NCBI GenBank assembly: GCA_037178625.1
Contig: JAWZXG010000039.1
Coordinates: forward strand, 51,628-115,627
Direction of reading: 5' to 3'
Source: Skeletonema tropicum
Lineage: Eukaryota > Bacillariophyta > Thalassiosirophyceae > Thalassiosirales > Thalassiosiraceae
DNA: 64,000 bases
Below, piece by piece: positions 1-64,000 of this stretch; position 1 is the stretch's first letter, and the number at the start of each line of letters is the position of its first letter. Below the pieces are notes generated by a model. The model had not been told where the DNA came from, made no database searches, and saw only the letters and a program-made list of their open reading frames with translations. The translations under genes were made by a program, and so were the position numbers.

Positions 1-2296
1 ATTCGGCATGAAAAGATTCGAGGAAACATCTCCAACGAAGGACTCTCTGACTGTTCAGGTTAGAGAATGTAAGGTTGCGATGGTCAGTGAAGATTTTGAT
101 CTTTGCTCCAAATAGCATGGTACGATATTCCGTGAGAGTGCTGACGATTGCCAGGAGCTCCTTCTCCATCGTTGTGTATCGAGACTGTGCCGCCGAGAGT
201 CTTTTGGAGTAATACGCAACAGGGCGCCCGCCTTGAAGTATGGCTGCTCCCAGTTGATAATCAGAACTGTCCGTGTAGACTTCAAAAGGCTCATTGTGGT
301 TGGGGTAGGCACACAAAGCATCACTTGCAATAACTTGCTTCACTTCCTGAAAAACTTTCTCTAATTCTGGAGTCCAAACGATCGGTGCTTTCTTCTTCTG
401 AATACCGCGGATAAGTTGAGTGAACGGAGAGAGGAGATGGCTTCGTCGAGGCCAGAAGTCACGATACCAGTTGATGAGGCCCACAAGCGTTCGCACTTCG
501 CTAGCGTTGGTAGGCCGTTTCAAATCAAGAACCGCTTGAACTTTCTTCTGCCAAGGTTGAATGCCATCCTTGGAGACCCAATGACCAAGGAAGTCCCCTT
601 CTGCAATACCGAATTCGCACTTCAAAGGGTTAACACTAAACCCTGCCTCTTCAAGGCGCCTGAACACTTCGTTGAGGGTGCGTGTATGGTCTTCCCAAGT
701 ATCTGACCATATGGCGATGTCATCAATGTAAACTTCAACGTCATCTAAATCTCGAAGAACTTCCTCAATAACTGACTGCGCAAATGCTGGAGAGTTGCGG
801 AGACCCATAGGAGCTCTCGTCCAACGAAAGAGACCGAACGGTGTTGATATAGTGGTGAGGTCCTTAGCTTTGTCCGTCAATTCAAACGAATAGAACATCA
901 TGCTCAAATCAAGTTTCGTCATGTACTGGAATCCCGAACGCGTTCGGATCAGGTCTTGGATGATAGGGAGAGTATAATCCTTGGGTTTGATGACCTTATT
1001 GAGCTCACGTAGATCTGCTATGAAACGAACTTTGCCATCTTTCTTGGGAACAATAAACGAAGGCAGTCCCCATGCAGACGGGCCAGAGACTCTTTCAAGA
1101 ACACCTATGTCGATGAGACGCAGCAACTCCTTCTTGAATGTTTCCATATGGACTCGAGGAGTAGGGTAAGGCCGCCGAAAAACTGGTTGTGCTCCTGGTT
1201 GTAATTCAATATCCATCTTGGCTCCTTTGTAGACATGAAGCTTGCCGTCGAAGAGCTTGTAATGCTTGCGTAACATCTCGCTGAGGTCCTGGCGCTGAGT
1301 CGGAGACAGATGCTGACAATTCTCTTTGATGACCTCATCCACATGTATCTCGTCATAGGTTGAATCAGCAATTGACGTAGCGAAAGAGTCGAGGTAGTTC
1401 AGATCGTCATCTTCATCTTCAATGATGCATCCATCGATTGCTGCACTTAGTCGCTCCTTTGTAAAGTTGGAGTTCATTGGAATGCGCTTGCCCTGCCACC
1501 CGAGCTCGAGTCTTTCGTAATCAACTATTAGACCTATCTTCCGCAGGAAATCATTACCAAGTATCAAATCAAACGAACACTTGGCGTCAAAGACGAGGAA
1601 CTCTTGACTGTCAACGGTGAGGTTGGCATCGAATTCAGGGAACTTGATTCCTTCACCGAGGAGGGATCCAACTGGTGCATAGTTGCCTGCAATGGTATTA
1701 CATATTGTTGTTTTTGATGGTTGAAGAAGGGCTGCTCCGGGCATACCCAAATCGACTAGTTCATTGCCGTAAGATTCAACGACTGTATCTGGAAAAATGT
1801 TGAAATCCCAAGCTTCCGCATTAGATTGGCCTGGGATTGGATCGAGCACGTGATATTCAGGACAATCCACTCTCTGCGCTTCGATAGCGACTACTTCATT
1901 AGTGAAAGGAATGTTGTTGATGGTTGCAGCTAGTGCATCCTCCGCAAAGTGACTATTGAACAATTCGTTCAAGAACTCATCATCATGAAGTTGAGCGTCT
2001 GATGCGATGCGGTCGAGCATTGGTGCAGGGCTAGAAGCTGGCTGCGCTCTTGGATCCTTACATATCGGGACTCCACTATTCAAGCTGGGCTGTGCTTGCA
2101 GAGCGGCAGGAACTGTATTATTGTTCCCGCGGATGCAACATGGAAGTTGAACATCAATCGCGCTCGGAGGCTCTGAGGTCACATTGTTGACATGATACTC
2201 AAGAGCAGCTGGGGCATTAGCATACCCTGTTACTTCTTCAAGGCTCGTAGAATAGATATCGATGAAAGTAGTGCAATTCCCAACAGGGTCGGCGTT
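1..2296 (-). CDS. pol: Ty3/gypsy pol: aspartic protease, reverse transcriptase, RNase H (partial)
   Basis: The minus-strand frame is open from directly after the gag stop codon to the window edge (about 765 codons) with no start codon of its own. In order it shows: a spacer; a retropepsin-like region with D-L-G at 1753-1745 and the downstream ILGNDF motif near 1560; a reverse transcriptase with the palm aspartate in KLDLSMMF, the FGLFRW/APMGL segment, and YIDD at 730-719; and an RNase H beginning EVYTDSSDYQLGA, followed by a TDHRNL motif at the edge. These are family-specific Ty3/gypsy motifs. Integrase is not visible. Pol is in the same reading frame as gag, so expression would need UGA readthrough or reinitiation. 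The protease catalytic triplet is D-L-G where D-S-G or D-T-G is usual. Confidence 0.93.
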
Positions 2297-3643
2297 TCAG
2301 GCCTGATGAGGGACGAAGACTCGTTGACCTTGGGCATTAACTTGGATGGAATAAAGTTGCTGTTGAACAGGTGCTGACGGAGCTGTTGCTGCAGACGTAG
2401 CAAACATTGGAGCTGGTTGCGGAGGTGCTTGGGGAACTGGAGCTGGAGGTAGTTGAGCAGGTTGTTGAGGAGCTACGAGGTAAGATCCATGTTGCTGTTG
2501 CGGGGGTTCTTGCTCGTTGCTCTTGAAACGACGCTCATAACCTTTCTTCCACCAATATGGGGCAGACGTCCTGGTTTTGCCTTGATAGAACTTCTCAGCA
2601 AGCTCCTTCTTGAAATTAGACCCGTTGAAACAATAGATACAGTCTTTCCACTTATGGTTGTGTTCAGGATGAATTGAACATTGCTTGGAGTGGAACTCCT
2701 TGCCGTTGTTGGTGTTGTTACTGTTGTTCCCATTGCCATTGCGACCGCTCTTATTGCGGTTATTCTTCTTCTTCTTCCGTTGACGTCGATCTTGGCCTCC
2801 ATCTCCATCGGCTTCATCGTCATCGTCGTCATCCTTCCTCTTCCTCTTCTTCTCTTCTTGCTGTTGATACTTCTTTCGGACTTCCTTGCCGTAATCTCGA
2901 GACCACCAGGCCTCTAGATACTCCATTACGTCGGTCCATACAAGGGCGTTGTTACCATTACCTTGGAGGTCATAAACATCAACGTCCTTCTCATCTTGGA
3001 GGAAATCTTTGGCCTCCTCGGGGAGACCAAGCATCAGAGCAGTAGTCTTTTGCATATCGGAACATTGCGCTCCTATACGAGGCATCATCTCACTGTATCT
3101 CCAAAGTTCTGACATTCGATCCACGAAGTTGCTTGGCTTGACTGGTAGGTTGAATTCCTTCTGGTGTTTGTACTGGATGCGAAGGATGTGCTGATCGAAG
3201 GCATCACCGGGGTTAGGATGTTTTGTCCACATGATGAAATAGGCACCAAGAGCATCCACGAAGTCCTGATCGGTCGCTTGATTATTGTTATCCCAGTAGT
3301 CATGTCCCTCATCCATCAGCTTCCTCCACGTGTTCTTTGCAGGTCCATCGAGAAGCTTCCCGTAGTTGGCGAAGCGAGTGGCTGGGGCCCATTGACATTC
3401 ATCCGCCATGTTGACGTAGGATTCGGCTTGGCCCAAGTAATGTTCAAGTTCCGTACTAGGTGCGTTATCCCTGAACACAATGAAGTCTTCCTCAATCTTG
3501 CTTCCATCTGGGCGAAGTCCATAGATCCTTTTACTTCCGAAACGAGGCATCTCCCTGAGCGCTGCTGCACTTTTGGAGGTGAGTTCGTTCCGAGCGTACC
3601 TGGTATGAAACAACCATGCGTTCTTTGATTTGTAGGTATTCAT
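2297..3643 (-). CDS. gag: Retrotransposon gag-like protein (448 aa)
   Basis: This 448-residue protein directly follows the LTR and leader and directly precedes pol. The N-terminal two thirds looks like a helical capsid region. A basic and acidic low-complexity stretch (Lys/Arg then Asp runs, about residues 265-320) follows, then a Cys/His cluster near residue 325 (C-x2-H-x2-H-x-H-x4-C, then C-x2-C) resembling the zinc-knuckle-like motif of diatom gag proteins. A Gln/Pro/Ala-rich tail ends the protein. Its stop is UGA at 2299-2297, after which pol continues in the same frame. Capsid and RNA-binding roles are inferred from position and motif; the domain was not checked against a profile. Confidence 0.88.
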   Translation of the reverse strand: MNTYKSKNAWLFHTRYARNELTSKSAAALREMPRFGSKRIYGLRPDGSKIEEDFIVFRDNAPSTELEHYLGQAESYVNMADECQWAPATRFANYGKLLDGPAKNTWRKLMDEGHDYWDNNNQATDQDFVDALGAYFIMWTKHPNPGDAFDQHILRIQYKHQKEFNLPVKPSNFVDRMSELWRYSEMMPRIGAQCSDMQKTTALMLGLPEEAKDFLQDEKDVDVYDLQGNGNNALVWTDVMEYLEAWWSRDYGKEVRKKYQQQEEKKRKRKDDDDDDEADGDGGQDRRQRKKKKNNRNKSGRNGNGNNSNNTNNGKEFHSKQCSIHPEHNHKWKDCIYCFNGSNFKKELAEKFYQGKTRTSAPYWWKKGYERRFKSNEQEPPQQQHGSYLVAPQQPAQLPPAPVPQAPPQPAPMFATSAATAPSAPVQQQLYSIQVNAQGQRVFVPHQA

Positions 3644-3694
3644 TTTGTACGTAGTTTTTCTTCTTGGTTGGTTTATATGGGAGTATTAATACTG

Positions 3695-3921
3695 TGTCCA
3701 ATCTAGCTAACAATTGAGCTTATTATTGATCAATAGATGTAACGAATAGAATTATTATGACTTAAAATATAAAGGAAACGATCAACGTTTTTGGGTTCGG
3801 TTCAACTTGTGCTTTCATTGGCGATGGCCGCGAGAAAGCATTCCGAAACATATTGAGAAACGAGAAACCAGATAACATAAATATGAATTTGATTGATGTC
3901 CGACACTACGTAGGTGTGACA
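3695..3921 (-). repeat. 5' LTR of the Ty3/gypsy element (227 bp)
   Basis: The segment begins TGT and ends ACA on both strands, as LTRs do, and is nearly the same as 41651-41860. The LTR here is 17 bp longer, mainly from extra bases around 3803-3835. Its outer end lies inside the coding sequence of the 3922-5145 gene. On the inner side, at 3682-3693, there is a perfect 12-bp palindrome AGTATTAATACT where a tRNA primer site starting TGG would normally be found. Confidence 0.9.
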
Positions 3922-5145
3922 CTGTTCATACTGCTGCTGCTGATGTTGTTGATGCTGCTGATGTTGATACTGCTCTTGTTGTTGATGATGATCTAAATGC
4001 TTCGTAAGAGGAGGTGGCGGTGGATCTGCCCTAATAGTGTTTTTGGAACGTGTCCGATTTGCCACGGGAGAAATATTGTTTGATTCTGCCCCCGCTATTG
4101 TTGATGATGTTAGTGGTACTGGAGGAGGCGGTGGTGGTGGTGGTGGTGCAACAGGCATGGTCGTAACAGTAGATGTAGCTGTTGTCGTCACAACTGGAGA
4201 CAAGGATGAATCCAATAACTCCTCTTCCATTTCTTCTTCAAACAAGTCATCATCATCCGACCATCCATCGCCCCCATCTTCATCGTTACCAACTATAGCA
4301 TCATCAAATTCTTCGTCTTCTCCATTGTCATTATTATTCAATGGTACAGTCACATTCGGTTCCTCTAATTTTGGAGATGATGGTGATGGTGGTTTTTCAT
4401 CGTCACTATCTTGTAGAAACGGATTCGTTTTCCTATTTTCTTCTGAAACCAATACATCATTTTCATTTTCTACTGGCAGAGGTGGAGGATTGGATGTATC
4501 ATCCTGATGGTAATTTGCACCATCCGATGAAGAGAATTGAGTTGTAGTAGTAGCTGCAGCAGATGAAGCTGGAGTTGTAGTCGTTGGTGGTAGTACATCC
4601 GCTGCAACATCATTATTATTTGAGGAGGATGTTGTGGCCGTAGTAGTATCCTCCACAAAGTCCAAAGAATCATCATCATTTTGTTCATTGAAAATGTCTT
4701 CATCATCGTCTTCAAAGTCCCAGGCGTCATCCTCTTCTTCTTCCACTACTTCGTCTTGGTTGTTGTCATCACTAGTAGCAGCACTTTGACCTTCGATAGG
4801 AGCATCCACCTCTGGATCAGTTTGCAATTCATTGTTTTCGATGTTGTGCACCATTTTCTCTTGCTCATTCAACACTGTTCCATCATTCACCTCCGTGCCA
4901 GCAGTAGAGGTCAGCTCCGTCTCACCACCACCTGCCACCGGTACATCAATTTCCTCCTCTTCTAGAGAGGAAAAGTCATCCAACAATCCATCATCATCAT
5001 CCCATCCATTATTACCATCGTTGTTGTTAGTGGAGTCATTCTCATTTATTATGAAAGTTGTGGAGTTGTGGAGAGAGGAGGTGTCTTCTTCATCATCGAA
5101 GAGCATGTCGTTGAGATCATCTTCGTCATTGTCCCACCCTGACAT
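3922..5145 (-). pseudogene. Acidic, Trp-motif protein gene disrupted by the LTR element
   Basis: The minus frame starts with ATG at 5145 and encodes a very acidic, low-complexity protein with recurrent Trp plus Asp/Glu motifs (GWDNDED near the start, GWDDDDG, DAWDFEDDD, GDGWSDDDD), Pro runs, then a His/Gln-rich tract. The original reading ends at 3922, where the LTR begins. Beyond this the frame reads 39 residues of LTR sequence to a stop at 3802, so the true C-terminus lies beyond the element, outside the window. Trp-acidic motifs of this kind occur in some vesicle-trafficking adaptor-binding proteins, but that link is only suggestive and no function is assigned. Whether the allele is dead or makes a truncated protein is unknown. 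Confidence 0.7.
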
Positions 5146-5600
5146 TTTCGATTGGTGGATTGATTGGCTATATATGATTAGTAGAGTAATGATTGGATGG
5201 GCTGGTGGTGGCTATGATATCATATGATGTTGTAGGCATATCCTTGAGGCATCGTTCATGGTTCAAGAAGTGAGGATATCCGTTTTTGGTTTTTTTTTGA
5301 GGTATCAAGGCAAAAATGAGTGGGCAGTTTATTGATCAAATCTGGTGCCTACAGATTCAGCGTATTTTCCCAGAAGGGCAATAATCAGGTCAACCAACTT
5401 GCCCTATTGTGGGCCGTAAAATGCCCTTTTGCTCTTCCTACCTTTTTTCATCCCACAACAACAACATCATTTTTATCGATGCTGTTGCTTACTTGTTGCT
5501 ACTGACTCTTGCACTCCTTTGTGGATGGAGTTGTAAAGATGGAAGAGCCTTGAGGAAGGCTTGAGTGGTAGGAGCGAGCAAAACAAGTTCAAGTGCTGCC
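5146..5600. promoter_or_regulatory. Divergent intergenic region, 455 bp
   Basis: The gap separates the start of the minus-strand acidic gene (5145) from the start of the plus-strand membrane protein gene (5601), so both promoters must lie here. No clear TATA box or other motif was recognised. Confidence 0.4.
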
Positions 5601-6897
5601 ATGATGTGGTGGTCTATCCATACATCCAACAATGACGACATCAACAACAGTCTCGCCCTCTTTGGATTAACACTCTTCTTCATCCTCCTCCTAACAACCC
5701 TCACACTTTCCTCCTCCTCCAACAACAACAACAATAACGGTCTCAAATTATTCACACTTCGTCATGGACGGACCCATCGTCTCACTGGTCTCTTCCATCT
5801 CTGCTGGCTATTGCTCGGCCTATCCTTATGTTTCGACCATGGACGAGAAGATGATTATGATTTCAACCACAACCACCCTCATTATTCCAACTTTCACACC
5901 AAATGTCTCCTCTACGATCTAACACTCGGCACATCCGGCATACTCACCACACTCACCGCCACAACCTCCTTCCCACACAAACACATTCACAATCGACCAG
6001 GCGAAAGTGGAACATTATCCCATAGTGCAATAGTTACACAGAGTGAAATGGTGGAACATTCGTTTTATCAGGGGGTGAATTTAATTCAGGCGCTTTATTT
6101 GCATTTGATTACTTGGGGTATTGTTGATGATGGTGGGAAAGAAGAGAGAGAGTTTGGAATACTACTGCGATTTGGAATGTTGGTGGTGGTAACATTGCCT
6201 TGGATGCTCTTGGATGGTACGGAAACGTTTTCCGGTGAATAGTTTTAGTGCCAATTGGAGAAATCAACATCATGATAATAATGTTGTAGGAAAAGAAACG
6301 ATGAAGAGTCAACAAGAAATGAAGAAAAAAGATCAAAGCAATGACAAGGCAACCAATAACAATAGTGGGAATGGAGGTGGTATTCAAGTAGGTACAGAAA
6401 AGGGATCCAAATACCTACATCTCATCAATGGAATGTATCGATTCAAAAAGTGGCAATATGTCTTTTACAAGCATGTGATTCTCCATGGACTCAATATATC
6501 CGTTGCTACTACTACTACTACATCATCCTCCTCCTCATTACATCATGCACACAATAATAACGACACAACAATCCTACCACTACCACTAACACCCCAATGG
6601 CGCACATTCTGGCTAGTACTCAATACAAGTTACGTTATGGAATTCTTTCTCCAAAGCCTTGTCAAACGACAAATACTCACACAACGGTACATGATGGTAT
6701 TAAATACTCTTCTTATGATTTCTGCCTCACTTGCTTCAAAGAATGTGGTACTTGGTCAAGTAAAAGTGGAGGCGGCATTACTTTCGGTAGGTTTGAATTT
6801 TTGGAATCGTGGACATGATTTGGGCAATACGTTGGTTACGTTTGTGTTGGTCCATTTTGGTAATCAAGTTGTTACGAATATGATATATATAATGTAG
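5601..6897 (+). CDS. Multi-pass membrane protein of unknown function, with apparent frameshift
   Basis: Two plus-strand frames join into one protein of roughly 430 residues. The first (from the ATG pair at 5601) ends at 6242. The second is open across 6214-6897 and picks up with FPVNSFSANW, which is what one expects just after the PWMLLD segment. One extra base near 6212-6225 would explain the break; no credible intron fits. The protein has several hydrophobic segments: one at the N-terminus (LFGLTLFFILLLTTL), others before and after a His-rich loop, one just before the break, and three in the C-terminal part after a Lys/Asn/Gly-rich loop (about 6300-6400). No known domain was recognised. The start at 5601 was chosen because the upstream in-frame extension begins with a non-ATG codon. 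Confidence 0.6.
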
Positions 6898-7092
6898 TGA
6901 AATGATAGCGTGTTGCATGCAGTTTTCTCTTTAGCTGTTAAGCGTTCGCTAATGATCGACTGCAACCATATGTCTATCTCTATAATCCTAATAACCTACA
7001 ATCCAATTCTATTCCCTACAACAAACGTCTCATGGTAGTGTTGTCTACCTCTCTTCAAAAAACGTCTCCTGATCATGTATATTTTGTTGTGT

Positions 7093-8064
7093 CTACCTCT
7101 TATTCTTGAGGTAGAAACGAGTTACCAAAACGACAGCAACAATCGCAACAGCCGATCCAACAATCATACCAACGGGTAGTAGTCCTCCATCCACAGATGA
7201 TGTTGCCAATTGTGCAATTTGCGTCACACTACAATCAAAGAACCTCAAAACATTATACCCCGAAAAGATTCGTGCATACCCCCGTTCATTAATATGTATC
7301 GCATCCGCAAAATAACGTGGGTCCGACAATGGACTCGATTCCGCCGTAACAAACAGTTCCGAAATATCAATCGTTGTGACATACTCGGCATAATCACTTT
7401 CATGAATGGCATCAAATACTATCTCTCGTTGTGTTTGAAACAAATTTGCCGTTTGACCTGATCCACATACATCCTTACTTGGAATTGCATATCCAAAGTA
7501 TAGGATCTTGAGGTCTTCTTGATATGCCACCTCTCCTACGGCCGCCTCACCATGAGATGCGTCCACAACTTGCTTGATGACATTGACTATATTCGCAGCG
7601 ACCTTGTCGCCTATGCTCAAGTCACATTTGTTATTTAAAAAGTCATTCCCTCCCACTGAAAGCCATACGTGAGTGTACTCATACTTGCTCTTTTCAATGG
7701 CCTCCACTCCAAGTCGATTGTAGGCCCATCCCTTGGCGGTACTTCCAGACTTGGCATCGTTTTGTACTGGTCGTGGCGTAGAAGATGAGCCGCAGACTGT
7801 GCCAAGGTAATTTCCCGAAGCGGATGCCCATGAGTCACCTATGACGAGTACGGCACCTTGATCGGTTTGGATGGGGGTGGTATCATCTGCAGTTTCAGTT
7901 GTTGTTGTTGATGTGTCTTCTGTTGTTGTTGTTGTTGTTGTACCACGAAAACTACTTGTTGCTGTTGTTGTTGTTTTTGATTTATCTTTATTGTTTTTAT
8001 CTTCCTTTGCTGTGACGGAGAGAAGTAGTAGGTATAGAATCGTCAAGGTGCGAATAGGATTCAT
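7093..8064 (-). CDS. Secreted, membrane-anchored SGNH/GDSL-type hydrolase (323 aa)
   Basis: The family blocks are visible: GDSW (nucleophile Ser78), GGND (Asn140) and DAIH (Asp254 and His257 as the D-x-x-H pair). This is the catalytic set of SGNH hydrolases, which cleave esters of lipids, acetylated sugars or similar substrates; the substrate cannot be told here. Residues 1-19 form a signal peptide, residues about 25-65 are a Thr/Ser-rich linker likely to be glycosylated, and about 298-318 are a transmembrane helix followed by a short basic tail (LKNKR). The enzyme should therefore be anchored with its active site outside the cytosol. It is a single-exon gene lying between a plus-strand membrane protein gene and a ferric reductase on its own strand. 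Confidence 0.88.
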   Translation of the reverse strand: MNPIRTLTILYLLLLSVTAKEDKNNKDKSKTTTTATSSFRGTTTTTTTEDTSTTTTETADDTTPIQTDQGAVLVIGDSWASASGNYLGTVCGSSSTPRPVQNDAKSGSTAKGWAYNRLGVEAIEKSKYEYTHVWLSVGGNDFLNNKCDLSIGDKVAANIVNVIKQVVDASHGEAAVGEVAYQEDLKILYFGYAIPSKDVCGSGQTANLFQTQREIVFDAIHESDYAEYVTTIDISELFVTAESSPLSDPRYFADAIHINERGYARIFSGYNVLRFFDCSVTQIAQLATSSVDGGLLPVGMIVGSAVAIVAVVLVTRFYLKNKR

Positions 8065-8546
8065 GTTGTTGTGGTTTGCTTCTCTCCTTTTGCTTATGTG
8101 TGGTAAAAAGTAGGCAATGCTGGCCGGCAGCGCTGAAACAACTTCTTTGTGAAGCTTTCTTTCCCTTTCATTTTTTCACTTGAGGAGAATCAGCCATTTT
8201 GTGAGTAGCCCAAGTCGTTTCGCGTTTCTCGTAATTTTTGTCGGTCGCTCGAAAATTTTGTTGCGTAGGCTATTTTTTATCTCTCGGCTCATTCTTTGCA
8301 GTACTTACGGTATGCATGTACTCCCGTACTCCCTCTTTCTCTCTAGAGACAGGGCGAGGTACACAATAGGTTTATGGTTGATTCATGTATATCTTTTAGT
8401 ACTCGAGGATGAGGAGCAGAGATGCGTAGAATGAAGCAGAACAAACTAGGTATGTAAACAAAGAGGGCTTGCAAGCTTTCTTTCCAACGTACGATGTACA
8501 TGATAGAAGTATGAACAGGTAGAAAGTGTTGGTCTTATAGCAGTTA
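8065..8546. other. Intergenic gap, 482 bp
   Basis: This holds the 5' flank of the SGNH gene and the 3' flank of the ferric reductase, both on the minus strand. I saw no coding, repeat or RNA feature in it. Confidence 0.4.
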
Positions 8547-11027
8547 TCATACCTCGAAAATCTCTTCGTACACGGTGATATCTTCACGCTTCTTCGTTGA
8601 TAGGAATGCACGTAATTGTTTCGCCATCAATGATGGTCCGCAGAGAAATAATCCGATACTCTCGTTCTTCTCGCATTCCTGCAGTGATGCAAACAGTGTT
8701 GCTTCGCTTGGTCTCCCTTCGAAATTGAACTCGTATCCTGGAGAACTGTTTGAGTAATCTCCTATTTCGCTCTTCTCTGCATATGAAGTTGACCCGTACC
8801 CGATGTCGTTTGTAAATAGAGGTAGGAAGTTTACTTCCTCTGCCTTCTTGCAATGATTGGTTGCCATGAATGAGATGGTCGAAACCGCAATGGATATGGT
8901 ACAGATTGCAAGTAACCCAAGGATCCTTGTTGATATAACCTCAACACTCTGAAGATAAGTATAGAAATACATGGCGGCAGCTGCCCCAAAACAAAATATT
9001 GCAGCGAATGTAACCGAAGTCCGTGTGTTGCTGCTTGAGTAGGTGGATGACTTGGCTGGGGTCCCGTCACAAGTATTTGATTGGTAGCTAACTGCTTGCA
9101 AGCCATCATTGTAGCAATAAGTGCTGTCTTCAGAGCCAGTAAAGTGGGTGATGATTCTAATCGACACGTCGTCACCTTGATCACTTCCGTTAGACTTCTC
9201 TAATATCGCTGCAAAATATTGCTCGTAGACGAAACGAATCAAAGCAGCATCGCGGCAAATCCAATGCAAGACAACCGATTTCAATGGACTGTTTGCTTGT
9301 CTTGAAGTCGCAATTTCCATCAACATTGATAAGTATGGTGTGATGCCAATGCCGCCAGCTATGATGAGCGCAGAATCATGATGATACAGCTGTGTCATTC
9401 GCGGGCTAGAGCCATACACATTGATATGCATTGCAGGCAAAGAAATCGTTGAGTTGTATTGCGACTCGACATCGCATTCTTTCTTTTCGTCTTCGACACT
9501 ATCGATACGTTGGTTTGTCTCAAGTTGGCGATTACATTCTAGCAAATCCACCAACTTGGTGGTGAATGGGCCAATCTGACGCATTAATATCCGCAATCGA
9601 TTTGAATGACCTGGTACAATATTTACTGTAAATGGATGTGCAACCGATGAAAGTGATGGAATTTGAAGCGTACAGTAACTCCCTGGCTGAAACTTGTTCA
9701 TTGTATCATATGATGCTTCAAACTCAATGCTCAAAACGTTGCCATTTGGTCTTTGGAGAGAAGGACAAGGTAACTTTGACACTGCAACGATTCGTGAGCC
9801 CTTGGATTGCCAACGTAAGAGCCAAGACTCCATGTATACCGGGATTGCCTGGCTTGCGTAGTACAGGAGGCTCGGGCACATGTACATAATTGCACGGTTG
9901 TAGTGAAGTACAGCAGCAAGAATGAAGAGTGGTGCGGCGATGATGTGCACAATGTAAAAGACTCTGTAGTAGTGCCTCCGAATGTGGTTCAAACTTCCAA
10001 CCATAAGAACCAACAGCGCAATCAGACCGAATAGTCCTGTAAAGTTTATCCAGAAGTCCAAACAGGTGCATGACACACCATCGTTTATACATCCCAGCCC
10101 AAAGTCTAGCTCTGCGCTATTGCTGCTTCCAAATTTTTCCAGCCAGCACTGCATTGGTGGAAGAAATCCTCTCCAAAAAGATGTCTCCATCCATTTCCTG
10201 TTTTGAACTTCAAGCGACTCTGCTTGTATTCCATAGTCACTGACAAACAAACTCCACCATCTAAAATACGCATGCCACAAGTGGCCAAATCCATGCAATA
10301 CGACACCACATATAGCCAACCGACCAGCATATTTGTGCATAACCAATGCTTCTTGCGGAGTCCAATTAAGTAGTACAATCAGAGGACTGTGCTTTGATAC
10401 TGGTACAAGGAGGTGTGAAAATGCTATGAGACCGACAATGGCGGAGATGTTTGAGATGTGGTGCAAAAGCTTCCATCTCCACGCAGCGATTTGGTAGTTG
10501 AAGTAATCCTCATTTTCTTCCAATTGGGCAATTTCGTTCATGTTGTTGATGTTTGGGTGAATAGTTTTCACAGGATATGTTTCCATAGCTGACAAGTAAT
10601 GCCGTTGAGAGCTGCATAGAAAGAATGCGATACATGGTATAATCACAAATGCGATAGTGAACAACCGCGAGCTGGCTAGAATTCTTCTCGTTGTGGTTTG
10701 AATGACATTGTAGTAAGACTTCTTTTGCTTTGCACTTCCATCTGCGTGACGGTTGCTTTCTTTTGTTACATTTTCTCCAGCATTAGCTACGCCGCCTTTC
10801 AACAGCAACAAGGCCACTGTGTTTGCAATGAACAGTGGGAGAGTGAATACTATGAGCAAGAGAGCGCCGCCATTGTTATCATTTGGTATAAGACTTCGAA
10901 ACCAGTGCTTTCCTTGAGTGGTCCCACCGTAGAAAAGATATAACAGTGTAATGGAGTAGCTAGATGCTGCGAGAAGGAGAGCTAGCCGTCGGTTTCCTGC
11001 TTCGTCGTCCGTCAATGTAACTACCAT
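8547..11027 (-). CDS. Ferric reductase / NADPH-oxidase-like flavocytochrome (826 aa)
   Basis: This enzyme would move electrons from NAD(P)H through FAD and two haems across a membrane, reducing Fe(III) or other metal chelates, or possibly oxygen. The transmembrane core carries two haem-ligand pairs with HX13H spacing (His231/His245 and His361/His375). An FAD-binding HPFT motif is at 464-467, an NAD-binding IIAGGIGITPYLSML segment lies near 540-560, and the C-terminal LFLCGPSLMAKQLR is the usual nucleotide-binding end. Two further hydrophobic helices (about residues 685-735) lie inside the NAD-binding half, as in plant FRO ferric-chelate reductases and unlike classical NOX enzymes. No EF hands are seen. 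The first about 150 residues hold three extra hydrophobic segments. High-affinity iron uptake is the likely role. Start at 11027 is the first ATG. Confidence 0.9.
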   Translation of the reverse strand: MVVTLTDDEAGNRRLALLLAASSYSITLLYLFYGGTTQGKHWFRSLIPNDNNGGALLLIVFTLPLFIANTVALLLLKGGVANAGENVTKESNRHADGSAKQKKSYYNVIQTTTRRILASSRLFTIAFVIIPCIAFFLCSSQRHYLSAMETYPVKTIHPNINNMNEIAQLEENEDYFNYQIAAWRWKLLHHISNISAIVGLIAFSHLLVPVSKHSPLIVLLNWTPQEALVMHKYAGRLAICGVVLHGFGHLWHAYFRWWSLFVSDYGIQAESLEVQNRKWMETSFWRGFLPPMQCWLEKFGSSNSAELDFGLGCINDGVSCTCLDFWINFTGLFGLIALLVLMVGSLNHIRRHYYRVFYIVHIIAAPLFILAAVLHYNRAIMYMCPSLLYYASQAIPVYMESWLLRWQSKGSRIVAVSKLPCPSLQRPNGNVLSIEFEASYDTMNKFQPGSYCTLQIPSLSSVAHPFTVNIVPGHSNRLRILMRQIGPFTTKLVDLLECNRQLETNQRIDSVEDEKKECDVESQYNSTISLPAMHINVYGSSPRMTQLYHHDSALIIAGGIGITPYLSMLMEIATSRQANSPLKSVVLHWICRDAALIRFVYEQYFAAILEKSNGSDQGDDVSIRIITHFTGSEDSTYCYNDGLQAVSYQSNTCDGTPAKSSTYSSSNTRTSVTFAAIFCFGAAAAMYFYTYLQSVEVISTRILGLLAICTISIAVSTISFMATNHCKKAEEVNFLPLFTNDIGYGSTSYAEKSEIGDYSNSSPGYEFNFEGRPSEATLFASLQECEKNESIGLFLCGPSLMAKQLRAFLSTKKREDITVYEEIFEV

Positions 11028-11488
11028 CGTCTTCTTTGTGTTTGTGTCTCGAGGAGAGAGAATAAATCTAGATGTGAGCTAATAGCAACGCCGATGCTTA
11101 TCTGAATGGCAGAGGAAGTAAGTCTGCATACATGTAGTGCAGTTGCAGCGAGCACAAGTAGTAGTAGTAGTAGATAATGCTCAACGTAACATGTGTATGT
11201 TGTGTGTTGTAAAAGCACGTTGCACTCTTCAATTCAATCATCTTCAAATTTTTTTGCGTGAGCTGTTGATGAGGAACTTTCTTGTGGGCACGCGTCAACC
11301 ACGGACCATGCCATGGGAACCCACGGACCTTTTCTTGTTTTGTATCTATTTAGATCTATTTTATGAGTTCCCATTGCCGAACTGGGCTTCTCGTCCGTCG
11401 CAGTTCTGGATCGATTGCTCCACTACATAACCACGCCGTTGAGAAGATAGAGCTGAATACGTGCAACATACAAAACGATACTGAATAA
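11028..11488. promoter_or_regulatory. Divergent promoter region between ferric reductase and first membrane paralogue, 461 bp
   Basis: Both flanking genes start from this gap in opposite directions. A short TAG/CTA trinucleotide run is at about 11157-11173. No motif was assigned. Confidence 0.4.
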
Positions 11489-12433
11489 ATGATGAAATAT
11501 TTAACTGGTGATAATAATGTGCTGGCTACTTTGCTTGGATTGGGTGAAACGAAGATTGACCCTGAAATTCTTACTACCGTGATGGCTGCAGCGGGAATAA
11601 TTCAAGGTAGCCTTCTCATGTTTACTCCCAACTTCAGCCGCAAAATGTTTGGTATTAAGGATGATTCCATCTATACCCTTGCCAATTTGGAGTACCTTGG
11701 TGCTTCAATTTTGTCCATAGGAATTACATGCTTCTGCTTGTTTGTCCTGAAATTGGAGGAGACGCACAAGGTTGTTGGCTGGACATTGGTTGTTTGGGCA
11801 GTTGAGACTAGTCTTGCCCTTCTCAAACAATATCCTGCCAAATCTGGTGGTGATCCAACTCTGCCGAGAATCTGGTTCTTTCTCTTGTTGGAGACCATTC
11901 GAGCTTGTTTTATGTCAGCAGCGTATACACACGCTGCCATGGCATCATGTAGTTTGATCGGTCTCAATGGTATTTTGGCGGCTACTGCACCAAGAATTTC
12001 GGCTAATATGTATGGCTATAGCAAGGTTCAATTAAATGATGACCAGCTCAACACGTTGAGAAGTTGTGGCTATGAGTGTCTAGCAATGAGTGTCTTCATC
12101 TTGAGCCTCTTGAATGACATTCAGGCACACATGGCACTGGGGTTGACGAGCATGGTCATTACTGCTCACTGTGCACACACCTTGGTTGGAAAGGTATACA
12201 ATTCGACATGTGGAAACTTTGGATCTCTCCTCCACTACTTGTGGATGATCTTTCTCGCCTCTTGCGCCGCCAATCTTCTGGCCACCAAGAAAGTGGGATA
12301 TCTCATGGGAGGAGTCATTGGAATAGTAACAATCCTGAAGTTACCCTTCTTGTTTGAATACCCACAGATTGCGGAAGAAAAGGTCTTGACGAAGTACTCT
12401 TGGTGGTGGAGAGAAGCTCATATGGGAACCTGA
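11489..12433 (+). CDS. Tandem membrane-protein paralogue A (314 aa), no signal peptide, extended C-terminus
   Basis: First of four tandem copies of an orphan family. About eight hydrophobic segments form two homologous halves. Each half has a G-x3-Q/N-G....P..S..M-x-G block, an acidic loop, then a helix with C/S-rich small residues and an A-H/W-..A-L-V/L helix. Unlike copies B-D it lacks the N-terminal MLFLILIFLTG signal-like segment. It also lacks the TAG stop shared by B and C after LLTK: three bases are missing here, so translation continues 13 residues (ending HMGT) to a TGA. No known domain was recognised; function unknown. Confidence 0.75.
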   Translation: MMKYLTGDNNVLATLLGLGETKIDPEILTTVMAAAGIIQGSLLMFTPNFSRKMFGIKDDSIYTLANLEYLGASILSIGITCFCLFVLKLEETHKVVGWTLVVWAVETSLALLKQYPAKSGGDPTLPRIWFFLLLETIRACFMSAAYTHAAMASCSLIGLNGILAATAPRISANMYGYSKVQLNDDQLNTLRSCGYECLAMSVFILSLLNDIQAHMALGLTSMVITAHCAHTLVGKVYNSTCGNFGSLLHYLWMIFLASCAANLLATKKVGYLMGGVIGIVTILKLPFLFEYPQIAEEKVLTKYSWWWREAHMGT

Positions 12434-12673
12434 TTGCACCTTGTTTAATTTCATTGACGTAATATAATTGGTAGAGATTATTTGTAGCCAAATTTTCGAT
12501 GCATTTTAGGTATTAAATCTGTCCTTCTTCTTCCTCTTTCCCACAACCAGTTTGCTCAATCACCGAGTAATCTCACTAATGCTAACTGCTCTCTAGGGAG
12601 TCTTTCGTCTATGTATTAGTTGACCATCGATGAGATCTGCTTGTCAAGTTCCCTTCAAGCACGTTACACCACT

Positions 12674-12796
12674 GGGCGATCTGTAGTGTTAGCCTATCCA
12701 GCAGGTTGCTTCTCAGTGAATATTGGTGCGATGATAAAGGTGGGCACAGTTCTGAAATCCTCTCAGTGAGCTGAGTTCAAATCCGGGGTGTATCTG
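12674..12796 (+). repeat. SINE-like repeat copy 1, tRNA-related
   Basis: This stretch matches, in inverted orientation, 13098-13226. Shared blocks include GGCGATCTGTAGTGTTA, TTGCTTCTCAG, AAAGGTG, GTGAGCTGAGTTC and AATCC..GTGTATCT. GAGTTCAAATCC is close to a pol III B box (GGTTCRANTCC), suggesting a tRNA-derived SINE. Boundaries are approximate. Confidence 0.5.
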
Positions 12797-13097
12797 AGGT
12801 TCATCGGGAGACTTGACCCGCACGAGCAGGTCCCTCCCGCCTCTCTTTCCCCTTGGCTACCGCATCGCTCTCGTAGTTAGGAGACACGCACGCTGGCTGG
12901 AAGACGAGACGAAGAGGTCTGAAGAGCATCCATTGTTCATCGGAGCTCTGAACAATCCTCTCATCATGGTGCATTGAATTTGTGATAGATATGGAGCCAA
13001 AGACCCAAGGAAACTGGATATGGGGACCTTTTGGGGGGTTAACCCTTGCTTAAGGCAAGCTAGAAGTGGGCCTAACAAATTTTTTTATAAAAAATTA

Positions 13098-13226
13098 GAT
13101 ACACAAGGATTCGAACTCAGCTCACCGAGAGCAGCATTTTAAGCACCTTTACAGTGTAGTTTACCCCCATGGTGGCTGAGAAGCAATAATTGGCAATATA
13201 TTGGATAGGGTAACACTACAGATCGC
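13098..13226 (-). repeat. SINE-like repeat copy 2, inverted relative to copy 1
   Basis: Reverse-complement relative of 12674-12796 with the same ordered blocks and a better B box (GAGTTCGAATCC on the minus strand). The two copies are about 300 bp apart and diverged, so they are separate insertions or an old inverted duplication. The sequence between them (12797-13097) shows nothing recognisable. Confidence 0.5.
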
Positions 13227-13251
13227 CACTGATGTGATTAGAGTGGTGGTA

Positions 13252-13799
13252 CAGTGGAATAGGTCGAACTGTCCCCCCCCGGGGGACAAAAATTTTGGCT
13301 AGCCTGAGATCCAGCGGGGGACAGTCCAAAATCGTCAACCCATCATTCCACATCGGCAGCCACCTATATACCTCGTGCGGAGCGTAACAGCATCGCAATC
13401 GATGAGTACATGATGTCATGTGCGTGCTGTAGCTGCATCTTGTGCATAAATGAGTTAGATGAATTTGGTTGAACTACTGCTCTCTCACATCATCACCACC
13501 GGTAGAGCGGAGGCAATAAAAAATTTAATTTCAACCATCGTGCAGGGAACAAGATATGTGCAAACAAAATGTGTAGGCAATGCTGTATGCAACATGGAGC
13601 TCCCTGTACTGCTACTTCCCATAGGGAAGAGAAATAAGTTCTCGATACAATATGTACATGTTTTTAATGGTTCCTATCAGTATTACCTACAAAGACCCCT
13701 ACTGGGCCAGTGAGGGGGGGACAAAACTTCAGCACTAGGCTGAGATTTTGAGGGGGGGGACAGGCAAAGTTGGGGGGGACAGTTCGACCTATTCCACTG
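13252..13799. mobile_element. Tc1/mariner-type MITE, 548 bp, TA target duplication
   Basis: The two ends are perfect inverted repeats starting CAGTGGAATAGGTCGAACTG and followed by C-runs. TA dinucleotides flank both sides (13250-13251 and 13800-13801). Ends of the form CAGT with TA duplication are the hallmark of Tc1/mariner elements. The interior encodes nothing credible, so this is non-autonomous. Weaker G/C-rich inverted similarity extends about 80 bp inward. It lies directly upstream of paralogue B, in sequence otherwise conserved upstream of copies C and D. Confidence 0.85.
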
Positions 13800-13906
13800 T
13801 AACGGGGTTCGGGTTCAGGGTTCTCCACAGTCCTACATAATCCCAACAGCCGGCTCTAGAGAATATGTAGTACAGCTATCATAAAATAAACTCTACACAT
13901 AACGTA

Positions 13907-14854
13907 ATGATGATGCTCTTTTTAATCTTAATCTTTCTCACTGGCATTCATGCCGCTGCTGGTAGCAATGTGCTGACTACTTTGCTTGGATTGGGTGAAA
14001 CGAAGATTGACCCTGAAATTCTTACTACTGCAATGACTGCAGGAGGAATCATTCAAGGTAGCCTTCTTATGTTAACTCCCAACCTCAGCCGCAAAATGTG
14101 GGGTATCAAGGATGATTCCTTCTTTACCCTTTCCCATTTGGAGTACGTTGGTGCTTCAATCTTGTCGATGGGAGTTACATGCTTCTGCTTGTTTGTCCTG
14201 AAATTGGAGGAGACACGCAAAATTGTTGGCTGGACATTGGTTTTTTGGGCGGTTGAGAATAGCCGTGCCCTTCTCAAACAATATCCTGCCAAAGCCGGTG
14301 GCGATCCAACTCTCCACGTGTATTGGCTCTTTCTCAATTTGGAAACCATTCGAGCTTGTTTCGTGTCGGCAGCCTATACATATCCACACGCTGTCATGGC
14401 AATATACAGCTTGACCGCTCTCAATGGCATTTCGGCAGCTGTTGCGCCCAGAACCTCAGCCAATATGTATGGCCACAGCAAGGTTGAGTTGAATGATGAC
14501 CAGCTCAACACGGTGAGAGGCTTCGGCTATGAGTGCATAGCAATGAGTGTCTTCATCTTGAGCCTCTTGAATGACATTCAGGCACACACGGCACTTGGGT
14601 TGACAAGCTTGGTCATTACCGCTCACTGTGCACACGCTTTGGTTGGAAAGGTATACAATTCGACGTATGGAAGCTTTGGATCTCTCCTCTTCTACTTGTG
14701 GATGATCTCTCACGCCTCTTGCGCCGCCAATCTTCTGGCCACCAAGGAAGTGGGATATTTCATGGGAGGAGTCATTGGAATAGTAACAATCCTTAAGTTA
14801 CCTTTCTTATTTGAATACCCTCAGATTGCTGAAGAAGAGCTTTTGACGAAGTAG
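13907..14854 (+). CDS. Tandem membrane-protein paralogue B (315 aa)
   Basis: Second copy of the orphan family. It starts at the first of three ATGs with a signal-like segment (LFLILIFLTGIHA), followed by about eight hydrophobic segments arranged as two homologous halves (about residues 40-150 and 165-275). In each half the order is a G-rich helix, P-x2-S-x2-M-x-G, a polar loop, then two helices. This symmetry suggests an ancient internal duplication, as in many transporters and channels, but no family was recognised. It ends EELLTK with TAG. Its immediate upstream sequence resembles that of copies C and D, with the MITE inserted next to it. Confidence 0.78.
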   Translation: MMMLFLILIFLTGIHAAAGSNVLTTLLGLGETKIDPEILTTAMTAGGIIQGSLLMLTPNLSRKMWGIKDDSFFTLSHLEYVGASILSMGVTCFCLFVLKLEETRKIVGWTLVFWAVENSRALLKQYPAKAGGDPTLHVYWLFLNLETIRACFVSAAYTYPHAVMAIYSLTALNGISAAVAPRTSANMYGHSKVELNDDQLNTVRGFGYECIAMSVFILSLLNDIQAHTALGLTSLVITAHCAHALVGKVYNSTYGSFGSLLFYLWMISHASCAANLLATKEVGYFMGGVIGIVTILKLPFLFEYPQIAEEELLTK

Positions 14855-15274
14855 TACTCTTGGTGGTGGAAAGAAACTTCTACGGGAATCTGATTGCACC
14901 TGTTTGATTTCGTTGACGTAAGGTACCATATGGTAGGTTAGATAGAATTCTGTAGTAGTCGTAGTAGATAACATAAAATCGATGCATTTTAGATATTCTA
15001 CCATAATATCTCCCTTCTTCTTACCCATAACCAGCTTGCTCAATCACCGAGTACTCTCATAAATTTCTTGTTACTTAGATTCATCGCCATCGACGTGATC
15101 TGTCTGTCGAGTTCCCACAAGCAGAATTATACAGGAGTTCCCTTCAATTCAAGCACGTGACACACCAAGTGATTGAGTCGGGGTTCTCATACAGTCCTAT
15201 CCGGCCCTCTCTCTACTTCTTTAGACTATCTAAAGCTTTATCATAAAACAAACTCTTCAAATACCACAATCATT
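14855..15274. other. Intergenic unit between paralogues B and C, 420 bp
   Basis: This spacer resembles the C-D spacer (16217-16660): both have a conserved 3' flank, a TAG/GTA trinucleotide run, and a conserved upstream block (GGGGTTCTCATACAGTC, then CATAAAACAAACTCT shortly before the ATG). The duplicated unit therefore includes the promoter. Confidence 0.55.
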
Positions 15275-16216
15275 ATGCTCTTTTTAATCTTAATCTTTCT
15301 CACTGGCATTCATGCCACTACTGGTAGCAACGTGATCGCTACTTTGCTTGGATTGGGTAAAACGAAGATTGACCCTGAAATTATTACTACTGCCATGGCT
15401 GCAGGAGGAATCATTCAAGGTAGTCTTTTCATGTTCACTCCCAACCTCAGCCGCAAAATGTGGGGTATTAAGGATGATTCCATCTATACACTTGCCCATT
15501 TGGAGTACGTTGGTGCTTCAATCTTGTCGATGGGAGTTACATGCTTCTGCTTGTTCGTCCTGAAATTGGAGGAGACACGCAAAACTGTTGGCTGGACATT
15601 GGTTGTTTGGGCGGTTGAGAATAGTCTTGCCCTTCTCAAACAATATCCCAACAAAGCTGGTGGTGACTCGACTCTTCAGGTGTATTGGCTCTTTCTCATG
15701 TTAGAGACTATTCGTGCTTGTTTCGTGTCGGAAGCCTATACATATCCACACGCTGTCATGGCAATATACAGCTTGGCCGCTCTCAATGGTATTTTGGCAG
15801 CTGTTAAACCCAGAATCTCGGCTAATATGTATGGCTACAGCAAGGTTGAGTTGAATGATGACCAGCTTAACACGCTAAGATGCTTTGGCTGTGATAGTTT
15901 AGCAATGAGTGTCTTCATCTTGAGCCTCTTGAATGACATTCAGGCACACATGGCAATTGGATTCACAAGCTTAGTCATTACTGCTCACTGTGCACACGCC
16001 TTGGTTGGAAGGGTATTCAATTCGACATATGGAAACTTTGGTTCTCTCCTCTTCTACTTGTGGATGATCGCTCACGCATCTTGCGCAGCCAATCTTCTAG
16101 ACGCTAAGGAAGTGGGATATTTCTTGGGAGGAGTCATTGGAATAGTAACAATCCTGAAGTTACCTTTCTTGTTTGAATACCCACAGATTGCTGAAGAAGA
16201 GCTTTTGACGAAGTAG
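15275..16216 (+). CDS. Tandem membrane-protein paralogue C (313 aa)
   Basis: Third copy, very close to B in sequence and with the same layout: signal-like N-terminus (LFLILIFLTGIHA), two homologous four-helix halves, and an EELLTK end with TAG. The ATG at 15275 was chosen because it aligns with the starts of B and D; the longer frame upstream begins with a non-ATG codon in conserved promoter sequence. Differences from B are scattered substitutions with no break in the frame, which suggests a functional gene. Role unknown. Confidence 0.78.
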   Translation: MLFLILIFLTGIHATTGSNVIATLLGLGKTKIDPEIITTAMAAGGIIQGSLFMFTPNLSRKMWGIKDDSIYTLAHLEYVGASILSMGVTCFCLFVLKLEETRKTVGWTLVVWAVENSLALLKQYPNKAGGDSTLQVYWLFLMLETIRACFVSEAYTYPHAVMAIYSLAALNGILAAVKPRISANMYGYSKVELNDDQLNTLRCFGCDSLAMSVFILSLLNDIQAHMAIGFTSLVITAHCAHALVGRVFNSTYGNFGSLLFYLWMIAHASCAANLLDAKEVGYFLGGVIGIVTILKLPFLFEYPQIAEEELLTK

Positions 16217-16660
16217 TACTCTTGGTGGTGGAAAGAAGCTCATATGGGAATCTGATTGCACCTGTTTGATTTCGTTGACGTAAGGGTAGGTTGATAGAAT
16301 TATTCTGTAGTAGTAGTAGTAGTAGTAGGTAGTAGTAATATAATCGATGCATTTGAGATATTCTAATCTGCCCTTCTTCTTCTTTCCCATAATCAGCTCG
16401 CTCAATCACCGATTACACGCAGCAATGCCTTATCACTTACATCCATTGCTGACCCATCCATCGACGAGATCTGTTTGCCAACTTCCCATCAACAACATTT
16501 CTGTTACAGAAGTATGAAGTTCCCTTCAAGCACAAGACACATCATGTGATTGAGCCGGGGTTCTCATACAGTCATACACACATCCCAACAGCTAGAGAGA
16601 GCAGGCTCTCCCTGCCCTTGGCTTAGCTGTATCATAAAACAAACTCTACATATCATAACA
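16217..16660. other. Intergenic unit between paralogues C and D, 444 bp
   Basis: Same structure as the B-C spacer, including a (TAG)n/(GTA)n microsatellite at about 16306-16333 and the conserved upstream block before the start codon. Nothing else was seen. Confidence 0.5.
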
Positions 16661-17599
16661 ATGATGCTCTTTTTAATCTTAATCTTTCTCACTGGCATTC
16701 GTGCCGCTGCTGGTAGCAATGTGCTGGCTACTTTGCTTGGATTGGGTGAAACGAAGATTGACCCTGAAATTCTTACTACTGCAATGGCTGCAGCGGGAAT
16801 CATTCAAGGTAGTCTTCTCATGTTTGCTCCCCGTCTTAGCGTCAAAATGTACGGCACTAAGGACGAATCTCTTCACGTGCGTTATCAAGCCGAGGGTGTG
16901 GGTGCGGCAATATTGACAGTAGGCATTGACTGCTTGTGTTTGTTCAACATGAAACTCGATACTACCACGACTTTTGGTTTGTCGTCACTAGTTTGGTCAA
17001 CTGAACATGTGCTCTCACTCGCCAAGAAGTACCATTCAAAGATGGGAGTGAGTCCTAATGGGCAAATCTTTTGGCTACTCATCTCTCTTTTAGACATATA
17101 TGCTTGCTTTACATCGGCTGCCTACACTCAGCAGCTGCTGGTTGCCGTTCTCAGTTTGTTTGCACTTCATAATATCTTGGTCATTGTAGAGCCAAAAATT
17201 GTCGGCAAGATTTATGGCTACAAAGACAAGAAGATGACTGATGATCAAAAGGATTGGTCGAGAGGTTTCGGCTACGAAAATTTAGCAATGTGTGTCTTTG
17301 GTTTGAGCGTTTTGGCTGGTGTGGAGACGCACAAGTCTTTAGGGTTCATGAGTGTGGTCGTCGTTGCTCATTGTGCACACGACCTGGTTGGAAGGACCAG
17401 CAGTCGTCTCGGAGTAATTGGTTCATTCCTAATGTTCTTTTGGATGGTCTTCCACGCTTCTTGCGCTGCAACATTTATCTCCACCGAAGTGGGTTACGCG
17501 ATGGCATCAATCATTGTTGCAGTGACGGCCCTCAAGATTACGGGTGTGCCGTCAAACTTTGAATTCCCTCAACTAGCCTCAGAGGAGCTCACGAAGTAA
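16661..17599 (+). CDS. Tandem membrane-protein paralogue D (312 aa), divergent after a conserved N-terminus
   Basis: Fourth copy. The first about 55 codons are nearly identical to A-C at nucleotide level (signal-like segment through GIIQGSLLMF). From the P-x-L-S-x-K-M block on, the protein is only a distant homologue, although it keeps the same helices and the landmark residues of both halves (M-Y-G, A-H-C-A-H-D-L-V, H-A-S-C-A-A). This sharp change in divergence points to gene conversion of the 5' end and promoter among copies. It ends SEELTK with TAA. Function unknown. Confidence 0.76.
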   Translation: MMLFLILIFLTGIRAAAGSNVLATLLGLGETKIDPEILTTAMAAAGIIQGSLLMFAPRLSVKMYGTKDESLHVRYQAEGVGAAILTVGIDCLCLFNMKLDTTTTFGLSSLVWSTEHVLSLAKKYHSKMGVSPNGQIFWLLISLLDIYACFTSAAYTQQLLVAVLSLFALHNILVIVEPKIVGKIYGYKDKKMTDDQKDWSRGFGYENLAMCVFGLSVLAGVETHKSLGFMSVVVVAHCAHDLVGRTSSRLGVIGSFLMFFWMVFHASCAATFISTEVGYAMASIIVAVTALKITGVPSNFEFPQLASEELTK

Positions 17600-17712
17600 T
17601 TTTGGTGGTGAAAAGATGCTTCTATTTTTTTCCTTTTTGCTTGCCTTGTTTGAATCGCGTCATGCTTTTTATATCTAAGTAGTAGCCATTCGTTTATTAA
17701 GACTAAGACACG

Positions 17713-19737
17713 CTATATTTGCTGCTCGAGTCTCAAATCATTGGTCAATTTCTCAAGCCCTACTCCTCCTTCTTTACCCATCAATACTCGAATATTTCTT
17801 TCATACAATTCTCCTGTACTTCGACGTCCTTCTGCGGCTTCCAATTGCTCCGCACGGAGAACATTAATCACGGCGTGTGGGGTCCTTCGTTGAAATGCTC
17901 CACCAGCTGCTATTTCGTCATCTTCAAGAGGAGCTGTTGGTTCTGTTGAGCTCGATGAATATTGGTTGTACCAGTTCTTTAAGCGAGGGAGAGAGTGCAT
18001 GTGTCCAAAGCCTGGCCAACTCTTGCCGTCTGGAACTACATCTAAAGGAGCAGTGTGGTGTGAGAGTATAATGGTTAGTATTGAGAAAGTTCGATTACAA
18101 TAAGATAGCAAATCTGAACCACTTACATTTGGGGTGGAAGCAAACGACTCCAATAATTTCTTCCGCCTGGATTGCACTAACACCAGCTTCCAGCATCGCA
18201 AATACCGGACCGGCCCAAAGGGCAAAGTCTTCGTCAAAACCCGGTGCAGATAAAAGGATACTACTCACTCCTTTCTTCCCTGATGGGCCAGCTGCCACCA
18301 TGTCAGAGATTGCTTCCCATGCATCTATAACGGATACAAATTATTAGGCAAGGTGATTTTGACATTAGTACCAAAAATATCAAATGCAGATGAACCAATT
18401 GCAAAGCAGTCGAGTACTGTTCTCAAATGGCAGTGCTAAACTTGCTGCGCTCGTATCCATCAAATAATTGCTCTCTTTGCAGCAAGTTAAACATAAGACT
18501 CACCAGCCATTATACCATAAATACCACCATCACCTCGACTCAAAGCATCTGAATGACGGTACATAATATTCGCAACAGGGACGCCCATATCACCAAGTCC
18601 TTGGCCACTCTTTTGACTCGATTTTGTAAAGGGACAAACACCCAATTCGACAAGCAGACGTGTCACCCATGCCTTGGTTTGTCGCTCTGTATCTGCTGCT
18701 GATGGAAGTTCATCACTGTTTGGCTGCTGTTGTGGCACTTGTTGCCCATTGTTAGTAACAGTAAATTGTATGACGGGAACATCCTCTGATCTAGAATCAA
18801 GCTGTGCAATCGCATGCATCGATGCATCTTCCTTTTGTGCATACCAATTCAATATATCACAAAGGTTTGATGCCACTGCCGACGTTGTCTCCGGCAATGC
18901 TAAATACATCTTCTTCGCATCCTCTTTATTCGATTGTTGTTGAACAATGTCAGAAGCCATTCTCCAAAATGCAGCGGCAGCTACAAAATCTTCATCTACC
19001 AAAGGAGTACTCTCTGTCACTAGTTCTGCAGAAGTAACCCAACGAAGTAATGATCCGTCGTTCACTTCCGCAGCATACCTTGCCTCTATGGATTTGCGCA
19101 GTTTGTTATTTGGATTGTCTCTGTTTGTATTATTATCAGTATTATCGGATTGAAACACTCCCTGAACTAATCCGCTCACCACACCCCATGGATTGTTCTT
19201 CCCTTCACCGCTCTCTTTGACACTTCTGTCGCCCCTTTTGGCACTACCACCTAAATTATTGACCAGTTTATTGATAATGCCCCTCTGTTGCCTGCGTGAT
19301 CGTCTCTTTTCTGACTCCGGATCATTACTTGCACTCTTATCATTCGATAGGTCAACTCTATACCGTTTAAATGTCATGGCAAAATCCAATGGACATTTTT
19401 TTTGCGATTGCGTAACTTCTGGCGGCATCTCCACCACGACAGGAGTTATTTCAGGTTGTGGTTGTTCTCTTGTTGGAGGATCATTATTATTGGTCGATGG
19501 GATGCTGTTTGTTAGAAAGAAGGAATCTGCCTTTCGTCTCCGCTTCTTTGGTGGTGATGATGATGGGCTGTTTTTGTCGGTCGCTTTGGTTGACTCTGCT
19601 CCGTATATTTTCGTGAGTTGCCGCACCGGCGGTCGTCGGTGGTGATGATGAAAGCAGCAGTGGGTAGGGCTGAGAAGTGCGATGCAGGATTGTAGCAGCA
19701 TCGCCACAATCGCCACGAGGAAGGGGAGAGCGGCCAT
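17713..19737 (-). CDS. DUF1415-family protein with N-terminal targeting segment, three exons
   Basis: Exons on the minus strand: 19737-18504, 18324-18127 and about 18041-17713, with GT-AG introns. The joined protein is about 586 residues. A hydrophobic signal-like N-terminus is followed by about 270 residues of basic, low-complexity sequence, then the conserved part. This runs from ELGVCPFTKS through DAWEAISDMV, FDEDFALWAGPVFAMLEAG, a FHP motif spanning the second splice, and a final RTPHAVINVLRAEQLEAA segment. That order (CPF, FHP, PHxxxNxLR) matches the bacterial and algal DUF1415 family, whose activity is unknown. The N-terminus may direct it to the secretory route or plastid. The MITE at 19771-19988 lies just upstream of its start. 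Confidence 0.8.
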
Positions 19738-19770
19738 GGTTGGATTTTGGGTTTTGGGTTTTATTTTGGG

Positions 19771-19988
19771 TAGGCTTTCGGGTATAAGGGGGAGCCGGGG
19801 GCGCCCCCTGAAATCGGGGTGGCTCGATTGAGCTGCAAAAAGTCCTTTTTAGCCCGATTTCGGCTAGATTTAGACCGAAATCACGGGAGAATCCTCTAAC
19901 TAGCCGTCCCCCCGGTTTCTTGGAGGGGGAAAAGGAGGGGGAATCCCCCTGAAATCTGGTAGGCCGCCCCCTCATACCCGAAAGCCTA
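19771..19988. mobile_element. hAT-type MITE, 218 bp, with 8-bp target duplication
   Basis: The ends are inverted repeats starting TAGGCTTTCGGGTAT with one mismatch in the next bases. ATTTTGGG is duplicated exactly on both sides (19763-19770 and 19989-19996). An 8-bp duplication with TAG-type ends is characteristic of hAT transposons. The interior is C/G-rich with no coding capacity. It lies in the divergent promoter between the DUF1415 gene and the EGF/multi-TM gene, 33 bp from the DUF1415 start. Confidence 0.85.
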
Positions 19989-20288
19989 ATTTTGGGTGAG
20001 TAGTGAGATGTGAGATGAGTTGAGCGGTGATCTTGCAGCTCCAGCTAAGGAGGACTCCCATCTTAGGATTCAGGGAAGGTTTGTACAGCGGAATTAGTAT
20101 AAGAAATTCCGCTAACGCTCTCCAACGCGGTGACGATGATGACATAATAAAGAAGTACATCCCGTATTGTAACCAAACCAAGCCAGGGGAAGGCTGGCTT
20201 ATTCTTGCTTCTCTCTCTCTCTCTGAGTTGCATCATCGCTACCTCTCTCTCTCATAAAATCTTTCAAAACGAGTTCAATTCGAGTTTT

Positions 20289-22714
20289 ATGCCTCGAGAG
20301 GGCAGTAGCGAAACGTCCACATCCATCATGACAGAAGAGCGAGATACTGAAGCTGGATTTGCAGCTCCCCAGTCTATTGCAACGGGCAGGCTTTCTGAGA
20401 AGTCGGGGCTTTTCCTTCGCCCGAACGCAGCTGCAGCGGCAGGAGGGAAAGGAGATGCATGGAACGAAGATCCTACCTCAAAGATGGCCTCCGCAGCCAC
20501 TGCCGTGGCTCTGGACGACGATGATGACGAAAAAGAGGATGACAACGATCCCATCACCCTACCAGAGTCCACTCACACCTTTCTCTTCACCGAGCCCGTC
20601 AACTCTACTTCATTCTGCTGGGCCTTCATCATCGCCGCAATGTCCATTTTCTGCTTAATACTCGCCCTCCTAGACAACCCATGGGGCGATTTCAAAAATG
20701 TCCTCCCGGCCAATGTAAAGACAACCGTCAAAGTTGCTCAATACTGCTCCGTCTTCATTGCATTGTTAATGGAAGAGGAGATCCCAACAGCGTTGTATTT
20801 ACTGAGGAGAATGCCAAAGAAGTACTTTAATAGCAAATTCCCAGAGTTGAAGTATAGCAAGTTTGTGTGTTCGTGTGTCCTTCGTGTTGTTAGTGGGTAT
20901 TTGTTTTTGCTCAATGTGCTACTGATTCTGGTGCAGGCGAGTGACGTCCTTGACATATTCTACGATGTGTTGGCACTCCAATTCCTACAACAACTCGATG
21001 ATATCGCGTTCAGTCTATCCCGTATGAGTGTCCTGTCGAAGGGTATGAAAGATGCGACGAACTCCAAATACTTTCAGATTGAGTTTCACAAGTCGAAATT
21101 TGGACGGGGTAGGAAATTGAGTATCTTTCTGAAGGGTTTGTATTTCTTTAATTTGTTTGGATTGTTGGCGGCTTTGATCGTTGTCACTCAAAGACAAGAA
21201 GCGGGATTTTATACATGCAATTCGATTACGGTCAAAATGCCGGATAAGTTGTGGGAGGATTGCATCGTTAACTGGCCTGATGGTGGGTTTGAGGAGGGGA
21301 TGATCCTTAATTATCCATACTTCAATGGAGTGTTCCGACAAGTAGAAGAAAGACATGATAGGAGACCAGTGTACGTTGAGCAGAAAAAGTTTGATGGTAC
21401 TCCCTTTGATACGGAATCTCCAGCGGAAGGATTCAGGGTCAAGTCGGGTGCAAAATTCATGTATTGTGAGAGCTTGAAGGCATGGGTTTTCACCCATGAA
21501 TATATCCGCAAGTCAAAACATGATGATCCTAATTGTCCATGGTTACTTCGCAGCGAGGAGACCGATGTATACGATATTGAGGAGTTTGAAGGTTCTTGGC
21601 AGATATGGGTAAGTCACTTACTTTCTTGGATGTTATGTTGCATTGTTGTGAGATCGTTGCGCTCAAATACTCACAAAACTCTTCGTTTCAGGCTGGTGTC
21701 ATCAGCGATACCAAGGTTGGGATCACTTGCAATGAGTGCAATGATGACGCTGATTGTAACTTGAATGGAGAGTGTCAGAGTGACGGCGCTTGCAAGTGTT
21801 ATGACGATGTCGATGGTATCTCCTTCTTAGGATCGCACTGTGAAGTTAGACTGAAAGATCAATGTAGGACTATTGTCGGTGGTAAGTAGAGATATCGTTA
21901 CCTTTTCCGCTTGTGTCTCACTTTGCTGAGCTAAAGCCTTAATCACCACACTCTTGTCTTGTAGAAGCAAATAATGAAACTTTTACTGTTATAGAGGAAC
22001 CATCGGCAAGTTCACAGGCTGTGATGCAAGAATACAACAGGCCGATATATCTATACACGGGAGGTGTTCCAGGTTTGGATCCGAATGATTTGATGTTGTT
22101 GCTCTACTCCGGAAACAGGTAAGTACGAATTTCATTCAGCAACGCATCTATTGATAAAATGTTGGAGCTCGTGGTGTCTGTGTGTTTAGACTTTGTTGGT
22201 GAATTCGATTTCATCTGGGTAACTCATTTTGTTCTCTACTTCTCTGCAGATGGTTTGGAACCTACTATCAAGGCGGTCAATACATTTTGGATGAAGGGTA
22301 TGAACATATTGCATCCTTTGCCTTTTCTAACTATCAGTAAGTCACTTTCCTGAATATTTGTTGAATCATCTCGTCGGCCCTGGATCTCTCTCACCCTGGG
22401 CCCGGCCACCTCTCTCATCTAGTTCCTTCTGGGACAAAGCGTACAAAACGGATACTGTCTTCGTGAGTGATGTAAGTACTGCAGACACTCCAGTCGGCGT
22501 GGATTTCCACTGGGTCGTAGAAAGAGGCGAGCAGTTTGGACCTTTCGGATTCTTGTATCCATTGAATAACGTGACTGGGAGAGGGTACTTTCGCTGCAGC
22601 GACCCGAAGTCAAATTCCACTTCAACATCAAATGCAGGTAGACAGTTAGTGAATGAAGGAGGCTTCTTTGAGAAGTATCCGCACCTTCTCGGGCGCAACA
22701 TGAAGAAACCGTAA
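20289..22714 (+). CDS. Multi-membrane protein with EGF-like segment, five exons
   Basis: Exons are 20289-21608, 21692-21881, 21965-22118, 22250-22336 and 22423-22714; all joins keep frame and use GT-AG. The N-terminus is cytosol-like and acidic. Hydrophobic helices follow at about residues 110-135 and 145-165, at 210-235 (VVSGYLFLLNVLLILVQ) and near 290 (FNLFGLLAALIVV). A long, probably extracellular region contains a Cys-rich EGF-like segment in exon 2 (CNECNDDADCNLNGEC then CKCYDD). The last exons carry conserved aromatic motifs. This resembles an uncharacterised, diatom-expanded family; no enzymatic motif was seen. An in-frame ATG-less extension and an upstream ORF from 20205 leave the start somewhat open. 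Its 3' end lies 31 bp from the convergent ATPase gene. Confidence 0.72.
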
Positions 22715-22745
22715 TTGAAGAGTCGAAGTAAAAGCATAGAAGTTA

Positions 22746-25700
22746 TTAGGGATGTGTTATCTCATTCATCTGTCTGATGCAGAAGTCACGCTTCATCGAA
22801 CTTTCCCACTCGTCGTAGCATAGCTTTGCTTGGTGGAAGAAGTTCATCGCATGCTCAAGCTTATCATTCCTCTTACATACAATGAAATGCCGCGTATTCA
22901 CATGCCAGGCCTTGCTCATGTACAAACTTCGAAGCACGCGCTGCCATGATAGCAGCCCCGTAAGCGGCTTCAGCTTCGTCGATCTTACCTTCGTAGGAGT
23001 GCATCTCTGCTTGTACCAAAAATTTCTTATTTCTGTAGTTCCATTTTGACAATTCTTCTGCTTCTCTCAAAATTGTGAGTGCATCCTTTGATATTTGCCT
23101 GAGCTTCGCCGTCTTGATTAGTTGGCCCTTTCTTGATAGTTTAAATGAGTTCAAGCAATAATAAAATATCGCTAATAAACGCTGATGCCCACCACCCTGT
23201 CTCATTTCCAGCAACTTCTCAAAGTAGTGATGACATCGTTCGTTATGACCCAGCCAAAATGATTGATAAGCTTGATAGTAATTTGATAGAATTGTACGCC
23301 GAAGACCGTAGACTTGTTCAGTCGCCTCTCTCCTCTCCCCTTCATCAATAGCGACACCAGTATTGATCCCCATCAGAGTCAAAATTGTTTGCCTGTAGGT
23401 CGAGAGGTATGCTTTCGATACAGTATTGCGATGGTGCCCTACAATCGACAGATACCCATCAGTCTCACGAAGAAGGTCTGAAAGTCTTTTGCCTCCAATA
23501 ATAGACAATCTAATGTGTTGGTCTGCGTTGAAGAAGGCGGATAGAGTTTCTCCATTGGCAATGCCGAGTTCAAACCCCTTGGCAGCACTCTCGGCAACTT
23601 TTTGAACTGGAGAGCAATATTGCTGAACATAGCTGTAAACATGGACCACATTTGACTTTACTTCCGAGTATTCAAAATGTTCATCCAGCATTGATATGGC
23701 TAACTTGCCAATTTTACAACTGAATCGCACAGAAGATAATGAGGGAGCATCGGCACAACGACCGAAAGCAAACTGGATGAAGCCCACTAATGAATGTTTA
23801 CACAAACCATTCTCCAGGGTAAGCTTCGCAATTCGGAGAGAAATAAAAGGCGTCACCTATAAAAATAACAAATGTTAGCTGACATACCAAACTACAATAC
23901 ATTCCAATGATCTTGGAGAAGAAGACAGCACTCACCTCAGGTCTCTTGAACCAGGTAATCTGTGCCATAAAGGCGAGAAACTTAACAACAGTCTGCATGG
24001 ATTTATCCATCTCGTTCATTGCAAGCAATCTATCTTTGGACAGATCACTCAAGAGCGTGGTGGTTTCATGTATAAACTTTTTGCTTTGCTCTGGTGTAAC
24101 GTAGTCCGGAATTTCTTCGCCAAGTTGAGTCAAGACATCTAGACAAGTCGCATAAGCTTCCTCTCCACGTTCCTGCGAATGATGGATGAACGCAACAAGG
24201 GAGTACGCATCGAGTTTATCCTCAATGCAAGTCGCTTCTTTTAGAATAATATTGAGCACAGCTTGCGATTTGTCAGTGTCGCCAGTTGAATATGCTGCCT
24301 TTGCTGAAGCAATATTTAGTTGAAGGCTGAGTTCATAGTTGCTTTCCCAGTGGTCAGCAGGAAGCATTTGTGATGCTAGGCTGAAGTAGTAGGATGCTGT
24401 TTCGTAATCAGATCTGTTCATTGCAATTATACCTGCTTTGTAATTCAAAGACGACACTTCAATACACACGGAACTGCTGCTTTGCTTCAGTGAAACAAGA
24501 TTTCGATTTAGCTGACAAACAATTGTGAGAACAGTAGCATCATCAAGGTCATCTCCCTTCGAGGCGTTTATCAACGCCATCCCTAGCTTGCTGTGAAATC
24601 TAGAAGATATTATCAAATGTATGTAAATGATGAGCTGCACTTGAATTCATCTTCAACAAACATGATACACATCCTAATAAACTCACTCATGTTTTTCACC
24701 GTCGGGGACCAGACTGTACGCCGCTTCTCTGACCTTGTCATGAGCAAATAAGTAACAGGGTGGTTCTCCTGTCATTGAGATAAATCCACTTGATCGTGCG
24801 TCTTCTATTCCAACCATAATACCAGCATACTGATTCGTGGAGTTAAGATAAGTGATGATGTTTTCATTGACTTTTATGCCAAAGCAGGATAGAACTTTCA
24901 GAACCGTCTGCACTTCACTTGTCAGCCCATTCATCTTGCTCGATAGGAGATACAGGACGTTATCAGTGGTGTTCTCTAACTCAATTTTTTCTTCATCCCA
25001 CTCCCATGAACCTTGGCGTAGACTGTGGCGAAGTAGGCCGCGATCGACTAATGAGCGCAAAAATTCTATGCAAAAGAATGGATCTGAAAGAGGAGAAGCA
25101 CGAGTGAGTCATAGTTGCATCATACACAAATCTTTGCATCATCAACCATGACTTACTGCCTTGAGTCTTCTCATGTATGATCATGGATAAGCGCCACGTA
25201 GTTCGTGGAAAGGCGCATAGCGCGTCAGATATAAGTGTGTTAACATCTTCAATCTTCATACCATCTAGAAGCAGCTTCTGTGTTGATACATTGCTCGTTT
25301 CCAGGTCTTTCATGAGACCAAAGATGGCATGTTCTGGTGATACCTCATTACTTCTGTAGCTACCGACGAAGAAGCAGCGTGCATCAGTCTTATCAGAGAG
25401 AATATCATGGATAACACCCAATACTGCGCTGTCAGACCACTTTGATGTGCAGAGGAATGGATTAAGTGAGCGAGAGCAGGGTATTATCATACATGAAAAA
25501 ATTTGACCAGTGGAAAAAAGTCACTCACCTGTAAATCATCCAGAAATAACATGACTGGATTTGATTTGCTTGATACCACTCTCATGAATTGACGCAGGAT
25601 GAAGCAGACGCTTTGAAAGTTCATTCGATTCCCACCCTGTTCTCGCGCTTCCTTCATTTGCCCTTGTGGGATAAGGCTGTACACATTTGGAAGCAGCCTT

Positions 25701-26878
25701 CCCAGCATCGTCAAATCTGAACCAACAGATTCAGTGAGTTGACTGACAATGATTTGCAGCTCCTGTGGAGATTTTTTCTCACGGATCAATGAGCATAGGC
25801 CATTCAGTGCAGAAATCAGTTCTAACAGAGGCCTCCCCTTAACTTGATCAAACTTGAGCTTGATTACATAACCTCCTGAAATCTCAACAAGGTTCATCAC
25901 AGTCTCTACAAGTCGAGTCTTCCCCGAACCCGAGAAGCCCCCAATGAAGAACGCCTCGTTACCAACCGCAGAGACACGGTTGAATGCATCAGATAGTAGC
26001 GACACTTCCTTCTCTCGGCCGTACAATCTATTCTGACGAAACTGAAGTTGTGCACTTCCCCCACACTCCAATTGTTTGCGTTTAAACAAGAACCTGCTGG
26101 GTTCATGCAGCAGGAGACGCAAGTCATCACATGCCTCTTTCATAGATGAACAAATATTTTGTGGGTTGAGTGGTTTATCACATTTGTTCTCGACCAAGTT
26201 TTGAACTAGCATGATGATGCTTTGTGGGATACTAATATCCTGCAGCACAGAATACGTTGTAACTGTGGCCTTCTTTTTCGCTGGCTCCTTGGCTTCGTCG
26301 CAGTCATCACCCAACTGCTCGCCGCTCTTTTGAGTCGGATTGCCCCCCAGCTGAGATTCTTTTGGAATTGGATCCAAATTAGAGTATAGTTGATACAGCA
26401 ATACGCCAAATGTGTGGCAAATAATCCTTTCATCGATTTGCTCAAATGAAGCTGACGAGCTGCTTTCGGGTAACTGTGAGGGTGAAATGCTCACCTCCAA
26501 AAAAGTTCCAGTGCCTCCTTCCTCGCCTTCCTTTAATACATTATTCACAAATGACGGCTCAGTTATGGTCAAAGACAGCCCCTCTGAAATCATATCAACT
26601 CCTGAAATATCCGCCAATGATGATGAGGTAGAATCAGAATCAGCATGTCGTTGCTTCGTTCGGATCACAAAATTATCGAGACTAATTTTTGCAGCCGATA
26701 ATGGAGCGGACGTAATTGCTCGTCGCAGCAATTGTGCCACTGCGTAGGCAACTGTCGTTTTTCTGACGATGGATAGTTGCAACCCATTTTGCTGCTCTGG
26801 GATCTGCTTTTGTATCTCGGCATGTAGCCATGTTTGTAGCGGCACGGCCTCGTCCAGGTCAGGCTGATTAGGATTCAT
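22746..26878 (-). CDS. STAND-like AAA ATPase with degenerate kinase lobe and TPR-like C-terminus, five exons
   Basis: Minus-strand exons: 26878-25529, 25439-25157, 25083-24687, 24599-23936 and 23856-22746, all GT-AG. The N-terminal about 250 residues include a kinase alpha-F-like ICHTFGVLLYQLYS but no visible catalytic loop, suggesting a degenerate kinase lobe. Next comes LYGREKEV, a P-loop GGFSGSGKT and a Walker B-like LFLDDLQ ending exon 1. Exon 3 begins NPFF, typical of AAA_16 ATPases of the COG3899 kind. The rest is helical, TPR-like repeats. Such proteins act as signal-responsive NTPase switches. In the last exon the frame stops at 22873 after EYAAFHCM, while the neighbouring frame carries on the TPR (KRNDKLEHAMNFF) to a stop at 22746. 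One extra base near 22880 would explain this. Start MNPNQ at 26878 is the first in-frame ATG. Confidence 0.8.
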
Positions 26879-28560
26879 CGTACGATAAGTAGTACTTGTG
26901 GCTGGTGAAAGGAGGTACGATAGGAAAAAATAAAAAATGAAACAATGAAATTTCAAAAATCACGGGGTTACGCCACTTAATCTCGACTAAATTAGAAAAA
27001 TATTGAGACACCTACCTGACTTCGAAAAGTTCCGTCACCCCACGCAAAAATCACACACAATGGCACAAACTTCAAAAAAATCCTCAACCATAGACACTAT
27101 ACAGCGGAGAACATCTCCTACCATTACACCAGTACATGGCAAACCCTCCGCGTTTTTTTACAGTAGCTTCATCATATACCACCCGACCCCTGCGCAGAAA
27201 ACGCGGAGCATTGGTTACGATGTATTCCTTCAATAAAAAGTTTCGTGCGCGAAGTTTCCTAATGAAACATTGCCGTTCATGTCGGAGGGAGAGTCATGCC
27301 GGTGCATAACCCATGGAGACTTAAAGCATGATCCTTGCAGCCCACCAATCGAGTGTATATATCCATAGGGAGGCGTGGGTGTCTTAGTGTACCGATGTTT
27401 CGGCCGGTAACACCATCCTCAACGTCGTAACTCGATGTCCATCAATGGTTCATTTTTATCTTTGGCCCTACTGCAATAAGGAGTGACAATAACACCAATG
27501 AAGGCAACCAACACTCTCCATCGACTCTAATATGGTGATAGACGATTAATTGACCCTTGGAGTGGAATGGAAGCTCTTATGACATCATTTTGATGATACA
27601 AAAAATGTACATGTTTTTCGTCTCTGTCGAACGCAACAACTAACCGAAAGCTAATGGAAACGGGATGCATATCGATCAAACAAGCATCAGCTTATTATTA
27701 TTATGATAGTAAACATCCTTGGGAGCGATAATAACAATGAGTTCTGAGGAAATACTTGTTTGTTCAGTAAAACTCATTGCATATTTAGCCTACATCAAAA
27801 CCAACATACATAACACTGTCTCCCATGTGTTATAATCACTATAAAGCATCATCCACTTGTCGAAGTATTCGAATATACGCATACGATCAATTGGTATATA
27901 AATTACCACTCATTTGATGTTATCGGTCCTTCACGATGTTGATTTCAGCATTGCGTTTAAGGAGCAAATAATAGATTCTGTCTAACTTGTGAAATGTGGT
28001 TGATTATCAATTAGATAATGGGTTTGGACTACCCAAGGATAAATAGACGCCCAATGTATATATAACATTGATTTGGTGAAAGGATATCCTCTCTTTTGTA
28101 ACATATCATTGCCGAAACGTCCATAGGAGGGGTGAATGGAGGTGAAAGTGGTAAATTTTATGCCGTCGATGGCGACGTTATTTTATTCATTTACGGTGGA
28201 TCGACTGAGTTTTCCTGGCTTGGGCGCGTATAAGATGATTTATGCGACTGATCAAGCCGAGTATTCTAGGCGTATTCAATATGCACGCTTAACTGTGGCC
28301 ACAGGAGTGGAGGACATCATGGTGACGGTGTAAAAGGTGTGGTGGATGATGGATTTTTTGCGTTTCTCGTTCCATCTCAAAATTACGCGGGAAGGCCAAA
28401 CGTAACCCCGTGAAAAGTATGCCTGGGTTCGCAGCGGGCGAGAGTACGTAAAAGCGAGATGGGATGGTTCGCTTCGTAGTTCGCAGCATATCACACTTAT
28501 TGGACTATTCCTACGTTGATACTCCAACTTTTGAACTGAAGGGGGACGGAGGCTTACATA
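26879..28560. other. Intergenic, no gene recognised
   Basis: This is AT-rich sequence upstream of the ATPase gene. The longest frames (for example 28136-28333, 65 codons) have no recognisable motif. I see no RNA gene or clear repeat here. Confidence 0.4.
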
Positions 28561-28564
28561 ATTA

Positions 28565-28663
28565 AAATTAACGGAAATCTAAAAGTACGTCATGGTTGGC
28601 CCTCCAGGGGCGAAATTATCTACAATTATCTAGAGCAATGTCACAAGTTACTACCCTTCGAGT
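28565..28663. repeat. 99-bp dispersed repeat, copy 1
   Basis: Nearly identical (one difference noticed) to 28932-29030, in direct orientation. It contains AGTACGTCATGGTTGGCCCT. A more diverged relative lies near 56210-56250 (AGTACGTC, GGGCCCTC, GGCGA). This suggests part of an interspersed element. Confidence 0.75.
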
Positions 28664-28867
28664 GTGCACCCGTGAATGAGCTCTCTAGCGTACATAGGAG
28701 TACATACTTATTCCTCTTGGTGGGGTGGATGAAATTACCAGTATCGAGATCGTAGATATCTGTAACTCTAATCTAGGGGTTAATGTATCTCTCAAGAGTC
28801 CTCGCTTCCTTTCTTCTGTGTTGTGTTGCCTACGATGTATATCTAAATAATGAGAGGAGCTAAGTCG

Positions 28868-28899
28868 TTCGGTCGGTCGGTCGGTCGGTCGGTCGGTCG
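28868..28899. repeat. GGTC tetranucleotide microsatellite
   Basis: About seven consecutive GGTC units lie between the two 99-bp repeat copies. Confidence 0.9.
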
Positions 28900-28931
28900 T
28901 TCTGTCCGGGCCCTTTGGCGTGTCCTTTGAA

Positions 28932-29030
28932 ATTAACGGAAATCTTAAAGTACGTCATGGTTGGCCCTCCAGGGGCGAAATTATCTACAATTATCTAGAG
29001 CAATGTCACAAGTTACTACCCTTCGAGTGT
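28932..29030. repeat. 99-bp dispersed repeat, copy 2
   Basis: Direct repeat of 28565-28663. It is followed within 130 bp by the tRNA-like block at 29163-29240, so the pair may be the body of a SINE-like element read on the minus strand. Confidence 0.75.
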
Positions 29031-29162
29031 AATTAAGCAAATAACCAACAGTTTTTCCATCACCCCGGAATTAGCAAAGAGGCAGTGATATGAAATTCCA
29101 AACCAAGTAATGGTCTTTTTTCCCAGATCGCACTCCGAGCTGCGACACCTCAAACAGCCAGG

Positions 29163-29240
29163 ATTTGGCACGGGGGAGACTCGAACCCAAGACCCCGAAC
29201 CAGAAGAGAGGCGGTGATACCACTACACCACACCACCCCT
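29163..29240 (-). repeat. tRNA-like sequence, probable SINE head or tRNA pseudogene
   Basis: On the minus strand it contains TGGTGTAGTGG, a perfect match to the pol III A-box pattern, and 43 bases later GGTTCGAGTCT, one base off the B box. The expected T-stem does not pair well, so it is unlikely to be a working tRNA. The remaining sequence to 30274 shows no gene I can support. Confidence 0.5.
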
Positions 29241-30274
29241 TTTGGCGTGTCCTTTGGCCTTCACGGGCATTTTCGATCGACTCTTTCTTTGATTGGCTTG
29301 ATTTGACCCCTTGCCCCCCCCCGTTTACTAACTGGAAAACAAAATTTGATATTGTGTGTAACTTAGCACAGAGTTCTGGGGTCGATCTTGAAACCCTCAA
29401 CAATATCAGAAATGAACATGATACTCTTACATTGTACAACAAGGCTCTCACTTCTAACGTCAATTACATCACCACTTTCACCAACATTAAGAAGGAATCC
29501 GAGAGTGGGTACTAACTCTGCCAAATCATACTAACAGTCCTGTAGAATATTATTTCACCAAATGATTTACATCCCGCTCTAATTTCTTCCTACCTGTCTT
29601 CAATCGTTTCCACACGTTCACATTAAACCTCTTCATAGATAATCCCTCTCACATAAATCAATATTCTCCCAACCGTGTCTCAGTAATCACTACACAGCAT
29701 TCGTAGAAGGCAATGTACAACCTTTATTACATAATTATTAAAGTGTTACATAACGTACTATTTGAATACTGCTATGTATAATATAAGTAGACACACAATC
29801 AATATCGTAGTAGATAGCCGGTGCCTCCTCTCTTATTTAGAAAACCCGCGCAGCGGCTAGACGAGCGTCAGCGAGGCTAGTAGACTTAAAAGGCTGGAAA
29901 TATCCTAAGGAATCATCGCGTCCTTAAACACCCATTTGATCATCTTTTCACATTGGGCTATGGAACTGTCTTAGAATGATATTCGACTTCTCCGCTACGA
30001 TGCACTGTATCTTGCTCTTTTGCTGTTATGCATACACCTATTCTGATAGCGGACCATTTCAACTCAAACCATATGGCTTCGTTGGCCTTGGATCTCTCTT
30101 TTGGGTTTTGGCTAGCGGACCAGCCGAAGTACTATGCCTTTCAAAAGAGGCGTATGAAGAAGTTAAGATATAAGAAGATAAAATGTAATGTAGTTAAGGT
30201 TCAGCTTGAAAAACGGACGATTGAAAATTGCAAAAACTAGTTCGAAGTTGTTAAGAAGTTACTTTATTTATCCC
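29241..30274. other. Intergenic, no gene recognised
   Basis: Short frames occur (for example 29976-30173) but none has a motif or gene-like context. It forms the 3' flank of the PDZ-protein gene. Confidence 0.35.
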
Positions 30275-33200
30275 TCATCGTCGATTCAGAGAGTACATCC
30301 GCAAATTCCTTTGTTGATCTTTCTTCTCAGTCAAAAGTTGTACAATATCTCTCGTGCGGAGATCACGCACTGGTGTATCATCTATTGCCACAAGGACGTC
30401 TGATGGGAACACCCAACCCGAGAAGGGGCTAGAGTCAGAAACACTGCTCACCATTGTATTGCCCTCGTATTCTACGAAAGTTAGTCCAATCTTGCCAGGC
30501 GGAGCAGAGACTACTCGGTGATAAATATCGTCGTGTCGCAATTCTTCTTGGCTGCGGGTGTGATTGGTTTGAGGTGTAAATAATGTCGACGGGCTCCACG
30601 AAGAGGAATTCGCACTGATACTCTTGTTAGAACTCAACGGGTGGTATAAATCTGACAACGACTGGGGGGCCTTTCGGCGCGATAGCAATCCTCCAAAGGC
30701 ACCACTTAATGAACCCATTATACCGCTTGACTGCGGAGGGCTCTTGCTGTTATCTTCACTAACACTTGATCCAACGCTTAGATCGTCGCCCAATGATGGG
30801 GGAGGTACGCTCGGCATTCTATTCCTATCCGGTGTCTTCATTTCTGAAAAAGCTGAATACGATCCATCAGCCTGAGATCGAAATAGATTCTTTGCAGTTT
30901 GAGATGTTCTATTTGAGATCTGCGCAGTGACTGCAGTGCTTATTGACTCGGTATGGCTCGCAGTCCTAACAATATCTGGAGCTGTACGACCCAAGAATTG
31001 CCTAGCAGAGAAAGGCGCAATATTAGAATCTTCTGCCTCACCACTACCACTGCCGCTGTTGACAGCTGCTCCGCTCTGAGCTGCTTGATATGCCATTAGA
31101 TGGTGTTTTCTCCCTCCTGGTTTAGATCGATGTATTGATTCTCCCGATGCACGATCTACATGACGATTGCTTTTGATATCGGTAGAGCCTTTGACTGATT
31201 GCGATATCGACACAGCCATGTCGTAAGTAGTCTGGCGATGTGCACGAGAGGTTACGTGGACGTGGATATCTTTCCTTAACAACAGCAGCGGTAAGACATG
31301 CATTATAAAGCCATCTCTGATTTGATGATCCAATCCAGATAACTTCAAAGAAGGAGCATTGTCAGAACTTTCTCCGTTCAAAATGCGCTCCATCCACTTA
31401 ATCAGCGCAGATTGAGTGTTAGAATCATCAGTCCACTTGGACAAAATGGCGTCGATGATTGGTGATTTAAGCCCGTGGTCTGGTGGAGGAGGCAACGGTT
31501 CAACCAAATCACTCCACTCAGTCGTAAAATTCTCCCCATCAATCATTCGAACATTGACCATCCTCTCATCAGAAGATACCTCCGCAGCAACACTGTTTGA
31601 TACATTATTTTCATCATTGGAACTCTCTGCAGTGCTGGGTTCAGGTGCACTTTTGCTGCTCTCTTTCACACGCAATGACTCAATGAGAGCTAGTCGGTAC
31701 TCTTCCAGTTCTTTCTCCAGTCGAGGATCTTCAAGGGATATTGAGTATGGGTTGTTACTTCGCGCTTCTTCTTCCTCAGCCAGTGATGAAGATCCAACGG
31801 ATATATTTTCAATGCCTTTTGCTATCTGTATAATCATATCTTCCGTCCCTTCTATTGTGGTAGATGCATCTATAGCTTCAATCTCTGATTTGAAAGGCTC
31901 CTTCTTATCGCGACATGTCTCACTATCGCTCTCTAGAGCGGCAATTTTATTGTTTGCTTTCTCCAGTGCTGCTTTGAGAAAGATGATCTCCTTCCTATTC
32001 TCCAAATTCATATCTGCTTCAATTCGCTTCTCAAATCTGATATAAGATTCATCGTGAGAGTCGCAGTGCTTTACGGTGGTGGGAAATGGGGATGTAAGAT
32101 TTAGTGAGTTCTCGCCATCTGCCGCGGAGTCATCAGAAGATGAATTCGACAGTATCGATTTGTTGAGAGTCAGTTCCGGTATCTCTTGTTCCCGTGGTAG
32201 ACTTTTTAACCTTCCAATTTCAGCACGGCATTTCGAAAGTTCGCTGTTGAGACGATTGATTTCTAGATCGGTTGATAATGTTCGTTCCGCAGTCACAAGG
32301 TTTTCTTCTGTGACAGGCATGGGTACATAGTTTGCAGTGCTAGGTATAATCCCGATGCTCTCAGCTTCCTCAATCGACTCTAACCACCTCTTTGCTAGAA
32401 GTGTGGATTGCTTCATCTGGATGGCATACTCATGTGATCGTACGAGTAGATCAATAGCAGCACATTGTGCTTGATTGTCAAAGTTGGGTTCATGATTACT
32501 ACTTTCTGAATGATCATCATTCTCAGCGCCAACACCTCGTTTGATCGAGTTAGCAATTGTTTTCATCTTTTCCAAACAAGATGGGCAGTTATCGTGCCTC
32601 ATGCTAGACGTCTCTACGACTGGTGCATTACCATGGTCTGATAGACACCTTTCACAGTATAGCGACGGAATATGCAAAGCCTTTTCGTCTTCTTCAACGT
32701 GCGAAGATTGCATAACAATGGATTGTAGAAAAGTAATGGCATCTTTACGATCTGTTTCCGCTTTGCTATGTCTCCTTGATGATGGTGAAGGATCAAATGA
32801 AGATGAAAGGCGAATTGCGTCATAGCCTGTGGTGGCTGGAACTTGTATTGCTGAATGTTTATTGTCCATGACTTGACGATGACGAATGACTTTGGGAGTT
32901 CGTATCGTTCCGCCCCCTGACATCGCTGGATACCATTTGGGTCTAAAAGCACTCTTTTTCATCGGCGATTGTTTTGATGGCTTCTCCGATATGTTTTTGG
33001 CCACAGTTGAATCAGATGAATTACGCTTTGGTGTTCTAATCTCAGCAGGTGATCCGTCATCTATGCTAGCAAACGATGCCACTCCCGAAAGGCCATATTT
33101 ATGAGTTGGCTGTCGTACACCACCATCTTCTCTTGACTTGAGCTTATCTGGCATGATTAGAAAATTGGAATCATCGACTGTTGTATCTTCAAATGAGAAA

Positions 33201-34957
33201 CACTGCTGTGCAACTTTTAGACCACTTGCGACAACGTTTTCAGTCTTTGCGTAGGAGGAATGGAGCCTGTTTGGTGTCAGTGCCGATAGATGTGAAGGCA
33301 ACGGGGGAAGTGATTTGGCCACGTTCTGAGTTTTTCTTCGTAATGCTGCTCTGATAGGCGATTCGCCGTGGTTGTTAGTTGCTGACTTGATGTTGTTGAC
33401 GTCACCATCAGTTTGTACACTGTCTGATACATCGACAATATTATCAACTTTTATCTTCGATGCTTCTGGCGATTCTTCATGGATGTTACGTGCTGTTTTG
33501 ATGCTGTTGACGTCACCACCAGTTTGTACATTGTCAGATACATCGACAATATTATCAACTTCTGTCTTTGATTCGGCAGCATGCTCTTCCTCGCTTCTTA
33601 GCGCTACTTCTGCATTGCTCTCTATAGATTCACTCACTGTCGGATTGTCCTGCAGTGGAACGGTGTATAATATTGGTCTATCATCTTCATCATCACGAAT
33701 CTCGTCTGCATCGCTATCTGACCTCATATCCATTTCAGCTATTTCTTCCACATCTTGCATCATACGTCTCCTTACAGCAAGCAATTTACTTTCGTCACAT
33801 CCAAAAGAACCAATAGTAGTTCCCTCATTCTCACCAACGAGACTGCCCATTATTGAGACGGTAGATCCAATTGCCGAGTGACTGTGTTCACTATCATTGC
33901 TGTCCTTGCTTAAACTTTGTTTGATATTGCGTCCATTGCTGTATAAACTTTGTGACCGATTGGCGCTGTTATCATATTGGAACTCAAATCTTTTAAGTGA
34001 TTCGAACGTTATGGTGGGGACGAATTCAGCGCTATCGTCACAAGTGAAAGGTTTGTCATTGATTGAGTGATCTCTCTCCACTATTGGAACATCGTCAGAT
34101 TCACCATCATCATCATCATCACCAATGCGCTCTATCTCCCCTTCTTTCATATTTTGGTGATTATTTTCTTCGGTAACATCATCATTATTTGTACATTCTT
34201 TTGCTGCTCGATTTTCTTCGGCGATATCATCATTTGTACACTCTTTTGCTGTTTCATCGCTCGTAGCAGCCGATTGAGTAGCAACATTCAATGGTGGTTG
34301 CTTCATACTAATTTCGTCTGCAGTAGAATTTGTCTCAATATTATCACTTTCATGTGCATCTTCTACCATGGCAGCGTAACTCTCATTTCCATCCTCTTCA
34401 ATAAACTGCTTAAACTCCTGTACCGCCCTTTGATCCCTCTGCTGTCCATTTACATTATTCTGCGCACTGCTCGTAGTATTCATTTGCTGCGTAGAGGAAT
34501 AACTGAAACTAGCCGTCGTAACAACATTATGGTTGCTTTTGGCCGCCGCTGAAGTCCTGTCCGTGGCTGAAGGCGATTTTGTTGTAATTACTCGCCGCCC
34601 CCTATTTCGGAACATTCCCGTCGGATCCAAATTGGCAGATCTAGATGAAATATTCGGCTTTGGAATGTGCTGCTGCTGCTGTTGCATGGATGAATTCTGT
34701 TTGTCAAATGATTGAGTACGAATTCGAGAACTTGCAGTTCCTTTCAAGTAAGACGAAACTCGTTTCTGACCGCCATTACTTCCTACCACCACCATGGGCT
34801 CCTCATCCTGCTTCTCCGGTTGCTGCATTGGTGGGCCGTCCATTGTTATCTGTACTGCAGCCGCCTCACTGTAGAGTGAACACACATCATTCAATTTAAT
34901 GCCATGGTCACGACGAAATTTTGCGGTGTGCGAACAAAGTCGAAGAACCAACAACAT
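30275..34957 (-). CDS. Large coiled-coil protein with C-terminal PDZ-like domain (1560 aa)
   Basis: Single-exon frame. The first about 650 residues are Ser/Asp/Glu/Asn-rich and disordered-looking, and include two tandem copies of a 38-residue unit built around VDNIVDVSD.VQT.GDVN (about residues 455-540). Middle regions carry Cys pairs (CERCLSDHG, CPSCLEK near 790-815) and heptad-like coiled coils (about 900-1060). The last about 85 residues look like a PDZ domain: IGLTFVEYEGNTMVSSVSD, a GWVFPSDVLVAIDD turn, and a final helix and strand. PDZ domains bind C-terminal peptides, so a scaffold role is inferred. The ATG at 34957 gives the longest protein; the ATG at 34843 (MDGPPMQQ) is an equally good start. 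Its 5' third is duplicated at 43452-44951. Confidence 0.75.
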   Translation of the reverse strand: MLLVLRLCSHTAKFRRDHGIKLNDVCSLYSEAAAVQITMDGPPMQQPEKQDEEPMVVVGSNGGQKRVSSYLKGTASSRIRTQSFDKQNSSMQQQQQHIPKPNISSRSANLDPTGMFRNRGRRVITTKSPSATDRTSAAAKSNHNVVTTASFSYSSTQQMNTTSSAQNNVNGQQRDQRAVQEFKQFIEEDGNESYAAMVEDAHESDNIETNSTADEISMKQPPLNVATQSAATSDETAKECTNDDIAEENRAAKECTNNDDVTEENNHQNMKEGEIERIGDDDDDGESDDVPIVERDHSINDKPFTCDDSAEFVPTITFESLKRFEFQYDNSANRSQSLYSNGRNIKQSLSKDSNDSEHSHSAIGSTVSIMGSLVGENEGTTIGSFGCDESKLLAVRRRMMQDVEEIAEMDMRSDSDADEIRDDEDDRPILYTVPLQDNPTVSESIESNAEVALRSEEEHAAESKTEVDNIVDVSDNVQTGGDVNSIKTARNIHEESPEASKIKVDNIVDVSDSVQTDGDVNNIKSATNNHGESPIRAALRRKTQNVAKSLPPLPSHLSALTPNRLHSSYAKTENVVASGLKVAQQCFSFEDTTVDDSNFLIMPDKLKSREDGGVRQPTHKYGLSGVASFASIDDGSPAEIRTPKRNSSDSTVAKNISEKPSKQSPMKKSAFRPKWYPAMSGGGTIRTPKVIRHRQVMDNKHSAIQVPATTGYDAIRLSSSFDPSPSSRRHSKAETDRKDAITFLQSIVMQSSHVEEDEKALHIPSLYCERCLSDHGNAPVVETSSMRHDNCPSCLEKMKTIANSIKRGVGAENDDHSESSNHEPNFDNQAQCAAIDLLVRSHEYAIQMKQSTLLAKRWLESIEEAESIGIIPSTANYVPMPVTEENLVTAERTLSTDLEINRLNSELSKCRAEIGRLKSLPREQEIPELTLNKSILSNSSSDDSAADGENSLNLTSPFPTTVKHCDSHDESYIRFEKRIEADMNLENRKEIIFLKAALEKANNKIAALESDSETCRDKKEPFKSEIEAIDASTTIEGTEDMIIQIAKGIENISVGSSSLAEEEEARSNNPYSISLEDPRLEKELEEYRLALIESLRVKESSKSAPEPSTAESSNDENNVSNSVAAEVSSDERMVNVRMIDGENFTTEWSDLVEPLPPPPDHGLKSPIIDAILSKWTDDSNTQSALIKWMERILNGESSDNAPSLKLSGLDHQIRDGFIMHVLPLLLLRKDIHVHVTSRAHRQTTYDMAVSISQSVKGSTDIKSNRHVDRASGESIHRSKPGGRKHHLMAYQAAQSGAAVNSGSGSGEAEDSNIAPFSARQFLGRTAPDIVRTASHTESISTAVTAQISNRTSQTAKNLFRSQADGSYSAFSEMKTPDRNRMPSVPPPSLGDDLSVGSSVSEDNSKSPPQSSGIMGSLSGAFGGLLSRRKAPQSLSDLYHPLSSNKSISANSSSWSPSTLFTPQTNHTRSQEELRHDDIYHRVVSAPPGKIGLTFVEYEGNTMVSSVSDSSPFSGWVFPSDVLVAIDDTPVRDLRTRDIVQLLTEKKDQQRNLRMYSLNRR

Positions 34958-35111
34958 GCCGAAACGAAGAAAGGAGGAGAGATGAGAAAGGACACATCAA
35001 AGGCACGAGAAAAGAACTCAGCAAGGTCGTCCTGTAACATCTACTATCTTATCTTTATCTCTCTACTTGTTTCTAATCTCTACTTGTTTCTAATATTCTA
35101 GCCTAACTCAT

Positions 35112-38100
35112 TCAAAATGCCTGCCAAGTACCACCACAGCTTCCTTCACAGTCAGATTGCAAAAAGTGACATCCAGGATTAGTCATTGGGTCCTGGTTGC
35201 TGCAATCCGATCCTCCCCAGGAGCAGCATCCAGTCTGCTGAATAGGAACAGTAGTCATGAGACCTGCACACATGTTGCAATTATTGGCACTCTCATTGCA
35301 CCAACCGCTGTTGTTACATTGCTGATAGCCTGTGTTACGATCACCGCAGCAGTACGTTCCTCCAGAAGTAGGTGGAGAAGTTGGATTGGGTGTTGCTGCA
35401 TTGGTGGGTGGTGTAGTTGGTGCATTGATGGGTGGTGGAGTTGGTGCATTCGATGGAGGAGCAGTGGTTGGCTTGGAAGTTGGCTGGGATGTGCTTGTTC
35501 CAGGTGTGGGCTTCGACGAGGGAAGGGCCGTAGGAGGTGCAGTTGGACTCAAAGTAGTAGGTGGGGGTGTTGGAGGTGACGCTGTAAACAGATTGTTCGA
35601 GCAGGTCTCTGGCATATTAAGCTCAGTGGCGTAGGGATGCTCACAATGTAGCTGGCTTAACTCGTCAGGACAGCTCACTTCCTCATAGGCAACCTCAGGA
35701 TTGTCCCACTTGAGATCATAAAAGTTATTGCAACCTGCCTTCAAGACTGGATCGTTGAAGGCATCACAGTTGCAATTCTCATTCGGATTTTGACTATCAA
35801 TCATCCATCGTCCGCACGATGCGAAGCCAGTAGCCTCCTCTGGCTCTCGTTCATTGCAGGTATTGCTTTGGGAGAACTCAGTGACGTCAAATCCAGGGGC
35901 AGCAATGTCAAAATGAGCCTTGTTACCTGAGCACGCAGCATTACTTGGAGGGCAAAAGTTGGTTCCCTTCAATACCAGCGTTGTCGACGAAGCAGTGATC
36001 GGAGAGTAACCAGTAACCTTCCAGCATTTACCGCAACCAGAACTCATCCAATTACCTCCTCCCAATGCTTCAGAAATAGCAGCTGCTCCATAATAGGTCG
36101 CCCCGAAAGGATTACCAGCGGGGGCAACGAACATGGCGTTGGAATGGCAATGAACTGGTTCATTGTCTCCAAGGCCAGTTGGAACGAAAGAGCAGCCGCA
36201 GGAACCTCCTGAACAATCCCAGTAACGTGTCGTTGTGGCGATATTTCCTCCCGTGGGTGGGGTAGGAGGTGGAGTAGGTGGTGTCGGAGGAGAAGGCGGA
36301 GGAGGATTGACCGGAGGCTGAGTTGGATTAGGAGTCACTTGTGATGTTGGGCTAGCTGTTCCATCGCTGCGGCAGAATTGAGGCGCGTAGTTTGCATCAT
36401 TGGTAAACACAATAGCCCAGAGATTGTTCTTCTCGACCCAAATCTCATTGCCATCTTCCTGAGTTACCCAGTATTCGCCATCGATCCCATTCACACTACA
36501 ACCAGATAAAGTGAATGATGCCTGGGCTCCTGAAAGGTTCTCAACAGTCATGCATTGCTTGAGGTCTGCGTAGTAAGGTTCTACTTCCAACTCCAAAGAA
36601 AACTGATACAGACCTGGATCTTGCCATTGTACGTTATGCGCGGGTGTCTTCAAATTACTGAGGCTTGGACCATCCTCAGAGACATGAACGTAGTTGTAAG
36701 AACCCTGGAAAGCAGAGTAAGTTGAGGGGACGTTGAAGACATCGATGAGGTTGCAGTCTCTGACGGAAATAGTGACCGAAGCAAAATTAGACGCGTCTCC
36801 GGAGTTATCAATTGCTCTGAATGTAAAGGTATCTGTACCCAAGGCACCCGTGTTTGGTGTATACACGAGGTTTGGGGCATCACCAGATAGAACTCCGAAG
36901 CTTGGGCTAGTTACTTCCCATGACACGATGGTACCGTCATAATCACTTGCTGAGAGAGTCAAAGAGACGGATGTATCCATCTGAACCTTAATGTTGCTCA
37001 AGGATTGCGCAGTGGGAGGGCAGTTGCCGTCACACCCACCAAGGACTGGGACTGCCTTGTTCTCGATATACCACGCCACCCAAGCTAATGGAGCGTTCCA
37101 GTTGATAGTATTCTCCTTTGAGCCCCACGCATGAGGTGCTGTTCCCGGAGCAGCATAGGACTTGGCAGCGGCAACACCTCCAGGCGTTTCGTAATCATTG
37201 ATGAGCTCATTATTGGGCCCACCACTAAGCCATCCCTTCGGCCAGAAAGCATCTTGTCCAATAGTCCAAGCCCATCTATCATGCGTATCCGTCTCTGCCT
37301 TCTCACCTGTGGGAGATACAATGAAAAAATGTTAACACAGATGCAATCAAAAATGAGAACAAAAAATGCATATTGTGCTGCCTTCTCACCATAACCAGTT
37401 ACATAACTGATATCCATTGCATTAGTTCCCATGATGTAGTCCATCGAACGAAGAATGTACTTCTGATATGAAACATCGTTGGTAATTTCGTACGCGTAGG
37501 CAAGAGCAATCATCCTGTTCATGATGAAGCTATTGGAGCCCCATGGATACTTCGAGTACTCGGAAGGGAATGCAAGATTTGAGGGATAGCCTTCTCCGTC
37601 AATTGCAGCCTTAATCTGATCAGCAAAACTGATGATATTTGCTTCAATTGATGCTTTCTCCGCAGAAGACAAATCATTGCTCACGGCGTAAAGAGAGAGT
37701 GTTCCGGCAGCAGCGACAGTTGCCCAATCCCATTGACCCATTTCTTTGAAGTGGGAGGATTGCGTCATAGCGGACTTGTACGTCTGTACAGCAGAATCTC
37801 CGAGGGCGTGAGCAGTTAGATACATCTCACAAGCAGCCGCGTATCGATCATCACCGATGGCGCCATCAGGATAGTCACCACCACCGAGGGCTGGACCTGG
37901 AGAAGCCTCGCCTGCATTGTATGTCTTGCTTGTTCCATCCGCTCGTCCCCAAGCATCAATTGCAGCGTTCCAAAGGACATTCACATGAGCTTGGTTATCT
38001 CCCGGTGCAGAGGAATACATTCTTGCAAGCTGTGCATTCACCCTTGCGACAGCATAGGTAGCTGGAGTCGAAGATCCCATTGCAGACCTAGTCCCCATGG

Positions 38101-40196
38101 CATTGTGTGCATTTTCAGCGTCAATAGTGATCGTAAAAGCTGACCAGGCATGGTTGTGCGCCTTATGTGAAGCAAGGCCCCCATCAGACGGAAGCATTCC
38201 TCGTACGAATCTTGAGCCATAATTCACTTCATCGAGCACATCGGGGATACTATTACCGCTCTCAGGAATATTCAATGTCCCATCAACAAAGGCTTCGGGG
38301 AACAACTCGTGGAGGTTGAGCAAAGTCCAGGCAGAGATGGCGTGATTCACCGTGTAGACTCCGAAATCGCCAGCATCAGCCCAGGATCCCAAAAGGTCAA
38401 AGTCATCACAGCCTTCACACCATCCCGGGTAAGGGGGTACAAAACCATCTCCAGGGTGGAGTGCATCTCGGGCGTATCTCTCATCCATCAAGTGCTCAGC
38501 AAGGATCGCATCAGGTCCCATACGATGAAAGTAAAAGTAGTTCATTGCCTCGTGTGGAAGATCTGCATAAAGGCTTGGAGCGATGGCAAATTCGAAACTG
38601 GCCCCAATTCCATTGACTACCAGCTTGTATGTGCCGAGATCAGTCAAACCTGAAAAATCGACTTGGTGGACCTCGTCGCCAGATGCATCATCCAATCCAA
38701 ATGGAGTACTATCTCCAGCAAGAATGACTGACCCCATAGAGTCTTGAACTTGCCATTCAAGTGGACTGGTAGACGAGTCGACAATAACACCAATCTTGGA
38801 TGCATAGCGGAGATAACCAACTTGATTCACTCTTACTTTGTCAGATTGCACAGCTGGGAATGCAGATCCAATCGGAGATGAAGTAGTGGGTGGAGGCACT
38901 GGAGTAGGCTGGCCAGTTGGCTTAGATGTTGGATTGGGAGTAGGTGATGGAGGAGTCGGGACATTTGTAGGACCAAATGTTGGAGGATTGGTTGGGACAG
39001 GAACGGTTGGAGGCGGCGTAGGTGTATTTGTCACAGGAGGAGTCGGCACATTGGTCGGAGGTGGTGTAGGATCCTCATCGGAGCAAGTGTCGAGGAGGCA
39101 TGTCCCCCAACCAGCTGCGTTGACTTGGGTACACTTCAAACCGTCACAACAGCCACTCCAATCGTAGGTACAGTCAGCCCATTCGAGGAGACAAGATGGC
39201 GTTGTTACTGGCGGAGAAGTTGGGTTGAGCGAAGCGGTGGGACTGCTTGTTGTGGGTGCTGGAGTAGGCTTGGGAGACACAGTCGGAGATGACGTACCAG
39301 ATTGGGCAATGCTAATCTCCGCACAGTTGTAGAACCTTTCAGGCCAAGTAGTACCACGAGTACCATCGTTAGGGTAGGGAGGGGTACAAGTGGAAACTCC
39401 AGGAGTCCAATAACTCGATGGAAGTTCAGGATGGGCAGCGAAATACTCAGCGTAGCCAGGGGGTGAACAAGAGTTGGCTGTGATGTAGAGCCATTGTAGA
39501 AGAATCTCGTCGCCGTACATTCCTTCGGGGAGCTTAAAGACAAACTCGAACGATTTGATTCCTCCACCTTGTCCTCCAGCGTACATTCCTAAAAGATAAT
39601 GATAATATGAATCACATCAGTGAGTACACATTCATTCTATATACGCACCAGAAGACAAACAAATCATATCTCTTCTTACCTCTCTCGGGATAATTATCAT
39701 CAGGCGGCATGGCAGGAGTGCCAGCCGGTCCCTCACGGACGTTATCCCTCACAAAAGTGAGTGCACTACCCGGTGCCTGAAAATCAGCCTCGGTACAATC
39801 GTTTCCCTTGTTACATGCCCTAATCTCCATGTGACCATTGTGATGAGTATCCAAATAACTCCTCACAATAATCTCATCTCCTTCAGAGTAAAAACCCTCA
39901 CTCACCCAAGGCATTGGACTACCAGTCTTGTCGAGCCAGGATTCGGGATTGTAGGAACGATCACCAAACTTTCCACAAATCTCGTTGTTGAGGTTGAGAC
40001 AATGGTGACAATACTCGGCGGGAGGGCAGCCGACACCAGAGCATGTCGGCCCATCTTGATGGGAGAGGAAGTTTCTTGAACGAGGGGACTCCAAAAACCC
40101 ATGGCCCGTCACGAAGGAAGGGGCCGAAAGGAAGGCAATGGAGGCAAGTGCAATGATTGCACTCTTGGATGCGATATTGGCGGATGCCAAAAACAT
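35112..40196 (-). CDS. Modular cellulase: LPMO-like + GH9 + GH45-like, copy 1 (1636 aa, three exons)
   Basis: Exons 40196-39680, 39588-37390 and 37306-35112 join in frame across GT-AG introns. Residues 1-31 are a signal peptide; mature His32 plus the HHNGHM histidine fit the copper brace of lytic polysaccharide monooxygenases (domain to about 268). Pro/Thr linkers flank a six-to-eight-Cys module (304-343). An Ig-like domain (about 420-510) precedes a GH9 domain with WADAGDFG (Asp577, Asp580), SGGPN near 934, and Glu970 in the terminal motif. A cadherin-like module (about 1000-1090) and an orphan module (about 1090-1217) follow. A GH45-like domain then shows TRYWDC (Asp1269) and HFDIAAPG (Asp1372). 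A linker and Cys-rich C-terminus (1557-1636) end the protein. Expected role: extracellular oxidative and hydrolytic attack on cellulose or related beta-glucans. Confidence 0.9.
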
Positions 40197-40762
40197 GATG
40201 CGTTGAATGATAGATAGAAGTAAGAAGCTGTTGTGCGTCTGTAAAGTTTGATCTAAAACTTATTATGTGAAGTAGTGAAGGCAGAGGCAGATGCGATCTT
40301 ACGATCAGATGAGATCGTTCGGAGTCGATGTCCAAGGGTCATCAATCGTAGAGCCAGTCGGATTGGCAAGGATGTTCATGTTCCCACATGATGTTCACGG
40401 ATTGAATTCAGAGATGTGACAACTTCGTCAAAATCCGCACAAAATGACCAGGCATCGCATTGGTCGTGGTTCTATCTTGTTCCTGTACGGCATGCAAATA
40501 ATATCCAACGAGTGAATCACTTCAATTATCTACCCGAATGCAATTTTCTCCCTCCAAAGCAAAGTTTCAGAGTCAAATTCAATACTCCCCTCTCACCTTA
40601 ACCCTAATTGCCTTAAAATGTACAGTCCAAGGATACCCCCGTACCAAACTCTCTAGCCATGTACCCAGTCCGAAATTGTAACCCCTGCGTAAGGAGTTTT
40701 ATTTACGTTCACGTACGGTTCACGAAAAGCTTTCTGCGGAGGATAAACCTTATTCCATCCTA
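40197..40762. promoter_or_regulatory. 5' flank of cellulase copy 1, 566 bp
   Basis: Shared with copy 2 (50190-50751), apart from small indels and several base changes around 40300-40320. The shared tail contains ACCTTAACCCTAATTGCC and ends at the duplication edge. No promoter motif was assigned. Confidence 0.5.
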
Positions 40763-40919
40763 CTACATTTTCCAGAACAAATGTTTTTGCCCGCGCGTGT
40801 GGCGTTTTCGTCATACCATCCGTCATTTACGACCCCTTTCAGATCTAATAGTCATTTCTACGTAGGAATAGTACAAGCCCGTAGAATTCTGAATTCGAGC
40901 ATACACATTACACAAGATG

Positions 40920-42275
40920 CCATGAATCTTGTCATCAAAGCGTCTGGCGGGTCCATTGAGGAGTCGGAAAAAGGATCGCCGGCTCATAGGGGGAGCCAAT
41001 AATATTAGATACAACAACAGTAGTACACAGATGTCGTCTGCCCCGCCCTTGGCCTCGCCAAAGGGCGAGAAAGATGACGGTATTTCCATCTCATCCGGAT
41101 CCGAATCATCCTCCTATCATTCCTCTGTATAGGGAAATGTGGGCCAGAGTTGATGCAAAGAAAGCGGCAAGGGAAAAGGCCAGAGAAAAAGAAAGATTAA
41201 GAAAATCTAAAGAGAGTGAGAGTCTTTCATCGGCCGATGTTGATTCGCCGACCCCATCAGTAGAACTTCTCCCCTCCCCTCATGCCTCGCCGAGCAGCAA
41301 TGATAATGATGACGATGGTGCCGCCGCTGGTGCAGATTCCAAACGTCCTCCCACAAGGGAATACGTCCTCCCAAAGTTGTGAAGATTCCATCTCCCACTA
41401 TTCGAAAAATTTCTCCATCTCTTCAGTCTGCTATTGAGTCAAGGCTTGCGGCAAAGGAAGACATGACATCTACTACGCATTCAGCAGATAAACTCCTCAC
41501 AAACATGAATACTCTCTCGGAAACAAAGCTTCTATCGTTGAAGCAGCGGCCAAGTGCAGTGATCCACTAAAACGTCGTGCTATGACGGAAATTCCGACCA
41601 AAAGATACGCACAGAAGACAAAAAAGTCGGTGATTGCAGCGGCCATGGCATGTCCAATCTAGCTAACAATTGAGCTTATTATTGATCAATAGATGTAACG
41701 AATAGAATTATTATAACTTAAAATATAAAGGAAACGATCAACGTTTTTGGATTCGGTTGCTTTCATTGGCGATGGAGGATTACGAAACATATTGAGAAAC
41801 GAGAAACCAGATAACATAAATATGAATTTGATTGATGTCCGACACTACGTAGGTGTGACATGGCAAAGGCCTGGGTATTGATGAACGAGCTGCTTCAACA
41901 TGATAATTTCTTGACGAGGGCATTGGAGAGAGAGTTGGCAGTATTCACCACAATTGTAGAGAACTTTCAACTGTATTGTTTGGCAAAGTTGGACAAGGAG
42001 AAATATATCAACAAAAAAGGTTGCAAGGCAGTGAAGCTATCATCGGATAAGTTGGAACGGGAGTACAATAAGTTTGGAGGGAAAGCGATTTCTTTGCCAT
42101 GTCCGAAGTGCAGCCATTCACTCTGCGATAAAGAACCTGATTTCGACGATAATGCGAAGGTGAATAAATCAATCACCAAAGCTTGGAAGGCAAAGAAGAA
42201 GCACTTGGAAGAGTTCAATTGTGTAGTACTCCGGAGGCAGCAGATTTGCTCACAGATTCTATCAAGCACTTGAAG
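40920..42275 (+). pseudogene. Decayed transposon-associated ORF, split by a solo LTR
   Basis: Fragments in shifting frames encode a Ser-rich N-terminus, a basic coiled coil (KKAAREKAREKERLRKSK near 41160) and, after the LTR at 41651-41860, a 137-residue end with a C-x2-C.. CDKEPDF segment (CPKCSHSLCDKEP near 42110). Removing the LTR and one 5-bp target copy restores an open junction around 41650. It faces the transposase remnant at 42360-43440 and was probably the partner ORF of the same DNA element. Not recognised as a known family. Confidence 0.5.
41651..41860. repeat. Solo LTR of the Ty3/gypsy family (210 bp)
   Basis: Very similar to the LTR at 3695-3921, with TGT...ACA ends and an exact 5-bp target duplication TGGCA at 41646-41650 and 41861-41865. 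No internal element sequence remains, so it is the product of LTR-LTR recombination. Relative to the 3695-3921 LTR it lacks about 17 bp. Confidence 0.95.
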
Positions 42276-42359
42276 CGCTTGAATTAGGCTATGCATAGTT
42301 TCTTTTGAACTAAATTCATATGATTATACATCATTATTTGTATTATTCTACTTCATGAA

Positions 42360-43440
42360 TAACTAGTTGTCAGGAAATCCTACGTGTAGAAAGTATCTAC
42401 GGAAAGATCCCATACTTCCGATGATGAGATTAATCCGATTCACCAAAGCATTCACATCTTCCATTTTGTCGCCACCCATCTCAAGAATGGTGTGTATGGT
42501 ATTGAAGACATACTCAATAGATCCGTCACACGACCAATAAGGTGCTCGAAACGCGACTTGATGTCCAGCATCTTCAATCAAGTTCAGGATGATGAGGTGT
42601 TTGTGGATATTGAGATTGTCTAATGTGAAAAGGAAGCTCCGGTCTGGGTAGTTGTTACCAAGGAAGTCGATCAAATCCTCCATGAAGCAATAGAACCAAT
42701 GAAGATCTGTCCCTCGTCCCTCCCTCTGTGAATTGTTTATGGAAAGAGATTGGGTTTTGATTATCTCCAGATACGGCCATAATCAAATTGGTTCCGGGTC
42801 TCCCTTTTTGTAGCTTCCTCTTAAATTGCATCGGAACTCTCGGGCCACCTTCCCGTAAGAGCGGTCCGTCGACTCGAGTTTGAATTTTGCTTCGTCAATA
42901 TCAATAATGGATGCCGTACTCTCGCCTGCGACACCCAAGGGGGTACGGTTCTTCCCAATACATTTTGCGTTTGAGTAGATTCTTTCGTGTGTATGCCTCT
43001 TGTGATGTCGACGACGCAGCTTTTCGGGAGAGACCTAGCCGCTGTTCTCCTCGATATATTTGTGAGTCCGAGTAGGGCTCAACAGTCGGGAATCTATTGG
43101 AGAGATAAGCTCTAACCTCGTACAGCCTTGCATGAGGCCTTACCATCCGATACAGGGCAAGCTGAAAAAGAGCCTCCCCATCAATCTCCCGTGTCGCGGC
43201 CTTGTTGCCGGTTTTGCGCTTTGGCAAGATGTTCCCCAACGTAACATACTGTCTCAGCCACCTTCTGCAAGTCTGCAGTGAAGGGAACTTCTTTTGTTCC
43301 TGTAGGCGCCTCACATAGGCGCCTCACAACTGGTGTCTTGACGGATGCAATTCCGTCCCCCCCATGATCTGCTCACGCACTTCTTTTGGGTAGGCTCTTC
43401 CGCCACGGCTAGCATGTTTATGATCATCTACTCTAGAACC
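42360..43440 (-). pseudogene. Decayed DDE transposase (IS630/Tc1-like)
   Basis: The minus strand shows, in different frames, an N-terminal helix-turn-helix-like region (SLQTCRRWLRQYVTLGNI), a first catalytic Asp in IIDIDEAKF (near 42900), a second in FTLDNLNIHKH (near 42610), and the final acidic residue in DGSIEYVFNTIH (near 42525). This D-D-E order and spacing are those of IS630/Tc1/mariner transposases. At least two frameshifts (42680-42790 and near 42925) and a stop near 43325, next to a short GGCGCCTCAC tandem duplication, make it inactive. Terminal inverted repeats were not found. Confidence 0.75.
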
Positions 43441-43451
43441 CCTCATCCCTT

Positions 43452-44951
43452 TCAGGACGGCCGCGATCCTATCGCTGTGTTACGTGCTGTTTTGATGCTG
43501 TTGACGTCACCACCAGTTTGTACATTGTCAGATACATCGACAATATTATCAACTTCTGTCTTTGACTCGGCAGCATGCTCTTCCTCGCTTCTTAGCGCTA
43601 CTTCTGCATTGCTCTCTATAGATTCACTCACTGTCGGATTATCATGCAGTGGAACGGTGTCTAATATTGGTCTATCATCTTCATCATCACGAATCTCGTC
43701 TGCATCGCTATCTGACCTCATATCCATTTCAGCTATTTCTTCCACATCTTGCATCATACGCCTCCTTACAGCAAGCAATTTACTTTCGTCACATCCAAAA
43801 GAACCAATAGTAGTTCCCTCATTCTCACCAACGAGACTGCCCATTATTGAGACGGTAGATCCAATTGCCGAGTGACTGTGTTCACTATCATTGCTGTCCT
43901 TGCTTAAACTTTGTTTGATATTGCGTCCATTGCTGTATAAACTTTGTGACCGATTGGCGTTGTTATCATATTGGAACTCAAATCTTTTAAGTGATTCGAA
44001 CGTTATGGTGGGGACGAATTGAGCGCTATCGTCACAAGTGAAAGGTTTGTCATTGATTGAGTGATCTCTCTCCACTATTGGAACATCGTCAGATTCACCA
44101 TCATCATCATCATCACCAATGCGCTCTATCTCCCCTTCTTTCATATTTTGGTGATTATTTTCTTCGGTAACATCATCATTATTTGTACATTCTTTTGCTG
44201 CTCGATTTTCTTCGGCGATATCATCATTTGTACACTCTTTTGCTGTTTCATCGCTCGTAGCAGCCGATTGAGTAGCAACATTCAATGGTGGTTGCTTCAT
44301 ACTAATTTCGTCTGCAGTAGAATTTGTCTCAATATTATCACTTTCATGTGCATCTTCTACCATGGCAGCGTAACTCTCATTTCCATCCTCTTCAATAAAC
44401 TGCTTAAACTCCTGTACCGCCCTTTGATCCCTCTGCTGTCCATTTACATTATTCTGCGCACTGCTCGTAGTATTCATTTGCTGCGTAGAGGAATAACTGA
44501 AACTAGCCGTCGTAACAACATTATGGTTGCTTTTGGCCGCCGCTGAAGTCCTGTCCGTGGCTGAAGGCGATTTTGTTGTAATTACTCGCCGCCCCCTATT
44601 TCGGAACATTCCCGTCGGATCCAAATTGGCAGATCTAGATGAAATATTCGGCTTTGGAATGTGCTGCTGCTGCTGTTGCATGGATGAATTCTGTTTGTCA
44701 AATGATTGAGTACGAATTCGAGAACTTGCAGTTCCTTTCAAGTAAGACGAAACTCGTTTCTGACCGCCATTACTTCCTACCACCACCATGGGCTCCTCAT
44801 CCTGCTTCTCCGGTTGCTGCATTGGTGGGCCGTCCATTGTTATCTGTACTGCAGCCGCCTCACTGTAGAGTGAACACACATCATTCAATTTAATGCCATG
44901 GTCACGACGAAATTTTGCGGTGTGCGAACAAAGTCGAAGAACCAACAACAT
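43452..44951 (-). pseudogene. 5' fragment of the PDZ-protein gene, duplicated (499 aa, chimeric end)
   Basis: The first about 490 codons duplicate the 30275-34957 gene almost perfectly (noticed changes: Y to D, Q to H, E to Q, S to N). The duplication breaks off inside the first 38-residue repeat unit. The frame then runs nine codons into filler sequence (ending GSRPS) and stops. The coiled coils, Cys pairs and PDZ domain are missing. The N-terminal disordered region may still be transcribed, because the promoter side was duplicated with it. Confidence 0.88.
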
Positions 44952-47900
44952 GCCGAAACGAAGAAAGGAGGAGAGATGAGAAAGGACACATCAAAGGCAC
45001 GAGAAAAGAACTCAGCAAGGTCGTCCTGTAACATCTACTATCTTATCTTTATCTCTCTACTTGTTTCTAATCTCTACTTGTTTCTAATATTCTAGCCTAA
45101 CTCATTCAAAATGCCTGCCAAGTACCACCACAGCTTCCTTCACAGTCAGATTGCAAAAAGTGACATCCAGGATTAGTCATTGGGTCCTGGTTGCTGCAAT
45201 CCGATCCTCCCCAGGAGCAGCATCCAGTCTGCTGAATAGGAACAGTAGTCATGAGACCTGCACACATGTTGCAATTATTGGCACTCTCATTGCACCAACC
45301 GCTGTTGTTACATTGCTGATAGCCTGTGTTACGATCACCGCAGCAGTACGTTCCTCCAGAAGTAGGTGGAGAAGTTGGATTGGGTGTTGCTGCATTGGTG
45401 GGTGGTGTAGTTGGTGCATTGATGGGTGGTGGAGTTGGTGCATTCGATGGAGGAGCAGTGGTTGGCTTGGAAGTTGGCTGGGATGTGCTTGTTCCAGGTG
45501 TGGGCTTCGACGAGGGAAGGGCCGTAGGAGGTGCAGTTGGACTCAAAGTAGTAGGTGGGGGTGTTGGAGGTGACGCTGTAAACAGATTGTTCGAGCAGGT
45601 CTCTGGCATATTAAGCTCAGTGGCGTAGGGATGCTCACAATGTAGCTGGCTTAACTCGTCAGGACAGCTCACTTCCTCATAGGCAACCTCAGGATTGTCC
45701 CACTTGAGATCATAAAAGTTATTGCAACCTGCCTTCAAGACTGGATCGTTGAAGGCATCACAGTTGCAATTCTCATTCGGATTTTGACTATCAATCATCC
45801 ATCGTCCGCACGATGCGAAGCCAGTAGCCTCCTCTGGCTCTCGTTCATTGCAGGTATTGCTTTGGGAGAACTCAGTGACGTCAAATCCAGGGGCAGCAAT
45901 GTCAAAATGAGCCTTGTTACCTGAGCACGCAGCATTACTTGGAGGGCAAAAGTTGGTTCCCTTCAATACCAGCGTTGTCGACGAAGCAGTGATCGGAGAG
46001 TAACCAGTAACCTTCCAGCATTTACCGCAACCAGAACTCATCCAATTACCTCCTCCCAATGCTTCAGAAATAGCAGCTGCTCCATAATAGGTCGCCCCGA
46101 AAGGATTACCAGCGGGGGCAACGAACATGGCGTTGGAATGGCAATGAACTGGTTCATTGTCTCCAAGGCCAGTTGGTACGAAAGAGCAGCCGCAGGAACC
46201 TCCTGAACAATCCCAGTAACGTGTCGTTGTGGCGATATTTCCTCCCGTGGGTGGGGTAGGAGGTGGAGTAGGTGGTGTCGGAGGAGAAGGCGGAGGAGGA
46301 TTGACCGGAGGCTGAGTTGGATTAGGAGTCACTTGTGATGTTGGGCTAGCTGTTCCATCGCTGCGGCAGAATTGAGGCGCGTAGTTTGCATCATTGGTAA
46401 ACACAATAGCCCAGAGATTGTTCTTCTCGACCCAAATCTCATTGCCATCTTCCTGAGTTACCCAGTATTCGCCATCGATCCCATTCACACTACAACCAGA
46501 TAAAGTGAATGATGCCTGGGCTCCTGAAAGATTCTCAACAGTCATGCATTGCTTGAGGTCTGCGTAGTAAGGTTCTACTTCCAACTCCAAAGAAAACTGA
46601 TACAGACCTGGATCTTGCCATTGTACGTTATGCGCGGGTGTCTTCAAATTACTGAGGCTTGGACCATCCTCAGAGACATGAACGTAGTTGTAAGAACCCT
46701 GGAAAGCAGAGTAAGTTGAGGGGACGTTGAAGACATCGATGAGGTTGCAGTCTCTGACGGAAATAGTGACCGAAGCAAAATTAGACGCGTCTCCGGAGTT
46801 ATCAATTGCTCTGAATGTAAAGGTATCTGTACCCAAGGCACCCGTGTTTGGTGTATACACGAGGTTTGGGGCATCACCAGATAGAACTCCGAAGCTTGGG
46901 CTAGTTACTTCCCATGACACGATGGTACCGTCATAATCACTTGCTGAGAGAGTCAAAGAGACGGATGTATCCATCTGAACCTTAATGTTGCTCAAGGATT
47001 GCGCAGTGGGAGGGCAGTTGCCGTCACACCCACCAAGGACTGGGACTGCCTTGTTCTCGATATACCACGCCACCCAAGCTAATGGAGCGTTCCAGTTGAT
47101 AGTATTCTCCTTTGAGCCCCACGCATGAGGTGCTGTTCCCGGAGCAGCATAGGACTTGGCAGCGGCAACACCTCCAGGCGTTTCGTAATCATTGATGAGC
47201 TCATTATTGGGCCCACCACTAAGCCATCCCTTCGGCCAGAAAGCATCTTGTCCAATAGTCCAAGCCCATCTATCATGCGTATCCGTCTCTGCCTTCTCAC
47301 CTGTGGGAGATACAATGAAAAAATGTTAACACAGATGCAATCAAAAATGAGAACAAAAAATGCATATTGTGCTGCCTTCTCACCATAACCAGTTACATAA
47401 CTGATATCCATTGCATTAGTTCCCATGATGTAGTCCATCGAACGAAGAATGTACTTCTGATATGAAACATCGTTGGTAATTTCGTACGCGTAGGCAAGAG
47501 CAATCATCCTGTTCATGATGAAGCTATTGGAGCCACATGGATACTTCGAGTACTCGGAAGGGAATGCAAGATTTGAGGGATAGCCTTCTCCGTCAATTGC
47601 AGCCTTAATCTGATCAGCAAAACTGATGATATTTGCTTCAATTGATGCTTTCTCCGCAGAAGACAAATCATTGCTCACGGCGTAAAGAGAGAGTGTTCCG
47701 GCAGCAGCGACAGTTGCCCAATCCCATTGACCCATTTCTTTGAAGTGGGAGGATTGCGTCATAGCGGACTTGTACGTCTGTACAGCAGAATCTCCGAGGG
47801 CGTGAGCAGTTAGATACATCTCACAAGCAGCCGCGTATCGATCATCACCGATGGCGCCATCAGGATAGTCACCACCACCGAGGGCTGGACCTGGAGAAGC

Positions 47901-50751
47901 CTCGCCTGCATTGTATGTCTTGCTTGTTCCATCCGCTCGTCCCCAAGCATCAATTGCAGCGTTCCAAAGGACATTCACATGAGCTTGGTTATCTCCCGGT
48001 GCAGAGGAATACATTCTTGCAAGCTGTGCATTCACCCTTGCGACAGCATAGGTAGCTGGAGTCGAAGATCCCATTGCAGACCTAGTCCCCATGGCATTGT
48101 GTGCATTTTCAGCGTCAATAGTGATCGTAAAAGCTGACCAGGCATGGTTGTGCGCCTTATGTGAAGCAAGGCCCCCATCAGACGGAAGCATTCCTCGTAC
48201 GAATCTTGAGCCATAATTCACTTCATCGAGCACATCGGGGATACTATTACCGCTCTCAGGAATATTCAATGTCCCATCAACAAAGGCTTCGGGGAACAAC
48301 TCGTGGAGGTTGAGCAAAGTCCAGGCAGAGATGGCGTGATTCACCGTGTAGACTCCGAAATCGCCAGCATCAGCCCAGGATCCCAAAAGGTCAAAGTCAT
48401 CACAGCCTTCACACCATCCCGGGTAAGGGGGTACAAAACCATCTCCAGGGTGGAGTGCATCTCGGGCGTATCTCTCATCCATCAAGTGCTCAGCAAGGAT
48501 CGCATCAGGTCCCATACGATGAAAGTAAAAGTAGTTCATTGCCTCGTGTGGAAGATCTGCATAAAGGCTTGGAGCGATGGCAAATTCGAAACTGGCCCCA
48601 ATTCCATTGACTACCAGCTTGTATGTGCCGAGATCAGTCAAACCTGAAAAATCGACTTGGTGGACCTCGTCGCCAGATGCATCATCCAATCCAAATGGAG
48701 TACTATCTCCAGCAAGAATGACTGACCCCATAGAGTCTTGAACTTGCCATTCAAGTGGACTGGTAGACGAGTCGACAATAACACCAATCTTGGATGCATA
48801 GCGAAGATAACCAACTTGATTCACTCTTACTTTGTCAGATTGCACAGCTGGGAATGCAGATCCAATCGGAGATGAAGTAGTGGGTGGAGGCACTGGAGTA
48901 GGCTGGCCAGTTGGCTTAGATGTTGGATTGGGAGTAGGTGATGGAGGAGTCGGGACATTTGTAGGACCAAATGTTGGAGGATTGGTTGGGACAGGAACGG
49001 TTGGAGGCGGCGTAGGTGTATTTGTCACAGGAGGAGTCGGCACATTGGTCGGAGGTGGTGTAGGATCCTCATCGGAGCAAGTGTCGAGGAGGCATGTCCC
49101 CCAACCAGCTGCGTTGACTTGGGTACACTTCAAACCGTCACAACAGCCACTCCAATCGTAGGTACAGTCAGCCCATTCGAGGAGACAAGATGGCGTTGTT
49201 ACTGGCGGAGAAGTTGGGTTGAGCGAAGCGGTGGGACTGCTTGTTGTGGGTGCTGGAGTAGGCTTGGGAGACACAGTCGGAGATGACGTACCAGATTGGG
49301 CAATGCTAATCTCCGCACAGTTGTAGAACCTTTCAGGCCAAGTAGTACCACGAGTACCATCGTTAGGGTAGGGAGGGGTACAAGTGGAAACTCCAGGAGT
49401 CCAATAACTCGATGGAAGTTCAGGATGGGCAGCGAAATACTCAGCGTAGCCAGGGGGTGAACAAGAGTTGGCTGTGATGTAGAGCCATTGTAGAAGAATC
49501 TCGTCGCCGTACATTCCTTCGGGGAGCTTAAAGACAAACTCGAACGATTTGATTCCTCCACCTTGTCCTCCAGCGTACATTCCTAAAAGATAATGATAAT
49601 ATGAATCACATCAGTGAGTACACATTCATTCTATATACGCACCAGAAGACAAACAAATCAATCTCTTCTTACCTCTCTCGGGATAATTATCATCAGGCGG
49701 CATGGCAGGAGTGCCAGCCGGTCCCTCACGGACGTTATCCCTCACAAAAGTGAGTGCACTACCCGGTGCCTGAAAATCAGCCTCGGTACAATCGTTTCCC
49801 TTGTTACATGCCCTAATCTCCATGTGACCATTGTGATGAGTATCCAAATAACTCCTCACAATAATCTCATCTCCTTCAGAGTAAAAACCCTCACTCACCC
49901 AAGGCATTGGACTACCAGTCTTGTCGAGCCAAGACTCGGGGTCGTAGGAACGACTACCAAACTTTCCACAAATGTCGTCGTTGAGGTTGAGACAATGGTG
50001 GCAATACTCGGCGGGAGGGCAGCCGACACCAGAGCATGTCGGCCCATCTTGATGGGAGAGGAAGTTTCTTGAACGAGGGGACTCCAAAAACCCATGGCCC
50101 GTCACGAAGGTAGGGGCCGAAAGGAAGGCAATGGAGGCAAGTGCAATGATTGCACTCTTGGATGCGATATTGGCGGATGCCAAAAACATGATGCGTTGAA
50201 TGATAGAAGTAAGAAGCTGTTGTGCGTCTGTAAAGTTTGATCTAAAACTTATTATGTGAAGTAGTGAAGGCAGAGGCAGATGCGATCTTACGATTAGGTG
50301 CGATCGTTCGGAGTCGATGTCCAAGGGTCATCAATCGTAGAGCCAGTCGGATTGGCAAGGATGTTCATGTTCCCACATGATGTTCACGGATTGAATTCAG
50401 AGATGTGACAACTTCGTCAAATTCCGCACAAAATGACCAGGCATTGGTCGTAGTTCTATCTTGTTCCGTATGCGTACGGCATGCAAATAATATCCAACGA
50501 GTGAATCACTTCAAATATCTACCCGAATGCAATTTTCTCCCTCCAAAGCAAAGTTTCAGAGTCAAATTCAATACTCCCTTCTCACCTTAACCCTAATTGC
50601 CTTAAAATGTACAGTCCAAGGATACCCCCATACCAAACTCTCTAGCCATGTACCCAGTCCGAAATTGTAACCCCTGCGTAAGGAGTTTTATTTACGTTCA
50701 CGTACGGTTCACGAAAAGCTTTCTGCGGAGGATAAACCTTATTCCATCCTA
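43478..50751. repeat. Segmental duplication, copy 2 (about 7.27 kb)
   Basis: Direct copy of 33484-40762. The left edge abuts transposon debris and the right edge leads into the NEMF promoter. A cluster of nine differences lies at 49932-50001, compared with 39939-40008, in the LPMO exon. Confidence 0.97.
45106..50189 (-). CDS. Modular cellulase: LPMO-like + GH9 + GH45-like, copy 2 (1636 aa, three exons)
   Basis: Exons 50189-49673, 49582-47384 and 47300-45106 mirror copy 1, with every splice site and frame kept. The same modules and all the catalytic residues named for copy 1 are present. Two differences stand out. First, Trp855 of the GH9 domain (YPWGSNS in copy 1) is Cys here, from a C-to-A change at 47535. 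Second, four of 17 residues differ in the LPMO domain (the N-D-D-I-C-G..G-S-R-S-Y-D stretch, against N-N-E-I-C-G..G-D-R-S-Y-N). A 4-bp deletion in the 5' UTR opens an in-frame upstream ATG at 50324, but the ATG at 50189 starts the signal peptide and is preferred. Possibly a diverging or partly impaired paralogue. Confidence 0.88.
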
Positions 50752-50936
50752 AAAGGGCGGGAAACAACTCCTCCCCTCTCCACAAGATCGATGATGAATG
50801 ATGATGATGAATGATGAATCATCGTATCGACCGCACAATGATACAATCAACAGTACGATAGAACCAGACAACACGACTCGCGTAGGAAAGCTATTCTCAA
50901 GCCCCAACAACATCATTTAACGAACAACAAAATAAG
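50190..50936. promoter_or_regulatory. Divergent region between cellulase copy 2 and NEMF gene, 747 bp
   Basis: The left 562 bp belong to the duplication. The right 185 bp (50752-50936) are unique and include a GATGAATGAT short repeat near 50790. The NEMF promoter must lie here. Confidence 0.5.
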
Positions 50937-53900
50937 ATGTCCGCCAAAAAAAGTCGTTTCGACGGGCTAGACGTAGCCGCCATGACCTCCCACCTCAAAC
51001 GAACCATGCTCGGTTTCAAACTAGCCAATGTCTACGATGGTTCCGCCCTAGGTGTCAACAGCAGTGCCTCGGGTGGAGGGGGGAATGATAAAGCTGCGAG
51101 GGGGGTGTACATGTTCAAATTGGCTGATCCTTCTTCTTCGGGACCAGCTGTACCTGTGGTGGTGGAGAAGGAAGAGATAAAAACGAATGGTGGTGGTGAG
51201 GATAATGGGAATAATGTAACTTCGGCACAAGCGTCGAATGCAACGGTGGATTCAAAAAGGGTCATGTTATTGATTGAATCGGGTGTACGATTTCATCCTA
51301 CTACGTGAGTTTTGCCGCCCTGCACAGCATGTTTAAATTGTGTAGCTGATCTTTCATATTTTGTGCATTTTGCTCACTACTTTGCTTACAAATCATTCTA
51401 CATGAATACATCTCTCTCCAAAACAGCCACTACTCCCAATCATCCTCCAGCTCCACCTCCATGCCATCCAACTTTGCCATGAAACTCCGTAAACACCTTC
51501 GTAACCTCCGTCTCGAAAACGTTACCCAATTGGGCAATCTTGATCGTGTGGTCGACTTTCGATTCGGATCGGGCAGTTATGCCCATCATTTATTATTGGA
51601 ATTGTATGCTCAGGGGAATATTATATTGACGGATGGAGAGTATCGGATATTGGCTTTATTGAGAACTCATGAGTACGAGGTGAAGAATAATAATGGTGGT
51701 GGTGAGAATGAGCATGGTGGTGATGAGGTGAAGGTGAGAGTGGGGAATGTGTATCCGGTGACGTTTGCTACTACATTGAGTATGGAGAAAGGAAGAGGGG
51801 GTGGAGATGGCACTGAGATATCGAGTGATTCAGCAAATGATAATGGTGGTGCTGGTGATGATGTTGATGCTTCGAAGGGAATCTTGACAATGAATTCCTC
51901 CGAAGCGTACCATTGGGCAAAAGCGGAATTGGTAGCAGTTCATGAAAAAGCATTAATTATGAATGCCAAACAAACAAACGACAATGGTGGTGGTGGTAGT
52001 GGGCAGGGCAAGAAGGGTGGAAAGAAGAAGGGCAGTGGTGGTAAAAAGAAGACCACGGATGACTCTGTGGCTTTGAAGGCACTTTTACTGAAACCAACTT
52101 CGGGAGTGTATTATTATGGCCCGTCCCTGATTGAGCATTGTATACGATCTGCTGGTCTTGACCCGGTTGTCAAGTTGAAACACGACAATATCGAGTACAC
52201 TTTACCTGAAGTTTCTTGGGAGGATTTAATCACATCGTTGCGTGAGGAAGGGTCTAGAGTAATTGAAAATCTATCGTCGGGTGAAAGTGGTGGATTTATC
52301 CTATACAAACCCAAGAAGGCTGATGATAACGATGAAAAGAAGAAGAAAGACGAAAAAAGCAGCACTTCACTCCTCTCCTCACCAAACATGGCCAATGCAA
52401 ATCTCCACTCGGACAAAACACTATTGGAATTTCAACCGCATCTTCTCCAACAGCACAAGGAACAACTATGTCTCAAGTATACCACATTTGCTATTGCAAC
52501 AGATGAATTCTTCTCACATCTATCATCGCAAAAAGTATCTCATAAGGCCGATGCGGCAGAGGCTGCAGCTCGTGATCGTCTGGCCAAAATTCAGGCCGAT
52601 CAACAGCGTCGTGTGGATGGACTGGTGAAGGAGCAGGAGCGGTGGCGTGAGGGTGCACAACTCGTAGAGGCGCATGCCGAGGATATTGATCGAGCATTGG
52701 GTGTCATAAATTCTGCACTAAACACTGGTATGGATTGGGAGGCGTTGGAGCAACTTGTATCTGTGGAACAGGCCAATGAAAACCCGATTGCACTGTTGAT
52801 TCATAGTCTGAAATTGGATAAGGATGAAGTGGTGATGGCGTTACCCGACATTGATAACTGGGATGATTCTGATCCTGATAGTGTCCCACCAATTCATCAC
52901 GTGACTGTCTCCATCAAAGAGTCTGCGTATGGAAATGCAAGGACGATGTTTGCCCAGTATCGTGCGTCCAAGGAGAAGGAAGAAAAGACAATGGAGGCAT
53001 CCACCGTGGCCCTCAAAGCGGCAGAAGCCAAGGCAAAGCAGCAATTAGCCGAGGCACAAAAACAGAAGCAACGTGTTCAAGTCATTCCACAGAGGAAAGT
53101 GTACTGGTTTGAGAAGTTTGCTTGGTTCATCACTTCGGATAATTACTTGGTTGTTGCAGGGAAGGATGCGCAACAAAACGAGCAGTTGGTGAAACGATAT
53201 CTTCGCCCAGGTGACGCCTATCTCCATGCGGAAGTGCACGGTGCTGCTACATGTATTCTTCGTGCAAAGCGAAGAAGGCGTAAAGATGGACGGACGCAGG
53301 TAATACCGCTATCAGATCAGGCGCTCCGAGAGGCGGGGTCATTTACAATCTGCCGCTCTTCTGCATGGAGTTCAAAAATGGTCACTAGTGCATATTGGGT
53401 AGAATCACATCAGGTGTCAAAGACGGCTCCCACTGGGGAATATTTGACGGTAGGATCTTTTATGATTCGAGGTAGGAAAAACTTTCTGCCGGCAAGTTCA
53501 CTTGAGATGGGTTTGGGTGTACTATTTCGACTCGGAGATGATGTTAGTATTGCGAGACATGCGAATGATAGAAGAGATTTTGCATTGTTGGAGCAGGAAC
53601 AGATGATGGCACAAGAGGATGAGATGCAACAAAAAGATGAAAACTTACCTGAGCCTGATGAAATCGCTTCTGAATCCAATAAAGAAGGCGAAGATGACAC
53701 TGACAAACCGCACCTAGACGAAGATGTAGTTGAGACTCCAGACACTGAGGTTGAACACGAGTTATCTGAAAAGATGCAAGGAACAAACGTGTTGGATAAT
53801 GATGATGACGATAAGGCATCTCAGCCTAAACACGACAAAGCAGTCTCCTTTCAAACGAATGCTCCCCCACCAAAAAGTGCCAAGAAGAAAGAAAAGGAAT

Positions 53901-54886
53901 TATCGCGAGGTAAAAGAGCAAAGAACAAAAGAGCAAAGAAGAAGTATGCTGATCAAGATGACGAGGATCGTCGATTAGCTATGTTAGCGTTGCAGGGCGG
54001 GGAATCGTCCCAGAAAGGCAAGAAGAAAGGATCAAAAATTATTGCCAAGGATTCTGAGATGCAACAAAAAGCAGAGCAAGCCGCGAAGCAGCTTCTTGTT
54101 CGTGATTCCAAGAAGATTGCCGAGAATTTGGATGAAAGTGTCAAGAACATTTTAGCTGCTTGCGTAATTGTAAAAGTCACCAAGGGCTCGGAAGGTGTCA
54201 GGTGGAATAAATTCGATGCCGAGGTCTTGGAACTCCTTCTTGAGATGGATTCTTTAGAAGAGCAGCGTTCAGCGGCCAATCGGTTGCTGGAGCTAACAAA
54301 GTCCACAAGAATTGATAACTACTCTGCAAGTCTTGCTGGAATTATCCGCACAATTAAGAAGCACGGCGTCCAATCTCTGAGTAATATCGCCCAAGGAGAC
54401 GGGAAGCAACGCAAAACGAAAGCGGAAAAACAAGCTGAGAAGGAAGCATGGCAAGAAATTTTGGCTGAAGATGGAATCGTTGATAATGATGGTGATGATG
54501 ATCTTGCTGGAGCTGTAGACGATTCTGCAGAACTCGCTCAGTTGACAGGGAAGCCAACATCGGGAGATATCGTGCTCAACGCTATTCCAGTATGTGCTCC
54601 ATACCACGTCCTATCGCAATACAAATATCGCGTGAAACTAACCCCAGGATCTGTAAAGAGGGGTAAAGCGAGCAAGCAGTGTGTGGAAATGTTCACTCGT
54701 AACGAAGAAGGCAAGAAGAGTTCAGTCGATGAAGGCACAAAGCGAGATAAGGAATTGATCAAGTTGGTGAGTGAGAATGAGTGGGTACAAGTCATGATTG
54801 GAGATGTGCGTATTTCTAGTGCGGGCGCAAGCAAAGTTGTCAAGAAGCAAAAAGGCAAGGGCAAGGGAGGTAGATCAAAGAAATAA
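50937..54886 (+). CDS. NEMF/Rqc2-family ribosome quality control factor (NFACT protein, 1275 aa)
   Basis: Two exons, 50937-51304 and 51427-54886, joined across a GT-AG intron. The family binds the peptidyl-tRNA on stalled 60S subunits, recruits the Listerin ligase and directs C-terminal tailing in the cytosol. Visible here: the NFACT-N start SRFDGLDVAAM and LANVYDG; the LDRVVDFRFGSGSYAHHLLLELY segment, whose Asp-Arg pair (about 162-163) matches the residues needed for tailing; a central coiled coil; an NFACT-R domain with WFEKFAWFITSDNYLVVAG and the GD.YLHAE.HGA motif; and a basic, acidic-patched C-terminal part ending in NFACT-C-like KLTPGS.KRGKA. Gly/Asn-rich insertions in the N-terminal domain are unusual, but the frame is clean. 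Ordinary length for the family. Confidence 0.95.
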
Positions 54887-55112
54887 GAAGTGAAATAAAT
54901 TCGAGTATGGCAGCCTGAAAACTTGAATTCGTGGCTTTCTCTTTTACGAGAGAGGTACTACCTTACAATGGAATCAGGTGACGTTGAGGTCAGTTAGTCG
55001 CACAGTCCATACTTTTATCGCTCATGTCACCAATTTCAGACAGCAACTGTAGTTTCACTCATAAAACATCATCTACCAAAATCAAACCGTCAGTTACCAT
55101 TGATTACCAACC

Positions 55113-55981
55113 ATGCCTGCTAATACATCTGTCTGGAATACAAAAGGTAATCACAGTTGATCTCTCTCTCGTATTATGTATGCTTTAAGTTCACCACCCA
55201 CTCGTTGTCTAACCACCTCTTTGCGCTCTGTGCATACATAGGCGAAACGGCCTCTCTCAAGAACGCATGCCGCCAATATGGAGTGACGGAGGAGCAAGCC
55301 CGTAAAGCGGAGCTTCCATGTCAGTATCGTTCCTTGTATGGCAATCCTTACGCGGTGGTAAAGCTCAGTGATGTGGCTGCTCTTAAAGCAAAGTTGCAGA
55401 AGGAAGCAAAGGAGGCCGCCAAACAGAAATTGATTGACGAGCTTGGTGAGGATGGATATGCAAAGAAAATGGCAGCGATGAAGGCCGCCAAGATGAAAGA
55501 ACAGGCTGACTTGAAGGCTGCGAAGGAGAAGGAAAAGGCAGCGAAAGAGGTTCAAAAGAAAGCTGATAAGTTGTCATCACTTCTATCTTACGCCTTAAAA
55601 GCATCAGAAGGAGGCATCGCTCCTACTCTTGTCGGTGCGACAATTACCAAGACGGCGGCCAAAAAGGAATGGAGAGTTAAGCCTGATGAAATTGTTGGTC
55701 ATCTCAAGCCAGTCGACCCCACCAAGAAGCACCCCAAGTATTACCTCGCCAATGTGATTGGAGTAGCACACAAGAAAGGTGAAAGCACTTTAAGCACAGA
55801 GTTGGAATCCTCGCCTGATCGTCTCAAGCTTTATGCTCGCTATCTTGTCGACACGTTTCATGCTGAATGTAAAGCTTACGAAGCTCTTGGAGACGCTGCT
55901 ATCGTGCAAAAGGTCCGCTTTGAAGCTAGCAACAGCATTGAAGCTTCAATTCGCGATTATGAGCTGCTTATCACTCAATAA
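55113..55981 (+). CDS. Protein with two XPA C-terminal-like segments, two exons
   Basis: Exon 1 55113-55146 and exon 2 55242-55981, GT-AG, give a 257-residue protein. An N-terminal stretch (SLKNACRQYGVTEEQARKAE then YGNPYAVVKLSDV) and a second one (ITKTAAKKEWRVKPDEIV then HPKYYLANV) both fit the pattern of the XPA C-terminal domain: a K-T-x-A-K-K-E-W/Y start, L-x-x-E/D-E, and a final N-P-[HY]..L...V. A long Lys/Ala/Glu helix separates them. The zinc finger of true XPA is absent, so this is not a normal excision-repair XPA. DNA or protein binding is a guess from the motif. The C-terminal about 60 residues are helical with no known match. Confidence 0.65.
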
Positions 55982-56209
55982 CGAGAGCGTGTCGTTAAGG
56001 AGAAGACACGCCTCATTGTTCTTGAGCGCTTGTGGGGAGATGCTAATTGAGAGAGAACCAAACATTGCAACAGCAGATCAGCAGATCAGCAGCACTAAAT
56101 TAATGTTTCTATGTAATCATAATGTTCAAGTCAATCAGGTACTCTAGAGTGAGAACCAATCAGGTACTAAAGAATAAGGCACACTAAGCTACATGTAACA
56201 GAAATTTTT

Positions 56210-56310
56210 AAGTAAGTACGTCTGGTGGGCCCTCAAGAGGCGACTATCTATGCTAAGTGATAACGAACATGTGTTGTAGCAGCTATTATTTCCCAGATCG
56301 CACCCAAATA
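56210..56310. repeat. Diverged relative of the 28.6-29.1 kb repeat
   Basis: AGTACGTC..GG.GGGCCCTC.A..GGCGA..TATC, followed about 50 bp on by TTTCCCAGATCGCAC, matches blocks in the same order at 28940-28985 and 29124-29138. The alignment was done by eye and the boundaries are uncertain. Confidence 0.5.
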
Positions 56311-56472
56311 CGGCACGCTAAGCTACATTACTACGAATATACACATTAGTTTCCATGATCAAAGCTGATATGAACAGCACGGTGAGAGCAACACAAATCA
56401 TTCTAACCAAGTATGAAGTAGGGATACGAACAAAGAGTAACTTTATAATGTAAGAAAAGTTTCTAACTGACG

Positions 56473-56544
56473 GTCTAGTTCGTACAGTGGTTAGTATTTC
56501 GCATTGTGGTTGCGACGACCCGGGTTCGATTCCCGGACTGGACA
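56473..56544 (+). tRNA. tRNA-His (GUG anticodon)
   Basis: A full 72-nt cloverleaf folds: acceptor GTCTAGT with ACTGGAC (7 pairs, one G-U), D-arm with GG in an eight-base loop, anticodon stem TCGCA/TGCGA around loop TTGTGGT (anticodon GTG), four-base variable loop, and T-arm CCGGG-TTCGATT-CCCGG. The B box GGTTCGATTCC is perfect. The discriminator base is A, as in eukaryotic cytosolic tRNA-His, which receives its extra 5' G after transcription. No intron, no encoded CCA. It lies alone between two protein genes. Confidence 0.93.
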
Positions 56545-56640
56545 AAATTTATTGTGATACAACGTTTCCTTTTGGTTCACCGTATTACTTTTGCTTCATT
56601 TGGTTGCTTCCATCCAAGCTACAAGCAACGAAAATGATGT

Positions 56641-56867
56641 AGTGCACCTTTTACTTCCTATATATGTAGCGCTGTTGACAGTAGTAGGCAAAACTACGTT
56701 CACATCAGCGACGTTATTTTGATTAGAGAGGACTGGAATGGTAACCTACATTCCTTTTGCTTGTTTAATTTCAATGATAATAAGAGTTAGTACACCTTTT
56801 ACTCATGTAGCGCTGTTGAAAGCAGGCGAAACTGCGTTACACAGCGGCGTTTGTTTTGCATTAGAGT
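56641..56867. repeat. Two diverged direct repeats of about 85 bp
   Basis: Units at about 56641-56728 and 56789-56867 share CACCTTTTACT, TGTAGCGCTGTTGA, AGGC.AAACT.CGTT and TTTTG.ATTAGAG in order, about 148 bp apart. No coding sense is seen. They lie between the tRNA-His gene and the C2-protein gene. Confidence 0.6.
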
Positions 56868-57490
56868 TCGTCCTGCTGGCGCTGATGAGCGATCCTTCAC
56901 AGCTCTGCTGCATCATTTCTGTCTGTACAATATTGTAAGTTAATCACTGCTGCGAGAGAGGAATTGTTTATAATACTTCTCTGGGAAGTAAACCTACTGA
57001 TGCTATAATATCTAAGATTAGGAGTTGACGTTGCAGTGCGATGTGGCAAACAGTATTACAGTATTGCTGTCTGCGGGTTTGAGCCGCCCTTGCTGTTTAG
57101 GTGACAAAACTCCCAAACATGCTAAACTCTGGACGGATACATACACAAGCATTTAAATTACATATGCATGGCGCATTGCATGGCGCATGGCGCCACCATC
57201 TCGCCGAGTGCTGCTGAGTGCCGAGTGCTGCCGAGTACTGAGTGCCGAGTGCGAGTGCCGGATACTGACACAAATGGAGATGGCGTCTTCCGGTTCTCAT
57301 GAGAAGGGCCTTTGGCCTTTGCGGCCTATCTTGACAATTGGCTGAGTGCATGCAACTCTTCTGTACACTGTACATCATGCAGTACTATTGTAACATACCA
57401 AACGAAGCCGTATCATGCCATACTGCTTTCGGCATGTATCAAAGTGATCAGTTGGAAAGTTGCTCGAGAGGCAACGAGACGATATCCTCG
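56868..57490. other. 5' region of the C2-domain gene
   Basis: At 57160-57270 there is a low-complexity tract of imperfect GGCGCAT and GCCGAGTGCT repeats. The frame of the C2 gene is open back to 57338, so the start could lie upstream of 57491. Confidence 0.45.
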
Positions 57491-60400
57491 ATGAAGTCCG
57501 TAACAGTCGGAGATCCACCATCAGGTGACGAAACTGCAATTCTCAAGTGGGAAGATGAAAGCGACAGTGATAACGATAGTGATAATGTTCCTCAAGACAA
57601 GCCCCCTTCTCATCTCAATGCAAAATATGTAGAGGGAAGCGTAGGCATGGTCCGAGGATCCTATGCAAGATCCATTCCCCGTGCAATTACACAACCGCTG
57701 CGTATCATCGCCGGACGACGTGACGGCATCCTCGTGATAAATTTAAGTGATGGCGGCTCATTATATTTCTACAAAATCTTTAAGAAGCCGATGCGGTACA
57801 TTAAGAAACATTCCAATGAAACAACTGCAGAGAACGGCCAGCGAAGAAGATCTAGGAATAATACACTGCAGAGAGAGAAATCTATCTTCCTACGCAGTCA
57901 AAATATCTCTACGAGCGTGTTAGGGGAATCGAGAGATTCCATCTTTCACAGGGAGAAATCACACGGGAGTGATGAATTGGATGTGGCAGAGAAGGTCAAG
58001 AAAAAGATCGAAAAGGTAGCAGTGTACACTAGCACAAGTGATTTTGTGGAACCAGCCGAGATGCCATACCTATTTATTCCTGCGAGTGTTCCATGGCGGT
58101 TCAAGAGTGTGAATGGCCTTCGGAATAATTCGTTTCAGATTGTTGTCCCTCCTGATACTTTGGGAGATGGGACGAAAGCAGATGATCGTGTGAAGATTAT
58201 GTCTTACAAGGAGAAAGTAAAGAATATGAGGAAGATGACAGCAATTGTTGATGGGGTGGAGGTTACATTCGCTACAGTGTTGCGGTTGGGAGGCGATGAT
58301 GACAACGATGGCAACGACTCAAACGTCGGACCATGCTGCGATGATGATTCAGCATCATCTGAACAAGGGAGTTTTGCATCCAGAGGGTCAGCCAGCCCCA
58401 AATACCACACTGGGTCAAGGACAAATAATGTGCAGTTGTTTGAATTTTGTTGCGACAAGGACGAGTTGGCAGTTTATGCGAAAGCCTCCCAATCATTGGG
58501 ACGTATTCTCACAGATAACAAGTTTCAAAATACTGCAAAAGCAATCGTCGAGAACAATGCAAGGGTGAGAAGTGCAGGGCGAATGGAGGTTGCAGCGCAA
58601 TTGAGGGTGCTGGAGAAGACGAAAAGCGTGGCAACTTTACGCAATCGACGCACAAGTTCGATTAATGAGACGGAATATCGAGTCTTTCCTCTCCATGCCT
58701 ATCCTTACACATGGATGACGAAGGATGAGCTTGCAGTAGAACTTCCCAGGAGATCAAAGAATTTTGTTGATCTGCGACAAAGCAAGGCAGATGAGATTGG
58801 AAGCCTTCGGGTAGAAGTTCTTCAATGCATGGGGCTGCCCAAAATGGACAAATACTCCAACACTGATGCGTTTTGCTACATTGTGTGCGGCTCAAAGTAT
58901 TTGTGACGGATGTTATCCCCGATAATTTGAATCCAGTTTGGCTTCCACTTAGTAGGAGAGCATGCATTTTGCCGCTGAAGAATGCCTATTCACAAGTTTA
59001 TGTAGGCGTATTCGATTACGATGGGGAGACAGAAAGTGATGATTTTATAGGACGAGTAGTGATTGATACACCACAGCTACAATCTGGATTCTCCTATGAC
59101 ATTACTTTGCCATTACGACACACGTCGAAGACCTACTACAGGAAAAAGCTGGGCTGTGTGCGTTTGAGACTTGAGCTGCATTGGACAGCAGGAGAGAGAG
59201 CGGCCCTTCTTTCGTACATCCCAAAATCTCCATCAGTTATTATGAGAAGAATTTCAAATACGCCTTTAGAGCCAAACACCACGATAACATGTCCAGATGC
59301 TAAGTCCTTCGCATCGGTAGCCTTGACTGTCTATGGCGAGGATATCCCCGGCAAATACAGCGCGCACATCAAAAATGCCACGTCAAGAGAAGCATCGCTC
59401 ATTAACAGGCTCATGTTCTACCAAGCAAAGAAAATTGCAAGAGACATTGCAACGTGGAAAAATCCTTTGCTCTCCATGTATATCTTTTGGGCTTGGATGT
59501 ACATGGTTGTGTACAACGCTATCGACAACGTACCTTCATTCATTTTGAGCCTTCTTTTCATCGCTTTACTCCGCAACTATGTAAAGTACAATGTCAGCTC
59601 TGCAGTTGGATCTCTCTGCGGTCACCGGACAATTGGAGGAATGCTTGGAGTCCTACTTTTCAACAGAGACGATTCCAACGTGCAATTATCAGAGCTTCAA
59701 CGTATGACTAATCGACCTTTTCTGGAAAGAGTTCTCCTCAATATCTTTGGGTTGAACTTCTCTGCCAAGAAGAAGAAAGCTTGGAAAAACGAACACCACT
59801 CTGAATTCCCCCTATCCTCTGGCTTGGTCTACCCAAAGAGAACCTCTGATGAAGCGGCCAAATCACGTTTGTGGGATGCTGCAAAAGAGGTGGCGAAAAA
59901 TTCCGTCTCCGAATCCATTGTTAGGACTGGTGGATTGAATTCTGTACTTGATTGGGATCAAGAAGATACAGATTGGGATCGTGAAGATGATAGTAACAGC
60001 GACGAAGATGAGTGGAGCTTTAATAATGGAAGCGGAGATGATCTCAGACAACCCCTCACGAAAGTGAAGAAGGGACTTGGTATTACTATGCTGCAATCAA
60101 AACAGGCCGGACGCAGAGTAAGTTCAAGTGGTCTCAGTATAGGTAGCGAAGTAGATCAGAAATTCTCAGAAGATAGCTTATTTGGTAAAAGGCTATCTAT
60201 TGACTGCTACTCCAATGTCGCTAATTTGAAGATGTCTAGAGATGAGGTATCATCTACTTCTACGCAACGAAACTCTATCAAAATGCCTGTGCTTCCAGAA
60301 CAGGATATGAAGGTAAAGAAGAAATCGTCAAGCACGATTATAAGCCAAATTGAAAAGATGCACGCAAAGGCATCTAGAGCATCCCTGCATCTCTTCGATG

Positions 60401-61047
60401 ATAGAGTGTTCGTGGTCGACGATAGAGCCGAAGCTGAGAAATTGCTTCACATCAACACTACCAACAATCCAGTTGCAAAGAAGATGTTCCCAATCTTGGC
60501 AGCGTTCCTCAAGCTTATTGATATTGAGATCTCTGCGTTTCGAGCTGCGTTCAACGTTGTCATGTGGAAGGATCCATTTTTATCATTTTGGACGACACTC
60601 ATTGTCTTTTGCCTCATGGTAGTGTTGCTTGTCTTCCCGTGGAGATATTTGTTTGGGAGTCTTGGCCTCGTAGGTCTTGGGCCACAGAACTATTTCTTGG
60701 TGGATTGGTTCGAAGCGAAGCGGATTGCAAGGCAACAAAGGAAGAAATCAATGAAAAAATCAACTTTAAAGTCATTGGACAGTTGTCACGATTTGGCAGA
60801 GTCCCCACTTCTGTTTAGAAATAATGTCCAAATGAAACCAGATGGAAGGCATCGAGAAGTAATTGTACCATCAGTTCCATTCCGGTACAATAGATTTTAC
60901 GACTGGCCGCCTGACCCTTCATCCACGTCGATTAAAGAAGGCTCGTACAGCTCTACTGGCGAAAATCAGAATATCTCGGCTATGCAACACAGGCACCACA
61001 CAAGAAGAGGGGGGAGAACAGGAAGAAGGAGATCAAGCCAACGCTAA
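57491..61047 (+). CDS. C2-domain, multi-membrane MCTP-like protein, with apparent frameshift
   Basis: The first frame runs to 58906 and the second from within the overlap (58873) to 61047; together they make about 1185 residues. The break falls inside a C2 domain: LRVEVLQCMGLPKMDKYSNTDAFCYIVCGSK, then FVTDVIPDNLNPVW, which is the normal beta-strand order. One missing base near 58895 is enough to explain it. An N-terminal region (about residues 45-110) looks PH/GRAM-like. After the C2, hydrophobic segments near LSMYIFWAWMYMVVYNAI and LSLLFIALL, and later FWTTLIVFCLMVVLLVFPW followed by PQNYF, match the C-terminal membrane module of plant MCTP proteins, which tether ER to plasma membrane. Start at 57491 (MKSVTVGD) is preferred; upstream in-frame ATGs exist. 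Confidence 0.68.
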
Positions 61048-61731
61048 TCTAGCTATGATGTTATATGCTCAGATTTGATCGCGGTTGAGAAAGAGACATG
61101 GCTGAATCGACACCCTCTCCTCCCATAATGCGCTTGAGATGTCTTTCTGTGACTTGGGGTAATGTTGGTCTCTACGAAAGGTAATTAGATACATGGATCT
61201 CGAATAGGAATCAAACCACAGGTCTCTTGGGAATGCAATAACAATAGATTGCAACAGGGGCAAAAAGAGAAGACGAAGATTGTCTATCACTGCTGTTATT
61301 GAAGGCTTGCCTAAACAGGTAGACCCAAATCCATAGAAATAGAAGAAGTGTGAAAGAGACGACAAGAATGTTTAGCATAAGCATACATAAAGACAATACT
61401 GTATTGACACTGAAGAACATTCGAAGCGATAAATCAGCCTGAGAGAGGTAGTTAAAATCTATCGCACTCAAGAAAACACCTAAAGGCCACCAGCACTGAC
61501 ATTTAATACGAACACCACGGGAACCCGAACACCTAAGGATCTCCTTTCACTCAAAAATTTGAAGAAGAAACTATTTTTACGTGGGAACACGTAGGAATAG
61601 TAGGATACAAGCACGAACAAGAACAAGAAGCAAGAGGCAAAGCAAGACCAAGATACTATCTTGTGTAGCTTGTGTAGGATGGGCTGGGGAGGATCATAAA
61701 TAATAACAGGCAAGAACAACAAAACAGCAAC
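61048..61731. other. Intergenic gap, 684 bp
   Basis: Small minus-strand hydrophobic frames (61069-61471) have no gene-like features. I see nothing else. Confidence 0.35.
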
Positions 61732-62865
61732 ATGACAAAGCTAACAGAATACAAAGGATTGGTCCTTGCTACTCTCGGGATCACACCTTCAAACCCCGAA
61801 CACGGCGATGAGGTAGAATTCACCGAATCTAGTAGTGGCGGTAAGGCTGTCTTCCTGATGAAGGTAAAGGAGTACGAAAGTGGAAAGTTCAAAGCGAAGT
61901 ATGTATCTCCCGAGAGAGCAGCCAGACATGTTGAGCTGTTCCCTAAACTCAACATGACGAATGAGGACACATCTCCGCTATTTGTGGTGCATGGCTTCAA
62001 CGTCCAGCCCGCGGGTGCCATGAGCAATATATCAGATAAATGGCAGCGCTTCACCGATGCAGGTCTAAAGTATTACCCCGTTCCTGTTCTTTGGCCCTGT
62101 AATGAGGATGGTGATTACGCTAAAGACCAAGAAGTTCTTTCCCAGAGAGCTGGAAAGGAACTGAAAGCCATGGTGGATGCGATTCCGAACGATCTCTTCC
62201 CTCGTAAATCCGTTCTAATGCACAGTATGGGTAATCATGTTGTGTTCAATGGTGCTTGTGGCGTCAAAGATGAGGAAGGGAAGGTGATTGATGAAGCACC
62301 CGATGTCGAGTTTGAGAACATCTTCCTTGCGGCAGCTGTAAGTTTATGTCATCTTCTCTCATACACTATATTCGTCATGCCTACAACTTGCTCACAAGGT
62401 TCCATGTCCATGCTCATCATTTTCTTTGCAGGATCTCCCTCATGACATATTCTGGGAAAATCCATATGAATATGATGATAGATGGTTTGATAAGAAGAAG
62501 ATGCAAGGTCTTTATGGCCAGAAGAAGCAAAAGGCATCCAACTTTTTCAAGATGTTGAAAGTTGATGAATCTGACAAGCCGATTGGAAAGAATATGTAAT
62601 TTACTATGGCTGGGATTTGGCATTAGCTGCATCTGCAACCCCATTTGCCAATAACGAAACACGTATTGGTAGCGTGGGGCATAAGAAAGATGGCGAAGAC
62701 AAAGTTCGTGCTGATCTGAAGGATTACATCGAGGATTATGACATGTATTCCAATATCACATGGTTTAGCGGTGACGATAATTTCTACAAACATTCTTATC
62801 AATTTGAGCCTGCTGCCATCAAGTTTTACTTTTCGAAGGATATTCGAAAACCCGAAGATGAGTAG
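61732..62865 (+). CDS. DUF900-like alpha/beta hydrolase, two exons, with apparent frameshift
   Basis: Exon 1 61732-62337 and exon 2 from 62432, GT-AG. The LFVVHGFNV strand-loop, PVLWPCNEDGDYAKDQE and the nucleophile elbow LMHSMGNHVVFNG (Ser in H-S-M-G-N) match DUF900 alpha/beta hydrolases. The acid-strand region is likely in IYYGWDLALAAS, and a late GSVGHKKD may carry the histidine. The substrate is unknown. In exon 2 the frame is GNM-stopped at 62600 (KPIGKNM), whereas the neighbouring frame continues DWKEYVIYYGWD, as the family expects. One missing base near 62580 would join them. No signal peptide, so probably cytosolic. Confidence 0.7.
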
Positions 62866-63661
62866 TGTTGATCACAAGAAGTGTAAATTTTACGGTATTA
62901 GTACGTGAATAAATTCATGTTTGTATTAATGATCTAAACATTAATTATCTAGTTTATACGACTTGATGAGGTCACCGAGTAAGGAGACTTTCTATTGACA
63001 AGTAGAGAAGTAAAGAGCAGTAAACATGCCTGAACTGTACACTTTGAAACATAGTTTCACGCTCTTAATTCACCCAGCGTTTCGTGAAGTTTATCATGCA
63101 GAGCTTTCGAATTCTCCAGCAAGATCCCATTCGCCAGGTGTTTTAGGGTGGCAGGAGGCAAGATCCCAATGATGATGATATTTAAAGAAGTCAGGTGGAA
63201 GCCGTGCAGCCAGAACGCAGCAGCAGCGTCATTAAATGTAGTAATCCTTGGCAGAGGACGGTAAAGCTCCACACACTTCTGTGCGACAGTCAGCAAGTCG
63301 CAAAACTCTTTGTCCACAGCATTTGCCTCGACATTATGCAACCGAGGTGTCATCCATGAGCTTCGACAGTTTCGATCTTGCTGGCATGGTGAATCTGTTG
63401 GCTCTCTACGCAGTCGATTGAGTGTTCCTTGTAGCTTGGGTTTATGACGTGAAGAGGCAGGAGGAAGGAGACAAAAGATCCTCGATTTCTCGTATTTGCG
63501 ACAAGCGGTTGACAACGAGAAAGCCTCTCCCCCTCCATAAGACTCCACTGACTGACATGGGCATTGTTGTGATAATAAGAGTACCACAGCACAGCCGGTG
63601 ATACAAAATTACGAAGCGCCTACGCCCACCCACCCCGTCGGATGGAATATAATACATCGAC
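62866..63661. other. Intergenic gap, no supported gene
   Basis: A 176-codon minus-strand frame (63057-63587) lacks an ATG start and recognisable motifs. It could be an unlisted exon but is not annotated. The promoter of the plus-strand gene starting at 63662 should lie here. Confidence 0.35.
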
Positions 63662-64000
63662 ATGGGTGACTCCTCGTATCATATCACTGAGAAAATGAGG
63701 CACGCCATGCGTACGAAGATGCTTTTGACGATCTCCCTGGCGCTGAATTTTACTTTTTGCATCATTTTGGTAATTCAGATCCAAAGGGCGGTGTTTGCGC
63801 CGGTCGAAACGGTCGAAGCTGTGTCGTCTCGTTCTTCCCATCCATCAACAAGTAAAAATACTTCACAATATTGGTCATTAGCAGTGTCAAATAGAGGGAA
63901 CACTATCGACTGTCGGGTAGCCACTCACCAAGCTCACCAAGCTACGCAAGAAGTTGCGGGTAATTTGGCACAAGATATGGACAACAAAATAATGATTCAC
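63662..64000 (+). CDS. Type II membrane protein, N-terminal part (cut by window edge)
   Basis: The frame is open from ATG 63662 to the last base (113 codons). It starts with a short polar, basic cytosolic segment (residues 1-19), then a single hydrophobic helix (about 20-38, LLTISLALNFTFCIILVIQI), then a Ser/Thr-rich luminal stem. This is the topology of Golgi glycosyltransferases and related enzymes; the catalytic part is not in the window, so the class is unknown. Confidence 0.5.
   Translation, partial: MGDSSYHITEKMRHAMRTKMLLTISLALNFTFCIILVIQIQRAVFAPVETVEAVSSRSSHPSTSKNTSQYWSLAVSNRGNTIDCRVATHQAHQATQEVAGNLAQDMDNKIMIH

Follow-up and report, generated by a model that had tools for sequence, protein, structure and literature searches.

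A single gene of the diatom Skeletonema tropicum carries, in one reading frame, three catalytic folds together with their catalytic residues: an AA15-like LPMO, a GH9 domain and a GH45 domain. The gene is duplicated, and it has relatives with a shared module order. We propose that its product is probably a secreted, multicatalytic polysaccharide-degrading enzyme of the Thalassiosirales that works by an LPMO-GH9-GH45 mechanism, and that the gene was assembled stepwise. An AA15-type copper LPMO would introduce oxidative nicks into a crystalline beta-1,4-linked polymer, the GH9 and GH45 (endoglucanase fold) modules, held nearby, would hydrolyse the opened chains, and Cys-rich modules on Pro/Thr linkers would anchor the enzyme to the polymer. 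Activity, cellulose as the main substrate, synergy and any biological role are inferred. An LPMO and two cellulase-type enzymes in one chain are surprising for a glass-shelled photosynthetic alga. If active, the protein would offer a naturally occurring single chain in which to test oxidative-hydrolytic synergy and would hint at marine phytoplankton turning over cellulose or chitin.

Do the exons encode one chain? The DNA examined, hereafter the window, is a stretch of 64,000 nucleotides (assembly GCA_037178625.1, contig JAWZXG010000039.1, positions 51,628-115,627, forward strand). On its minus strand, exons 40196-39680, 39588-37390 and 37306-35112 join into a frame of 1,636 codons without stops. 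The features are as follows, in order from the N-terminus, with module boundaries as we chose them.

35112..40196, minus strand: whole coding region, three exons, 1,636 aa (open frame; kept in 3/3 copies; full-length homologue P0002)
40104..40196, minus strand: predicted signal peptide, aa 1-31 (from sequence; His at position 32 in 23/25 family rows)
39299..40103, minus strand: AA15-like LPMO, aa 32-269, with intron 1 inside; brace His32 and His119, axial Phe258 (family profiles, structure models)
39589..39679, minus strand: intron 1, GT..AG, phase 1 (gap-free join in P0002; intron at the same site in the short genes of contig C10)
39080..39205, minus strand: knottin-like Cys-rich module, aa 301-342, 7 Cys (PF10530 below cut-off; ICK peptides in PDB)
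37041..38860, minus strand: CelD_N and GH9 module (GH9 with N-terminal Ig), aa 416-994, with intron 2 inside; Asp577, Asp580, His914, Glu970 (Pfam, alignment)
37307..37389, minus strand: intron 2, GT..AG, with a 13-bp direct repeat on both flanks (homologues continuous across the site)
36762..37040, minus strand: Big_9, bacterial-type Ig domain, aa 995-1087 (Pfam, 3e-09)
36372..36761, minus strand: unnamed module, here Cmod, aa 1088-1217 (common to P0017-P0021, 38-43% identity)
35586..36251, minus strand: GH45 module, aa 1258-1479; Asp1269 and Asp1372 (family profiles, structure models, alignments)
35115..35363, minus strand: C-terminal Cys-rich module, aa 1554-1636, 12 Cys (recurrent in relatives)
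45106..50189, minus strand: second copy, 1,636 aa, open frame (6 residue differences, including Trp855Cys in GH9)

Four linkers, located after the LPMO, after the knottin-like module, between Cmod and GH45 and after GH45, are 31-74 aa long, consist of Pro, Thr and Ser to 70-75% and contain no Cys. An earlier note, made from the DNA alone, had read the locus as a joined protein of 1,636 residues with two short introns, and this reading holds: the frame and the GT..AG borders of both introns are kept, the borders identically, in all three genomic copies. The two Cys-rich modules and Pro/Thr linkers that it described are there as well, to which the Ig domain and the unnamed module (together aa 995-1217) must be added. 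One might object that separate genes have been joined in error, by the assembly or by the gene model, as the intron positions were set from sequence alone. Such an artefact is highly improbable in view of the three genomic copies on two contigs, the identical order in public proteins of other species and sources, and the GH9 profile, which continues to its end over intron 2. In addition, the alignment with P0002 runs uninterrupted through both intron sites.

The LPMO and GH45 assignments come from family profiles and from structure models, following misses with single sequences: Pfam run on the single 1,636-aa sequence gave no LPMO or GH45 family match at E up to 1, and phmmer against the PDB gave chance matches only for the LPMO part and E 0.03 for the GH45 part. 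Profile searches had been named as the check on the three folds; GH9 is found by Pfam, and the other two by family profiles and structure models. For the LPMO, both approaches recover the AA15 fold. The claimed histidine brace starting at the predicted mature N-terminus is present as His32 and His119; in the LPMO alignment (25 of 38 proteins included) the N-terminal His occurs in 23 of 25 rows and the second His in all 25, and residue 25 of the structure model superposes on residue 1 of TdAA15A from Thermobia domestica (PDB 5msz). His32 is preceded by a stretch resembling a signal peptide, with V and G at -3 and -1, so that cleavage would make His32 residue 1; secretion of the whole protein is predicted from this signal peptide, and copper loading and oxidative activity are likewise predictions. 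Fold, N-terminal His and second brace His are as in TdAA15A, but the axial Tyr184 of that enzyme is Phe258 here (Phe in 24 of 25 rows, a gap in one). We therefore call the module AA15-like; the axial Tyr is a trait of one characterised member and does not define the family. The earlier note had called all three modules cellulose-active. This description fits GH9 and GH45, which are cellulase folds, but is one of two possibilities for the LPMO, since some AA15 members act on cellulose and others on chitin, according to the portion of the family's description available to us (PMC5823890). Chitin is a live alternative substrate of the LPMO because of these two kinds of AA15 member, the diatom GH18 fusions and the Chitin_synth_2 loci of the genome, the profile for which is non-specific.

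In the protein, Pfam finds CelD_N, GH9 and Big_9. The GH9 match (PF00759, 197.6 bits against a curated cut-off of 27.7) covers positions 1-443 of the 444 in the profile, with the final part beyond intron 2. Asp577 and Asp580 of the DAGD motif and Glu970 align to 1ut9 and are present in 113 of 113 GH9 rows, so the DAGD and terminal Glu motifs that had been reported are borne out. The closest solved chain by sequence is 1rq5/1ut9, with catalytic Asp and Glu aligned, which we take to be the GH9 cellobiohydrolase CbhA of Clostridium thermocellum; to our knowledge CbhA has neither an LPMO nor a GH45.

The GH45 fold is likewise recovered by family profiles and structure models, and both catalytic residues, as first claimed, are in place: Asp1269 (in RYWDC) and Asp1372 (in HFD) align to 1l8f. 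The module has the fold and both Asp residues of the GH45 endoglucanases of fungi, a springtail and a mollusc (1l8f, 3eng, 5h4u, 5xbu, 1wc2), at 27-34% identity in structural alignments. The known enzymes of this kind are not known to be joined to an LPMO or a GH9. Could the third module instead be a non-hydrolytic wall-loosening protein of the expansin or loosenin kind? We consider this improbable and disfavour it: the fold ranking puts GH45 ahead, and the module has the catalytic base Asp of GH45, which expansins lack. Expansins also carry a second, Ig-like binding domain directly behind the barrel; here a Pro/Thr linker follows directly. A further reading concerns the linkers, which may be cut after secretion, and therefore the modules might work separately, the fusion mainly securing equal supply of single enzymes. 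The length and composition of the four linkers, and the fourth being 45 residues longer in P0002 with its modules unaffected, would suit such cleavage, but module order is kept between species and Pro/Thr linkers commonly occur in glycosylated cellulases that stay intact, and we regard it as unlikely. We thus retain the single multicatalytic chain, in which the knottin-like and the C-terminal Cys-rich modules are each a possible binding module.

How widely is this architecture shared? Modules were compared in P0002-P0060, that is, in 59 of the 120 proteins listed among 267 homologues found. All seven modules follow one another in the same order in P0002, a protein of 1,677 aa that is 88% identical along the full length of the query. 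It comprises 33 member sequences with a longest contig of 6,258 bases and is probably a transcript assembly, because its uninterrupted frame fits the 6.3-kb contig; alternatively it could be a gene lacking introns or a gene model with its introns spliced out. LPMO and GH9 hits occur together in 14 of the 59 proteins (P0010 and P0013 with a partial LPMO), and GH45 occurs in one of these 14 chains, P0002 (P0022 stops within GH9); the trio is therefore not essential to the family. Chains of the form AA15-knottin-GH9 are present in several species. The named carriers of AA15 and GH9 among the matches are Thalassiosira minuscula (P0003, taxid 385413), Thalassiosira sp. AJA248-18 (P0004), T. exigua (P0005) and Cyclotella cryptica, all of the Thalassiosirales, in keeping with the diatom origin surmised at the outset. 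P0003, P0004 and P0005 (AA15-knottin-GH9-Ig-Cmod) follow the order seen here, with LPMO 59-62% and GH9 76-80% identical, but unlike the 1,636-aa protein they contain no GH45; the proposed search for the architecture elsewhere yields, among the proteins compared, the full set in P0002 and the set without GH45 in these three. P0003 (MMETSP0739) and P0006 (mmetsp) originate in transcriptome collections, and therefore AA15 and GH9 are transcribed together as a unit in this form. Other combinations include P0034, which has LPMO, GH45 and GH18 in one chain, and P0036, P0038 and P0056 (Asterionellopsis glacialis), in which precomputed domains place an LPMO with GH8; a search of the S. tropicum genome for GH8 yielded nothing at E up to 0.001.

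GH9 matches in the genome at E up to 0.001 are confined to this gene (six matches, two per copy). A quick tree was computed from 113 GH9 modules, one of the window and the others from 112 of the 120 listed proteins; P0022, P0034, P0036, P0037, P0038, P0056, P0074 and P0114 were dropped for short cover, and GH9 proteins well below 900 aa fell outside the length range of the homologue search. In this tree, all 16 diatom rows, some labelled as diatom by us from their module content, form one group (SH-aLRT 98). This group adjoins P0017-P0021 (joint group SH-aLRT 100) and is nested in rows with bacterial names. P0017-P0021 carry Big_9 and Cmod in the order of the diatom protein and are presumably bacterial, judging from the GH9 tree, the 1.1-Mb contig of P0017 and C-terminal repeats common to planctomycete genomes. 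A scan of genome contigs with P0019 gave 17 loci: near-full GH9 matches in three Streptomyces and one Catellatospora (53-55%), one short match in Fontibacillus, and planctomycete matches mostly C-terminal, at or past the end of Cmod. Seven of the matched genomes, searched again, gave no GH9 match; most hits there fell on the C-terminal Cys repeat, and a few on the Ig domain. Phycisphaerae, our initial guess for the source of P0017-P0021, were dropped. The simplest reading is a single transfer of the GH9-Ig-Cmod block, with a bacterium as the presumed giver. We propose that this block, probably bacterial, was taken into a chain that consisted of AA15 and knottin modules and ended in a Cys-rich one, and that a diatom GH45 would then have been inserted between Cmod and the C-terminal module in one sublineage.

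The GH45 alignment comprises the window and 35 of 120 proteins listed among 148 found. Among the matches listed, the closest named relative is Mediolabrus comicus (84%), and others belong to Cylindrotheca, to the raphidophyte Fibrocapsa and to one record labelled Alexandrium. LPMO alone or GH45 alone is more widely distributed than the joined form, and the shorter proteins P0165, P0166 and P0169 also have the order GH45-linker-Cys module. A second GH45 locus in the S. tropicum genome (contig C13, 2389595-2390266) is 84% identical, is flanked by similar Cys modules and is plausibly the source or sister of the fused GH45; dN/dS between the two (NG86) is 0.11, with dS about 1.

Our search of open-licence literature, with most subscription journals outside its scope, brought up no account of an LPMO-GH9-GH45 protein. 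The earlier note's view of the trio as unprecedented stands to this extent, but the trio is not isolated, as AA15-knottin-GH9, AA15-GH8, AA15-GH45-GH18 and AA15-GH18 chains exist. AA15 and AA15-GH18 fusions in Bacillariophyceae have been in print since 2018 (available part of PMC5823890); their partner is a chitinase, whereas here two cellulase families are the partners. Similarly, in the available text on CelA of Caldicellulosiruptor bescii, that enzyme (GH9-CBM3c-CBM3b-CBM3b-GH48) joins two unlike cellulase modules and binding modules in a single secreted chain, but it is bacterial and thermophilic, has GH48 where GH45 stands here and has no LPMO (PMC6892212, PMC3865294). Our protein resembles it in having at least two cellulase modules in one chain, with secretion predicted from the signal peptide. 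The LPMO-GH9-GH45 protein is thus a variant on known kinds, the diatom AA15-GH fusions and the bacterial multicatalytic cellulases. As excerpted, a 2019 survey records the pairing of LPMO_10 and GH9, common to that protein and ours, once among 3,619 GH9 proteins, with GH45 unmentioned (PMC6626019). The portions at hand of a survey of 218 fungal genomes pair GH45 with no further catalytic domain and tabulate none for GH9 (PMC5428031), and no such chain is named in those sections of a review of filamentous microbes that treat GH45 and LPMO (PMC7410926). A Tara Oceans study, in its accessible part, counts 1,232 LPMO_10 sequences in diatom metatranscriptomes, which shows expression of LPMO_10 genes by diatoms in the sea (PMC10134812). 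Likewise, a 2025 paper, in the part available, reports diatom heterotrophy on brown algal polysaccharides via horizontal gene transfer, which sets a precedent in diatoms for polysaccharide enzymes acquired by capture; the terms cellulase, LPMO, GH9 and GH45 are absent from the paper's text (PMC11960938). A CAZyme survey also exists for Nitzschia putrida (PMC9054022, seen in part).

What would the enzyme act on? We entertain only tentatively, and on balance doubt, the specific picture of a near-complete cellulase system in one secreted diatom polypeptide, obtained by bacterial GH9 capture and GH45 insertion and directed at external cellulose, for example in detritus or in the cellulosic plates of competing dinoflagellates. 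Somewhat more credible, though still short of an even chance, is self-directed use rather than food uptake. The protein would then trim extracellular polymers of the diatom itself (threads of beta-chitin, mucilage, and material of the girdle or auxospore), its LPMO attacking chitin and its hydrolases minor beta-1,4-glucans. The AA15-GH9 form is seen, among named species, in the Thalassiosirales, an order that includes beta-chitin makers, and P0034 joins LPMO, GH45 and GH18. Six genomic loci lie above the cut-off of the Chitin_synth_2 profile, two with a stop inside the match, and this profile is not specific, being above cut-off in 4 of 14 control bacteria as well. AA15 acts on chitin too, and the fusion of diatom AA15 to the chitinase GH18 (PMC5823890, in part) points the same way. 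Yet cellulase folds make up two of the three catalytic modules, and Pfam finds no GH18 in the 1,636-aa protein. The broader proposal of a multicatalytic polysaccharide-degrading enzyme, which we prefer, is compatible with either target. The roles that the earlier note suggested, namely cell-wall remodelling, mixotrophy or attack on algal or plant debris, would each fit these observations equally.

Finally, one genome displays the likely steps of building, namely GH9 capture, GH45 insertion and loss of the cassette in short paralogues, together with a copy-number difference between two apparent haplotypes. The long gene has three genomic copies on two contigs. Two of them lie in a tandem duplication of 7.28 kb in the window (33484-40762 and 43478-50751, 99.4% identical). 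Residue 855 is Trp in 113 of 113 GH9 rows and Cys in the second copy, the GH9 of which may therefore be impaired. The third copy, on contig C13, encodes 1,628 aa and has 24 bases fewer in a linker. The contig of the window looks like the other haplotype of C13, because window positions 19000-23000 (98% match) and the gene flanks match C13; copy number thus appears to differ between haplotypes, a tandem pair against a single gene, unless the assembly is wrong. Contig C10 bears two tandem short genes of 449 aa (signal peptide, LPMO, knot and Cys module), with DNA 93-94% identical and the entire GH9-to-GH45 cassette missing. Loss of the cassette from these genes is more likely than the reverse, because the long order occurs in other species. 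Measured alongside the short genes, dN/dS (NG86) is 0.14 for the LPMO and 0.08 for the Cys module (YN00 0.19).

The gene under study lies within a segment that has been duplicated in tandem:

window 33484-40762 and window 43478-50751, a 7.28-kb tandem duplication (99.4% identity between copies)

The duplication is present in tandem on one apparent haplotype contig and as a single copy on C13, the contig that appears to represent the other haplotype. The duplicated segment also takes in the 5′ portion of an adjacent gene (window 30275-34957), and a 499-residue ORF at window 43452-44951 is the remnant of this duplicated portion. In window 47079-49580, within the second copy of the long gene, Trp855 of the GH9 module is replaced by Cys; this position is Trp in all 113 of the aligned GH9 modules, that of the gene under study included. 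The second copy is possibly a decaying duplicate. Within the GH9 module of the gene under study, at window 37307-37390, a 13-bp direct repeat, GGTGAGAAGGCAG, is found at both edges of intron 2, as would be consistent with the intron having been gained fairly recently.

Related LPMO or LPMO-like genes are found on two other contigs of the same genome, C10 and C9:

C10:875500-885400 (L032), 1115-2550 and 5041-6476, two tandem short paralogues of 449 residues each
C9:1260000-1268000 (L071), 2336-6271, a 1,311-residue ORF with an LPMO-like domain

The 449-residue paralogues consist of the LPMO, knottin and Cys modules, and lack the GH9-to-GH45 cassette. In the 1,311-residue ORF, the LPMO-like domain is followed by repeat-like stretches and carries STGGF where its N-terminal His is expected; the His is apparently substituted, and the protein is possibly a non-catalytic LPMO relative.

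LPMO fusions also occur among public proteins. P0034, in which LPMO, GH45 and GH18 chitinase modules share one chain, is a further three-catalytic-module protein, uniting cellulose and chitin families. Precomputed domains place GH8 and LPMO in one chain in P0036, P0038 and P0056, the last from Asterionellopsis glacialis. A Cys-rich module resembling window 35115-35363 recurs, alongside LPMO, GH8, GH9, GH18 or GH45, in 53 of 87 relatives of at least 300 residues, a count obtained with a loosely set iterated profile and so subject to possible drift. Modules of this C-terminal type may constitute an undescribed carbohydrate-binding module.

Elsewhere in the window, a ferric reductase/NADPH-oxidase type protein is encoded close to the gene under study (window 8547-11027); enzymes of this type can, in general, supply peroxide. 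ORFs of 314-349 residues form a tandem array (window 11489-17599) with DNA identity of ~85-87% over most of its length, and the two array ORFs tested gave no Pfam match. Finally, a 220-bp element (window ~19771-19990) has at least 39 matches across the genome at 73-98% identity; they make up 39 of the 46 matches listed for window 19000-23000.
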